In this document: piece after piece, positions 1-64,000 of the stretch
Position numbering within the stretch: the first letter of the stretch is position 1
Layout: every line of letters begins with the position of its first letter
Assembly (NCBI RefSeq): GCF_026213295.1
Contig: NC_079414.1
Location: 6,067,847-6,131,846, forward strand
From: Gadus chalcogrammus
Lineage: Eukaryota > Chordata > Actinopteri > Gadiformes > Gadidae
Direction of reading: 5' to 3'
Length of the DNA: 64,000 bases
Made by a program: the position numbers and the translations under genes
Notes under the pieces: generated by a model
What the model was told of the DNA's origin: nothing
Seen by the model: the letters and a program-made list of their open reading frames with translations, nothing else
Database searches by the model: none

Positions 1-1980
1 TTGTGATTTTTGCCATTTCTATAGTTGCCTCCGGAAGACGATAAAAGTCTCTGTGGACCCGAATGTCGTGGCCCAAGAAATTGGCAAGTTGGTCCAGCTC
101 ATTATTTTTGAGATTGAGAATTTGGGACAATGTTGCAATGTGCTTGCGAAGTTGCGTAGACCTCAGATTATCAGGATTCTTTGCACCACACGCGTGTGCA
201 AAAATTCGTATGCAGTCCTGTCCCCTGTAGTAGCTCGTGGGTGGGCACTGTGGACGTCCAAAGAGGAAGGGGTTATCCTTATGGACGTTACATGCGTCTC
301 TTTTGTGTGATAGAAGTGTTGTTGCACTGACAACTTCCGGGTTTAATAGAACAGCAACTTTCCTCCCTCTTTTGCCCATAATTTCAACCCTGCTGAAGTG
401 CTGGGCTAGCTTTTGTTCAAACGGTGACAAGCTAGCAGCTATGTCACTATGGAGCTCAGTCTGGTCTCTTTTTTTGAAGGACTCAAGTGTCATTTTTGAG
501 ACTTCTCCTGCACGGCGTCTATTAAAGACGATTATCTGAGTGAGTGTCACCCTAGCAAGTTCAGCATACGCCTGTGCAGAATCATGGTCTTTTAGGTTTT
601 CAATGGCGTCTGCTGATTTGTCCTCCAGGTACTTGTGCAAGAGCTGCACATCCTCTGTGAATGGTATGGTGGATGGTTTGTTAAATTTTGCCTTGCTCAA
701 AGTAGCCAGTGCAGTGTGGGAGACCTGTGTTGCCCACTGTTTTGTGCAGAGTTGTGTGAATCGTTCTGCTGCTTTAATCAAATCTTCATCCTCTGCTGTG
801 ATGGCCCTGCAGAGAATAATGTCACCGATCTTCTTGAGCGAGTGTCCCAATTTCAGGGCAAGGCTTGGTGTGCAATAGGAGTGTTTCTCTTCATCATATC
901 CTGCAACTGCTCTGACAGCTCCAATGATCTTGTAAAAATGATTTGGCTTTACAGCTTCTTCAAAGCTAAATATAGAATATTTCTTTCTTAAGGTCAACAA
1001 CAGTCTGCCCATTTCCCGGACCTTGGCTCTGATATACTCAAACTTTGTTGAATGACTCCCATGCTTGTTGAAGAGAGACTGGCCCAGTTGCAGAATGAGG
1101 AAGTCATTTCGTACAACAGATGCAATCTCATCTTGCCTCATATTTCTAAGGATTTTCCACAGTCCAGCGCAAATTGCTTGGCAGAATGTTGTCTCCGAGA
1201 TATCAGCCACAACTAAGACTCTAATCTTCCCAACAGCCTCACTCTCGGAGACCGTCTTTGATGGGCATCTACGCAAGTGGCGCCACAGCTCCTTACGAAT
1301 GAACATGCCCTTACAATATGCACAGTGCACATGCGTTTGGGTTGTCAGAGATTTTTGATCGTGTTGGTCTTCTTCTTAATTTCAGTTGTCCTTCATGATT
1401 CCTCAAAACTTCCTGGTTGTGTTCGTAATTACCTCTGTTCCGCAACTTCTCAAGTAGTCTTTTTCTCTCTTTTGATTTCTTAGGAAACGAGAATGCTTCA
1501 GCAATATCAAGCTCTCCTTTTTCATGTTTTTTAAGATGACGGGATATTTTCGATTGAGGTGTTTTGCAAACATAGCAGTAATTTCTTGGAGTGCAAGGAG
1601 AGACTTCTGGCACCACTGCAGCCTCATTAGAAGAAGCCTCTTTTGTACTTGATAGAAGAGTCTGGGTATTGCTTGTTGTAGGATCATCATCACAACAGGG
1701 TTCACTATCAGGTATGTGGTCATCATCAATGTCGAATTTTACAGAGTTGGAAGAATCCTTGTCTTCCTGTTCCATGCAGGACAGGTTGTGGCACTCTCTC
1801 TGTCCTTTCCTGAGAATAAAGTGATTTAACTGGTCCACCCTTGCGATGTGGTAGGTTTACCCACTGTGGATCCTCACTATCACTATTTCCATCACAACTT
1901 GATTCAGTGTCAATGTGAAAGAGATCACCGGAGGAAGTGCCGTGACTACTTGCAGAGTCGGAAACATGCTCATCAACATC
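1..1980 (-). pseudogene. Tyrosine-recombinase-like (Crypton-like) coding block, 3' end outside the window, frame-disrupted
   Basis: Seen: read on the minus strand, the frame from about 1312 to the window edge is open and runs off position 1. It carries a Cys-x2-Cys plus His finger (HCAYCKG..WRHLRRC), then a tyrosine-recombinase core. Box I is FNRRRAGEVSKM, box II is STQLRKHIATLSQ, followed by LGHD and the presumed nucleophile in HRDFYRLP. Upstream, 1311-1838 encodes an acidic, Ser-rich leader and a second finger (YCYVCKTPQSKISRHLKKH). An AG acceptor with a T-rich tract starts the exon at 1980 with an acidic stretch. Odd: at least two 1-nt frame shifts are needed, near 1315-1335 and near 1800-1840. 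Family knowledge: R..R..H..Y recombinases of the Crypton type cut and rejoin DNA by tyrosine chemistry and have been domesticated in vertebrates. Inference: this is a paralogue of the 20.7-22.7 kb gene, decayed or carrying assembly indels. The C-terminus lies beyond the window. Confidence 0.72.
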
Positions 1981-2107
1981 CTATGCAGCAAAAAAAAAGA
2001 AGCTTTGTTTAAAATAAACCCCCAAAATGTATTACTGTATAAATCACAACCCAACACGAAACATTTTAAAGTCAAATTTAAAATGGAATAGAAGACAATG
2101 AACATAC

Positions 2108-2151
2108 CTGCAACGGATTCATGCAGGATTTGTGCCACGACCTTGAACACA
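2108..2151 (-). CDS. Possible 44-bp exon upstream of the recombinase block
   Basis: A minus-strand segment has a TTTTAG acceptor before 2151 and a CAG/GTATG donor after 2108. One frame (…CMNPLQ) reads on in frame into the acidic start of the exon at 1980. It would need an upstream exon ending in phase 1, which I could not identify. Weak: splice signals of this quality also occur by chance. Confidence 0.3.
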
Positions 2152-3086
2152 CTAAAAGCACATTTAAATGAAAAGTTAGCAAGTCTGGCTTTTATTTTAG
2201 TTTAACATAACTGCACCAAAGACAACAACAACTACTGTGTTGGTGTGATGTAAATACGAACATTTGCATGTGTAACCAAGCCATCTTAGAGCGGAGACGG
2301 GTCCATTGCAAGCTTCACAATGGTCCAAAGCGTTGACAAATGCGCTGGTAAGTATATGGTGGCACTGAGGAAGCAATAATGTATATCAGTAAAAATAAAA
2401 TTGAGAAAATTTGTAAATATGCAATATAAACATTTACCCACAGGCTGCACTGGATTAAGTATGATATGGATTTGCTCATACCCCACGTGTTAAACTTGAC
2501 GTTAAATCTTCAAAATTGTATGTATTAATTTTTATTTTACATGATATGAAAGTAGATAGTGATGCTCCGATTGCAAGCAATCCGATCGGGCGATATGGAG
2601 CCTAAATTTGTGATAAATGCTTTTAGATCCGCTGATCACACAAGCCGATTGATCAAGCCATTCCGCCAATCGATGACATATGACGCGCACAGGGCTCCAG
2701 AGTGCGACCTATTAGGTCGCATATGCGACCTAATTTCTTAAGGTGCGAGTTAAAATTGAATGAGGTCGCTCCGGTGCTACTTGCAGGAGGACGATAAACA
2801 CGTTTTATGTTTTATTTTTCTCTCTCGCCACTCCCGCGGTTGTGGTTGATAATAAAATCGTACTTTCTGGCTCATTCCTGCAAGTCTACTACTCTCTCTC
2901 GCTCCCTGTCTCTGCCTGCCCGTCTGTCTGCACCTTTTACAGTCTATGGTCTGCACACTACACGTGCACAGTATTGTTGTGTACGCAGCACGCACAAAAA
3001 AGTAAACAAAGCAGATACAATATGAAACGGCCGATAGTGGATTATTTTAAGAAAAATTGCCAGAGGAAAAAAATTAGGCTATTTTT

Positions 3087-3764
3087 TAGTGGTGCAACGG
3101 TTCACGGGTTTCCCGTGATCCGTACGGATCAACCCTCACGGTTCGGGACGCAAGTGATCCGCGGATCGGCTGATAAAAAAGAAGTTGTTTTGAACCGGAA
3201 ACCGGAACCGGAAGCGGTCATATTTATGTTTGGTTGTAGTCTTTTCGCTCGGTTCTCCGTATCAACAGTAGGGCTAGAACCGAGCGAAATGACCCTTGCA
3301 ATGAGCAATGAGTCTTCCAACCGAAATCAATGGATTTACAAAATGCCAAATAAAACACGACAGAAACTGTATTTCGCTACCATACTTGATGAAAAAAAAG
3401 AAGAAGATGAGGATGTCTGCATTGTCTTGGGAGAGTGTAGACTCTAAACTCTCCCCAGGCAATGCAGACATCCTGAATTTAAAGATGTAAATCCAGGGTT
3501 AGGGATTATTTACTATCCATGATAAAAAGAAGAAGGAATAATGGCTCAGATTGCAATTTTTTTAAATATAGACTATGCTTAAAGGAAGCAGGATTATTAC
3601 CTATTTTTCACTTTATTTAGTTTTTTACACATTTGAAGATTTATTTAAAGTCACATTAGTCTGGTTATCTTTTTTGCTGTTGTTGATCTGAAAATGATCC
3701 GACCCGTGACTCAAAAACCGTGACACGATCCGAACCGTGGGTTTTGTGATCCATTGCACCCCTA
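3087..3764. mobile_element. Nested hAT-like MITE
   Basis: Inverted ends tagtggtgcaacggttcac and gatccattgcacccctac enclose 678 bp. The flanks ctattttt and ctgttgtt match at 6 of 8 positions, which could be an eroded 8-bp duplication. There is no transposase. It interrupts the coding remnant of the surrounding hAT element. Confidence 0.55.
3410..3474. repeat. Short imperfect hairpin (26-bp arms)
   Basis: Arms 3410-3435 and 3449-3474 are inverted copies with 24 of 26 positions matching and a 13-nt loop. It lies inside the nested hAT-like MITE but is not part of its ends. Confidence 0.8.
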
Positions 3765-4660
3765 CTGTTGTTGTTGGTGGTGGAGAAGGGTTAGCAGAGG
3801 AAGCGACAAGTTGGCGAAAAAGGCAGGGGGTAGTGGGGAGAAAAGAAAAAAGTACAGTTTTCAACAACAATGGCTGGTGCAGTTCCCGTGGTCACGATAT
3901 GAGGGACAAGCCATGGTGTGTGTGTACTGCAGGACATGTGGCCCGTCCGTTGCAGGCAGGAGGAAACATTTTGTAAATTGATCTACACAATTCAAAGTTC
4001 AGTCATTAAAATTACACAACAAAAGCCATCACTAAAGAGGAACTCCCGTTCACAAAAAAAAAAATATGGTGCTACCTAATTTGTTTTGGTGCTACTAAAT
4101 GACAAGCTAGGTGGCACCAGTGATACCTGTGAAAAAGTTAGTCTGGAGCCCTGGACGCGCATGTTAAAACTAGGGCTATTAAAGTTAACACGATAATGCA
4201 TTAACGACCAAGAGACACAGCATTCACACAAGAGGAAAAAACAGCACAGATGTCGCTGTCTCCCCTTGCGTGATGCGAATACAGTGTTTTACGCCAATGC
4301 TTCAGCAAAGCATCTTTCACTCCCAGTCAGCCCCTCCCCCCTCCACTGTAAGCGCGCAAACACATGCACACTGGTGTATGGTGGACCCTGCCCTAATAAC
4401 AATGCTATACACATACACTGTAGGCTATATTTATAATTGAATAACTTGATCGGAGCATCCCTAAAAGTAAATGTTCATACCTACAGAATAAGTCATCACT
4501 TGTAAAAAATTGGGTTGATACTTTTCAACCTATGGCTTATTAAACATAGTAGAAACACAAATCCTCATCCTCCAATTTTTCAGTTTCTAAGCTATGCAGC
4601 TGCAAGGAGGCATTCAAGAAGGGAATTCATGAAAAACGTGGTCCTCATAATTACACTTAC

Positions 4661-4729
4661 AGTGGCGTCTTTTGATGTTGCGGGAGTTGAACTAACCGCT
4701 GCCATCATATCAACCCCATCACAGACGTC
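4661..4729 (-). CDS. 69-bp repeated exon, copy 1
   Basis: A CATTCACAG acceptor precedes 4729 and an ACT/GTAAGTG donor follows 4661. The 23 codons are open in phase 0 (DVCDGVDMM…SKDAT). Because the length is a multiple of 3, any number of copies keeps the frame. The upstream SET exon can also end in phase 0, so in-frame joining is possible. Function unknown. The downstream intron is truncated compared with other copies. Confidence 0.6.
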
Positions 4730-5213
4730 CTGTGAATGAGTCAATGACAGAAACAGAGTTGACATTTGAACATGAACCAATTCATTTTCATTTCACAAAC
4801 ATCGTGTCACGACACCAGCCATGTGTATGGCAGAAATGTTAGTTAATAGTCAGCAGAAAGAAGGAAGACAGGAGTAATGAACCCAAACTATTTGATATTC
4901 TATGACTTTTTCAGGTTTCCTATAACCGTAGTGGTTTCCTATGACCATGGGAATCCTTAACATAACACATAACCAACTTGTGAAACGTATTGTGTGAAGA
5001 AATGCAGAATTGAATTCATGAAAAACTGGGTCCTCATAATTCAGGTCTGAGAAGTGCCCATCCGACACACAAATCTCAGTTTGAATGTTTAACAGGTTTG
5101 CTTCTGTCCTTACAACACACTGTCCCTATAATCCTGTCAGGACAGTGTGTGTGTGTGTGTGTGGACTCTTGAGCACCATCATAACATCAAACTAAACAGT
5201 ATTATGCCTGGAT

Positions 5214-6741
5214 TAGGGATGCACCGATCCAACTTTTTCAGTTCCGATGCCGATACCGATGCTGGGGCCTTGCGTATCGTTCGATACCGATATCGATCCG
5301 ATATCAGTCAGCACGTTTACATCATCATAATAGTAATAGTAATAGTACAATAGTAATAATACATAATAATAGTCATAATCGGGTAACTAAACAAATAAGA
5401 TCTCAAAAGGATTTGTAAAATGCATGTAAACACCTTTATCCAATCTACTTCGCACAAAAATCGGCACGTGAACGGACAAGCTAAATCGAATAATAAATAA
5501 ATAATAAAAACGAGAAACGGCATTTTATTAAAAGGTGGCGAAGAAGATGAAGGAAGCCGGTGAATGTAGCCCCCATTTATAAGAAGCGTATCCCTGGCCG
5601 CGGGAGCGCGCATGGCATGCATTCATTAAAGGTGGAAGCACACAGACGCTTCGATTTCACCCAATGCTGAATTAAAAGTACATGTTTTCCTAAACGTGGG
5701 TCATCAATGAGGTTGTTAAGTAGTAACTTAGGGCACATCTGTCAAAATAAACGTTTATTTCTTCCGACGTCTTTATGATCTTTATTCATTCATTGCGCCA
5801 CGGCCGAACTGACGTTATTGATATTATGAATCTAAGACCGCGTCGGGTTCTCCGACTCTCGGGTATCCTACATCCACAACAAGTAAAGACTCGTAGTGTG
5901 GTTTATCTTGACCATGGGGGAGAATGAATTGGGGAATGCCGTACACGGACGGGCGGCGGAGGGGCTGCTACGGTGGTAGAAAGATGTTTTCAGCAGACAG
6001 CTGTCAACTCACTTCGGGTCGGCGATTTATTTAAAAAGCTGGCGCAGAAGATGGAGGAAGCCGATGTCGTGGCAATGTAGTTACCCCCTATAATAAGTGT
6101 ATAATCATCAACATGCATTCAGTACACACTACGCTTCGATTTCACCCAATGCTGAATTAAAAGTACATGTTTTTCTAAATGTTGCTCATCAACGAGGTTG
6201 TAAAGTAGTAACTACGATCTTTATTCCTTCATTGCGCCGCGGCCGAACTGACGGGGGTATTCTCTGATATTATGAAACGCGACATGGAGGAGAAAGCAAT
6301 GTTTTCAGTAGACAGCTGTCAGTTCACTTCGGGTCCATATCATTTCTCCGACGCTCCATTGTGCCGACCTCTCGATCGTATGCCGACTTCTCCGCCAGCA
6401 GAGCCAGCTCCTCGGGCTGGACTCCGCATACGACCGAGGCAACGCTCGCTTTACACGCATTGCAAACAGCCTTGGAGCTAGTTGGTGTGGTGAGGCTGAA
6501 ATATCTCCAAATCACAGACCCCTTCCTGCAACCCATGCTGTCTGTCGCAGCAACTCCACTCAATGCTCGCGCATTGCGGCATGCATGACGTAGCCCGTGT
6601 CGCGTAATATGTTTTAAAATATTACTTAAAAAGGCACGGATCGGTCTTACGGATCGGTTTGCTTTTACAGATACCCAATCCAGCTAAAATGTTGATATCG
6701 GGGCCGATATCCGATCCTAATATCGGATCGGTGCATCCCTA
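5214..6741. mobile_element. hAT element copy A in the tandem array
   Basis: The ends tagggatgcaccgatcc and ggatcggtgcatccct are inverted. The 8-bp duplication gcctggat flanks the element at 5206-5213 and 6742-6749. A BED-finger remnant lies on the minus strand at 6324-6563. Parts of the interior (about 5644-5780 and 6127-6250) are duplicated. It is non-autonomous: no catalytic domain is visible. Confidence 0.92.
6324..6563 (-). pseudogene. hAT transposase N-terminal BED-finger remnant (copy A)
   Basis: The minus-strand frame reads SVIWRYFSLTT followed by AVCNACKASV, the usual W-x-F…C-x2-C start of a BED zinc finger at the N-terminus of hAT transposases. The His pair and the catalytic RNaseH-like domain are missing. 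A near-identical copy lies at 8633-8872. Confidence 0.6.
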
Positions 6742-6783
6742 GCCTGGATGTAAAATCATATTACAGGAATACTGTCAACTTAC

Positions 6784-6852
6784 AGTGTCGTCTTTGGATG
6801 TTGCGGGAGTTGAACTAACCGCTGCCATCATATCAACCCCATCACAGATGTC
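6784..6852 (-). CDS. 69-bp repeated exon, copy 2
   Basis: Same acceptor and a GTAAGTTG donor. The reading frame is open (DICDGVDMM…SKDDT), differing from copy 1 at a few codons. Conservation of both splice sites and frame after duplication suggests the exon is used. Confidence 0.6.
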
Positions 6853-7518
6853 CTGTGAATGAGTCAATGACAGAAACAGAGTTGACATTTGAACATGAAC
6901 CAATTCATTTTCATTTCACAAACATTGTGTCACAACACCAGCAATGTGTATGGCAGAAATGTTAGTTACTAGTCAGCAGAAAGAAGGAAGGCAGGAGTAA
7001 TGAGCCCAAACTATTTGATATTCTATGACTTTTTCAGGTTTCCTATAACCGTAGTGGTTTCCTATGACCATGGGAATCCTTAACATAACACATAACCAAC
7101 TTGTGAAACCTATTGTGTGAAGAAATGCAGAATTGAATTCATGAAAAACGGGGTCCTCATAATTCAGGTCTGAGAAGTGCCCATCCGACACAAATCTCAG
7201 TTTGAATGTTTAACAGGTTTGCTTCTGTCCTTACAACACACTGTCCCTATAATCCTGTCAGGACAGTGTGTGTGTGTGTGGACTCTTGAGCACCATCATA
7301 ACTTCAAACTTACCAGTATTATGAAAAACTGGGTCCTCATAATTCAGGTCTGAGAAGTGCCCATCCGACACACAAATCTCAGTTTGAATGTTTAACAGGT
7401 TTGCTTCTGTCCTTACAACACACTGTGTCCCTATAATCCTGTCAGGACAGTGTGTGTGTGTGTGTGTGGACTCTTGAGCACCATCATAACATCAAACTAA
7501 ACAGTATTATGCCTGGAT

Positions 7519-9050
7519 TAGGGATGCACCGATCCAACTTTTTCAGTTCCGATGCCGATACCGATGCTGGGGCCTTGCGTATCGGTCGATACCGATATCG
7601 ATCCGATATCAGTCAGCACGTTTACATCATCATAATAGTAATAGTAATAGTACAATAGTAATAATACATAATAATAGTCATAATCGGGTAACTAAACAAA
7701 TAAGATCTCAAAATGATTTGTAAAATGCATGTAAACACCTTTATCCAATCTACTTCGCACAAAAATCGGCACGTGAACGGACAAGCTAAATCGAATAATA
7801 AATAAATAATAAAAACGAGAAACGGCGATTTATTAAAAGGTGGCGAAGAAGATGGAGGAAGCCGGTTAATGTAGCCCCCATTTATAAGAAGCGTATCCCT
7901 GGCCGCGGGAGCACGCATGGCATGCATTCATTAAAGGTGGAAGCACACAGACGCTACGCTTCGACTTCACCCAATGCTGAATTAAAGTACATGTTTTCCT
8001 AAACGTGGGTCATCAATGAGGTTGTTAAGTAGTAACTTAGGGCACATCTGTCAAAATAAACGTTTATTTCTTCCGACGTCTTTATGATCTTTATTCATTC
8101 ATTGCGCCGCGGCCGAACTGACGTTATTGATATTATGAATCTAAGACCGCGTCGGGTTCTCCGACTCTCGGGTATCCTACATCCACAACAAGTAAAGACT
8201 CGTAGTGTGGTTTATCTTGACCATGGGGGAGAATGAATTGGGGAATGCCGTATACGGACGGGCGGCGGAGGGGCTGCTCTGGTGGGAGAAAGATGTTTTC
8301 AGCAGACAGCTGTCAACTCACTTCGGGTCGGCGATTTATTTAAAAAGCTGGCGCAGAAGATGGAGGAAGCCGATGTCGTGGCAATGTAGTTACCCCCTAT
8401 AATAAGTGTATAATCATCAACATGCATTCAGTACAAACTACGCTTCGATTTCACCCAATGCTGAATTAAAAGTACATGTTTTTCTAAATGTTGCTCATCA
8501 ACGAGGTTGTAAAGTAGTAACTACGATCTTTATTCCTTCATTGCGCCGCGGCCGAACTGACGGGGGTATTCTCTGATATTATGAAACGCGACATGGAGGA
8601 GAAAGCAATGTTTTCAGTAGACAGCTGTCAGTTCACTTCGGGTCCATATCATTTCTCCGACGCTCTATTGTGCCGACCTCTCGGTCGTATGCCGACTTCT
8701 CCGCCAGCAGAGCCAGCTCCTCGGGCTGGACTCCGCATACGACCGAGGCAACGCTCGCTTTACACGCATTGCAAGCAGCCTTGGAGCTAGTTGGTGTGGT
8801 GAGGCTGAAATATCTCCAAATCACAGACCCCTTCCTGCGACCCATGCTGTCTGTCGCAGCAACTCCACTCAATGCTCGCGCGTTGCGGCATGCATGACGT
8901 AGCCCGTGTTGCGTAATATGTTTTAAAATATTACTTAAAAAGGCACGGATCGGTCTTACGGATCGGTTTGCTTTTACAGATACCCAATCCAGCTAAAATG
9001 TTGATATCGGGGCCGATATCCGATCCTAATATCGGATCGGTGCATCCCTA
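7519..9050. mobile_element. hAT element copy B in the tandem array
   Basis: Nearly identical to the 5214-6741 element, at the homologous position, with the same duplication gcctggat at 7511-7518 and 9051-9058. Shared site and target duplication show that the host unit was duplicated after insertion, rather than two independent insertions. Confidence 0.92.
8633..8872 (-). pseudogene. hAT transposase N-terminal BED-finger remnant (copy B)
   Basis: Same remnant as in the first array unit (SVIWRYFSLTT, ACNACKASV) with a few substitutions. It is a by-product of the tandem duplication. Confidence 0.6.
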
Positions 9051-9092
9051 GCCTGGATGTAAAATCATATTACAGGAATACTGTCAACTTAC

Positions 9093-9161
9093 AGTGTCGT
9101 CTTTGGATGTTGCGGGAGTTGAACTAACCGATGCCATCATATCAACCCCATCACAGATGTC
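9093..9161 (-). CDS. 69-bp repeated exon, copy 3
   Basis: Open 23-codon exon (DICDGVDMMASVSS…) with intact CATTCACAG acceptor and GTAAGTTG donor. It belongs to the unit that lacks the hAT insertion. Confidence 0.6.
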
Positions 9162-9662
9162 CTGTGAATGAGTCAATGACAGAAACAGAGTTGACATTTG
9201 AACATGAACCAATTTTCATTTCACAAACATTGTGTCACGACACCAGCCATGTGTATGGCAGAAATGTTAGTTAATAGTCAGCAGAAAGAAGGAAGACAGG
9301 AGTAATGAGCCCAAACTATTTGATATTCTATGACTTTTTCAGGTTTCCTATAACCGTAGTGGTTTCCTATGACCATGGGAATCCTTAACATAACGTGAAA
9401 CCTATTGTGTGAAGAAATGCAGAATTGAATTCATGAAAAACGGGGTCCTCATAATTCAGGTCTGAGAAGTGCCCATCCGACACACAAATCTCAGTTTGAA
9501 TGTTTAACAGGTTTGCTTCTGTCCTTACAACACACTGTGTCCCTATAATCCTGTCAGGACAGTGTGTGTGTGTGTGTGGACTCTTGAGCACCATCATAAC
9601 TTCAAACTTACCAGTATTATGCCTGGATGTAAAATCATATTACAGGAATACTGTCAACTTAC

Positions 9663-9731
9663 AGTGTCGTCTTTGGATGTTGCGGGAGTTGAACTAACCG
9701 TTGCCATCATATCAACCCCATCACAGACGTC
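9663..9731 (-). CDS. 69-bp repeated exon, copy 4
   Basis: Open 23-codon exon (DVCDGVDMMATVSS…) with intact splice signals. It is the copy nearest the SET exons and would be the first spliced onto them if the genes are one transcript. Confidence 0.6.
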
Positions 9732-9890
9732 CTGTGAATGAGTCAATGACAGAAACAGAGTTGACATTTGAACATGAACCAATTCATTTTCATTTCACAA
9801 ACATCGTGTCACGACACCAGCCATGTGTATGGCAGAAATGTTAGTTAATAGTCAGCAGAAAGAAGGAAGACCGGAGTAATGAGCCTGTCA

Positions 9891-10500
9891 TATAGACTTT
9901 GAAGGACCAGAACCATTTATAACGTATTGAAGGTGATACAGCAAGTGACAGTGGTGGTGCAAATCACAACTTGCCTTTTCTGAGACTGGCTGACTTTTCG
10001 TCAAGTTTGGGTCAGATGGTTCTTCACAGGGTGCCCGAAATAGTACAGAGGAAATTTACTAGTCACTTGTCTGGCAGCGTTTTCACTTAGTAGTCATTAA
10101 GAAAAAGAAGATGGGAGTAATGAGTCATGTAGCATAAAATGTGTAGGTCTACAACCAATTTCTACAATCTCAACGTTTTCACAGTTATGCAGATGTACAC
10201 ATTCTCATGAATGATTAATTTAAGTGCACACTGTCCTTTATAAACTAAATAAAGAAATAAAACAACATCTACAATGACCCAGCTGACCTTCTACCTCACC
10301 TAATGCTGTGAACCTGTTCAAATATTTGTTAATTAAGCAATATCACACTCGTGCTCTTGCTCTTTGCCAGTGGCCTCATCTCTACAACCAAATCGCAGCT
10401 GGGCTGATATTCAGGACAATAACAGGTCCACTAATGCCATTTATTGGTTAACAGTAATAAAAATAACATACTATGATTTGTTAATTTTATAAGAGACCCC
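9891..10500. other. Intron-like stretch with a diverged array-unit fragment
   Basis: At 10050-10120 there is a diverged copy of the array-unit border (agtcattaagaaaaagaagatgggagtaatgag compares with the same border at 9850-9885). A minus-strand segment ending near 9990 (CEEPSDPNLTKSQPVSEK followed by a GCAAGT possible GC donor) could be an exon, but no convincing acceptor is visible. Nothing else is recognised. Confidence 0.35.
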
Positions 10501-10516
10501 GTGGACCTTAACTCAC

Positions 10517-10709
10517 CACTGAGAGCCATGGCCAAGAGGAATCACCATAGTTAAATGTTATCTCCTCGCCTGGAAAGATTTCCTTGATGGAAAATTGACA
10601 CAAGTGTGGCCTTCCTTTGACCATTATCCTCTTGACTTTGCAGTTGGGATGTATGTGATCATCATTCACTAGTCGTCCCAGTGTTCCGTCCTCTTTTGAA
10701 GCATCTATG
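10517..10709 (-). CDS. KMT5A-like SET methyltransferase, exon 3 (catalytic C-terminal half of SET)
   Basis: A TTCTCACAG acceptor precedes 10709 and a GTG/GTGAGT donor follows 10517. Without splicing, the frame stops with TAA at 10508-10510. It reads CIDASKEDGTLGRLVNDDH, then HPNCKVKRIMVKGRPHLC and GEEITFNYGD followed by SSWPWLS. This covers the pseudoknot region and the final ExxxYxYGD-type motif of SET domains. It joins the previous exon in phase (TG + C gives Cys). Family knowledge: KMT5A-type SET proteins mono-methylate lysine using S-adenosylmethionine. Odd: the canonical Asn-His-Ser at the cofactor/active site reads Asn-Asp-Asp, as I recall for fish KMT5A-like paralogues. Confidence 0.82.
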
Positions 10710-11789
10710 CTGTGAGAAATAGAAAATTTTAGTACAAAAATAAAGGTTTGATTTGGTTATATTTCTCTGTTTTTTGTGCTTCTACTGTGGGTAAGTAGGC
10801 GGTAGTCTGCACATAGCCGAGTGTTTTATTTTTGAAAATTGACCGGATGCTTTGTGCCTTTCCTGTGTCTGACTTCCTGCCAGTTAAAAAAGGCTTGTCC
10901 ATCTGTCATCTAGGAAAGCACACGTTCTTTGATTTTATTTATTTTTTAAAAATAAACAAGAAACACACTGGTTTCAGATGAGAGTGGTTGCTGTCTAAAC
11001 AGCAAGATTAATAAAGCCTGCCTGGTCGGGAGCAGGCTAGCTGCACAGAACAAATCTCCATAGTACCTTACGTGCCTTTGCTTTCATGAAACTGAAACAC
11101 AGCTAAATTCATCCAGGATAACCAGAGAATCCCAGCTTAAACCCTTATCTTAGTTTTGTGAAATATCCCACTGGTAGTATTCGTCGGTTAGTTATTGGTG
11201 AGCAGAGGGATGACATCAGGAAGTCGCACATTCTATCTGCTCTATTAACATTCATATTATCCAGGAAAACCTAAGCATTTTGGACATGTAAACAGTTTGT
11301 AGTGCATAAAGTTGTTGATCAAAGTTTATAATTAAGTTCACTTGTCTGTAATTGCCTATCCCTGTATATCTAATTCAACACTGGGTGTAGGTTGATAGCT
11401 TTGAACCACCACTGACGATAGTATGTAACAGGTCAGATTAATAAGACTTGATTGATAAATTTAATCCAGGGTTTCAGAAATTCAAATATGAAACCACAGA
11501 CCAACCCATAAATTAAATAATCATACAATTTAAATCTCTCTGTAAAGCACCTTTGGTCCAGCTTTGTTGTTATTGAATGTACCCTACAAAAAAACCACAA
11601 CTTCTCTTTGAACAAGTAAGACTAGGGATGCAAATTATCGAGTAATTCATTAATCGATAGTTGTTTCATCTTATCGATCGATGATCGATTAATTGATAAG
11701 CGGCAATTCTTCTGAGAAGCTGAATTTCCTTCTGAATGTGACACATTTAGGTGGTAATTCAACAAAGTTGTTTAGTTGTTGTACTTTAA

Positions 11790-11870
11790 AATACATTTAC
11801 ATTTAGGGCATTTAGCAGACGCTTTTATCCAAAGTGACTTACAATAAGTACATTTGTCAAGATACTTCCA
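11790..11870 (-). repeat. LINE/SINE 3'-tail fragment
   Basis: The motif catttagcagacgctttt with following tccaaagtgacttacaat, preceded by acatttacattt, matches the inverted 3' tail of the L2-like LINE ending near 59672. This is the shared tail recognised by the LINE machinery. Confidence 0.65.
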
Positions 11871-11957
11871 CATATTGTGCATTTGGCGTCTTTGTCGTCA
11901 TTAACCAACTTAAAGTGGCTCCATACTGCACTCCGTTTTGCCCTCTTCCTCGTGTCA

Positions 11958-12520
11958 CTAGCTGTGTTCGAAATCATTCCCTATACACTCATTCCCTATT
12001 CCCTATAGTGTACATGATATAGTGCACTATATAGGGAATAGGGAACGAGAATTCGGACACTACGCTGAACATTTGCGTCAGTAAATGCACCGGGTATTTG
12101 TGTGACGCAGACAGATGCGCCCACATCAAGTAAACAAACCGGGCACTCACGACGAAAGCTGGAGGTTGTATTGATGTTGAATGTTACATCTCCTTGTTTA
12201 ATTAATTTTGAATGTTTAATATTCTATGTTAAATCCCAAATAAATTGTTGACATTTCTAAACGAAAGCCGGAGACTCCATCATTAAATGTATTCGTTTTC
12301 GCGGTTATTCGGCTTCTTCTTCTCCCCTGGAAAAATACAACCGCATTGCATTGTGGTATACGGGAGTAACATGTAGGGAACATCGTATGTACCCTATTTT
12401 AAGTCCACTATATAGTGCCCTATATAGTGGACCACTGAGAATTCGAACACCCTAGAAAATGGCGTGCACCCTATTTAGTGCACTACATCCATGATAGGGA
12501 ACGATTTCGAACACAGCTAG
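11958..12520. mobile_element. Nested MITE with 18-bp perfect inverted ends
   Basis: The ends ctagctgtgttcgaaatc and its exact complement bound 563 bp. The interior is full of short inverted motifs (cactatatagg, attccctattcccta). No target duplication could be resolved because the flanking triplets are themselves complementary. Confidence 0.7.
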
Positions 12521-12768
12521 TAGTGTCCCGCTTTTCGTTTGTCTTGTTCTGCTTCGCTTGTGATCCCGCTTGTGTTCCCGCGTGTGCGTCAAGTACGTCT
12601 GGCGTCAAGCGCGCCCTCACGTGGACGGTTGGGGAATTACGGGTTAAAAATGCGATTAATTGCAAGTAATTTATTTTAATCGAGTAATCTCTTATCGACA
12701 ATTAATCGATAATCGATTAATTGTTTGCATCCCTAAGTAAGACGTTGATGAACAAGCAGCAATCTTAC

Positions 12769-12910
12769 CAATAGTGCTTCCCATTCCACATGAACTCAAA
12801 TGCATATTTGCTGTTTTTGTCATCTGCACTGTCGCTCAGAGACAAAACTCCACGATACTCCACCACAAAACTTTTTGGTTCAATGTAGTCTTGTGTAAGC
12901 ACACCTCTCC
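12769..12910 (-). CDS. KMT5A-like SET methyltransferase, exon 2 (N-terminal half of SET)
   Basis: A TTTTCTTCAG acceptor precedes 12910 and a TTG/GTAAGATT donor follows 12769. Phase 1 in and phase 2 out match the neighbours. It reads GRGVLTQDYIEPKSFVVEYR followed by GVLSLSD, the GxG cofactor loop and the FVVEYRG strand of SET domains, then FEFMWNGKHY. The 142-bp exon sits immediately next to a hAT MITE (11623-12735) in the downstream intron. Confidence 0.85.
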
Positions 12911-12989
12911 CTGAAGAAAATAAAGAAAACAGCAACATCAGCTCCTGTTAGATAACCAACTTCATTTATGGCTGTATTTTCAAAGAGAT

Positions 12990-13480
12990 ATTCAAGGAAT
13001 AGTTCACTTTAAATGAAATTTCATTCATGCTGATGAGAAGTCTGGTATAGTTTTTTAATCCGTAAAACACTGACTGAAGGGAAGAAAAAAGTTTGCAGTA
13101 TTTTTCCAAACAGTGACCAGTTGTAAAACGTAATAAAACAACCCCTAATAACCTTTAAATGCTTCCAAACTGCTTGTGGACCTTCATCCAAGTCTCCTGA
13201 AGCTGCCACATGCAATGACTTGAAAAAATGTAATTAATGCCATGTTATTAATCTTAATACTCACTGTTGAAGGAGAGATAAAGTCTTGCAAACATGCACC
13301 GTCTGAACTGGTGTGTGGGGAACATGCAATGTTTGCTAGGCTTTAGCTCTCCTGTAATGGTGAGGATTTAGATTAATCACATGCCGTAAATTACATTTTT
13401 TACTAGAAGATTAAAAAACTACACTTCTCATCGACATGAGGGTGAGTAGATAATGAGAGGAAGACCGACAACAATTAAGT
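12990..13480. repeat. Interspersed repeat (copy of the 19.93-20.19 kb repeat)
   Basis: It starts near aaggaatagttcacttt and ends with gatgagggtgagtagataatg, preceded by the shared ttaaaaaactacac. The second copy near 19.93-20.19 kb shares these parts in the same order. Such 'aatagttcac…tgagggtgagta' repeats are abundant in fish genomes. No coding capacity. Confidence 0.5.
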
Positions 13481-13965
13481 GCTGTGCAATACAAAAATAA
13501 TTAAACAAAATGCAAACAAATGCAATCCAGAACTTAAATATAAAGATACATATAATTAAAAGTTATGACAATTACAGTCAGTTCATATAATATAAGTCAT
13601 ACAATGAAAAGAGTTAGAGGAAGACAATGCTTGTAAAAAATATGGCATGTAGGTGGCAAGTTGGTATACACCAGTGGTGCCCAACCCTACTCCTGGAGGG
13701 CTACTGCTCATTTTCTTCTGGCGTTTTAACTACATCCGTTTATACATTTTTCTCAAGCACAGATGGAAAAAACAAACCAGATGAATCGATAGACATTCAC
13801 TGAAGAAATTAATTATGTTATGAGTAAGAAATTAGTATTCAGTTAACTCCAGAAATCAGATAATGATGAGTTTATTTGCGTGCATCTAAACCCCATAGTG
13901 AACTACAGCTACTGTAAGGTGACTACACTAGAAACAAACATAAATATACTGGATGAAAAACGTAC

Positions 13966-14080
13966 CTTTATGTGTGTTAATAAATCTTCCTTCCAGGAAA
14001 GATTTGTCTTCTCCAATGGTAATGTGGTCAATAGCATCCTGATCAGGAGTTTTTCTCCTCCCTCTCCTTCTCTCTGTCAT
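13966..14080 (-). CDS. KMT5A-like SET methyltransferase, exon 1 (start codon)
   Basis: The ATG at 14080 follows an acceptor (TTTTTACAG at 14086) by five bases and is the first in-frame ATG, since a TGA lies upstream in the spliced leader. It encodes a basic start (MTERRRGRRKTPDQDAIDHI) and then FLEGRFINTHK, which runs into the SET domain. The donor is AAG/GTACG at 13966. Together the three exons encode about 150 residues, essentially a bare SET domain with a short basic N-terminus, much shorter than canonical KMT5A. An N-terminal domain may be supplied elsewhere, or extra C-terminal exons may follow. Confidence 0.83.
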
Positions 14081-14267
14081 CTTTGCTGTAAAAATGCCCA
14101 GACAATAACATTACATTTCAAACTACCTGTCACATCACATGTAACCTATATTTCATGCCAAATCACGTTAGATATTCTGTCTCAACATTTAACATGGGTT
14201 TCACTGAATGACCCGTAAACTGAAAAAACTGGTGTCACGTCTCTTCTTCAGTGTTGGATCCTCTGAG

Positions 14268-14404
14268 ACCAGTGGTGAGCGCGTTACTTTTCGCCACATC
14301 AAATCGTCGGTAACGGCGTGGAAACAATTAGATTATCCGTCAATGAAAAAATAACGCCCTTAGCAACGCCGTTTTATTTTAACGCCGTTAGTCACATCAC
14401 TGGT
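14268..14404. mobile_element. Small MITE with accagtg/cactggt ends
   Basis: A 137-bp element has ends accagtggtga and tcacatcactggt and an interior of inverted gcgttac/gtaacg and aacgccgtta motifs, a common fish hAT-type MITE layout. A target duplication is not clear. Confidence 0.5.
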
Positions 14405-14781
14405 TGAGACGCACAGCACAGGTTATAAACAGGCTATAAACACAGCTGGCAATGCGCGCGGCGCCGCCGTCACACGCCGCCTCGGTGCTCACCGAGGCCG
14501 CGGCCCCTTCACACGCCGTCTCGTTGAGCACCGAGTCGGCGTGTGTCAACACCACGTTGTCACTGTCAAAAATATCGGATAACGCTAACGTTACCGTCTA
14601 AACAACTAACTCTCGTCGACTACATTAACTCGGCGACTACATTAACTCGGCGACGACATTAACTAACGTTACCATTAGCTGCAGCAGACCGAAGCCCTGA
14701 ATGTGTCCTCTATTTGTCACAGAAATGGCTTTGAGTATTTAAAACCTAACCTAAACTAAGGTTTTTAAAAGTGTTTCTTAC

Positions 14782-14830
14782 CTGTTCATGAATTGCTTAA
14801 TCCGCTTCACCTCGTTGCCGCAGTTTTATG
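14782..14830 (-). other. 5' untranslated leader exon of the SET gene (3' border only)
   Basis: A strong CAG/GTAAGAAAC donor lies at 14782 and points to the acceptor at 14085. The leader contains an ATG six bases from the donor that, after splicing, would open a short out-of-frame upstream ORF overlapping the main start. The 5' border is not defined by the sequence, and the end given is a guess. Confidence 0.45.
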
Positions 14831-14839
14831 AGATTTCCC

Positions 14840-14975
14840 GCGAAACGTATAGACTGATCGCTGCAGCCAATCACTGATCAGAACCTGCTTGATTGACATC
14901 ACTGCAGGCGAATCACTGATCAGAACCATGACTGACGTCTGACTGCAGCCAATCACAGACGAGGGATTTTTAGCC
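14840..14975 (-). promoter_or_regulatory. Candidate promoter region with repeated CCAAT-type boxes
   Basis: Just upstream of the leader exon there are two copies of ctgcagccaatcac and two of atcactgatcagaacc within 110 bp. Read on the gene strand these give inverted CCAAT boxes (ATTGG). No TATA box is evident. The call rests on position and the repeated motif only. Confidence 0.35.
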
Positions 14976-15162
14976 AATGAATTACGCTCATTCAGTGTGT
15001 GGAATGGCGGGGAAATGTGTGTCGGCACGGAAAATAACCACACACTGGCGACGACACACACACACACACACAAAAAAGTTGGGTTTGTGCTTATCGGGAC
15101 TTTTTGAGAAAATTTGAGAGCAGCTTGATGACAGCCTCCTGAGTGCCGCTACACTGTTTGAA

Positions 15163-15191
15163 TTATGAGGACACCAGAGGTGTCCTCATAA
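15163..15191. repeat. Short perfect hairpin beside (CA)n tracts
   Basis: The 13-bp arms 15163-15175 and 15179-15191 are exact inverted copies around a 3-nt loop. The outward arm is repeated again at about 15195. (CA)n tracts flank it at 15053-15073 and 15256-15281. Confidence 0.8.
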
Positions 15192-16256
15192 TCCGGTGGT
15201 GTCCTCATAGAGTAAGTAGGTATCCGACAAAATGTCCCTTTAAACCACAGGAACAAACACACACACACACACACACACATACTCGTTTATCTGGCCCGGT
15301 GGGGACAGTGGACAAAAAGGTGTCTGCTGGGGACCACCCTTTCTAAATGAGATACAGACATGGTTCCAAGTCCCATTTTTTTTTTTTGATTTTAGATTTT
15401 CATGTATCACTTAAAATGTTAAGATTTCACATTTCAAATTATTGCATAGGACATTTACCAACACGATGGGGACTTAAGAAGAGGGTTGGTACCGGGTGCC
15501 GCCAATAGGGGGGGACAAATGTGTAATGAAATGTCTGTCACATTTTATTTTGAACAGCAGGCAACAGCTGCATAACAAGTGCTTACTCTTTTTACTTGCT
15601 ACTCTGTCTGTTGCAGTGCATTTTTGCCTGCATGGAACTTTAATATAAAAATAATTAATTAACCCTAACTGTCCGTCCACACCAGAAGCGAATTGAGCGA
15701 CCAAATCGCCGGAAGTCATTCACTTTCTATGGGCAAGAGCGACCAAAGCGACCAACGCTACCAGCGGCCAAAGTTGAGCAGTTGACCAGAGCGTCAAAAA
15801 GAAGTTGAAAACTTTTTAACTTTATGCAAATGACTATTATTCGCTTCAGCGACCAAACACTGACAGCCAATCGGAATGTAGACGCTCTTCGCTTGCGTGG
15901 ATCCCAGGGAACATCGGCAGGCACTTTGGTTCCTACCTACCTTTATTCACTCACTGAACAAAATGTCGGCTGAAGTATTAATCGCGGCTGTAACTGGGCA
16001 CCCGGTGTTGTACGAACCCACCCTTTTTCAGTTCAGAGATCGAAACGCCATAGTGGTTTGGATATCAAGTGATGATAAGCGGGAGTATTTATAGGCTACA
16101 TCTAGAACGTTCGTATTTAAGCGGGAATCATTATAATTTGCTCTACATGCCACCAATCTAACCAACCAATCGCGTGTAGCATGCTTTAAACAAAACCAAA
16201 AAAGTTTTTGAAATCGTCACATAAACAAACTAATCGACAAGACGAGGCTCACACCT

Positions 16257-16350
16257 CAGGCTCCGTGAATAGTGGGGAATAGAGGGATAAAAGACAAGAG
16301 ATATATCCCTTGTCATTTATCCCTCTATTCCCCACTATTCACGGAGCCTG
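16257..16350. repeat. Hairpin with 42-bp arms
   Basis: Arms 16257-16298 and 16309-16350 match at 41 of 42 positions with a 10-nt loop. The arms are not repeated elsewhere in the window that I can see. Confidence 0.9.
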
Positions 16351-16377
16351 CGGTGAATAATTTTTAATTAAATAGTC

Positions 16378-16400
16378 TAGATAGATAGATAGTCAAGTCT
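16378..16400. repeat. (TAGA)n microsatellite
   Basis: Short GATA/TAGA tract. A second one lies at about 16547-16585 within the same Harbinger-like element. Confidence 0.8.
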
Positions 16401-17079
16401 TTATTAATACCAAACGACACAAATCGTCGGGAATCCATTTAGGTGGTTCGTCCCACACAGGACAGTAGCCTACAAGACCACACAGAACCACACAGAAGTC
16501 TGACTGGACATACACACAATACATCACATTAAAACTAGACACGCGTTGATAGATAGATAGACAGAAAGGCCTAGATAGATAGATATGTTCCATTATTTGC
16601 CTTGCGGAGCCAACCAGTCCTGTGCACGTAGGCCTATGCAAATTAGCCATGTGCGCTAATGTCTATTTGTTTTGAATGCGACGAATGAGTGCAGATCATG
16701 ATTTGCAGATCCAGATCAGTGAAACATATTTTAACTACTACAGCACGCAGGGTTTTTTGTTCTCGGTTGTAATTAGCCTACATTTTAGGATTTTTTGTAT
16801 ATTGGGGGGAATCACTGTCCTACTTGTTGTCGAAGCACTTTATCGAACAAGCAAAACCGTCTCGGCAATATGGCCAAGGTGTATGGGAGAGTTCACTATT
16901 TGATATGGCTGTCTGTAGGGCCTACTAAACGCATACGGCTCCTTTAAATGCGTCTGCATAATTGAATTGTACGTCATGAGCGACCAAAGCGAACAGAAAA
17001 ATTTGCAGCGAAACTTTGTGAGCGACCAAAGCGTCTTTGACGCTATGGTCGCTCCTGGTGTGGACGTACAGTTACACTG

Positions 17080-17690
17080 ATAGTCTAGTAGGAAGAGGGG
17101 TATCATGCACCCCTCGGAAATATACTTCTAAATCAGTGTTTCTAGAAAATGATGAGCTATGTTAAATAGTTCTCGGGATGTTCCACATATTTCTATGCAA
17201 ATAAGTGCCGCCATTATCGAAACAAATCTAATTTCACTATATCTCAACCAATATTGCAGATAGCTTAACAAATAAGGTGTCTAGACCCATGTTCTGAGGG
17301 TCAGAGATCATAGTGAAACTATTCATAAAATGTTGGTGGCATGCTAGTAAGCAACCCTAACTCTTTTACCAATTATGAGACGCCAATATGGGAGATGCCA
17401 AATAAGATGTCTAGAAACAGGTTGTTGTGTGTTTAACCAAGGTTTATCTCTTTTGTTGTACAAGGATCAAACATAATATAACTCTTCTTGATGTAACCAC
17501 TCTTCTCTTTCCCATGCAAGATAAACAGTCAAGTAAATGGTTATAGTACACAAACATGGTAATAACATTTTTAAATTTAGCACAACCGATAGAAATTGTA
17601 CCTCTTAAAATAAATAAAAAATTATGACTCAGATCAAACGATGGTCACTGTTAGAACTGCCTCTTTCGAACACAAAAGAGCAAGAACAAC
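17080..17690. other. Non-coding stretch downstream of the second recombinase gene
   Basis: No open frame with coding character, no clear inverted ends and no splice-bordered exon is visible. It probably holds the 3' untranslated and downstream region of the minus-strand gene ending at 17697. No convincing AATAAA position could be fixed. Confidence 0.4.
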
Positions 17691-17696
17691 TTGCAG

Positions 17697-17920
17697 TTAG
17701 TGTGACATTGACTGCCGCTTCCAAGCGTCTATTCTGTTTTTCACGTAGTACTTGACAGCATCCCAGGTCCTACCTTTAAGTGCCTCTGGAAATGCACGGA
17801 TACATTCAAGACACTGTGCTTTACCAGGAACCTTGCCAGTCTTAATGCTGTGCATCAGCTCCTGTTCCACAGCTTGGACTTCTTCTTTGCTCCACATCTT
17901 CCTCTTCTTTCTTGATGAAT
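17697..17920 (-). CDS. Recombinase-type gene, C-terminal Myb/SANT-like exon
   Basis: A TTTTTCATAG acceptor precedes 17920 and the TAA is at 17697. In phase 1 it reads basic DSSRKKRKMWSKEEVQAV, then the GKVPGKAQCLECI motif and a tryptophan helix (GRTWDAVKYYVKNRI). Regularly spaced Trp residues and amphipathic helices resemble a Myb/SANT-type DNA-binding fold. I recall similar C-termini on fish recombinase-like proteins. It is the last of six exons that chain in perfect phase from the recombinase exon. Likely role (inference): DNA or chromatin contact by the recombinase-like protein. Confidence 0.75.
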
Positions 17921-18459
17921 CTATGAAAAATAAAATAAGATAAAAGAAAGGTTGGTGGGAGTGATTACTATAGATGTGTGTGTGTGCGCGCTATAGACAG
18001 TCCGGAGGCTGCACTGCCCTCGGAGCTGTGTTCTGCTTTTTTCGTTCCGTCAACATCACATCCCTGGGAATCGATAAGAGGAATCGATAAGCTCTGAGAA
18101 ATATGATGTTGATGGATTGAGCCAGTTCTCAACTGGAACTGGTTCTCAATTCCCATCCCTAAATTTGATGAAATTAGTAAGCGAACATAAGGAAAAGGCA
18201 ACATGACTTGTTCACTCCTTATAAGCCTATTATTGTAAATGCTATAAGAAAAATAAATATGCATATTGTCAGTCTTTACTGTCTGTAAGCACTGTAAGAA
18301 AATAATGCCTTATTTTAGTTCATGACTGAGTTGTGTGCGAGTTGAGTTTCATCACACCCCCAAGTACCAGTAATTGTAGGAATAGTGGACATCCTGAAAC
18401 CATCATAGTCTGTATGAGACTAGAAAATAACTCACTGAAACAGGTTATTGGTAAAATAC

Positions 18460-18543
18460 CGTTTTTCTTTCTTTCTTCTGGCTGTGATGTATCAGACTCC
18501 TGGTCCTCTGTAGGTGTCCTCTTTTTCACAGATCTTGACCCTC
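18460..18543 (-). CDS. Recombinase-type gene, phase-1 linker exon (charged)
   Basis: 84 bp between TTTTCAAG and GGTATTTTACC. The phase-1 frame reads GGSRSVKKRTPTEDQESDTS and continues QPEERKKNG. It is paralogous to the exons at 19790 and 20199 (shared TEDQESD pattern and shared intron start gtattttaccaataacctg). Low-complexity, charged, probably disordered. Confidence 0.7.
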
Positions 18544-18984
18544 CTTGAAAACGGACATACAATGGTAGAAAAGTTAACTTAAAGGTACGGTGGATGATGT
18601 TTTCCTGCAGCATTTTTTAAAATCTCCTTCACACACAGATTGAAACCAATGAATTAAATGATATGACACATACACCGAAAAAATCTGTGGGATGGGCAGG
18701 ACTGAAAAAACTCCATCCAATCATGAGCGTCACATTCAAGATGTTTGGATGGTGACTTGTCTTATCAAACTCAACTGCCATTTGTCCCTCCCCCCTCTGC
18801 GCGTACTCCTTTCGGGCACGAACGAATCGCGCGCCCTCAGAGGCTTGGCTACTGGCAGGTTAGCTGCATATCAGATAGCACGGGCTGTTGAACGAAAACT
18901 AATGATATAGTTATAAGTAAAATAAGCAAGTGTAGCACTCATGAACCCTCGGGAACAAGCGCTGCGCGTTCCTGTACTCTGGAG

Positions 18985-19338
18985 TAGGGATCGACCGATA
19001 TGGATTTTTTAGTGCCGATACCGATTTTTTTTCATCAGCCTTAGCCGATGACCGATATGGGCTGCCGATTTTCTTAAGCCGATATTTGGAGCCGATACTG
19101 CTTTTACTCCCTCAATTTACATCATAAAAATGACACAATGATGATAACAAATGTTACAAGTCCCAATTTAAAAGGGAACATTTATTGAACTTTAAAAAGC
19201 AATATTGACAAATAGTAAAATGCTGGGAAAAAAACTATCGGCGAACTCGGCAGCCGCTTATCGGCCGATGCCGATACACTTAAAAACCGCAAATATCGGC
19301 CCGATATATCGGCCGGCCGATATATCGGTCGATCCCTA
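18985..19338. mobile_element. hAT MITE with perfect 8-bp target duplication
   Basis: The ends tagggatcgaccgatat and atatcggtcgatccct are inverted. Flanks are ctctggag at 18977-18984 and 19339-19346. The interior carries repeated ccgata/tatcgg motifs and no coding sequence. It lies in an intron of the recombinase-type gene. Confidence 0.95.
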
Positions 19339-19789
19339 CTCTGGAGGCGTGGCTTCGGGGGGGAGGCCGAGGAAAGGTTTTTTTTTTTTTTCTTAATGCT
19401 GTGTGCTCAAACCGTTTTTCCAACATCCTCCACCCTACCTTTAAAGCACTGCAAGACTTTACGAAAACCACATTTTCAAATACATGTTCAATATTCAAGT
19501 TTTTTCTCCAGGTATGATGTATGATAGGTATATAGGTATGATATTGATTTGTGTATCTTGCATCAAATTATATATGAACACAACAAAATTACAGAAACTG
19601 TCCCTGGTGCAGACATTGAAGAAGGAAAGTTGAGGTAAAAGTTAAATAGTAAAGTTAGAGCACAGCTTAAAAAACAATAAATTACATAGTAAAAGTACTC
19701 TGATATTAAAAGAAGTTTATAATTAAAAAATATGAATTGTGTATTAAGTGGATTGTTACACCCACTGAGACAGGTTATTGGTAAAATAC

Positions 19790-19846
19790 CTTTTCTCGGA
19801 TGTGATGAGGCAGACTCATGGTCCTTTGTCCAGGTCCTTGATCTAC
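19790..19846 (-). CDS. Recombinase-type gene, phase-1 linker exon
   Basis: 57 bp between TTTGCCTACAG and GGTATTTTACC. It reads GRSRTWTKDHESASSHPRKG in phase 1. It shares its 3' flank with the 18460 exon, so the two arose by local duplication. Confidence 0.65.
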
Positions 19847-19929
19847 CTGTAGGCAAACAGATGGAAAATATGTTTTGAAAAGAGTGCCGCGGGGAGAACA
19901 TCCCACAGCATTTATCGATGGGTGGTGAT

Positions 19930-20190
19930 GGTATCAGTCACAAAAAAGGCCCATAAAACTACCCCAAAACTTTGTAAAATTCCTTCATACTGCTTGTCCT
20001 CTGCAATCCAAGTGTCTCAAAGCCATGACATGCACAGTTGACTTAAAACATAATTCAGTACATTTTTATAGCCTAAATATTAACTGTAGCCTGTTCGCCT
20101 GTAGAGGATTAAAAAACTACACTGGATTTCTCATCAGGATGAGGGTGAGTAGATAATGATTGAACATTGACTTGGGATGAACCATTCCTT
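19930..20190. repeat. Second copy of the 12.99-13.48 kb interspersed repeat
   Basis: Shares ttaaaaaactacac and gatgagggtgagtagataatg with the 13-kb copy and ends near gatgaaccattcctttaa. Non-coding. Confidence 0.45.
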
Positions 20191-20198
20191 TAAAATAC

Positions 20199-20264
20199 CT
20201 CTGATTAGCTGTGATTCAGACTCCTGGTCCTCCTCTGTAGTTGTCCTCTCAACTGGTCTTAGAC
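20199..20264 (-). CDS. Recombinase-type gene, phase-1 linker exon
   Basis: 66 bp between CCTTGAAG and GGTATTTTAA. It reads GLRPVERTTTEEDQESESQL and ends IRG in phase 1. Same family of duplicated linker exons. Confidence 0.65.
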
Positions 20265-20561
20265 CTTCAAGGAAAAACAAAAAGATGCAATGTTAGAAAA
20301 GCTCACTTGAAGCACTGAATGTACTAAATCGTCCTCTCCATGGAGGATGAGAACACAAGCCATGCCAACATCGACCTGTTTTGTTTTTAACTATAGTAGG
20401 GTTGATACCCCACCTAAGGACCCCAAAACTGACACAAATAAGACTTCAGACTCCCATTAGATAAAAGCCTTTTACAAGTGAAAACAAATTATTCCTTCTT
20501 GCTGGAAACCCCTGGGAGTGTCCAGACCCCACTTCGAGAACCACTGGTTCAGTGAATGTAC

Positions 20562-20639
20562 CTGATGAGTTGGAGGATAAACTCGACATCACACCTTCAT
20601 CTTCACTTCCAGATAGAGAGCCGTCTTCAGGTACTTCCT
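20562..20639 (-). CDS. Recombinase-type gene, acidic exon
   Basis: 78 bp with a TTTATTCAG acceptor and a CAG/GTACATT donor. In phase 1 it reads EEVPEDGSLSGSEDEGVM, then a serine run (SSLSSNSSG). It connects the recombinase exon to the linker exons. Confidence 0.72.
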
Positions 20640-20747
20640 CTGAATAAACAGCAACAAATGTTGTGAACCAGCATGACAAACCTATGACACATTTAAACCA
20701 TCACAAATTAAAATGATAAAAATAGTGTGTGCAAGGTGAGGTTTTAC

Positions 20748-22719
20748 CAGTTGGATCAATGCTGATCTCGTCCAATGTCATGCCTTTAAATTGTGATAGC
20801 TCGCCTCTCTCACAGGCCATAAGCAACTTTGCAACTTTGGCAACTTGTAATGTCCCTTCAGGGAGCCGATAATATTGTCGATGGACCCTGATGTTGTGAC
20901 CCATAAAACCTGCGAGGCAGTCCTCCTCATTGTCTTTCAAGTTCAGAACTTGTGACATTGTTGCCATTTGTTTCCTTAATCTTGTCGATGTCAATGTTTG
21001 AGGGTCCTTCACCCCGCATTCATGTGCAAAGGCACGGATGGCATCAGATCCTCTGACGTGACTTTCTGCCTCAGGTCTACCAAACAAATACACATTCTCA
21101 GGTGGCACAGCACATCGTCCTCGATAAGTCACCAGCATCTGTATGGAGGACACCATGTCTGGGCTGAGTAAGACGGGGACCTTTTTGTCCCGCTTACCTT
21201 TGATTTCCACACGCTCAAAGTATTTGCAGAGCTTCTTTTCCACGTCAGTCAAGGCAAGGTCAAGATCTGGATTACTGGCAAAGGTGTTTCTCAACAGGAA
21301 GTCAGTCAGGAACATCTTTGAAACTTCTCCCTCTCTCCTACGATTGAAGACGATTACTTCACAAAGCGTTAGTTTAGCAAGACTTAACCAGTTCCTCTTA
21401 TTTGGTGCAGTTTCAAGATTGGATCGATACTTGGGCCTTTCTGTGTCAATATGGTTGTGCAGTCTCACAACATCTTCACAGTAGGGGATAAGAAGAGGTT
21501 TATTCCATTTCGACTCTCTGAGGTTCCTCAGTGCATGCGAAGACACCCACTCATCCCATTTCTTCTCTTTCAATGTCCTGAACGTCACCACATTTTCAAG
21601 GGCCTTCTTGTTCTCTGACATCCTTGCTTCAAACTCTGCAATATCTGATATTTTAGTTAGACTATGGCCTAGTTTGAGCGCCAAGGATGGAATCTTGAAA
21701 CTGCTGGTATCTTCACTCCATCCACAGACCACCTTCACAGCTTTCACGACACGGCAGAAGTTTGCTGGCAGAAAGAAGTCATGTATTGTTTTCAGCTTGC
21801 CAAGTGTCTTTGCTAGGAGAACTAATCTTCCCATCTCCCGCATTTTTTGTCTGATGTATTGGTGTTGGCTTTTGTCTGTGCCTTTTTTGTTATAGAAGTG
21901 TTCTCCTAACTTCAGAATATATTTTTCTTGCCGAATCATGTCCGTTATGTTGTCTTGATTCATGCCATTTACTAGGCCCCAGACTTTGTCATTTATCTAT
22001 TTTGGGACAGGCTGTCCAGCAGCACAAAGTGACTGCACTCTAGTTCTGCCTGGCTTTATGCTTTTCTTTGCCAGTTTGTATTTTCTCATGTGCCGCCACA
22101 TCACCTTCCTTTTGAGTAATGCCTCACAGTATGTGCAGTGCAAATAGTCTTTTACATTCACTGGTCCAATGCTTTGCTGAGAGGGAACCATCACCCCTTT
22201 ACCCTGCTCCAGGACCTCGAAGTTGTGGCGACGATTGCCTTTATTTTGAATTAGAGTTGTCTGCAGCTTTCTCTCCGCTGATCCTTTTGGATAACTGAAC
22301 GCTTGTGCTACCGCCTGCACGTCGCTGTGTTTATTATCCAAATGCCGTGCAAGTTTGGCATATGGTTTAAAACAGTACAAACAGTAGTGCCTCTTATTGT
22401 ATACTCTACCACCATTGGTTTTCTTTTTCAGCCTCAAGACATCTATGTCACTGGAGGATTTTGACAACTCACAATCTGCCATGGATTGGGAAGAGGAAGA
22501 TGTGCCCTGTCTGCATTTAACAGGCTTAGCACGACCTTTCTTCAAGCGTAGAACATCAGAGTTATTTAATGAACTGTAGTTTCTTGGAGACTGGAGCAGT
22601 TTGAGTTCTTCCTCCGATACGTCTGATTCTGGTGTAGAACTAGGCACATACTCATCCTCACTTATTTCACTGCTTGTCATTGATTTATAGTCAGAGTTCC
22701 CAAGCATTTCCTTTGTAAG
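20748..22719 (-). pseudogene. Tyrosine-recombinase-like (Crypton-like) exon with one in-frame stop
   Basis: One long exon runs from a TTTTCTAG acceptor (start 22719) to a CTG/GTAAAAC donor (20748). It encodes an acidic leader, a finger ([16 protein letters not shown]…H), a second finger ([18 protein letters not shown]), then a core with box I FNRRREGEVSKMF, box II STRLRKQMATMSQ, FMGHNIRVHRQYYRLP with the presumed catalytic tyrosine. Seen: the frame is open for about 650 codons except one TAG at 21997-21999, where the sequence on both sides continues the family (…PVPK, stop, INDKVWGLVNGMN). A CAG to TAG change would explain it. Either a recent pseudogene, a polymorphism or an assembly error. 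It is fully in phase with the five 3' exons. Confidence 0.8.
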
Positions 22720-22870
22720 CTAGAAAATGAAAGTCAGATGGGACTCAATTCGTTTTTAAAGAATATTTCCCACTTAAATTTCCCATTTACGCCTTTCCCA
22801 TCAACAATAATATAGTTCATAATTTTGTCAACCGATATCAAGATTCACATTGGTTTGTATGCAAACTTAC

Positions 22871-22931
22871 AAAGACACTCAGTTCTCTTCAGTTTAGGAA
22901 CATCTGGGTCTGAAGGGTACTGGTCCGTTTC
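22871..22931 (-). CDS. Candidate upstream exon of the recombinase-type gene
   Basis: 61 bp with a CTTTCAG acceptor and a strong TTT/GTAAGTTTG donor. Phase 0 reads ETDQYPSDPDVPKLKRTECL. It ends in phase 1, while the next exon (22719) needs phase 0, so the exact joining is unresolved. An alternative donor or transcript is likely. Confidence 0.45.
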
Positions 22932-23212
22932 CTGAAAGTTACCAAAAACACTCTCAAATACAATTTCCAATTAAAGAATAATCCATTTTTACATTGTGAT
23001 AAGATCTATAGCTTATAAATACAATAACAACTATTAATAAAAATTGAGCCTTCGCCGTTACAAAGAAAAATAAACTAGAGTAAGTAAGAAATGGAGAACC
23101 AGCTGTGTAACAACCAAAAAGCCTGTGAAAGTATTTAGACCCTCTTCCATTTTCACTATTTCTTATATTTCAGCCTTGTGTCAAAGTAAAAAAAAATGTC
23201 AATGACATTTTT

Positions 23213-23279
23213 TTTGGCCTGGCCTCGTGAGGTACTGAGTGGAGATTCTCCACTCAGTACCTCACGAGGCCAGGCCAAA
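23213..23279. repeat. 67-bp perfect palindrome
   Basis: Arms 23213-23245 and 23247-23279 are exact inverted copies (33 bp each) around a single T at 23246. It interrupts a dispersed repeat whose flanks (…gtgtcaaagtaaaa / aattaattaataaag…) resemble a fish repeat family. See the finding. Confidence 0.95.
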
Positions 23280-23855
23280 CCCAGAATTTTAGATTTTTTT
23301 GCAAAATTAATTAATAAAGAAAATCTGAAATATCAACACATAAGTATTCAGACCCTTTGCTGTCACACTCATGTAGGTCATTTAGGTGCCGTCCATTTAG
23401 TTTGAAAAATGTAAGAGCGTCTGAATATTTTCATTAGATTTTTTTTTGTCAAAAATCCTAACTATCCCTTTAATAATTTTTAAATAATTTCAAACACAAA
23501 TAAATGCTCTCTCTCCCTCGCTATCAGCTGGCTCCTTTCTCAACACTGTTCATTTCTCATGTTTAAACACACAAGAACCAATGTAATTGTCATTCAATGT
23601 GACAATATGGCACTGAATTTCTGATCAATATCAAATGAATTTCACATAATAATGTGACACAATTGAACATGTTTAACTGTCCAACCGGGTGTGCTACTAC
23701 ATTTTTTTAACTTGCTAGCTCCAGCAGTATAACTTAAATAAGTAAGCGTACATTAGTGTTCACCGCCAAATACGTTTTCTCTCTTTCTGTCCCAATTTGA
23801 GTACCTGCTTGCATCTGTGGCATCACTCTTTATGTGCAACATCCCCTGCACTTAC

Positions 23856-23930
23856 CTCCTCTCGTATGTCTGGCTCGTCCGTCGTCTCTCCCTCCTCCTG
23901 ATCTTCTGACTTTTCAGGGGGGGTCTGGCC
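23856..23930 (-). CDS. Candidate acidic upstream exon
   Basis: 75 bp with a TCATTTGCAG acceptor and a GAG/GTAAGTG donor. Phase 0 in and out, reading GQTPPEKSEDQEEGETTDEP and DIREE. The splice signals are strong and the acidic composition matches the gene's leader region. Confidence 0.5.
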
Positions 23931-24910
23931 CTGCAAATGAGGTCAGCACATGCAAAATACCAGTCAACCCTGACATAATTAAGCATGTATGTCTGAAAAA
24001 TATCTCGTGCTCAGACTCAGGTTAGCCAGAATATGCCAGGTTTTGGCCATCAAGTGTAATTAACAGGCATATGAATCAATGGCCAAAATGTCCAGCAGGA
24101 AATATGCCAAATAAATAAATAACAATGTATTAATAGTAGCCGATGTTAAATAGCCCAATATTGTGTGAGCTGTAAGATATGTTGCAAATATTAAAGGTTT
24201 TACCAAACGATCCATCAATCTGACCACACATTTAACAGCAGGAAAGTGCGATGAAACAGCACTGTGATTATGGTAGCGTATTTACAGTCTGAAGCCCAGT
24301 GTATTTACAGCTAGTCTGAAGTGCTCCTGTATATTAATTCAACCAAGTAATATGAACTCAGAGGCACAATGTTTTCGTCGCATACTGGTAAGTATTTTCT
24401 CAATAATGGCTGAATATTTAGATGATTTTGAGGATACGGTAGATGACTTCGAATACGGTGGTCAGCCATGTGACTGACACATGTGACTGCTACTTTTACA
24501 AACATGTCTGCTTCCTTGAAGTAAACAAACCCATCAGTGTAAGTTTGAATAGCCATCTGAAGTTGTCTGTGAGATGTAAATAGCCTAAACAGCCTAAGAT
24601 CCGTCCACTCCCACTAAAAGCAGCAGTGGCAATGCGGGGACAGAGGGAACTACTGCATAATGGGAGCAATTAAAAAAAAATCTTCAGATTCATTCATTTA
24701 AACCTTGAATTAAAAAAAAAGGCTACTTGTTATATATTGTTGGCTAACTAAGGTCGCAAAGTTCATTCTGCTGAATATTTTTAATAAAATAGCCTACATT
24801 TGTTGGATCATAGCATTTGTGTTTTCGTTATATTACTGTTTAAAGACTATTAAATTGCTATTTAAAATATGACTTGTAGGTACTGGAATATTTGCAGGCC
24901 TCCATCTCAC

Positions 24911-25081
24911 CTCATTGTTATTCTCCTTGGCAATGTGCAGGTCCATATTAATGGTGGTAGTGGTAGTCTCCTCTGGGTAAGGGTCAGGGTCAGGGTTAGG
25001 CAAATCCACCTTGAGATGCCGAGACAGACCAGGGGCTGTGGACCCCAGCCTGTGCTGCTTATGGTTGTCCACAGCATCCAT
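24911..25081 (-). CDS. Candidate upstream exon (57 codons, phase 0)
   Basis: The exon begins exactly at an ATG after a CTTTCATCTAG acceptor and ends GAG/GTGAGATGG. It reads [20 protein letters not shown] with following Pro/Asp-rich and Thr-rich stretches. It may be an internal exon or an alternative start. No domain is recognised. Confidence 0.45.
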
Positions 25082-25663
25082 CTAGATGAAAGAGTGGAAG
25101 AGGAGAGGATGACAGGAGGAGAGGAAGCAAGGAGAGGAGACAAGTGAGCAGTCATACTGGAGATAAACCCTTTAGTTCAGTTTGTGGAAATTAGTTAATT
25201 AGTTAATTTAGTTATTAATAAAAAATATATTTTAATACCTTTAATACCTTAGCTAATTGGACTCAATCACTACATAGAGTAAATGTCTGCTTTGAGTCTG
25301 TTCATAACAGTTAATTATCTGTATAATAAGTTCTGTATTGTTTGAACAATTGCTCGTACTTCATCTCAATTACAGATTTTGTTGCACTTATGACAGCAAG
25401 GAGCTGTACTTGACGAGAGAAACGTGAAACCTAAAGTCCGTTTCATCCCGTCAGCTGTTGTATGTGTGGAGCTCAGCCTCACCTCCTACAGACAGAATAG
25501 AGGAGAGGAGAGACGGAGCTCGCAGCAAAACTCCCATTTTAGTTCGCATAGAATCATTTTTAATAGCATCAGTCTAGTCTCTTCTATAGTTATTACCTAA
25601 AACACGCAGGGATTGCTCTGTAAATAAATTGAAAATATAACTAATGGTCCATATAAAGTGTTA

Positions 25664-25800
25664 ACTAGGGCTGCCACCTAATAGTCGTCTTAGTCGAATA
25701 CGTTTTCATTAGTCGAGCAAAAAGTAAAACATAAAAATAAGAAGGCATGAGCACCGCAAACCGAATACATCAGAGGTCGCAACAAGCCCTGATTTAACTT
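25664..25800. mobile_element. One end of a hAT-type element (Charlie-like), truncated
   Basis: tagggctgccacctaatagtcgt is a typical hAT-type terminus. The matching right end is not found before the Harbinger insertion at 25.85 kb or shortly after it. Confidence 0.4.
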
Positions 25801-25846
25801 ATCGCTGCAGAAATACTGACCAATACACCTGGGCAGGTAGACACCT

Positions 25847-26834
25847 GGGGCCGGTTGCACCAACTGGGCGTAAGCCTGGTCTTAACTACGCCTGGTCGTA
25901 ACTTTGCGTTCTAAGTCCGACCTAACCGTTACGCTGGTTGCACCAACTGGGCTTAGCGTTCTTTTCACTAAGACCAGGGCGTAAATCCTACGCCTGGTCA
26001 GGGGGAGGCGTAGAGTCGAAATTTCTGCTGTTTCCGTAGCAATTCCATTCAACCCATCCAGCGCGACCATGGCACGTTTAATACATAGATAGGCTGTACA
26101 ACGAGCGGGCATTTTTCATTCATTCATTCAACCTTTATTTATTCTCGGAGGGTCATTGAGGGAAGCCCTCATTTTCAATGAAGCCGAGATTACAGAAACA
26201 ATGAAGTAACAAGATGTAAAAAGAGAGACGGGACGTTTAGACGGGAAAGAGTAATTAGGGACATAAGCAATCCATTGGACATTTATAATGACGAGGAGCT
26301 GATTGAGAGGTTTCGATTCTGTAGGAGAGATCTGTTTGAATTAATAGAACTGTCACCGGATTTACTGTTCGTGTCGGACCGCAATGCAGCGCTACCACCA
26401 GCTTACAACTGCTTATTGCGCTTTGTTTCTTCGCAAACGTTTTTTTTTTGTTCGTATTGCTTTTTTTTGTTCGTATTTACATTGGACTGCTTGGCAGTCA
26501 GTGTGTTCTTGTTGTCACTGTACAACTCAATTATTTTTTTTTATTTCAAGGTCAGTAAAGTTGCTTTTCCTCTTTCGGTTTTCCTCCATCATATCGGATG
26601 TTAAGTAAAATAGTAAATAGCTGTTGGCACGAGGTATCCTAGCAACGCGGTGATATGCGCATTCCATGGAACATTCACATGGCCGCGCACGGCTAAGACC
26701 GGGCGTAGTTAAGACCAGGCGTAAGTCCCGTTGGTGCAACCGGCGTTAGTTCCATTCTAACGCCAGGTCTTAACTAAGACCTACTTAGCAGTTACGACCA
26801 GACGTAGTTAAGACCAGTTAGTGCAACCGGCCCC
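25847..26834. mobile_element. PIF/Harbinger element with transposase N-terminus
   Basis: The ends ggggccggttgcaccaact and its complement (…gttagtgcaaccggcccc) define 988 bp. Subterminal inverted motifs (taagaccaggcgta) repeat on both sides. At 26270-26430 the plus strand encodes DIYNDEELIERFRFCRRDLF, then ELIELSPDLL, the N-terminal helix-rich part of HARBI1-type transposases. The rest is replaced by T-rich DNA. It inserted into a short tandem array (unit acctgggcaggtagac) that continues at 26835-26885. Confidence 0.75.
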
Positions 26835-26885
26835 AGGGCAGGTAGACACCTGGGCAGGTAGACACCTGGGCAGGTAGACACCGCT
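26835..26885. repeat. 16-bp tandem repeat
   Basis: About three copies of gggcaggtagacacct. Further units lie on the left side of the Harbinger element (25829-25848), showing that the element split the array. Confidence 0.85.
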
Positions 26886-27077
26886 AGAAACACGGGACTC
26901 ATACCGGTGATCGCGGCTGTAGTTCGCCGTGTCTGATCGCTGTAATTCGGAGCGTGAATATCCGTTGAATATCTAATATCTTTCTAACTTTAAAAAACAC
27001 TTTAGTATTTTTTAAAACAATAGTCGCACATCACTCGTAACTACGCCGTGAAGGTGAACCCTCCCGGACTCCGCTAT

Positions 27078-27400
27078 AGGCCTTTTTCACAGAAGACATT
27101 TTGACTCGTCATCGTAGGAAAAGCACAGGTGTAAATAATCAAATGAATGATGGCTGAACTCCATTTAGCTGCTTTAGTTTCAGGGTGCTGCGTTGTGCAT
27201 GATGGCTCACTGTCACAGCTTACTGGGACAGAGCCATCGTTAATGTTATTAGTAACAGACATAATATACGTAGACGCCTCATAGCCTGACGCTGCCTGTT
27301 GGAGCTGACGTATCAGTCCGGCCGCCATCTTGGATGGGTGATTAGTAACACGTGCTTTTCCCACTATGACAAGTCAAAATGTCTGCTGTGAAAAAGGCCT
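27078..27400. mobile_element. MITE with about 25-bp inverted ends
   Basis: The ends ggcctttttcacagaagac and its near complement (gtctgctgtgaaaaaggcc) continue inward with matching attttgac/gtcaaaat. The interior is non-coding. No transposase and no clear target duplication. Confidence 0.75.
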
Positions 27401-27780
27401 ATTAACATGAACCGCTCCGCCGAAGTTGCCGCACATCCACACGCACCGGACAACAAAATATAACATGTTTTCCATGTGCTTGCTTTTAAATAAAGTTGTG
27501 TTATACGTTATAAGTTATACGGTTTAATACGATTATTAAAAGTGGTCCAGAACCGCTTGGTCCATGCCGTTAATAGACGGCCCGCTTCGTGCGTGTGCTT
27601 GTAAAAATGATATTTAACGCCATAATTTGACACCCCTAAAAATAATATTTTTTAAGTGGAAACACATTTATGTAAAGGCCGGTCCGTGAAAATATTGTCT
27701 AACATTAAACCGGTCCGTGGCGCAAAAAAGGTTGAGGACCTCTGAATAAAACACCTGTAGTTCACTGTATTAGCCGACAG
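27401..27780. other. hAT-type 3' end fragment and unassigned repeat
   Basis: ccggtccgtggcgcaaaaaaggttgaggacc near 27710-27740 resembles the right end of a widespread vertebrate hAT family. The matching left end is not visible here. No gene seen. Confidence 0.35.
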
Positions 27781-27917
27781 CAATGCGAGGCACTTAGCTA
27801 ACGCTAACTGGCTTATATGCTAACTACTCCATTCACGAGTAACATCGCTGTTTATCATAACCTATCGATTAAAAATCATGACATATTAAAGCAAAATAAG
27901 AGAACGTAAATCCTTAC

Positions 27918-27999
27918 CAGCTGCTGATGCTGGAGCCGTTGTCATGTCTTTAACAAGTCGTCTTCTTTTGAAACGCTCTCTTCTTGCTGCTGCTGCCAT
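27918..27999 (-). CDS. Candidate first coding exon (basic N-terminus)
   Basis: The ATG at 27999 is followed by MAAAARRERFKRRRLVKDMT, then ends in phase 1 at a CTG/GTAAGG donor. The arginine-rich start resembles a nuclear localisation signal. It lies in a locally GC-rich region with a TGACGTCG box just upstream. It is probably the start of the minus-strand recombinase-type gene, but the phase does not join directly to the exon at 25081, so at least one exon is missing from my model or this belongs to another transcript. Confidence 0.5.
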
Positions 28000-28011
28000 G
28001 TGCCACTGCCG

Positions 28012-28019
28012 TGACGTCG
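28012..28019 (-). promoter_or_regulatory. CRE-like box near the candidate first exon
   Basis: tgacgtcg lies 13 bp upstream of the ATG at 27999, within GC-rich DNA (28010-28060). CRE/ATF-type sites are common in CpG-rich vertebrate promoters. Only the motif and position support this. Confidence 0.3.
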
Positions 28020-28425
28020 CGTTGCGCGCTAGCCGCGGGGCGAGGGGAGTAGTGGGGGAGGGGTGCACTACGCAGCTCGGCAGAGGACCACACAATATTT
28101 CTCCACTTCTCAACTGTGACTCACAGGCAGGGATGGACTGGCCCAAAAATTTGGCCCGGGACTTTGGGATGGAGAGGCCTTTTATGAGACCGCGGGAATA
28201 GCGCGCGTAGAATTTTGCCACGGTGTAAAATAATAAAAACTAGTCCTTATCCGTGGATATGTGCATTGCAACGGCATGTCAATGTTGGGATGTGCATGTG
28301 TTTAGAATATTGTGAAGATCACTGGGAAATATTTTATAAGCAATCTTGTCCATGTACAAAATATTAGAAATTGCATGTGCCTAGAAAGGTAAATCAAGGC
28401 TGAAAATTATCTAAATAGTGCAAGA

Positions 28426-29240
28426 TAGGGCTGCTCGATTATGGGAAAAATCATAATCACGATTATTTTGGTCAATATTGATATCACGATTATTCAAACG
28501 ATTATTTTTGAGTTTGAAAACATGCATTTATTGACACAATCAATTATGACATAGAAACACGTGTAAGTATCCAAAATAAAACCTTTTTCGTGTGTAAGTG
28601 TACTGTCTGCCACAACATTCTGAATCTAACATTTGATTTTTATAAAACATTTCATGAATACAATATATTCAGCCAAATGCACTGACGAATGACTCGACTG
28701 AAATAATACATTCCCTATTTAATGTCTAGAGAACAACGGTCCCAGCATTTCTCCATAGCAAAGTTAAAAGTCACAAAGCCATAACAAACACATGGCTAAT
28801 AAAAATCATATTGTTAAACAGAAATACACAAGATGTACTTGGCAGTTCTGCCTTAAAGAACCCTTAGTTAAAGTCTGCTATAGGAGCTTGTTATCGTTCA
28901 TCAAACTGTAACGTTACTGAAACTTTAATATTCCACACGGTAGGTCTACTCCAACATGTCTGTCAACAGTCGATGCTGCTGATTGGCGGTTCACTGGCAT
29001 GTCCCGCCTCCTGCCAACGGCATACTTCCTGATGCAGCACGCCTGTTAGATTGTACTCCCTCTCGCCGCGTTGAATGCTTTCGCATGCGCGTCTCTTTCA
29101 TAAACTTTCATAAACTCTCTAGGCCTACTGTAAAACGGAAAATGTCAAATTAATCGTTTCAACTCGATTATACGAGTTTGGAGATCGTTTGACCCCAAAA
29201 TCGATATCGCGATCGAAATTCGATTAATTGCACAGCCCTA
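28426..29240. mobile_element. Nested hAT MITE with perfect 8-bp target duplication
   Basis: The ends tagggctgctcgatt and aattgcacagccct are inverted. Flanks are gtgcaaga at 28418-28425 and 29241-29248. The subterminal attatttt/cgatta motifs are typical. No coding sequence. Confidence 0.93.
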
Positions 29241-29484
29241 GTGCAAGATACAATTATTTTAGTGGAAAAAAATTGTCACACACATACACAGGGTTTGGGA
29301 GATGGGGGCGGGCCGGGGTTTGTTGTGCGTTGCTGTGGTTACTGGTGTTGAAGTGTTCCAATGGTTTATTAGCGGTGGTATCTAATAAATCGCTCTCTAA
29401 TCAATACTTCATTCACTGCCTCTTCCGTGGGCATTACAATATTATGAATTGTTCTCCGACGTCTCTGGTACTTCCATAATTAGT

Positions 29485-29772
29485 TCAAGTCATTTTTATA
29501 TTGCCAAACATGCTCGCTAGTGCACCTGTCATAGCTATACTATTGTGTCCTGTTCCCGCCGAACCATTGGTCTCGCTGACATGGGCGTCGCCGTCAACCT
29601 TGGCTTTTCCACGGAAAAGGTCGGTTAATTTAGCACATTTGGCTGCGTCTTGCTCTAACATTTTTTTCCTTTTCAACCTCAACTTCTGAGCGCCACCCAA
29701 TTCTTTTGCCTCTTCACCACCTTTTTTCCTTTTTGATATTTTCGTATTTCTGTGTAACTTCAGTGAGATCAA
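29485..29772 (-). pseudogene. N-terminal remnant of a hAT (ZMYM1-like) transposase
   Basis: The minus-strand frame carries a basic run (KRKKGGEEAKELGGAQKLRL, then KRKKM) followed by AAKCAKLTDLFR, as at the start of fish hAT proteins of the ZMYM1-like type. The downstream domains are absent. Confidence 0.5.
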
Positions 29773-30199
29773 CGAGAAGTACCGGGTAAGTGACCCGGCC
29801 GTGTGTCAGGCTGAGTCAATCAGAAATGACAGACCGCGGAGCAGTCCAAGTTGGGTGGGGCCGTTCGGCTGCTCTGCTGCTTTGGCCGCTCGCTTTGCCC
29901 CCATACACTGTGGGGGTGCTCCCCCCTCTAAATTGACAGTAATACATCGGCCCCGTTTCACCGTCAGGCAAGAGCTCCGTTTCGCGCTGTAAGTAAGAAT
30001 ATCCGGTAGCAGGCCACCCCAAATCACGGCTTACTTAACTTTTTCATTTTTTTTTACATCTTTTACAACAAAAAAAAATATATACATTTATAATAAAAAA
30101 AAAAAGAATTACGGCCGGCCGGCTCGGCCTGAAATCGTCCGGCCGTTCGGGAAATCTCCCGAACCTCCCGATGGCCAGTCCGCCCCTGCTCACAGGGTA

Positions 30200-31080
30200 G
30201 TTTTACAGACTAGTGTTGCAAATAACTGATGTTTCACATTTAACGCTAAAGTAAACCCCGCAAAATAGAAAATTGTTAACTTTAAAGTCTCTCTCCTTAA
30301 ACCAAAGTTTCACTATACTAGTGGTGGACACTAACTAAGTACTTTTACTTTAGTATTTTGGTGTACTTTTAGCCTACTTTACTAGTATTTCCATTTTATG
30401 CTTTATCTTTATACTTACAATCCACTACATTTTAGAGGGAAATACTGTACTTTCTAAACCTTTGCTTTTTATTGACAAATCATCTAGATGCAGTGTAATT
30501 ACTAGTTTGGCTGTACAAGATATTTGATATATTTAATAGATTGAATAGGCCTATATCAAATATCTAGTACCCTCAAGTTGTTGACTAAATTAATAGTAGC
30601 CTATAATTAAAATAATTCATTTTCCCATTGGACACAAGCCAGCCCAGGCATAGTTTCAGAGAGCACTTTGGAGGCCCAGTTTATAAAATGAAGCTTTTTG
30701 TTTATTTGTTGTTTTTAGTGGTAATAGTGACCAAAATGAGTCACCCTCAGACAATACCGCTGAGAACCTAGGGCATATGCTTGGAGGAAGGCCTGAAGAG
30801 TGTGGGTTAGGGTTAAGTTAAAATGCAGCTCTTTAAAAAGAGCACAACACAGTCTCACTCCCAGAACATCAAATAGCGACTGTCGGTAAGGGCACTTTAG
30901 CGTACCCTTCCACGTAGTCTGCAGACGGAGAGGGGGTTCAATTCACTACAATGTGATGACGTCTCAGGCGATATTTGACGTTCAGAGCGGGTGCTCCAGC
31001 AGCCCATCCACTCCTGTATTAACACGACCACGGCTCTAATGGACGATGTGGGCATCCATCCTATTGGTTAGTTATTACTC
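30200..31080. other. Non-coding stretch with repeat ends
   Basis: At 30322 there is agtggtggacactaactaag, one end of a common fish DNA element, without a partner. At 30846-30990 lies a sequence starting acaacacagtctcactccc, related to the foldback ends at 33460 and 33957. No gene seen. Confidence 0.4.
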
Positions 31081-31086
31081 CTGTAT

Positions 31087-31140
31087 CAGAGCTATAGAGT
31101 AAACAACTCTATAAACAACTATGTTTACTCTATAGCTCTG
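31087..31140. repeat. Hairpin with 19-bp perfect arms
   Basis: Arms 31087-31105 and 31122-31140 are exact inverted copies with a 16-nt loop that itself contains another partial copy (actctata). A (TA)n tract follows at about 31207-31236. Confidence 0.88.
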
Positions 31141-31460
31141 ATTCCTGCACCAATTTTCAATGACGTCAGGTTGGGCAACGGCTGAAAGACGCCGTGACCA
31201 TAGACATATATACTTTTTATATATATATATATATATGGCCGTGACCACCTGTCCCATTGGGAGGACCAGCCGGAAGTACTGTCCTTACTGTACTATTGTT
31301 TATGTTGTAATGTCATAAGTGTTGACAATAAAGTTTGTTAAAAAAACTAAAAAAAATACTATTATTGTCCCACACCACAATGTATGTCCCACAATGTTAA
31401 CTCAATTCATGTTTGTCCAATTCATGGACAAATAAAGCAGCTGGAAACACGTAAAATGTA

Positions 31461-32657
31461 GCCTATATTTATATGTTTACAACATCAATCTCCCTATAAT
31501 ATGAACAAAATATGATCAGGTTATACTTTCTCTCTTGAAAACGGGCAAAACGCTAACGCTAACCCTAACCCGGAAAATGAATTAAAAAAACTACAAACGT
31601 TCGGAAAATGCAATACACTTAAGTGTGCGGCGCCATGTTTTCTGTAGTTCTAAAGCCCTTTGCATGTTACTATGGCACAGGCCTACTTTCTTTCAAAAGC
31701 TCATATCTTGGTCAATTAAAAACAACTGTGTATTATATACTATTGGTTCATCCAGGGCAATCCTGTCAGCCATGGAGAAGGGAACACAATGGCTATAAAT
31801 GGTCATATATAGCCAGTAGGCCTAATATGGAAATATTGATATGAAACATTAAGTAGTTTAAGGGGTAAATGGGGTCTAAACTGCTCCAAATTGAAAAGCA
31901 TGACTAAGGATAAGGTCACCATCAATATGTTGAACACATTTTGCCACTAAATATCCCTTAAAATATGTTTTAGTGATTTTATCCATCTTGGCTCTATGTA
32001 GGCTGTGAGAAAGTACACATCAGTAAGTGCCTTGGCAGTGAGCAAGATAAAAATGAATCTTTGTCGTAGGATGACAATGAAGACATCGTTGGAAAGGTCT
32101 TGATCTGCGGAGTACAAATATGCCACTGTGGACATTCTGGGTGGTTCCTGCTCCTCAGGAATGCCCTTTGAACCTTGAACCTAAGGCTCTTTTAAAGGCT
32201 TACAGAAAAGCAACACAATGTGATACATACATGGGGAAAACATTTTTGGAAAGCTCTTGACTTCTTCTATCATGGCCTTTGGCCTCATGGCCAAACCATC
32301 AAGGGGCGCTACTGGGTAGGGTCAAAACCAGATTTCACCCAAATTAACAATAGTAAAAATGAAATCTGACCAAATAAATGTGCTCCCCAGTCCCTAAAAC
32401 ATATAATACACTTGCGAAGTTCCTTGACACATTTTGACATAATGGAAAACGTTAATTAAACATTTTAGAACTACAAAAAACATGGCGCAGCACACTTAAG
32501 TGTATTGCATTTTCCGAACATTTGTAGTTTTTTTAATTCATTTTCCGGGTTAGGGTTAGCGTTAGCGTTTTGCCCGTTTTCAAGAGAGAAAGTCTAACCT
32601 GAACATATTTTGTTCATATTATAGGGAGATTGATGTTGAAAAAATATAAATATAGGC
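31461..32657. mobile_element. Foldback element with about 194-bp inverted arms
   Basis: Arms 31461-31654 and 32464-32657 are inverted copies at high identity, with a few substitutions. The arms contain gctaacgctaaccctaaccc, a telomere-like run, and a palindromic cacttaagtg. The 810-bp loop has no long open frame. No transposase and no target duplication recognised. Confidence 0.85.
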
Positions 32658-32699
32658 TCAGGGCGCAATCTATGTGCGCGCACGAGCGCGCCCTGAAAA

Positions 32700-33956
32700 A
32701 AAAAAAAAAAACTAAACTCAAAACAAAACTCGCCAGTTGTCTAGACTACCGCTCATTTCCATGTCAGGTTAGTGGAGTGGGCGCTGGGGCGCCCTCATTG
32801 TCACGTCAACTTGCTGGACAGTAGTCAAGTTGTAAATAAACAACCCGGTCTCACGAAAATTCGTGACACTGTCATGTTATTTTAATCTATTTATTGTGAT
32901 CAGGGTCACGTATTTTCTACATTTACGTGTTGAGGAGCACAATTATCCAACTCATGTATTTAAATTGGAAGTATTTGTCGTGTCACTAAGCACGACTTCC
33001 AAACTAAGGTTCTGTCCGGCAGCGTTCTCCCAAATCTCCGTACAGAACATTGATTGTTATATTGTTATATTGAAATTGTGGACGAGCGGACAACGTCCGA
33101 GCGGACGTTGCCATGACATCTAGAAATCATACCGTATTTAATGGGTTTAATGGGTTATCAATAAAATGGCTGTGTAGGGGTTGATTATAACTCGTGAATA
33201 ATAGGCTATTGTTTATACCACGGCCAGGGGGAATACTCGTATTCCACGACGCGGGGGTCCGTCAGATAGATGTTATACCTTGTTATCTGAATGGGAAATG
33301 CAATATTTTAGGACAGATACACCATTAATCGTGTTTCTAATGACATTTCTAGCGAGAAATATAGCCTGCCTTTTCCTTAGATAATCTTCAGCCAGTGATT
33401 GTGTCTGATCTTTAGTTTATGGTTATTAGGACGATTTTATCCACTCGCTCGCATGTTTCAACAACACAGTCTCACTCCGAGAACGTCAAATACCGACTGT
33501 TGGCAAAGGCACTTTAGCGTCGGTAACTGACGGGAAAGGTAGGCCTATCCTTTGCCGTCGGTCGGTGACGGGAAAGGTACCCTTCGGCGTCTCCTGCAGA
33601 CGGAATGGGGAGTCACCTTTGATTCTGAGAAATTGTGACAATTCACGGATATATTAAATGCAGGTGCGCTGCTCTGTAGGCAAACCGCGATGGAAAAAGG
33701 GTAGATGCTTCATCTGTTCTTTTTAGAATTGTATGCCTTTTATCTAGCCATCTATTGTCTTGTTTTTGAATATGTGAATGAAAGTCTGCGTCGATGCCTC
33801 GCAAGTCCAGTGTCGCGAGCGGACGTTGCCATGACATCTAGAAATCATACCGTATTTAATGGGTTATTATCATTAATATTGATGTGTAGGGGTTGATTAT
33901 AGCTCGTGAATAATGTTGTTTCTACCACGGCAGCAGGGCGTGCATTAACTCCTGAT
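32700..33956. other. Repeat mosaic without genes
   Basis: A 100-bp segment at 33092-33206 (gagcggacgttgccatgac…) is repeated directly at 33816-33917. 33270-33465 is an inverted, diverged copy of 42885-43210. 33460 starts another acacagtctcactccga terminus. An A-rich tract lies at 32694-32711. No coding sequence recognised. Confidence 0.5.
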
Positions 33957-36900
33957 ATAGCAACACATTCTCACTCCGAGCGCGTCGATTTTTGACGAAC
34001 GGTCAGTGACTTTGGCTTCAGCGTCTGACGCAAAAGGGTACCCTTTTGCTTCTTTTAATATATGAAGCTATTCATCCCATTGGCTAACGGAAGACCCGTT
34101 GGCTGCACATTAACGGCGATTTTACAGTGAAATCTGTGACATTACTCAACACAACTACACCAACGTGTCCTTGTTAATTACACAACATGTATTGTTAAGG
34201 CTATGGACATCAGTTGTCCTGTTTTGTGCTTTGATTGAGAGAAACAATAATTTTTTTGATCAGTGTTGGGTAGCTGACGTTGTTGCTATGGAGACCACGT
34301 CCGGCCGCTATGTTTGACAACTGACAGAGCAACCCTATCTCGTCGAAATTAGGTTCCCAGAGAACTATTCGGCATTCTCAATTACGTTTGTCTGAAAAAC
34401 GTATTTTGTCCGTGATTACGTTTTATTGAACATATCGCAAATATGAATTCGTTCTCAGGCTATTTTTTGCCATTTATTTACCGTGTTACTATGGCAGAAT
34501 AAAGGATAAATTCATGCATTATCATTCAACTTGAACATGTGTTTTTACAGTACAGCGTGGCGGAGGGATGACATATGTTGGCCAACCCGGAAGTGAGCGT
34601 CGCCCTGGGTTTCCTTGACAACAAGCCAACGGGTTTTTCCATTGGATTTTGGATTGTTGCAGAAAATTTTGCATTTTTGAAGCACCTTCTCAAAAACTGA
34701 AAATAAATAAATAAATAAATATAAATAACCGTGCTCCAAAGAACGAAATGTAAACCAATGCATCCTGAATGGGAGTGTTTCTCCGATTTTTCCTGGACGC
34801 TATTTCCCCGACGTCACTTGTCTGTCATGGTTGCTATGTTGGTGGCTATCGACCGCCCCCTCTAATCCTTACATGGCTCTAAAAACCACGCGGCAAAGGA
34901 GCTGCCGTCAATTGTGTTGTTTTTGTCGTAAACTAGGGTCCGAGGGTTAAAAAATAGACAGATATTCCAAGGTATCCTAAAAGGCAGTTTGGATGTTTTT
35001 ATTTTCTGCAGTTTAGACTTCTTCTGTAACCTATTTTTGAAAGCAAAACACCAAGTTCATTGATTTAACGAGGCAGGGTTATTTGAAACAATTTATTAAA
35101 TAAATATTTGTGAGAGGTCATTCCTTCTCCTGTGTTTGCTTCCTATTTATGTCTAGTGTACGCCCCTGGCTACTTTCCACAAGCACCCCCCCACCCCATA
35201 TGGATTTGGAGAATTGTTGCCACGTCCCAGTGGTGGTGGTATCATATATGAAAGAAGGCATTTAATTATACTTCAATGATCAATTAGGAGGCCAAAGCCC
35301 TAAAGGAAGTGATGCAATAGGTGACTGAGTCGAAAACAGTTACAAGTAAGCTGTACCTTGGGGTCTCTTATATGTCAAAGGGGGTCTCAAAGGACGCATA
35401 CGCATCAACCTGTGGCTTCAGCCCTACAGGAAATGACTCAGCAAGTGCTCCACCTCGTTGCACCTCACCCAGCGGCTCGCTTGCAAGATTTTGGCCTGAA
35501 GTTCTTCCGAGACCTACACCTTAGCCATCCAACATGCATATCTGAGAATCAGGCCTCTCTTTAATAATGACAAAAAGTTATGAGAGAAATACACATGAAC
35601 TTTTTGTTATCTCATAAGCGGCGTCGTGCCGGCTCCTTTTGACCTTTTGACCCCAGACTTCAAAAACGTAGCCACAGGCCAGCTGTGTCTACACACCTTA
35701 AGCCACAAGTGTACACCTCCATCCTACAAAAAATGGGGACTAGAAACTAACCTCTGTCTTATGTACATTTACTGTACTGTTGGAGGTCACGCCCCTTTTC
35801 CGGCCTTTACGAGATAACTAGGGATGCAAAAATGTTAACACACATTTCCCGGGGTCCCGAGAACGACATATCCGAGATTTGGAGTTCTAGTCCTTAGAGA
35901 AAAAAAGTTTTCCCAAATGAACTGTCATTTGGACAAAGCCCCTCAGAAGTGTTGCCTGCAAGCCCTGATGGTTCAGAATGTGGTGGAAAAACAGTTTTTG
36001 AGATAGGAAGGTCCTACCGCCCTATCTAATTTTAATACATTATTCTAGGGCCTAACTGGGACCCCCCCACCGAAATTTGGCCCGGTCGGACCCCGAGGGC
36101 AGGAATTCTAGGGCCTAACTGGGGCCCCCGCAACGAAACTTGGCCCGGCCCCCTTCCTGCCCTCGGGGTCCGACCGGGCCAAGTTTCGGTGCGGAGGTCC
36201 CAGTTAGGCCCTAGAATAAGGTATTAAAATTTCAGGGCGGTAGGACCTTCCTATCTCAAAAACTTTTTCCACCACATTCTGAACCATTAGGTCTTGCAGG
36301 CTACACTTCTGAGGGGCTTTGTCCAAATGACACTCCATTTGGGAAAACTTTTTTTCTCTAAGGGCTAGAACTCCAAATCTCGGATATGTCGTTCACGGGG
36401 CCCCGGGAAATGTGTGTAAACATTTTAGCATCCCTAGCTATCTCGAAAAGGTCGGCAAAGGGGCGTGACCTCCAACAGTACAGTAAATGTACATAAGACA
36501 GAGGTTAGTTTCTAGTCCCCATTTTTTGTGGGATGGAGGTGTACATTTGTGGCTAAAGGTGTGTAGACACAGCTGGCCTGTGGCCACGTTTTTGAAGTCG
36601 GGGGTCAAAAGGTCAAAAGGAGCCGGCACCACGCCGCTTATGAGATAACAAAAAGTTAATGTGTGTTTCTCTCATAACTTTTTGTCATTATTAAAGAGAG
36701 GCCTGATTCTCAGATATGCATGTTGGATGGCTAGGGTGTAGGTCTGGGAAGAACTTCAGGCCAAAATCTTGCAAGCGAGCCGCTGGGTGAGTTGCAACGA
36801 GATGGAGCACTTGCTGAGTCATTTCCTGTAGTGCTGGAGCCACAGGTTGAAGCGTATGCGTCCTTTGAGACCCTCTTTGATGTATAAGAGACCCTATACA

Positions 36901-37388
36901 TATACAGCTTACTTAAATGTTGTCAACTCAGTCACCTATTGTATCACTTCCTTTAAGGCTTCGGCCTCCTAATTGATCATTGTAGGCTATAATTGAATGC
37001 CCTCTTTCCTATATATATGATACCTCCACCACTGGGACGTGGCAACAATTCTCCAAATCCATATGGGGAGGGGGGGGATGCTTGTGGACAGTAGGGGTTT
37101 ACCCTAGACATAAATAGGAAGTAAAATCAGGAGAAGGAATGACCTGTCACAAATATTTATTCAATAAATTGTTTCAAATAACCCTCCCTCGTTAAATCAA
37201 TGAGCTTGGTGTTTTGCTTTCAAAAATTAGTTATAGAAAAAGTCTAAACTGCAGAAAATAAACACATCCAAGCTGCCTTTTAAGGATACCTTGGAATATC
37301 TGTCTATTTTTCAACCATCGGACCCTAGTTTACGACAAAAACAACCCAATTGACGGCAGCTCCTTTGCCGCGTGAGCCACGAGTATTA

Positions 37389-37723
37389 CCCTGCGTTCAC
37401 ACCAAAAGATGCAAAAAGTTGACGCGCGTCGTGATCCCATTCAAAGTGAATGTAGAGACGCTTTGCTGCCGCAGCATTTGCTGCCGAGAAAACGGGCAGC
37501 AAAACTTGATTTGAGGCGCGTCAAAATCTGATTTGCGGCGCGGCACGGGCGAAGGGCGCTTTCACGTATTTTGCAGCGCGTCAAATGCTGCTCGAGTTGA
37601 AATATTTCTACTTTTGACGCGCGTCAAGAGTTTGACGCGCCGCAAAACTTGATTTGACGCGCCACAAAACTCAGGCGTCAACGCGTTCGGGCAGCAAATG
37701 CATCTTTTGGTGTGAACGCAGGG
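37389..37723. mobile_element. Harbinger MITE with TTA target duplication
   Basis: The ends ccctgcgttcacaccaaaag and its exact complement bound 335 bp. TTA lies on both sides (37386-37388 and 37724-37726), the PIF/Harbinger-type 3-bp TWA target. It is present only in the right arm of the foldback, so it inserted after the arms formed. Confidence 0.92.
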
Positions 37724-38264
37724 TTAGAGGGGGCGGTCGATAGCAACCACCATAGCAACCATGACGGTCAAGTGACTGGATTCAGCCCCGTTGAAAAAAA
37801 TAGAATAGCCTACCTCCCTACACACTCAGTAGTAGATTAATGATATTTAAATTATTATGACCATGAAGTCTTTATTTGCATGGGTTTACATCTCGTTGTG
37901 TAGCATGGAAAATTCGGAGAAACACTCCCATTCAGAATGCATTGGTTTACACTTCGTTCTTTGGAGCACGGTTATTTTTATTTATTTATTTATTTTCCGT
38001 TTTTGAGGAGTTGAGGATTTTTCTGCAATAATCCAAAATCCGTTGGAAAACCCGTTGGCTTTTTGTCAAGGGAACCGAGGGCGACGCTCACTTCCGGGTT
38101 TGCCAACATACGTCATCCCTCTCCACCACTCTGTACTGTAAAAACACATGTTCAAGATGAATGGTAATGCATTAATTTATTCTTTATTCTGCCATAGTAA
38201 CACGGTAAATAAATGGCAAAAATAGGCTGAGAACGAAGTTGTATTTACGATATTGTAGCGACCC

Positions 38265-38600
38265 TGGGACAGTTAAATAGTTTGTGTGTTATGTGTTGCA
38301 TTGTATTTCGTTGTCCGTTATGCCAGTTGTTCTGTGTGCATGTATTGTAATGTTCTTCTTGTCAATCAGTGTGGGGGCGAATCATTAGGTCAGCTGGGGG
38401 AGGGCCTTGGAAGAACACGAGGGTGGGGGCCTGCACATGAGTGAGACCGTGTTGGGGGTTGCCGGGGTAACCAGGGTTTGTTTTGGGTGGGATTTCTGCC
38501 GTTGGTTACGGGTTTCAGTGACCTGGTTTTGGTTCATTAAAAGTTCCTTCAATTGCTAATGACTCGACATCGTTATGTCACCGGCCTGGTCATTACAATA
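38265..38600. mobile_element. Unclassified insertion in the right foldback arm
   Basis: The left arm runs uninterrupted where the right arm holds about 330 bp (tattgtagcgaccctggg… to …cctggtcattacaa). No inverted ends are obvious. The interruption itself is the evidence. Confidence 0.55.
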
Positions 38601-38950
38601 TGTTCAATAAAACGTAATCACGGACAAAATACGTTTTTTAGACAAACGTAATTGAGAATGCCGAATAGTTCTCTGGGAACGTAATTTTGATGAGAAAGGG
38701 TTGCAACGTCAGTTGTCAAAAAAAGCGCACGGACGTGGCCTCTATAGCAACGACCTCAGCTTCAGAAACTGGCCGCATTCGACGCATGGGGTTTTCAGCA
38801 GCCATCGGGTCCCCCGTCAAAGGGTTATTGTAACTAGTTGAAAACCCCATGCGTCTAAAAAAGCAGCGCCAGGGTACCCTTTTGCGTCAGAAACTGAAGC
38901 AAAAGTCACTGACCGTTCGTCAGAAATCGACGCGCTCGGAATGAGAATGT

Positions 38951-40765
38951 GCATCAGCCCTTCCTCCTCCGCCTCTTCTATTCTTCTAATTATTATCCTT
39001 ATTATTATCCTTCTTATTATTATCCTTCTTATTATTATCCTTCTTCTTCTTATTATTATCCTTCTTATTATTATCCTTCTTCTTATTATTAGGGGTCCAA
39101 GCCAACAGGTTGGATCCCTATTGTTTTTGTAAGGATTATTATACTTACTGGCTTGAAAGTGGGACCACAGCCCAAACCGTAAATGGTGCACACGCGCCAA
39201 TTGCATGACTAGATCCAGGTACGGCACCGCTACTCAGATAACCAAATCCAGACACGCCGGCCACTAGGTGGCGCTATACCAAGGAATACGCGTTTGGGGC
39301 TATAACTCCCACACCGAACCTCCCAGAGTCCAAAAACTTGTACACACAGATGCACTGGAGTCTGCTGCATCTTTTGGCCTAGGCCACGCCCATTTGCGTC
39401 TATGAATATTTTTCGCTAAATCGCGAAAACCGCTAAACTGTTTTTTCGCTACTCCTCACACATTTCTTGACTGATTGACACCAAACTTTGCACACGACAT
39501 CTTCAGACACACACGAAATCAAATCGTTAGAAACAATTTTGATCCGACCGTCGACGACGAAACGGTAGCGTTTTGAATATTGGTTTATGAGCTAAATTAG
39601 ACGTGGAAAATCAAAAATCCAAAGAAATCCAAAATTAGAAATCGGATCGAGTCCAAATTTTACACACATGTTGGTGCTAACCTTAACGGCGTTCGATAAA
39701 AAATTCGGAAAATTACGCCCTCAGGGGGCGCAATAAACGAGGAAATTGTATATCTTCTACAAAATTTCGCCGCGAAAACGCTACACTGACATCTCGCTAC
39801 TCCTACCACAGTCAAATCCTTTGTATCCACAGGTTCAGGGTGGCGAAATGCACATTTCTTGGACCCCTGCATAACTGCTTGCAGTTCTAGTTATCCTTCT
39901 TCTTCTTCTCCTTCTCCTTCTCCTTCTCCTTCTCCTCCTCCTCCTTCTTCTTCTTCTTCTTCTTCTTCTTCTTCTCTTCCTCCTCTGTGATAGTGTGTGA
40001 ACTGGTTGAACTGAGTGTGTCTCAGGGCCAAATGGTGAGACTTGGCAGCTCTGTCAGTTGTGAAACAAAACGGACGGACGTGGTCTCTATAGCAACGACC
40101 TCAGCTACCCAACACTGATCAAAAAAACGATTGTTTCTCTCAATCAAAGGACCAAACAGGACAACTGATGCCCAGAGCCTTAACCCATACATGTTGTGTA
40201 ATTAACAAGGACACGTTGGTGTAGTTGTTTTGAGGAATGTCACAGATGTCACTGTAAAATCGCCGTTATTGTGCAGCCATCGGCTCTTCCGTTAGCCAAT
40301 GGGATGAATGCTTATAGCTTCATATATTGCCGTGGAGGGATTACTTTGTAATGAGTGGAAAAACCCCTGCGTCGAAAAAAGAAGCACAAGGTCCTCCGTT
40401 AGCCAATGGGATGAATGCTCATAGCGTCTCTATGTGCAGCCATCGGCTCTTCCGTTAGCCAATGAAATGAATGCTCATAGCTTCATATATTGCCGTGGAG
40501 GGATTACATTGCAATGAGTGGAAAACCCCCTGCGTAGAAAAAAGAAGCGCAAGGTCCTCCGTTAGCCAATGGGATATGAATGCTCATAGCGTCTCTGTGC
40601 AGCCATCGGGTCCCCCGTCAAAGGGTTACATTGTAACTAGTTGAAAACCCCATGCGTCTAAAAAAGCAGCGCAAGGGTACCCTTTTGCGTCAGAAACTGA
40701 AGCAAAAGTCACTGACCGTTCGTCAGAAATCAACGCGCTCGGAGTGAGAATGTGTTGCTATTTTA
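38951..40765. repeat. Microsatellite-bounded repeat and partial foldback-end copies
   Basis: 38966-39092 is a (TTA/TTC)n tract. 39093-39893 starts with ggggtccaagcc and ends gcttgcagttctagtta, followed by (TTC)n at 39895-39975; this repeat type bounded by (TTA)n/(TTC)n is common in fish. From 40020 to 40765 there are several partial copies of the foldback end (ccatcgg…ccgttagccaatgggatgaatg), finishing with agtgagaatgtgttgcta. Confidence 0.6.
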
Positions 40766-40853
40766 TGTTGAAATGCGACGTAATCCAGTGTTCACGAAAA
40801 TATACACTGTCAACGTATGCTTTTGGCGACTGGGTTGGCTCTCAGATAAACGT

Positions 40854-42624
40854 CAGGGTGTCCGCGGAGGTCTTAAAAGTCTTAAAAAGTCTTAAATTCA
40901 TTTTTCTAAATTTAAGGCCTTAAAAAGTCTTAAATTCGTCAAAAATGTCATATGCTGGTCTTAAATTTATAACTCAGAGGTCTTAAATTTGTCGGGGCAG
41001 GGTTATTTTATTTATTTATTTTCTCGCGGGACTTTTCGGGAAGGAGATGTACGAGGGGCTACTTTCTTGCTAGCTGCATATATAAACGGATGTCTGCGCG
41101 CTTGCTAGCTAGTCTGCAACAATGGGTAAATGCAAGTTCAACGTCAGTTGGCTGGAAGACGTCCGTTTCCGAGGTTGGCTAGCGTCCGTTGCCAACCCAG
41201 AACAGGCCAGATGCATTCCGTGCAAAAGTAGCCTACATTCAAGCACCATGGGGATTAAGGCTGTCGTCAGCCATATGCAGAGCCAAAAACATAAAACCTC
41301 TGCCTGGAGCCACACACAGACCCCAGCCATTTCTACGTTTTCCATCTCTGCCCCGGCGCCACCGCCGCAGACGGTCCGCGCTGCTAGCACTGACCTGAGG
41401 GTAGCATTTGGTGCGACACCTACACTGAAAGCGGAGGTGTTGTGGATTCTAAACACAGTGGTCAAGCACCAGTCCTACAACTCGAATGAGGGGATAGGAG
41501 ATCTCTTCGGTTTGATGTTCCCTGACTCTCAAATCGCGAGCACCTTTACTGCTGGAAGGGACAAAACGGCGTATATAACTCGCTTCGGACCAGCGCCTTT
41601 CATCCGAAATGAGCTAATCTGCAGCGTCAACAAGGCTGATTTTGTTTTGATATTTGAGACGTTGAACCACGCCACTAAAAGCAAGCAACTTGACGTGCAC
41701 GTCCGATATTGGGTCGGAGATCGAGTGCATTCCCGGTACTTGGGCTCGCAATTCATGGGGCCCCACATATATGGGGGTAAAAGGGATGATGATACATAAT
41801 ATTTTTTAGACAATATGCTGAATCTTTTCACTTACGAATTAACACGGTCGGCTATTTTTGCCAGCACGCCACCCTAGCCATATTATGGGCAACCGTGTTC
41901 CCCTTGGCTGTGATTTGAACTTTGAATTCCTCGTAGGAGTTCATAATAATACATTGCTCGCCTTGGATGAAATACACCGCTCTTGCGCGATTTATTTTGC
42001 ATAAGGGTGAGTCAAATGACGCGAGAAACGCCCCTTTTATGTGAACGCGCATTGAACCTAAAGCGGAAAACCTGGTTCTACTAATTGAATCTAAAGTGAG
42101 CGTCGTGGTACCATTTAACTGTGATTGCGAGTTGCGGCTCTGTCGAGCCAGGTTTTCCTAAGAAAGCCTGGGTATGTTCAACGAGGTTCGTGGTATACCC
42201 CCCAGGTCTTACTGAAGGCATTTATTTAATGGTGAAAATAAAATTAATCAGTGGCGTAAATATCGACGGTGCAACCGGTGCAGCTGCCCGGGGGCCCAGA
42301 CGCTGTCACCCCCCTCTCAACAACTCACAACTTGGGTGCACCATAAATACGTGCTGGTGCACCCAAATTAAAAATTTTGGCGCACCAGTGCACCCAAGGA
42401 AAAAGTTAGTCTGGAGCCCTGGAGTATCACTTTATGTTCAATAAACAGACAGAAAGTAAACTTGAATGAGTCTCATTGAGTGACACGCATGCTATGCTTG
42501 GGTTGTAATACAGCGGGATCCCCCCCACCATCGCCGGTTTAAGGTCTTAAATTTCATTCAAGGTGGTATTAAAAAGGTCTTAAAAAGTCTTAAATTTGAC
42601 TTGCTGAAACCTGCAGATACCCTG
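40854..42624. mobile_element. DNA transposon with cagggt/accctg ends and 5-bp duplication
   Basis: The ends cagggtgtccgcgg and ctgcagataccctg are inverted. Both subterminal regions carry repeated gtcttaaaaagtcttaaa. aacgt lies on both sides (40849-40853 and 42625-42629). It encodes the N-terminal part of a transposase-like protein (41122-41799). A hAT-gene fragment near 42280-42425 shares aaaaagttagtctggagccc with 4130-4150. Confidence 0.75.
41122..41799 (+). pseudogene. Transposase-like protein, N-terminal portion (truncated)
   Basis: The ATG at 41122 starts MGKCKFNVSWLEDVRFRGWL. A Cys-x2-Cys…His-x4-His finger follows (CIPCKSS…HMQSQKHK). Then come EVLWILNTVVKHQSYNSNEG, MFPDSQIASTF, YITRFGPAPF and KQLDVHVRYWV. 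This is a recurrent fish transposon protein that I recognise but cannot name to superfamily. About 225 residues remain, and after QFMGPHIYGG the frame ends early. The expected Asp in the 'MFDESL' region reads IFETLN, so a catalytic residue may be lost. No longer functional by itself. Confidence 0.65.
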
Positions 42625-42629
42625 AACGT

Positions 42630-44340
42630 GTTTCACGTCACAGGGTTTGGGAGGAAGGGGCGGGCCTTCTGAGAGGGGGTTCCGGGGGTTTCCTTCCGGG
42701 CGGGAGTTTTGGTTGTTGTATTTTTCCGTTGGAGCTGTGCCTGCCTGTCCGATTGTGGAATCCAATAAACCTGCTATCAAGCTTACTTCGCTCACATCCG
42801 CTTACATAAAGTAACGGTTTAATAACACAAACGCAGGAAACACGTGAGCTGTTAGTTTAGCGAAAGCAGCGTCCCTAGCAACCTGACGTCGTTGAAACAT
42901 GAGAGCGAGCCGATTAAATCTTCCTAATAACTATAAAACTAAAGATCAGACACAATCACTGACTGAAGATTATGCAAGTAAAAAGTATATTTCTCGCTAA
43001 AAATGTTATTAGAAACACGTTTAACGGTGAATCGATCCTAAAATATTGCATTTCCCATTCAGATAATAAAGATTAATAAAGATCATACACATTCACTGAC
43101 TGAAGATTATGCAAGGAAAATGTAAATTTCTCGCTAGAAATGTCATTAGAAACACGTTTAATGGTGTATCTGTCCTAAAATATTCCATTTCCCATTCAGA
43201 TAATAACGATTAATATGGCTACGTAACAATTTCACCAAATGCTAGGAGAACGTATCGCCCCCTGTTGGTGCTATTCCCCCATTCATTTCGAATGGAGAAG
43301 GACGCATGTTCAGGGTGAGTTTTTTGGTCAGGCAAAGCGTGACCCTGAACACGCCTTGCGATGTGGACAGACGTATCTATTTTACGCCTTGGCGTGATAC
43401 CGGGAGAGGGTTAGCTAGGCGCGTCCCGAGCAACCACGAGCGGCCCCGAGAATTCAGAATGTCGTTATTTGCATGACCGCTAGAGGCGCTACATTTTGAT
43501 ACGCTCCAGTGGGTCGTAATTTGGGGCGGTACAAACGACCTATGCAGTCGTATTTTCTAGGAGGACAGGCTGGACAAGCTGTTGCGGTTCGGGATTATAC
43601 ACAGCGTTATAACAAGGATTCAGGAGGTTATTTCTAAAGGTTTACAAAGGAAAGTGACAGTAAAAGAAAGTCTTCATTTTCATCCAGAGTTACGAGTTGT
43701 CTGATATGAGGAAAGTGACGATTTCTCCGTCAAGTGAACCGTCCGTCTTTGCTCTTTTTTTGCCAACCAGTTTACGTGCGGGATTCCAGAATCAAAACGA
43801 TAACATTCAACGTGTCTATTAATATGGCCAGCAACATTTTACACCTGTTGTTTTGCACTACAACAGATGTTGAACACCAACATGCTTATGTAAAATCAGC
43901 ATAGTACCATATTCAGCTATGGACAGATCACATACGGAATGCAGGGAATTGGATGTCCGGCTGGTGTTTTCATCGCGAAGTTTTGCCTTCTTGGGGCCAA
44001 AAAAATCGGATAATACTTATTTTCTGTGACACATTGCACTTGTAACAAGCTTGACTTTTCGAATTTTCCCGTCGCGCACATAGCATTGTTCTGCGTTGTG
44101 CGTCATAGCCTACGTCAGCCTACACAGACAATGTCCTAAATAAAATTAAATGCTAATATGATAAATATAACAAAAACGGTGGATGTCAATAATTTCATGA
44201 AAAATCATGTTGTATGATAAAATTCTACAAAAAAAAAAAAAAGTATTGATTTGTTCAGAAAACGTTCTCTCTTGTAGATACAGCCAGGGACCGCCAGGGG
44301 GGTGCTGCAGCACCCTAAGCACCCCCACTTCCCGCGTCCC
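42630..44340. other. Repeat mosaic without genes
   Basis: 42943-43075 and 43080-43210 are tandem copies of a 130-137-bp segment (tcactgactgaagattatgc…), with an inverted relative at 33270-33465. 43230-43560 looks like a MITE-type sequence with cgccccctgttgg and gaggcgctac motifs. 44230-44245 is an A-run. No coding sequence recognised. Confidence 0.45.
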
Positions 44341-44347
44341 TGGTTAA

Positions 44348-44840
44348 AGGGGACCTATTATGCTTTTTCGACTTTTATGACCTATAAACGTTGTTATAAT
44401 GATTGATAGTCATGTTTAACCATACACAAAAAACGATGTAGATTTTCGGGAAACTCTTCCTCTCATCTGGGCGCTTTCAGCATTCTCTGTCAACGCTCGG
44501 TTTCGTCCTTCTCCGCCCGCTCGCCCCCCTCCTGCCAACCCAACTCCGTTGTGATTGGTTACCTTCCTTGAAGCGCGCGCGCGCGGGCAGATTTGACCAG
44601 GCATATGGGGGCGTGGCAGGAGGGCCTCTACGTAGATGATTTCCCAGAAATGTGAACAAGTGAATCGCAAACGTTGTCCCGAGTGTTGAGCGCTCTGCAC
44701 AGCCACCCCAGACTGTCAGCAGGGAATACGTCGAAATGCATGTACGTCATCATTTGACACTTGAGTATGGTTATACATGACTATCAATCATTATAACAAC
44801 GTTTATAGGTCAAAAGTCGAAAAAGCATAATAGGTCCCCT
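44348..44840. mobile_element. TTAA-flanked hairpin MITE (piggyBac-like)
   Basis: The ends aggggacctattatgcttt and its complement continue inward for about 75 bp of inverted match (…gattgatagtcatg / catgactatcaatc…). TTAA lies on both sides (44344-44347 and 44841-44844), the piggyBac target. 493 bp, non-coding. Confidence 0.9.
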
Positions 44841-45237
44841 TTAATGAAATAGATCTAGGCTACTGTACTGATGCAAATTACGCAACACACTTCCATTGTT
44901 TTTAGTAACATTTATATTGGTTGCTCGACCTTAAGGTCTGGTTAGTTTAATTTTTGCTTCCATTACATGACACACAGGCGAGTGCTTTATCCAAGTTAAA
45001 ACTTGACTATAAAATGAACCTTCTCGTGTTTTATCGGCACAACACTATATAGGCATTTTAATTTGAAACTTGTACAGTCTGCATTTAAGTTTAACAGAGA
45101 GAAAAGGAGAGGCTCACAGACTGGCTTAAATTATTTAAAATGAAAAAATCTTTTAAATAGCACTTTCATTATAATTCCATCGTAAATATTATTTTTGTTT
45201 TTTCTCACTCCGATCTATTTGTGATTTCACTGTGCAG

Positions 45238-45540
45238 GCAGAGGACGAAGCCGCCATCAAAGAATCGATTGAGGACACCACGGTGGGAATATTTGTCGTG
45301 AAAAATGATGCAACCAGTGGTCCAGAGGACGTGGGGATTGTCCTGGAAGGCCTGCAGATAATGCAAGGACTGGACAACACTGCATTAGCTGCTGCCATAT
45401 TGTTTGGCCTAATGTATGTATTGAACCTCAACTACCCTCCTGAGCTAAAGTACACGTTTGAAGTGCGCCAAAAAGTTGTGATGGAGCTGGACGGCACAAC
45501 GCTCTCAAAGAAAGCCCAAGTTCTCAAAAACAGACTATGA
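45238..45540 (+). CDS. Solitary terminal coding exon of an unnamed fish gene family
   Basis: A TTTCACTGTGCAG acceptor is followed by an open phase-0 frame to TGA at 45540. It reads AEDEAAIKESIEDTTVGIFV, then a conserved C-terminal helix-rich stretch (AAAILFGLMYVLNLNYPPEL with following KYTFEVRQKVVMELDG). I recognise the '…GLxYxLNLxYPxxLxxTFExxQK' ending from uncharacterised fish proteins, without known function. Upstream exons are not visible in the preceding 2 kb, so either they lie far away or this is an orphan fragment. Confidence 0.6.
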   Translation, partial: AEDEAAIKESIEDTTVGIFVVKNDATSGPEDVGIVLEGLQIMQGLDNTALAAAILFGLMYVLNLNYPPELKYTFEVRQKVVMELDGTTLSKKAQVLKNRL

Positions 45541-47060
45541 GTGAGCTGTTGTCCTTGGATCTTTTTGCTCATTGACTTGATTCTGACTTGAAATGTGACT
45601 CGGATTTGCTGTTTTCTCTTAAAGTAATAGAGCTGCTGAATGAGCTGTTGCCATGGACCATGTTTGCTCTGTGAATGCACTTGTCTTTTGACATGCACTC
45701 ATGCAGCTTTAGTTTTTCCTGTATTCTTTTGGCAGTATTTAGATTCTTGGAAGATTTACATTTGTCGTAGGATTAATGATGATTGTCTAGGTCTACTCAT
45801 TGTTTGTTGTGCGGTGATTCATTCAAAACACTGGCAGTACTTTTTTATTTTATTATTTAATTAGAATTTTATGCAAAGTAAAAAAAAACATAATGCAACC
45901 TAACATGTTGTTTTGGGATTTCAGTGTTAAAAATGTCTAGTGTTTTCAAAAAGATTGTTAATTTGGCACAATTGTCATATTGTAGCAGTTGTGGATGTTT
46001 ACTGTTTTCTCCTGATTGGGTCCTGCTGTACTGCGTACAAATTGCATGTCCAAACTATTGCTATTTGAAGGTGGAGTCAGCGATTAAGGGGAATTCTTGT
46101 TGTCAAAATCAGTGAATATCTCCTCATGATTCACTACCTGTCCGTGCCTATGTGCTAAATCCTTTGTTAGTGCTCAGCCTAGGCTCTGTAAACCAAGGAC
46201 CTATGGACATGCAATTTGTAGGCAGGACAAGCATTCTCCAGAGTCAGCTCTAAGTTACACATGCAGTAATGGGATTTCAGTGTTAAATGTTGTATTGGGA
46301 TTTCAAGCTTTGGGATTTCAGTGTTAAATGTAGTATTTGAAAGAAATACAATAGAAAGTTGGTTATTTGTGCCTTATTTAGTCTCATACTTACTTGAGCA
46401 GTAAGTATGAGACTAAACATTTAGTCTCATACTTTTTCAACATTTTTTTTACATGTTTTGAAAGATGAATCACATTATTTTCTGTCCATATACTATTATA
46501 TTACATCAAATATAAATTATTATACCTTTTTCCATTAAAAACCAGCTAAGAACAGCACATTTCTGTCAATTTAAGCAGTATTATTTGTAATACAACATTT
46601 ATTTACCATATTTCTAGGTAATTTCATTGTTTTAAAATGTGAATGTTTCTAATTAAACATTAAAAACGACATGAAAATAAGGCAAAATCTTGTTAAAATT
46701 ACAACTATAAACTGTATTTTAATTATTATTTTTATGAGAAAGAAATTTTCACAGAATTTTTCTGGCACCCCAGCAGCCAGAAAATTAGTTTTTTTACGAT
46801 TTATTTTTTTACAGTGTATGTTTGCTATCACACTTACTTTAACAGCCAATTTATCTGGCGAGACAGCAAGATAGACAGAGAGAGAAAGAGAGTGAGAGTG
46901 AAAATGATATGAGCAGGAAAAACCGTAACAGATTAATATATAGAAATGGAAAATGTGAACTGTGTGGAAGTGAATTTTGAAGACATAAGGATGCAGCAGT
47001 ATTTGGGACAGTGGAGTGCCTTAAGATGTCTGGGTTTTTATATTGAGATGCTTAGGACTA
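45541..47060 (+). other. 3' flank of the terminal exon, AT-rich, no other gene
   Basis: The first 350 bp resemble a 3' untranslated region and contain the repeated phrase gagctgttg followed by cc at 45543 and 45640. A hairpin lies at 46377-46417. gggatttcagtgttaaa is repeated at 45915, 46269 and 46312. No further coding frame recognised. Confidence 0.4.
46377..46417. repeat. Hairpin with 17-bp perfect arms
   Basis: Arms 46377-46393 and 46401-46417 are exact inverted copies around 7 nt. The left arm sequence recurs again directly at 46421-46432. Confidence 0.88.
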
Positions 47061-47069
47061 TGGATAAAT

Positions 47070-47390
47070 AATAATAATAATACATTTAATTTAGAGGCGC
47101 CTTTCAAGACACCCAAGGTCACCTTACAGAGCATATAGTCATCATACATTTTTTAAAAAACAAGACGTGTAAAAATAAATAAACATAAGCAATAAGAAAT
47201 AAATAAAACAAAAACAAGACAAAACAAAAAAACAATCAAAACAGTGATCAGTTAGACGTTGTGTGCGAGTTTGAACAGGTGAGTTTTGAGTTGTGACTTG
47301 AAGGTTGTAATGGTGTCAGATTGTTTTATGTGGGGGGAGGGAGTTCCAGAGCCTGGGTGCTGAACAGCTGAAAGACCTGAAATGTCAGAT
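47070..47390 (+). repeat. Dispersed LINE-derived 3' fragment
   Basis: An (AAT)n start followed by gcgcctttcaagacaccc and, 250 bp on, gggagttccagagcctggg is a widespread fish LINE 3'-region pattern. No open frame. Confidence 0.45.
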
Positions 47391-47958
47391 GTCAGACCGC
47401 CGCTTGATGCCGGATTATGATATCGGCGGCTTTGTTGGATTCAATACAACATGAAGGCTGACTTGAGGTTTCTTCTCACTTCCTGCTTGTGCCTCGATAC
47501 CTGACTGCATGAATCAGCTTCTCAATCCACAATCTGCTTCCTGTTAGGACCTCTCTCTCGTTCTCTCTCCTCTCACTTTTGCCGACTGTTCTGCTCATAC
47601 ACATTAAAGGAGAAATCCAGTTTAAAATGGATCTGGGATATGTTTAAGATGATAACGAGATGGGATGTTCGTTTGGGAGCACAAAAGCGCATGTAAATGC
47701 ATTCTTAAATAGGCTGTTTTTAGCCGATTCTACCAAAACGCTATAAACTGGGAACCATGAGGGCATCTTGTCATGATAAAAACAAAATCGTTATTTTAAA
47801 CAACTTAAAAGGCTAGAAGTAGCCCGACACTTCTTTGATAGTATAATATGGGTCTTAAAATATAAAACGACTCATTGAGAACTTTGTAAGTGTACAGATT
47901 GTTTATTAAAAAGTACATTTTATACACGCAATACCATCAGTAGATCACCCGTCGACGC

Positions 47959-48074
47959 CATTTTGTTTTCAAGACTCGATAGGTAGATTGGCGAACACAG
48001 AGCTTGTGTGTTGCTGACGGATGTCACAATCTCTGTGTTCGTCAATCTACTTATCGAGTCTTGAAAACAAAATG
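47959..48074. repeat. Hairpin with 44-bp arms
   Basis: Arms 47959-48002 and 48031-48074 match at 42 of 44 positions. The loop is 28 nt. A (CA)n tract starts directly after the right arm. Confidence 0.9.
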
Positions 48075-48420
48075 ACACACACACACACACACAGCATAGA
48101 TAGCCTGGACTTAAATCCATTTATTTACTTCAATATCTGGAAGTATTTCCTTTTTATGCTGTCTTTTCCCTTTCTCTCTCACACACAGACACACACATTC
48201 AGATACACAATCACAAGCACAGGAGGAATGAATAAAATAAAGTCACTAGATTTACCTTGATTTAATCACATTTTACTCCTTTGAGTAGGGTGTGCTGGGT
48301 GTGTACGTTTTGATCCTACGATAAAATCTGCTTAACAAATCAAATCAAAACCAAAGTACACAAATGCTTCGACCAGGTACTCCTTTCAAAACCTAAACCT
48401 GTTCAAATCCAGCGTCGCTT

Positions 48421-48492
48421 TAGCTAGTAAACTGAGTATCAACACAAGCTAGCTAGACTATGATACACTTTAAACACTCAGTTTACTAGCTA
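48421..48492. repeat. Hairpin with 17-bp perfect arms
   Basis: Arms 48421-48437 and 48476-48492 are exact inverted copies. The 38-nt loop contains agctagctag. Confidence 0.85.
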
Positions 48493-48680
48493 AATTCAAT
48501 ACAAATATAAAAAACAAAAAGGGTTATCTGTATTATGTTATTTCGTCTTTGGCAACATCAGCGCGAATGTTTTTTGAAACCTGCCTGGCAACGGACAATC
48601 GCGTCGAACGATGACGTAATGCAGGGCTCTGAAGTCTAACGCATTCGGCGTGAGACACACGCAATTCAAACCCCCCCCCC

Positions 48681-48964
48681 AAGCGCCAAGCGCAAGCAGC
48701 TTTGTGGGCGGTTCTATGGCGATGTTAAATAAATTACTCTTGCGCCTGGCGCAAATCTAAAAAGGATAGGTCTGAAGTAGCCTAATTACCCGTAGGTGTG
48801 GTTTGGGCGTAAAGTGCAATAAACCAATGAGAGTGCCATCTCCCATCCCCTTTAAGAGCCATGAGCGCATTTGAATCTGCCGAGTTGATATTTTGACAGT
48901 GCGTTTGCAGTCTCCGATGAGACAGATGCATGACCACATTAATTTCAAACTTCAAATGGCTCAG
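48681..48964. repeat. Left arm of a diverged inverted repeat enclosing the HECT transposon
   Basis: Pairs in inverted orientation with 56507-56804: gcgccaagcgcaagcag, aatctaaaaa, gaagtagcctaattacccg, and atttcaaacttcaaatggct blocks all match, with about 10-15% divergence by eye. The arms end just outside the 49.1-56.2 kb transposon, which therefore sits in the loop. Confidence 0.8.
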
Positions 48965-49099
48965 TTTATGGCCAAATAATATGGTCTAATTCACACATGG
49001 AATAGCGTTTTCTTACACAACTTCGGAAACACTGAGTCCTCGAATAAATTTTGGCAAAGAAAAATAGATATGCGGTAACTGTGGTTCTATTTAATACGG

Positions 49100-49490
49100 T
49101 GGCCGAGAAGGGCAAAACACAAAAACAAACTCGGGAACATTTTTACATTTTGTAAAACACTTTAACAAGTTTCGAAACACTTTTACAAGTTTTTTACGAA
49201 AATTACATTTTAGAAAAAACTTTTGCAAGTTCCGGAACAAAATAACATCTTAGAAAACATTTTTGCAAGTTCAAAAAAACATTTTTGCAAGTTCATTTTT
49301 CTTACGGAAAGGGAATGTCCAAGCTCCGATGTTGACCCGGAAGTGATAACGAAAGCGCTCGAATTCAAGTTCATTCATAGCGATTCAAGATGGACAGCGG
49401 TAGAGCAGCGTTTTGTCCGTTCTGTGGCCAACACATGAGACGATTAACACGGTTTTGTTTTTCGTGTGGCAGGTCTTTAGAGTGTTTAAA
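49100..49490 (+). repeat. Left terminal inverted repeat, including zinc-ribbon exon
   Basis: It pairs with 55800-56190. The outer 240 bp are near identical after inversion. The inner part diverges but encodes the same zinc ribbon. It likely contains the promoter and 5' leader of the integrase gene (inference from position before the ATG at 49390). Confidence 0.85.
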
Positions 49491-50785
49491 TCGCGCTGAC
49501 CAGACGTAAGGACTAGATGTGCTGCAGCAGTGCACACTCTATTTTCATGAGGGACACTCGTACGCTGCGATCGTGGACATGATGTCGTGTTTACATGATG
49601 TACAGATCAGTTTGAGGTCTCTGAAAGGCAAACTTAATGACGCCGGGTGACGCAGAAGGAATTTCTCCTCTAGAGACGCAGTAATTAGGACAATACGTCT
49701 GGAACTTCGCGGACCTGGACAGCTGTTTGGCTACCGCACGATGTGGCCGGTACTCAAACCAAAGTACAAGTTGCAAGTGAGGAGGGATCTTGTAATGACT
49801 TTGCTCCGGGAGCTCAATCCTCAAGGGTGCGAGAGGAGAACACGCAGAAGGTTCGTAAGGAGAACCTACCACTCCATGGGACCCAACTATGTATGGCACG
49901 CGGATGGCTATGATAAACTCAAGCCATTCGGTTTGGCTCTTTCCGGGTGCATCGATGGGTTTTCGCGCAAAGTACTGTGGCTTGTTTGTGGACCAACGAA
50001 TAATGACCCAACAGTGATCACTCACTATTACTTATCATGTGTGCGAAACCTTGGTGTCATACCCATGAGACTGAGGACTGATTGCGGCACGGAGAACGGG
50101 ACCATGGCCGCAATTCAGTGTACCCTACGCCACCACCACAATGACTACTACTCTGGAGCGTCCAGCCTCATGTATTGGTCATCCACAAGTAACCAGAGGA
50201 TTGAGTCCTGGTGGTCCATATTCAGAAAGGGAAGGTACGTGGCCCTCGTTAAGTCATTCGATTATGGGTAACCTTCATTCATTCAAATATACGTTATAAT
50301 TTTAAGAAACATGAACTGAAGTTTAGCATTATTCTGTGTCAGTAGCTCATTTAGCTTGAATGTGTTCAGTGTCTCACACTTGAACAATTAGCATGTGAAC
50401 ACCTCCCCCCGCTAGGCCCCTTTGTCCTCTGTCGTCACCTCCCTCCCCCCCAATACCCTATAGTGTTGTCACCACTGACTGCATTCTCCGGTCCGTTCTT
50501 CAACTTTGGTGTACTCATTTAGATTCCATCAGATGGTATTTGTCTCCCTTTGATCTAAACATTTAATAAATGTAATATTCTGTTTAACACAGGTTTGGCT
50601 CCAGAGACTGTGGATTTAAAATTGAAGAAACTGAACTGGATGCCTTTCCTGAGGCTCAGCTGACAAGAGCTCCATGTGGGGACCCAAACATGCAGGAGTA
50701 CTTGGACTTAGCCATGGAGCAAAATAATTTACAGAAGCCAGATCACTGGCAGTCTTCAACTGAACTGTATCTTAGACTAAAATAA
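49390..50785 (+). pseudogene. IS3/retroviral-type DDE integrase (transposase), broken
   Basis: Exon 1 is 49390-50234 and exon 2 is 50593-50785 (AAG/GTACGT donor, AACACAG acceptor, phase 2 on both sides). N-terminus: zinc ribbon (FCPFCGQHM…FCFSCGRSL). Then an HTH-like region (FHEGHSYAAIVDMM) and YRTMWPVLKPK. The core has HADGYDKLKPFG (first Asp), IDGFSRKVLWLV, RTDCGTENG (second Asp) and NQRIESWW (Glu), so the DDE triad is present. The last exon ends QSSTELYLRLK. Breaks seen: in-frame TAA at 49507-49509 and TGA at 49648-49650. The region normally following the Glu helix in this family (the 'CLRFCFM…WNxHRIR' type stretch, from memory) is missing. The element is therefore probably non-autonomous now. 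Confidence 0.82.
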
Positions 50786-50981
50786 ATTGCTCAGCTCTGA
50801 ATTGATTGCAGGTTTATTGTAAATGTACACAAAGTGTCTGAATTTGACACCCAGTTTCAATTTTCCAAAGTGGCAATTAAACAAATAAGAATGCTAATCG
50901 TTTAAGATCCATTATTTTTCATGTTAACTGAAAAAAAAAAACATTAAACTAGTCTCAGGGATCTAGGGTTAGGTTGTGAAG

Positions 50982-51217
50982 TCAAAAACAGCCAAATCCT
51001 GGACTATTTTGCATTCCAAAGTCCATTTGTGTCTTAAACACTCCGTAAGAATCTAGGAGTGGTAGTTTTAAGACATTTCCACAAGTGTTTGCCATTGGAA
51101 ATGGCGAGTTATCTAGGAACTCTAATTGTGGAAGTGGGTCTAAGCCAGCTGGGGGAAGGGATCTCAGTCCAGTTGAAAACATCAACACGTCCTCCACAGA
51201 CACAGCAGCCTCTCCTT
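50982..51217 (-). CDS. HECT domain C-lobe exon with active-site cysteine
   Basis: Acceptor TTCTTTGCAG, stop TGA. Reads [20 protein letters not shown], then [20 protein letters not shown] and finally NSPGFGCF. The 'FSTG…PP', 'TCxNxLxLP' and terminal 'GFG' landmarks of HECT C-lobes are all present. Confidence 0.87.
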
Positions 51218-54200
51218 CTGCAAAGAAATAAATGTTCAGACACACCATGGTATGTGGTTTTTCAAGTAGTTAAAAGCCTTACAAACCTTCACAATCCAGA
51301 AGATAGTCTGCCCAGTAGGCCAATGTTTGGTTTTCTTTCAGTCTTCTGTTACTTCCTGAAGGACTGAGATCAGGTTTGAAGACCCTCTCAAGGTCTAAGC
51401 CAGTGAGTTTCTTGTCGACGTGGCACAGGACAGGGGTCAGCAAAGCAGGGTGTTGCTTCAGTGCACCAAGAAACTCAAGGGCTGACAGACCATCTTTGAA
51501 TCTGCAAAGTGAACACCAACACTGTTTCAATGCTGTGTAGTGCCTACTGCATTTAAATTATCTAAAGAAAACTTAAGGGTTCTCTCCCCGACAATTACAA
51601 TCCACCTAAACAAATGTACATCTGGGGAAAATAGTTGTGTGTAAACCAATTACTTTGATTTGCACATGTCAAGGTGTTACAAACTGCTAAATTTCACATG
51701 GAGGAATGCCACAGAGGACAGGGTATAACAGATACACATGCCATGAGACACTTCAAACAAACATTTCATACATAAAACTGATCTGATCTTACCTGTCAAT
51801 TACAGAGGAGTTGCGGTCAATGACGTGCCAATGGAGGTAGTCTACCACAATCTCTTTTTTTTGTTCGACAGCAGCCACATGTCTAAGACAGCCAGCTGTC
51901 TGCAACATTGTGCTGTGTCTTAAAATACCGTCTCGCAGATCATCCAATGACGCAGCATTCTCAATCTGAAAGACATAAAGAGGCATAACCACCACAGTAG
52001 ATAACTGGATATACTATCTTTTCCCATTTTTATTCAGTGACAGAAACAGCATGCTGTAACCCTTACCTTACCCTATCAAAAACTACATTACATATACTAC
52101 AATACATTCTGTATGCTTATCCTGTAACGGAAGTAAACATGGTCTTAAAACAGTGCAAGAACAATGTTAAACTCTGTCCTTCCACATAGTAGACTTATGC
52201 TATTCTCACCTCTCGTAAAGCTTTCCCTATCTCATCATCAGTTATTAAATTAACTGATGGTTTGAATGAGGGCTGGCCCGCAAGATACTGAACAAGACCC
52301 TCTGACAGGAAATGGGGTCCTGGACCTCCATGTACTATTGAGACCGCGACCATCTTTCCTGCCAGGAAGTACTCATCCTCCCTAACGGCTGTGAATGAAT
52401 TCATATTGCAAAATGAAAACATGAAATGCATTATATTCTTTAAGACAGAGGAAAAATGTAAATGTTTGATGATCATTAACCAACCATTAGCACAGCACAC
52501 TAATAACCCTATGCATACCATTCGCATTGAAGACCAAGAACTTATGACCTTCTGGACCATCAAAAATAGGCCGGTCTTTGAGGAGTTTCATGAGAAGGGT
52601 CAAAAACTCCCTTCTAGGTCCACCGGTGTCAATGCCCTCCTCAAAAACTCCAGCATCATCTGTGAACCTGACCAGCATGTCACAGGCTTCTGAGTACGTT
52701 GAACGCTTGAATCCTCTGACAGCTCCGTCCCAAATATTGGACCTCGAAATGTTGAACCTGCTGACCTTCTTGTGGTCGATCAGAAGCGACAGGTTTGCTA
52801 TAATCAAGGGAAGTGTAGTGCCTATCTCCTCCCTGTAATGACCAAAAGTGATTTAATTAATCAATATCAAATACAGTGCACACTTTTACAAAAATTATTT
52901 AAATACCAGCAATATTGTACAATGGAAAAACTGGAATGCCACACTCAAAAAGCTAATTTTACACTGCTGTGTCTTGGAAATTCTCCACACTGACTACTGC
53001 AACCAGCTCCTCATCTTCTTCAACACCTGGTGAATGCAGGTCTGTGTATTTTCTGTTGAGAAATTACAATAACATGTTTAAAATCTTACAAACACAACAT
53101 TTCTTCCCCATGAATTAAATTGAAAGTATGCGAGTCACTATAATTTTTTTGTTTTACCTGTAGCAAGTCTTGTCTGACTGAGTTGGATCCATGTCCTCAG
53201 CATCTGATATGACCACAGTCGGAACCATTCCCGAAGGTCCTGGTTCATCTCTAAAACATGATAAAAAAAAAAAAGTACTAAAATTATTACTGGACTGCAA
53301 AAACCTGCTACGTGTGGGGAGGACGGCTGAAAAGATCATTGGAGTCGCTCTCCCCTGCGTCTCAGATTTCTACACCACAAGCTGCATCCGCAAGGCAACC
53401 AGCATCGTGGAAGACCCCACCCACCCCTCACAAACATTTTTTCTCAACTCTTTGATCTGGCAGAAGGTACCGTAACATACGGTCTGTCACTACCAGACTA
53501 CAACAGCTTCTTCCCCCAGGACATACGACTCAGGGACTGATCTGATCACCTCTGTTGTATAGTGTCCTGCTTCACTGTTTTTGTATATTGTTGATACACT
53601 ATTGCACCTCATGTAAGTAATAATACAGTCACTTAAGTATTTGCACTGAAAACTTCTTGGGAAACGTTATTTCACTGTACTGTGTATGTAATGACAAACC
53701 CTCTTGAATCTTGAATCACATGAATGAATATTGTTCTTCAGGCCTACAATAGTCATCTAAGAATGTGAATGAATACAATACAGGCAAGATTCTGATTGGT
53801 TGATAACCACAAGAAAATTTAAAAAATTTGACTGACAAAGACTAGATGCCAAAATGTACCAACCTTTCATCTCTAGGTTTAGGTCTGGGAGTACTTTGGT
53901 TTTGGGGTTCAAAAACCTGAGGGGACAGGCACACATTTATCAACAATTTGTAATAACTTCCATAACTGTTCCCTTACCACATAAATTGTGTGTGCGTATG
54001 TATGTGTACGCTATATACAGTATAAATATCAATGGTGAAAGGTTGTCAGTATTGTCATAGATAAATCAATAAACACATTTGTATGTAATTAAGTAAAATA
54101 AATAATTATGATGTACCACTGTGTCAGCTCGATTAAATTCGACTGTGCTCCTTGATGGGATGTCAAATTCAGAATCCGACTCTGAAGTATCATCCGCTAC

Positions 54201-55882
54201 TGTAAAAACACAAGACAGATCATGTAGATACTGTAGATTATCAGTAGAGTATCCAAAATATGTGAAAAAATATTGAATCATGATACATGAGATCCACTAA
54301 CCTCCTTTAAAATCAGTTTCAAGGCAAATGAAGAGGGTGATCCTGCCATATGGCCTTCCAAGCTCCTTTTTGTACTCGGCCAATTTGAATGGCCTTTCGG
54401 ATCCAGGCAGATGGACCACCTCTGACCGGTCCGGATACAAAAGGATGTACTTTCCGTCTTGCACGTCCTTATTACATTTTGTCATCTTCTGGACAGCTTG
54501 TTTGAGCAATTCTGGTGCTGCTATCTCTGGGTCAACAAATACTGGAAGCATTTTCTCTATCAGAGGTTTTACCTCCGTTCCAATCCACACCATCAATCCA
54601 ATGTTTATCTAATAAAAATGACAAAGATAAGATACATTTCATGTATTAAACATATGGAAAACAAAAGACTACCGGTACATAATACACAGAATGTAGTGTC
54701 CCTCCATGGTCAAATTTGTGCCACCAGTTTCATAATGAGCCGAACATGTCCATAAGCTTGAAGCTCTCAAAATACTTTTGCCCAATTGCTTCGGCAAAGC
54801 ATCTCGCCCTGCATGAGAGCTTCTGTTATTATGTCTAGAGCGCTATATGCCCTAAAATCTACGTAAAGATACCCACTTCAACATATATTACTTTTTTCTT
54901 TTAACTTAAGTCTGTACAATAAATCTAGCGTGACACAGATCGATTTACGAGTCATCTCGAGTCAGACAGTCAAGGTTTCCCCAGGTTTGATCATCCCAAA
55001 TGAAGGACTTTTTAGACCACTTCAATGAAAATTAAGACCTACATCGCAACCATTATGTGGCCGTAAAACATCAGTGTATATAATTATCATGTTGCAGAGA
55101 GTGGAAAAGAAGAGGGAGGATGAGAATGAGAGGGGTAGGAAGAGTGAGAGGTAGGGGTAGAGCTGGTAGAGGTGTTCTGCTGTGCATATGTTGCACTGAC
55201 TTGTTTGGTGAAAAATACAAAATTAATGTGAAGAATCTTAAGAATTTGTTAACACTTCATTTCATACACTTATACACCACATCCCTTGTTTCAGTTGAAC
55301 CTAATTCCCACATTTACTCCTTGGAGTTTAACGTCAATCATTCCTTCATTCAAACAGTCAGTACAGTCATACAGTATCATAGGGGTGAACTAGGCAGCTA
55401 CCAAACTGCACACGATGGCAGACAATGCTAATATTTGAATGATGTAGGCCGAAAACTCCAAGGAATGAGACGCTCTGACGTAACGGAACCCCTCGTGTTG
55501 CATATCATTTTTACTTTTATCGTATTCCGCCCCATTTTCACCTTGCGTTGCAGTGCGGTTGACTATAAAAAAAAAAGCCCAGTAGGATATTTAAGGAACA
55601 TGACATAAGATTTTTTTAAGACTTAAGACCCCGCGGCTTAGCTAAAACAGTCAGTAACATACCTGGACCGGTAGCGATATTCACTTTCATTCACATACTA
55701 GCAAGCGTTATGCTGCACTTACTTTGCTTTGCATTATCCGGCTGTGCAGAGGTTGCCGGTTTGTTTGGTCCTTCCGTCAGAAACTCGAGGGACCGGCCAC
55801 ACGAGAAACAAAACCGTGATAGTTGGCTGATGTGCTTACCACAAAACGGACAAAACGCGACTCTGTCGCCGTCGCCGTCCAT
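50982..55882 (-). CDS. HECT-type E3 ubiquitin ligase-like protein encoded by the transposon (G2E3-like)
   Basis: Exons on minus: 55882-55723, 54608-54302, 54199-54117, 53916-53864, 53250-53158, 52832-52519, 52388-52210, 51965-51793, 51501-51287, 51217-50982. All borders are GT/AG, and phases agree from 54608 to the TGA at 50982. Domains: N-terminal zinc ribbon; a ubiquitin-like or small beta domain ([19 protein letters not shown]…[11 protein letters not shown]); acidic linkers; then a HECT domain with [13 protein letters not shown] (N-lobe) and [11 protein letters not shown], where the Cys is the predicted thioester residue, ending PGFGCF. About 600 residues. Known: HECT ligases take ubiquitin from an E2 on the cysteine and pass it to substrates. 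The first exon ends in phase 1 while 54608 needs phase 0, so one small exon is missing from this model or the ligase starts at the ATG in exon 54608. No stop or frame shift is seen. Confidence 0.82.
52519..52832 (-). CDS. HECT domain N-lobe exon
   Basis: Acceptor CATTACAG, donor AATG/GTATGC. Reads [28 protein letters not shown] and [20 protein letters not shown], the hallmark start of HECT domains. Phase 2 in, phase 1 out. Confidence 0.85.
53274..53717 (+). mobile_element. LINE (Rex1/L2-type) 3' fragment inside a HECT-gene intron
   Basis: The plus strand encodes the C-terminal motif [20 protein letters not shown] followed by [19 protein letters not shown], then a stop region and a 3' tail ending cttgaatcttgaatc, opposite in strand to the ligase gene. 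It resembles the end of the LINE that starts at 62.3 kb. A 5'-truncated insertion. Confidence 0.75.
54620..55720. other. First intron of the HECT gene, unassigned
   Basis: A plus-strand Arg/Gly run ([16 protein letters not shown]) at 55130-55180 resembles a common fish transposase leader but has no following domain. A (T)n/(A)n stretch lies at about 55566-55577. I could not find the missing linking exon here. Confidence 0.3.
55723..55882 (-). CDS. Zinc-ribbon first exon of the HECT gene
   Basis: The ATG at 55882 is followed by two Cys-x2-Cys pairs ([20 protein letters not shown] then GRSLEFL), a zinc ribbon homologous to the N-terminus of the integrase at the opposite end. The donor AAA/GTAAGTG lies at 55723. 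About 25 residues are near identical between the two copies. Confidence 0.72.
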
Positions 55883-56190
55883 CTTCAATGGGTGAAAACT
55901 AGAATTTGCGCGCTTTCCTTGTCATTTCCGGCTCAACCTCTGAGCTTGGGCATTCCCTTTCCGTAAGAAAAATGAACTTGCAAAAATGTTTTTTTGAACT
56001 TGCACAAATGTTTTTTTGAACTTGCAAAAATGTTTTCTAAGATGTTATTTTGTTCCGGAACTTGCAAAAGTTTTTTCTAGAATGTAATTTTCGTAAAAAA
56101 CTTGTGAAAGTGTTTCGAAACTTGTTAAAGTGTTTTACAAAATGTAAAAATGTTCCCGAGTTTGTTTTTGTGTTTTGCCCTTCTCGGCCA
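55800..56190 (-). repeat. Right terminal inverted repeat, including zinc-ribbon exon
   Basis: Inverted counterpart of 49100-49490. It carries one extra acatttttgcaagttc-type unit, and ends at the ATG-proximal part of the ligase first exon. Presumably the ligase promoter. Confidence 0.85.
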
Positions 56191-56506
56191 CACATACACA
56201 CACGCGTGCCCGCATTCATTCATTCTTTTTAACACTCACTCGCGGTAAAACAATGTTATTTCTCATGATCAAATACTCATCAATCCTAAAAGTTAAAGGC
56301 TTGTACACAATGTCTGTGTCAAGAAAACATGTGTTTGCTGTACGGTGTTTGCAGAGGCATTGAATTAAAAGTAAAACGTATTACCGCTGCATCAGCTGTT
56401 CTTTCCCAAATAATTTACCAAAAATGTGTGGCTAGGTAGATGAGAGAAGCAAAGTGTATGCGTGAGGTGCACAAGCAACATTATGCATGCGCCCTTAAAA
56501 TAGCAT

Positions 56507-56804
56507 CTGAGCCATTTGAAGTTTGAAATTCATGTAATCATGCATCTGTCTCATCGCAGACTGCAAAGTCATTGTCAAAATATCCACTCGTCAGATTAAA
56601 ATGCGCTCATGGCTCTTAAAGGGGATGGGAGATGGCAATCTCATTGGTTTATTGCACGTTACACCTAAACCACACCTACGGGTAATTAGGCTACTTCAGA
56701 CCAACGCTTTTTAGATTTGCGCCGGGCGCAAGAGTCATTTATGCGCCGGTAAAATAGCAACATTGTCATAGAACCGCCCACAATGCTACTTGCGCTTGGC
56801 GCTT
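56507..56804. repeat. Right arm of the diverged inverted repeat enclosing the HECT transposon
   Basis: Inverted counterpart of 48681-48964. Weak similarity continues toward the transposon on both sides (aaattttggcaaagaa versus aaattatttgggaaagaa read inverted), suggesting the original arms were longer. Confidence 0.8.
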
Positions 56805-56839
56805 CTCACTTGCGTTTCAGACCGTTAAAATAGGTCCCA

Positions 56840-58280
56840 TATGTAACATTGACGGTCATGATAAAAAGCATAATACAGACCATAAAGTATAAAGACACAA
56901 ACAAACTAGAGAGAGTTAGAGAGCAAGAGGGAGAGAAAGAAAGAAGGCCCCTAGATTAACCTTAATTTAATCCCATATACTCCTTCAAGCAGAAGGAACC
57001 TTCCTTCACCCCGAGGAGGAGAGGTTATTTGGAGAACACAGACATGACACTCGAAAAAGAGCAAGACCAAGAAAGAGGAAGAGATATGTAAAGCCAACTT
57101 GATCCCTTCAATCTGCGTACAAATCACACAATTTGACACGTCCAAACTGTGTTATTCCATAGTATCTAAGGGAGCTCTAATACACAATTTATGAATGGAA
57201 GGAGCCATGAACAATAACTATTTAAATTATAAATTAATTTGAAAGTACTGTTAAAACAAAGGCTGATAAAACATAAACCTAAAAACATTAATAACTACAA
57301 TTGTAACTTGAGTTGATGGCTAATAGAGGTGTTTCCGTGGATTGGTTGCCTAGTTTCCTAGCAAGTACGCAACTATATCGCAGTTATTACCAACCTAAAA
57401 CTGTCACAACTACACAGTACTTGAGTTAATAGACATTAGTTTATTATTTTTTTTGTATTGCAGCTGTCATTTCTCTGTATTGACCTACTTATTTAACTGT
57501 TAATCACCCAATAAGTAAGGGATAATGTTTAGAACGCCGGTCATTATCTGGAAAATAAGCCCCGACAGGGCGAACCGGGCACCGACGCGAAGCGGAGGTG
57601 TCTGGCTTCACCCTGAAGGGGCTTATTTACCGGCGACGTTCTATACACTATCTCGCTTATTACACGGCTACTTGCCAAAACCAATTTTTTTTTTGTCTTT
57701 TTACAATGTATTTGTTACCAGCATTCGTAGTGTTGTTCATCAGAAATAGTCTGCCAAAGACGTTGACATCGCTTAGCAACCGAGTACGCTTGGGTTGATA
57801 AGTTACTGGACCACTTGCGGAGTGATACAAAAGATGGCAAAAAATCCACTTTCCTTGACAGCGGTCAATTATACTTAGCAACGGTAAATTACCAAATATA
57901 ATTCACCGCCGGAAGTTGTGAAGGGCCCATATAGGAAAATTAACGTGAACAATGATGTTTAACAAACGAAAACCAAAAGTGTGTTCATTAATGTTATAAT
58001 TTCCTGATACAAAACAAATGAAGGATATTTCAGTCATTGAATATATGAGGCCAGCCCTTTATTTTTACATTTGCAATGGCAAGTCTAAACGGTAGAGGAT
58101 TATTATGGTCAGTCAAAGTCATATTATTATTATTAAAAACATTAATTTCTATTTAATTAATAGTGAAAAACCTATATTAATTTGTATTTAAATATCAAAA
58201 CAGAATTCTCTCTTAAAATTAAAAACATGTTTAACTGAAGAGATAATTCAATAGGCACAATTTAATTTGCATGAAATTAC
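56840..58280. other. No gene seen; one GC-rich inverted repeat
   Basis: 57530-57650 holds a quasi-palindrome (aataagccccgacaggg against ccctgaaggggcttatt, with the outer cgccgg/ccggcg) that resembles a dispersed fish MITE core. The remainder is AT-rich without recognisable exons. Confidence 0.4.
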
Positions 58281-58289
58281 AAAACTTAA

Positions 58290-58341
58290 GTTACTTATTT
58301 ACGGAGCTGTCCGTAAATAAGTAACGGACAGCTCTGTTACT
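58290..58341. repeat. Double overlapping hairpin
   Basis: Arms 58290-58305 and 58310-58325 are exact inverted copies around 4 nt. The right part pairs again: cagagctgtccg inverted copies near 58304-58313 and 58326-58336. Three consecutive inverted copies suggest repeated fold-back copying. Confidence 0.8.
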
Positions 58342-58924
58342 GAACGGAAACGGTTGAAAGAAAGCTGAAAGATATTAGTTTGATCTAACTTTGACTTCTT
58401 ATTCTTATTTAAAGTGCTATACTTTGACATTATGAATAAATATTGCACTCAAGACTACATTGTTGTTTTTAACATGATCCCTCATGATACATTATATTCA
58501 ATATGCTAGCATACTGAGACAATAAAGCTGCTCTAGGTAAGTGTAACAAAGACAATGCTACACACCACCTAGATGGCTGCCACACTATACCTAGTTGACT
58601 TTTTCCTCAAGATGAGGACGCAGGGTGGTGGTCTCTCCCTCAATGTGTGGTGATAGCTGGTTTAACCTGTGCACATTAGTGATGATTCATAAGGAAGCTG
58701 TCTAAAATCTAAATGAGCTCAGAGGCTGCATGTTCAACTCTAAACAGAGACACTCCAAATTTAGACTTAACAAATGTGTAGCGGCCATTATATTCCACCT
58801 ACTTTGACTGTTATTAATGATCTTTATGTTCCAGTTTCTTTGTTTTGTTTCTCTTTGAGCGGATCCCTCATGAACAACAGTCAAAATTCTAGCATTAGGG
58901 ACATCTAGGGACGTCTAGCAGTGT

Positions 58925-59672
58925 GTGCAGTCAGTCAGTAATTGCCCATGTGAGGCAGTGCTGTCACCAAAGCAACGCTGTGGGCAAGAGACCACCCCCA
59001 GGCCACACAGAGAAGCCAGGCTTGGTTGGGTGACAGTAAATAGCATGACTCCACTAGGGACCTCCACTGGCTCCCTGTAATAGCTTGCATCAGATTCAAG
59101 ATGATGGTACTGGCATACAAGGCAGTCGATGGAACTGCCCCTGCCTACCTCCAAGCATTGGTAAAGCCACACACCCCAGCTCATTCCCTCCCCTCAACTA
59201 CCTCTGCTGGATGCTAAGAGCAAGCAAAGGTTGATCAACAAAGTCACAACTTTTCTGTTTTGGGACCTCAATGGTGGAACAAGCTCCCTGCCGATGTCAG
59301 GATCGCAGAGTCACTCACCAGCTTCCGCAAAAGACTCAAAACTCACCTGTTCAGAGTTCACCTCGACTCTGCATAGCTACCCAGCCCCTTCCGGCCACCA
59401 TTGTATGTTGTACGTCCTGGCACTTAATGTACGCACTTAATCTACATTGCACTTATTCATAGTACTTAATTGTGTATCATCTGCAGTAGCTACTGTCATT
59501 ACTGTACACGAGGAATGGGTTAGCCTAGCGATTGTCCTTGCACTTGGTTCTATGAAAATCTTTACTGTACTGACAGCGATATATTGTTTCACTTCTTATG
59601 ACAAATGTACTTATTATAAGTCGTTTTGGATAAAAGCCTCTGCTAAATGCCCTAAATGTAAATGTAAATGAC
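58925..59672 (+). mobile_element. L2-like LINE 3' end (degenerate)
   Basis: After correction for a few stops, the frame reads LHWLPVIACIRFKMMVLAYK, then VDGTAPAYL, WWNKLPADVRIAESLTSFRK and RLKTHLF, the C-terminal end of L2-type reverse-transcriptase proteins. It is followed by a 3' tail ending gataaaagcctctgctaaatg and (aaatgt)n. The tail matches the fragment at 11790-11870. Only the last tenth of the element remains. Confidence 0.82.
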
Positions 59673-60021
59673 TAAGGGTGACCATTAGATAGCTGGTGGG
59701 CTAATACGCAAATGTAAAGGAACCTGGTTGAGAGCAGGGAGAGCAGATGCACCCTGATGCAGATGCACACATCAACAATCAAATACACACAAACATGTAA
59801 AAACACACAAAAACACAGCTAAATACCCCCATGCAAAACACAAAAATAAACATTCAAAAACGTGCACATATCACCCACAAGAAATACAGATACAGTTTAT
59901 GCTTTTTTTAGTTTTTTATAGATTTCGAGTTACGGTATGATGTACAAAATATTTTTAAGTGTGTGAGTCTATGGCTGTGCTAAATTAGGCGGTTCTGCGG
60001 TGAAAGTGACTGTCAGACCAG

Positions 60022-61506
60022 GGCCCCGTTTCCCGAAAGCGTCGTTAGCCTAAGTGGATCGTGAAGTGCGTCGAAAGGGCATCGTAGAGTTTTCACCGCG
60101 TTTCCCGAAAGCATCGTGGGGAACGAACGTCTTGAAAACGCTCGTAGCTAACGAGTACTCCAGGGGTGCTCGTAGGTACTCGTAGGACGCTAAGAGCATC
60201 GTCAGCTATAGCCTCAGTGGCGACACCATCGGACATTCCGTCTATTGGATGCGTTTTATTAAAACGCATTGCGCCTTTATGTTCTTAGTTTGGTAATTAA
60301 TAAAGATTATGAATTAATTTATTAACAAAGATGTTAAAATGGCCAAAATAAAACGGGACAGTCCAGAAAATGTTTGCGCAGGCAGGGCACTCAAAATGTG
60401 TGAGAGAAAGTGGGGGGATTTGTGCAGACTGACATAGGCTACTCATAAAACGCAGCATAAAATAATGTAAAAAATAAAATAAAATTAAAAAAAATAAAAT
60501 AAATTAAAAATAAAGAAATAGAATAAATTATAAAAAACAAGCAAAGGAGCAGGCAAAAGGCTGGGATATGGTGGGGATTGGTCACGTTGACGGGAATGTT
60601 TAGTGACATGTGGGAGGGTGGAGGGGGTTAAAAAAAAGTCTCAATCACTCTTCGACGCGCATGAAAACCAGCCGCGTAGTTATGAGGGAGGCCGTCCTCA
60701 CACCGATCTTCCTCGTCGTCATCGTCCTCAGCGTCCTCCGGTTCAAGCAATGCCACCCCAGCGTTAGCTGCAATGTTGTGCAACATAGCCGTCACACATA
60801 TCACGGCGCATGACTTGGCCGGCGAAAACTGGAGCCCTCCGCCTGACCTGTAAAGCGCAACTTCCACCTCCCGATCGTGCGCTCAACGATGCACCGGGCC
60901 AGACGGTGGGCTTCGTTGTATTCCTCATCAATACATACCTTACCCTATTTCCGGAGGGGCTTTTATAGCCAATCAAATTATCAATCAAGGAAACCCTTAT
61001 GCGGAATCAGATTAAGTCGGCTCTCTTTGCTGCGCAAAGCATGTTTCAGAAATCAGCCCATTAAGATAAATGTAGTTGTCACACAAGCTATTTTTAATTT
61101 TTTGTTTTATTTCAGGGGGGAAAATGCCGTGAAATGCATTCAGGATTAGGACTGATATATGTCGGTTTCAGCCTAATCAATTGTGTTTTAATGTCTTTAG
61201 CATTCATATAATTGCAGTCTATTTTTTTCGTAGGCTACTCTGCTGTTGTCCTTGATGGGGATATATTTTAACCCTTTTAAAAACAATTTTCCTGCGACAT
61301 TCCTGCGTCTCCCCCTCCTACGGAGCCCATTTCAGCACCGTGTCAGTAGACAGTTACAATCCTACGACGTCGTGAGTGCAGCGAATGCGCGTTCACGTTA
61401 AGAGGAGTTTCGGGAAACGCTCCAAAGAAATTATCGATGGATCGCAAGATCCATCGGGAGAATGATCGTACGAGCGAAGATCCATCGTTATCGGGAAACG
61501 GGGCCT
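60022..61506. mobile_element. PIF/Harbinger-type element
   Basis: The ends ggccccgtttcccgaaagcg and the complement of atcgggaaacggggcc are inverted, with subterminal gatccatcg/cgtcg motifs. agaccag occurs at 60015-60021 and 61507-61513, a possible 7-bp flank repeat, though this family normally makes 3-bp duplications. It encodes the C-terminal part of a HARBI1-like transposase on minus. Most of the interior is lost. Confidence 0.75.
60628..60935 (-). pseudogene. HARBI1-like transposase C-terminal remnant
   Basis: The minus strand reads EYNEAHRLARCIVERTIGRW then KLRFTG, shifts frame, and continues LQFSPAKSCAVICVTAMLHN, IAANAG and an acidic run before RRRVIETFF. This is the conserved 'VERxxGRWK…LHNIA' end of Harbinger transposases, where the last catalytic acid sits. 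A 1-nt shift near 60838-60845 and loss of the 5' two thirds make it non-functional. Confidence 0.72.
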
Positions 61507-61570
61507 AGACCAGTGCAGGGATGTGCTGATATAGAGGTTTTAGTGCAGCAGTTGACTGCCTGAGGTCTGC

Positions 61571-61589
61571 GGGGGGGGAGGGGGGGGGG

Positions 61590-61641
<52 letters not shown>

Positions 61642-61654
61642 CAGAGACAGAGAC

Positions 61655-61749
<95 letters not shown>

Positions 61750-61800
61750 GAGAGAGAGAGACACACACACACAGAGAAAGAGAGAGAGAAAAAAAATGCA
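61571..61800. repeat. Compound microsatellite (G)n-(GA)n-(GACAGA)n-(ACAG)n-(GA)n
   Basis: Uninterrupted runs: G-tract 61571-61592, (GA)n to about 61622, (gacaga)n to 61657, (acag)n 61668-61748, (GA)n and (CA)n to 61790. A second (GA)n lies at 61932-61960. The open minus-strand frames here are low-complexity translations only. Confidence 0.95.
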
Positions 61801-62326
61801 GGTTGGGGGAGGTGGGAACCAAGGTCAAGTCAGTGAAGTGGAGAAGAGCAGGATAGAGGAGAGGCGGGAAGGAGAGATCGAGGAAGGGACTGCTGGGGGA
61901 AGGAGGAAGCAATAATGGATGAGAAGGCAAGGGAGAGAGAGAGAGAGAGACAGAGAGAGAGACGTATACAGGATTAAGGTTAACTGTTTTATGATTGTGT
62001 GTCTTGGTGTTTGTGATTGTGTGTGTGTGTCCAGGGGGAGGCTGCACGTGAGTATGGCCTGTGCATGATGAGTCCTTCATTAGGAAGGACCTTGAGCAAG
62101 AATCATGGCTCTGGATCATTTTCCCAACTTCTTAATGACAGTGCAACAGTGCAACCCTCCGTCCATCTGAATGCTCATGGCTGTTATACAGTAAACCTCA
62201 TCCCGCACCTCAAAATGTGGGCTAAGGCATAAATAACTTCCCTTTATGTTCAGTTAATCTAACTTGACCAGTCATCTACTAATGCAAATGCTAGCACTAT
62301 CAAAACTTTATGACTGTATACACAAA

Positions 62327-64000
62327 TGTCTGGTTGCACACCCCGAAAGTACCTTTATTGTGGCGGGGGACTTCAATCATACCAACTAAAAAATGGTACT
62401 TCACTCGTTCCATCGTAATGTGAAATGTGCAACCAGAGGGAACAATATACTCGATCAGGTCTATATCAACATAGCACACGCATACAGAGCTCAGGCGTAT
62501 CCCCACCTGGGTCTCTCCAACCATGTTTTACTCCTCTTACACCCCTGCTTTACGCGAAGGCCAGATCCACTAGGCCCGTAGTTAGGTCTGTTAGGACATG
62601 GCCTGAGGATGCAATCCCCAGACTGCAGGACTGCTTTGATTCCACTGACTGGGACGTCTTCAGAGGCAGGAGGCGCTGTCACGGAGCTCTCTGGACGAAT
62701 TCACAGTCTCGGTTTTGGATTACATTAACTTCTGTGTGGATACTGTCACATCCTCGAAGCAGGTCTGTGTCGCTCCAAACCAAAAGCCCTGGATGACAGC
62801 CAAGCTTCAATCACTAATTAACGCCAGGGATATAGCAAATAGATCAGGGGACACTGAGGCATACAGTGCAGCCAGGGCAGCTCTTAGAAGGGGCATCAGT
62901 TCGGCCAAACTAGTATACAAGAACCGCATTGAGGCACACTTCCATAACTCCTCAAACCACCGGCAGGTCTGGGGGGGCATCAGGGCAATTACAGACTACA
63001 AGGGAGTTTCATTTCCCCCTGTCAACAGCTGTGCCACCTTAGCTGAGGAATTAAGCATATTTAATGCCTGCTTTCATAGAGATAACAAAGACTCTGTGTT
63101 GCCCCCTCCCTCCCCTACTGACGCCGCCCTAGTTCTGTGCACCCATGATGTCAGACTAACACCGGTCTTCACTACCATCTTCAACCTGTCTCTGGCGACT
63201 TCATGGCTCCCTGCATGCTTTAAATCAGCCACAATAATTTCAGTCCCCAAGCAGTCTAAGGTCACAGGCCTGAATGACTACAGGCCAGTGGCACTCTTTA
63301 GAGAGTTCTTTAGAGATACTGGTTATCACCCACATAAAAGCTGCCATACAGCCCTCACTAGATCAATACCAGTTTGCATACAGGGAGAACAGGTCAACAG
63401 ACCATGCCGTTGCTATTGTTTTACACACTCTGATAGAACACCTAGAGCACATGAGCACATATGCAAGGCTTCTCTTTGTTGATTATAGCTCAGGATTCAA
63501 CACAATATTGCCAAACAAACTCTGTAACAAACTACATGGACTTGGACTAAGCACCACATTATGCAAACTGCACACAATATGTAAGGCAAGCACACGTCCT
63601 CCACTTCAACCATCAACAGCGGGCCCCCCGAGGGTTGTCTTCTTAGCCCACTTCTCTACACACTTTTCACATACGACTGCAGCTCTTCCTCCCCATCCAC
63701 CCATGTAATACAATTAGCAGACAACACAACAGTGCTCGGCCCTTATCACCGGGAATGATGAGACTGCATATAGGCAAGAAGTCTAACTGCTGACAGCATG
63801 TTGCAGCAGCAACAACCTGGCCCTCAACACAAAATAAACCAAGGAAGTTATTGTGGATTTCCGTAAGACGAGACAACTGAGCCACTCCCCACTCCTCATT
63901 CGGAATGAGTTGATGGAGAGGGCCTATAGTTTTAAGGTTTTAGGTGTGACTGTGTCGGGGGACTGTGTCATGGGGGAGAAACATAGCCTCTTCCACTGCG
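62327..64000 (+). mobile_element. Decayed LINE (Rex1/L2-type) with endonuclease end and reverse transcriptase
   Basis: In broken frames the plus strand encodes the end of an APE-type endonuclease (STFIVAGDFNHTN, RGNNILDQVYINIAHAYRAQ), then [17 protein letters not shown]…[13 protein letters not shown], and RT parts: [36 protein letters not shown]. The catalytic box reads ADNTT near 63715, where ADDTT is expected, so the second Asp is lost. Several frame shifts and stops are present. The element runs off the right edge. Confidence 0.8.

Follow-up and report, generated by a model that had tools for sequence, protein, structure and literature searches.

IS3EU transposons encode an integrase-like DDE transposase related to IS3 and IS481, have TA..TA ends and are flanked by 6-bp target duplications (PMC10045372, PMC12730594; these and the other sources are cited from the portions of text available). 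In rust fungi, IS3EU elements also carry alpha-kinase and TET/JBP genes (PMC12730594). MuDR of maize has two genes, each with its own terminal-repeat promoter, the second of which is needed for integration (PMC8224964), and Helitrons of fish and other animals encode OTU or tegument-like deubiquitinases (PMC9741609). Here, we describe a locus of Gadus chalcogrammus, lying in a window of 64,000 nucleotides (the whole stretch of DNA analysed), that is very probably an IS3EU-superfamily DNA transposon of fishes with a HECT ligase gene as a standing component.

Extent and gene content of the element

The element holds a DDE integrase gene and a HECT ligase gene, convergent and both spliced (Table 1), between long inverted ends (49099-49295 and 55995-56191) that are 98% complementary, or 98.7% for the outer repeat; homology of the ends extends inward to about 49483 and 55783. 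The first-pass annotation had described a 7.1-kb unit with long inverted ends and two convergent spliced genes at 49100..56190. The unit and its genes stand, and alignment to C15 and C2, the other copies found in this genome, corrects the exact limits to TACGG at 49095 and CACATA at about 56196. The right end of the window copy has decayed, reading CACATA versus CCGTA in C15 and C2, and its flanks (ATTTAA/CACACA) carry no 6-bp target duplication. A second inverted-repeat element (48681-48964 and 56507-56804) encloses the entire element.

Table 1. Features of the element, in window coordinates
Feature	Position	Strand	Basis
Whole element, IS3EU-type DNA transposon (very probable), decayed copy	49095..56196	.	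7,102 bp; ends aligned with two other same-genome copies
Left terminal inverted repeat	49095..49488	+	From outside inward: conserved stretch bearing 20-22-bp tandem motifs; leader; integrase zinc ribbon
Right terminal inverted repeat	55778..56196	-	Same order as left repeat; ends in HECT zinc ribbon
Zinc ribbon CPFCG...CFSCG, integrase start, inside repeat	49390..49488	+	Translation; sub-threshold Pfam zinc-ribbon matches
Integrase exon 1: ribbon, N-terminal region, DDE core; two stops	49390..50235	+	tblastn with P0121, P0122; Pfam rva_4
Last integrase exon	50592..50785	+	Comparison with relatives and other copies; preceding exon (SQFWMELF..YYLPH) missing in window
HECT exon 1: zinc ribbon and linker, ends in phase 1	55723..55882	-	53/54 residues as in P0034
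HECT exon 3, possible ubiquitin-like domain	54302..54608	-	Exon model; weak ubiquitin-like matches of relatives
HECT exon 4	54117..54199	-	Exon model
HECT exon 5	53864..53916	-	Exon model
HECT exon 6	53158..53250	-	Exon model
HECT exon 7	52963..53052	-	Exon model
HECT exon 8	52519..52832	-	Exon model
HECT exon 9	52210..52388	-	Exon model
HECT exon 10	51793..51965	-	Exon model
HECT exon 11	51287..51501	-	Exon model
HECT exon 12: 11-residue catalytic cysteine motif, C-terminal phenylalanine at -4	50982..51217	-	Exon model

The integrase-type core matches Pfam rva_4 (E 8.6e-19) and rve (E 0.0017, below the cut-off), bearing out the earlier assignment to a DDE integrase of the retroviral/IS3 type. 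Its relative P0122 matches the NCBIfam IS3 and IS481 models (E 5e-7 and 4e-5), both far below the curated cut-offs, and the residues D173, D232, and E273 are present in all 30 aligned integrases. In the window integrase, an in-frame stop replaces a Glu codon, another stop is accompanied by the loss of one residue, and an internal exon encoding some 70 aa is absent. A further stop, after LRLK, is common to all three copies and is not damage. The structure model of the integrase was poor (pLDDT 59.9, too weak to use), and comparison of its profile with solved structures gave no convincing match (best E 0.81).

On the opposite strand, the HECT gene runs from 54608 to its stop codon at 50982 in ten exons, all open and in phase, joined across nine GT..AG introns into 580 aa; the first-pass annotation had likewise read the exons of this stretch as open, in phase, and retaining the cysteine motif. 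Pfam identifies a HECT domain in the window protein (E 1.2e-11), and the domain is bilobal. The catalytic Cys and Phe columns (C654 and F683 of P0001) are invariant among 36 aligned relatives; in 35 of these the Phe stands at -4 within a conserved tail, the tail of P0006 being unrelated. A phenylalanine at this C-terminal position has a role in HECT ligases. By domain, Cys, and Phe, the protein is a putative HECT-type ubiquitin ligase. The gene had also been called complete, which it is not: exon 2 (44 aa in the relative P0034), expected between 54609 and 55722, has no match in the window, and a direct splice from exon 1 into exon 3 changes the reading frame and runs into a stop.

Weak signals suggest that exon 3 may encode a ubiquitin-like domain. 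The ULD_2 model matches one of three sequences (E 0.033); polyubiquitin matches have E-values that repeats inflate, and in the best of them no single stretch passes by itself; the order of elements in the structure model is the third signal. A Foldseek comparison of the HECT model with viral proteins returned four matches at E ≤0.001, all from giant viruses. Scans of viral contigs with integrase P0122 and with HECT P0001 each found no relative and so give no sign of a viral carrier. Ten other open frames of the window, scanned with Pfam, yielded no host gene diagnostic of the species.

Copies in the same genome and relatives in other fishes

The G. chalcogrammus genome holds two further copies with the same ends, C15 and C2, each carrying both genes, including the exons missing from the window. 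The three copies sit on three contigs, each between transposon ends, and all are decayed, with both genes damaged in every one. C15 and C2 terminate in TACGG..CCGTA; the 6-bp target duplication is perfect in C2 (AGTATG/AGTATG), the one such case among the three copies, and matches at five of six positions in C15 (AGTTAC/AGTAAC). The window copy is dead, because its integrase has two stops and a missing exon and its HECT gene lacks exon 2. Chance is excluded as the source of the observed structure, judging from sequence, because relatives span its whole length and two more copies lie between the same ends.

The first-pass annotation had taken the ligase for a component of the element, as opposed to DNA captured at random, and had proposed two checks among copies: co-occurrence of both genes and selection on HECT. 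Integrase and HECT do lie between the same ends in all three copies found. Selection is not visible among them: the HECT gene is nearly neutral at this level (dN/dS 0.44-0.81, 15-18 changes per pair), and its exons (identity 0.990-0.991) are no more conserved than the introns (0.992). The open HECT frames in the window thus reflect youth, not selection at the locus.

Such near-neutrality, in copies that are all relics, would fit a host HECT gene that was trapped a single time between the ends and has since travelled with the transposon without serving it; TET/JBP genes carried by rust-fungus IS3EU pass between transposons, according to the available text of PMC12730594. We nevertheless consider capture as idle cargo improbable. 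HECT and integrase bear consecutive identifiers in four fish genera, and they are neighbors even in the distant Notolabrus, whose HECT protein is 45-62% identical to the others compared. Moreover, HECT and integrase divergence is correlated across fishes, the catalytic cysteine column is invariant, and the ribbon described below is kept as protein in both genes. Because copies carry both genes, the two are neighbors in other fishes, their divergence is correlated, and the ribbon is conserved, HECT is, on comparative sequence evidence, a standing gene of the element and not random cargo, which supports the original claim.

The label G2/M phase-specific E3 ligase-like is given to many fish proteins of this HECT family; annotation pipelines name them after the cellular HECT-type ligase G2E3. 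These annotations could reflect a host ligase family that lost its transposon, but in this genome transposon ends flank each of the three copies found, which are on separate contigs and have all decayed, and the window copy is broken; we regard domestication as very improbable. G2E3 itself has PHD fingers in front of its HECT domain. Pfam found no PHD-type fingers in the window protein or in P0106, only HECT and, in exon 1, zinc-ribbon models; the fingers expected of a G2E3 orthologue are thus missing. Precomputed domains of the long HECT relatives mostly comprise a HECT domain, at times with a zinc ribbon. Since family members adjoin an integrase wherever the neighborhood is visible, many of the G2/M annotations may be explained as transposon genes, and members of this family should be checked and masked in fish gene-family studies. 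The window proteins are nearly identical to proteins from one fish of the cod order and another of the perch order; this near-identity across orders makes it likely that a two-gene animal transposon was recently transferred horizontally.

A zinc ribbon common to both proteins and its proposed role

The HECT gene had been noted to start inside the terminal repeat. This is right, and it holds for the integrase too: each protein has its N-terminal zinc ribbon encoded in the inner portion of the repeat. Homogenization of the repeats can by itself preserve the similarity of the ribbons; in Archocentrus, HECT and integrase are identical over their first 40 residues. The repeats of MuDR are known as promoters of its two genes (PMC8224964, in the text available). 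The shared start could then be a by-product of a repeat that grew inward over promoter and gene start, with the ligase acting elsewhere in the cell. In the window family, however, the two ribbons are no longer homogenized (79% identical versus 98.7% for the outer repeat), yet their differences spare the protein sequence (dN/dS 0.13), so the ribbon is under selection as a protein. We consider the by-product reading rather unlikely.

The ribbon pairing test covered six hand-picked pairs, two of them across close species. It left out unlike ribbons of the same species, for example P0043/P0154 of Brachyhypopomus, P0036/P0130 of Metynnis, and P0097/P0195 of Triplophysa, which probably represent different element families. 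Among the matches listed, which favor relatives of the window integrase, the best integrase ribbon came from the same genus or family for only six of 60 ribbon-bearing HECT proteins.

The common ribbon start suggests that ligase and transposase work together. The explanation we favor as a whole, with moderate confidence, is a decayed IS3EU copy whose standard gene set, read inward from the two ends, would be a DDE integrase (the transposase) and a HECT ligase recruited through its ribbon. The ribbon would bring both proteins to one place, most likely the 20-22-bp end motifs or the assembled transposase, a step to which we give an even chance, and the ligase would modify proteins at the bound site. 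Its likeliest substrate, tentatively, would be the transposase or strand-transfer complex itself, for dismantling it or capping its amount; less likely substrates would be host proteins of silencing or repair at the ends. The first-pass annotation had named transposase stability and host repair or silencing factors as possible targets. By analogy, a ribbon-recruited ligase might act on silencing chromatin or DNA repair at the ends, opening or protecting the element: in the available text, TET/JBP proteins of IS3EU and other transposons are proposed to counter silencing (PMC12730594), and transposons carry ubiquitin proteases, such as the Helitron deubiquitinases (PMC9741609). We hold this host-directed action to be doubtful. 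A further reading is conceivable, if short of probable: with a terminal repeat that also serves as coding sequence, transposase and E3 ligase would share one targeting domain, and the ligase would belong to the transposition complex as a dedicated component, making the element's own eukaryotic counterpart of regulated transpososome disassembly or turnover.

Comparison with described transposons

With this element, a HECT-class ubiquitin ligase would join the enzymes encoded by DNA transposons, and inverted repeats can evidently hold a protein domain common to two gene products. The two-gene element is also a directly testable system for the role of a ligase in excision and insertion. A ubiquitin-ligase domain is linked to a transposase lineage in RAG1, whose RING lies within the transposase itself; the fish element has a separate HECT gene.

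No HECT gene in an IS3EU or integrase-type transposon was found among the results listed from the literature searched, which included the available portions of PMC10045372, PMC12730594, PMC5638112, PMC12062965, PMC9741609, PMC8224964, PMC9587614, and PMC4255032, with Repbase, bioRxiv, and most subscription journals outside its scope. The words HECT and ubiquitin are absent from the main text, as available, of the IS3EU papers PMC10045372 and PMC12730594, and the literature naming IS3EU and ubiquitin together concerns a plant-pathogenic fungus and buffalo mastitis.

Like Helitrons, the fish element encodes an enzyme of the ubiquitin system, but the Helitron enzymes remove ubiquitin and lie within the open reading frame of rolling-circle elements (PMC9741609, available text). 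MuDR too has two genes; those of the fish element are convergent and start in its terminal repeats, which may likewise act as promoters. MuDR differs in its MULE transposase, in mudrB, a novel protein of another kind, and in repeats that the accessible text of PMC8224964 describes as promoters, not coding, whereas the fish repeats encode protein. Rust-fungus IS3EU elements similarly place an accessory enzyme gene opposite the transposase, though the enzyme is a kinase or DNA demethylase instead of a ubiquitin ligase, and the portions of PMC12730594 available describe no shared repeat exon. With IS3EU as reported in part in PMC10045372 and PMC12730594, the fish element shares the IS3/IS481-type DDE core, ends of TACGG..CCGTA (fungal TAYGG..CCRTA), and, in C2, the 6-bp target duplication; it departs from IS3EU in having a HECT ligase and a terminal repeat that encodes the common start of two proteins.

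Architecture of the element

The first-pass annotation described long inverted ends enclosing two convergent spliced genes, and this arrangement is borne out, with the integrase running from the left repeat and the HECT ligase from the right. The outer repeat, which contains 20-22-bp tandem motifs, agrees at 221 of 224 aligned bases between the two ends (gaps excluded), and one end has one copy more of a 22-bp motif than the other. Inward lie a leader (82% between ends) and then a coding part (79%), which on the left is the integrase start and on the right the HECT start, so the ligase gene does begin inside the terminal repeat as first noted. A CPFCG...CFSCG zinc ribbon opens both genes.

Coordinates of features in the window
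Feature	Position	Remarks
Whole element	49095 to about 56196	begins TACGG
Integrase, unspliced coding stretch	ends 50235	ribbon through DDE core
Integrase, last exon	50592-50785	sole part left after 50235
HECT exon 1	55882-55723	
Sequence within HECT intron 5	53300-53720	resembles LINE 3' end (by eye, from translation)
Outer inverted-repeat element, arms	48681-48964 / 56507-56804	87-92% complementary; transposon nested inside
Large palindrome	34887-37374	about 2.5 kb, 91% self-complementary
Tandem duplication	4655-9885	about 2.3 kb, 97.6% identical, plus partial further copies
Long open frames	2-1856 (-); 20704-22719 (-)	alike by eye

The description of the HECT gene as complete is not supported: exons 3-12 keep an open, continuous frame and are joined by GT..AG introns, but exon 2 is absent, and joining exon 1 to exon 3 leads to a stop. 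The integrase has one stop in place of its relatives' Glu and a second accompanied by the loss of one residue, and it lacks the exon between its two remaining coding stretches that is found in relatives and in the further copies on contigs C15 and C2. Because of these integrase stops, the missing integrase exon, and the HECT exon 1/3 join, the window copy is dead; speculatively, a later start within exon 3 could still yield a ribbon-less ligase. Elsewhere in the window, the two long open frames gave no Pfam match above the cut-off and probably represent another multicopy element.

Copies and relatives of the element

With the left repeat as query, the assembly from which the window comes (630 Mb, 168 contigs) yields seven matches, which represent at least three elements: the window copy, C15:28001423-28022192, and C2:15716930-15726317 (the latter two comprising loci L008-L012). 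All three contain both genes within the same ends. In the C15 and C2 copies, which are enlarged by other sequence, a HECT gene with exon 2 and an integrase with the internal exon converge between the same repeats and TACGG..CCGTA termini. AGTATG flanks the C2 copy on either side and AGTTAC/AGTAAC the C15 copy; the window copy's flanks are unlike each other. In the C15 copy the integrase has a stop and a frame change, and HECT exon 1 lacks two bases; in the C2 copy the integrase carries a deletion, and HECT exons 3 and 5 carry stop and frame changes. The copies are ~1% apart, exons and introns alike, with dN/dS values of 0.44, 0.59, and 0.81 for HECT exons 3-12 in the three pairs. They are young relics, and their open frames, which the first-pass annotation stressed for the window copy, are no evidence of selection.

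The window HECT protein is 98% identical to sablefish (Perciformes) P0034 over 54% of the query, at a path distance of 0.014 versus 0.28 to the next of 28 tree rows; the C15 HECT shares 403 of 408 positions with P0034, and the C2 integrase 384 of 387 aligned positions with Arctogadus (Gadiformes) P0121. Since sablefish and Arctogadus belong to different orders, one or both of these matches must span orders whatever the host, with an identity far beyond that expected from vertical descent, barring contamination of a record. Recent horizontal transfer of the element between fish orders is likely.

The HECT ligase as a component of the element

We identified 211 HECT relatives among 7,995 scored candidates and 731 integrase relatives among 1,639. 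The named HECT relatives among the best 120 are fishes, apart from P0074, to which one source attaches a ferret name beside tilapia and which is most likely a contaminated record; the best 120 integrase relatives are likewise fishes, with P0187 bearing the same ferret name beside tilapia. Where the neighbourhood is visible, for a minority of the listed proteins, HECT and integrase genes have consecutive identifiers in Archocentrus (LOC115776738/9), Notolabrus (LOC117828943/4), Crenichthys (CRENBAI_024063/4), and Dissostichus mawsoni (F7725_007646/7). Eight contig sizes are common to the HECT (110 entries) and integrase (115 entries) lists: three belong to identifier pairs given above, two are further small contigs (31,142 and 463,084 bp), and three are chromosome-sized and count as weak evidence. 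HECT and integrase divergences are correlated (r 0.87, eight pairs). Neighbouring identifiers and correlated divergence are what would be expected if the ligase is a standing component of the element. In Oryzias latipes, P0241 and its isoforms (LOC101163634; predicted 847-1202 aa) begin with a ribbon and contain sequence of this family, some isoforms also having PF15485; these are possibly a transposon ligase fused to other sequence, or an annotation artefact.

The shared ribbon bears on the same question. The first 40 residues of Archocentrus HECT P0003 and integrase P0122 are identical; P0125, encoded next to P0003, has its annotated start at a later Met and matches from that residue onward. 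The 28-residue ribbons of the two proteins are also identical in medaka and in bichirs. Six HECT/integrase pairs show a ribbon identity of 0.90 within versus 0.63 between pairs, and none of the other pairings among 720 permutations reaches the observed mean; the six were hand-chosen, two of them span close species (Takifugu, bichirs), and pairs from one species whose ribbons are unlike were omitted. The best integrase ribbon is in the same genus or family for 6 of 60 ribbon-bearing HECT proteins (isoforms included). In the window family the HECT and integrase ribbons have diverged, and their 33 codons show 12 synonymous versus 10 nonsynonymous differences (dN/dS 0.13; for the 28-codon core, Fisher p 1.3e-4). 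These differences are common to all three copies and thus date from the active lineage. This pattern, which covers the ribbon part only, is the best evidence here for translation and constraint of the two genes, the ligase as well as the integrase, while the element was mobile.

The ribbon is the sole part common to the two proteins, and the motif array of the ends adjoins it. Most simply, proteins with the ribbon would meet at the transposon ends. We infer that the ligase might act there on the transposase complex, with rival readings of similar weight.

Comparison with known elements

The literature searched, Repbase excepted, yielded no description of a HECT gene within IS3EU. IS3EU elements are described as ending in TA..TA and as usually flanked by duplications of 6 bp (PMC10045372), and fungal TET-bearing IS3EU elements as having, opposite the transposase, a gene for an alpha-kinase (PMC12730594). 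MuDR repeats act as promoters of two genes (PMC8224964), and Helitrons carry deubiquitinases (PMC9741609). Annotation pipelines borrow the name of G2E3, a cellular HECT ligase, for proteins of this family. In an invasive Cottus, unclassified candidate repeats have G2E3 among their blastx matches (PMC5638112), which the present element family may explain.
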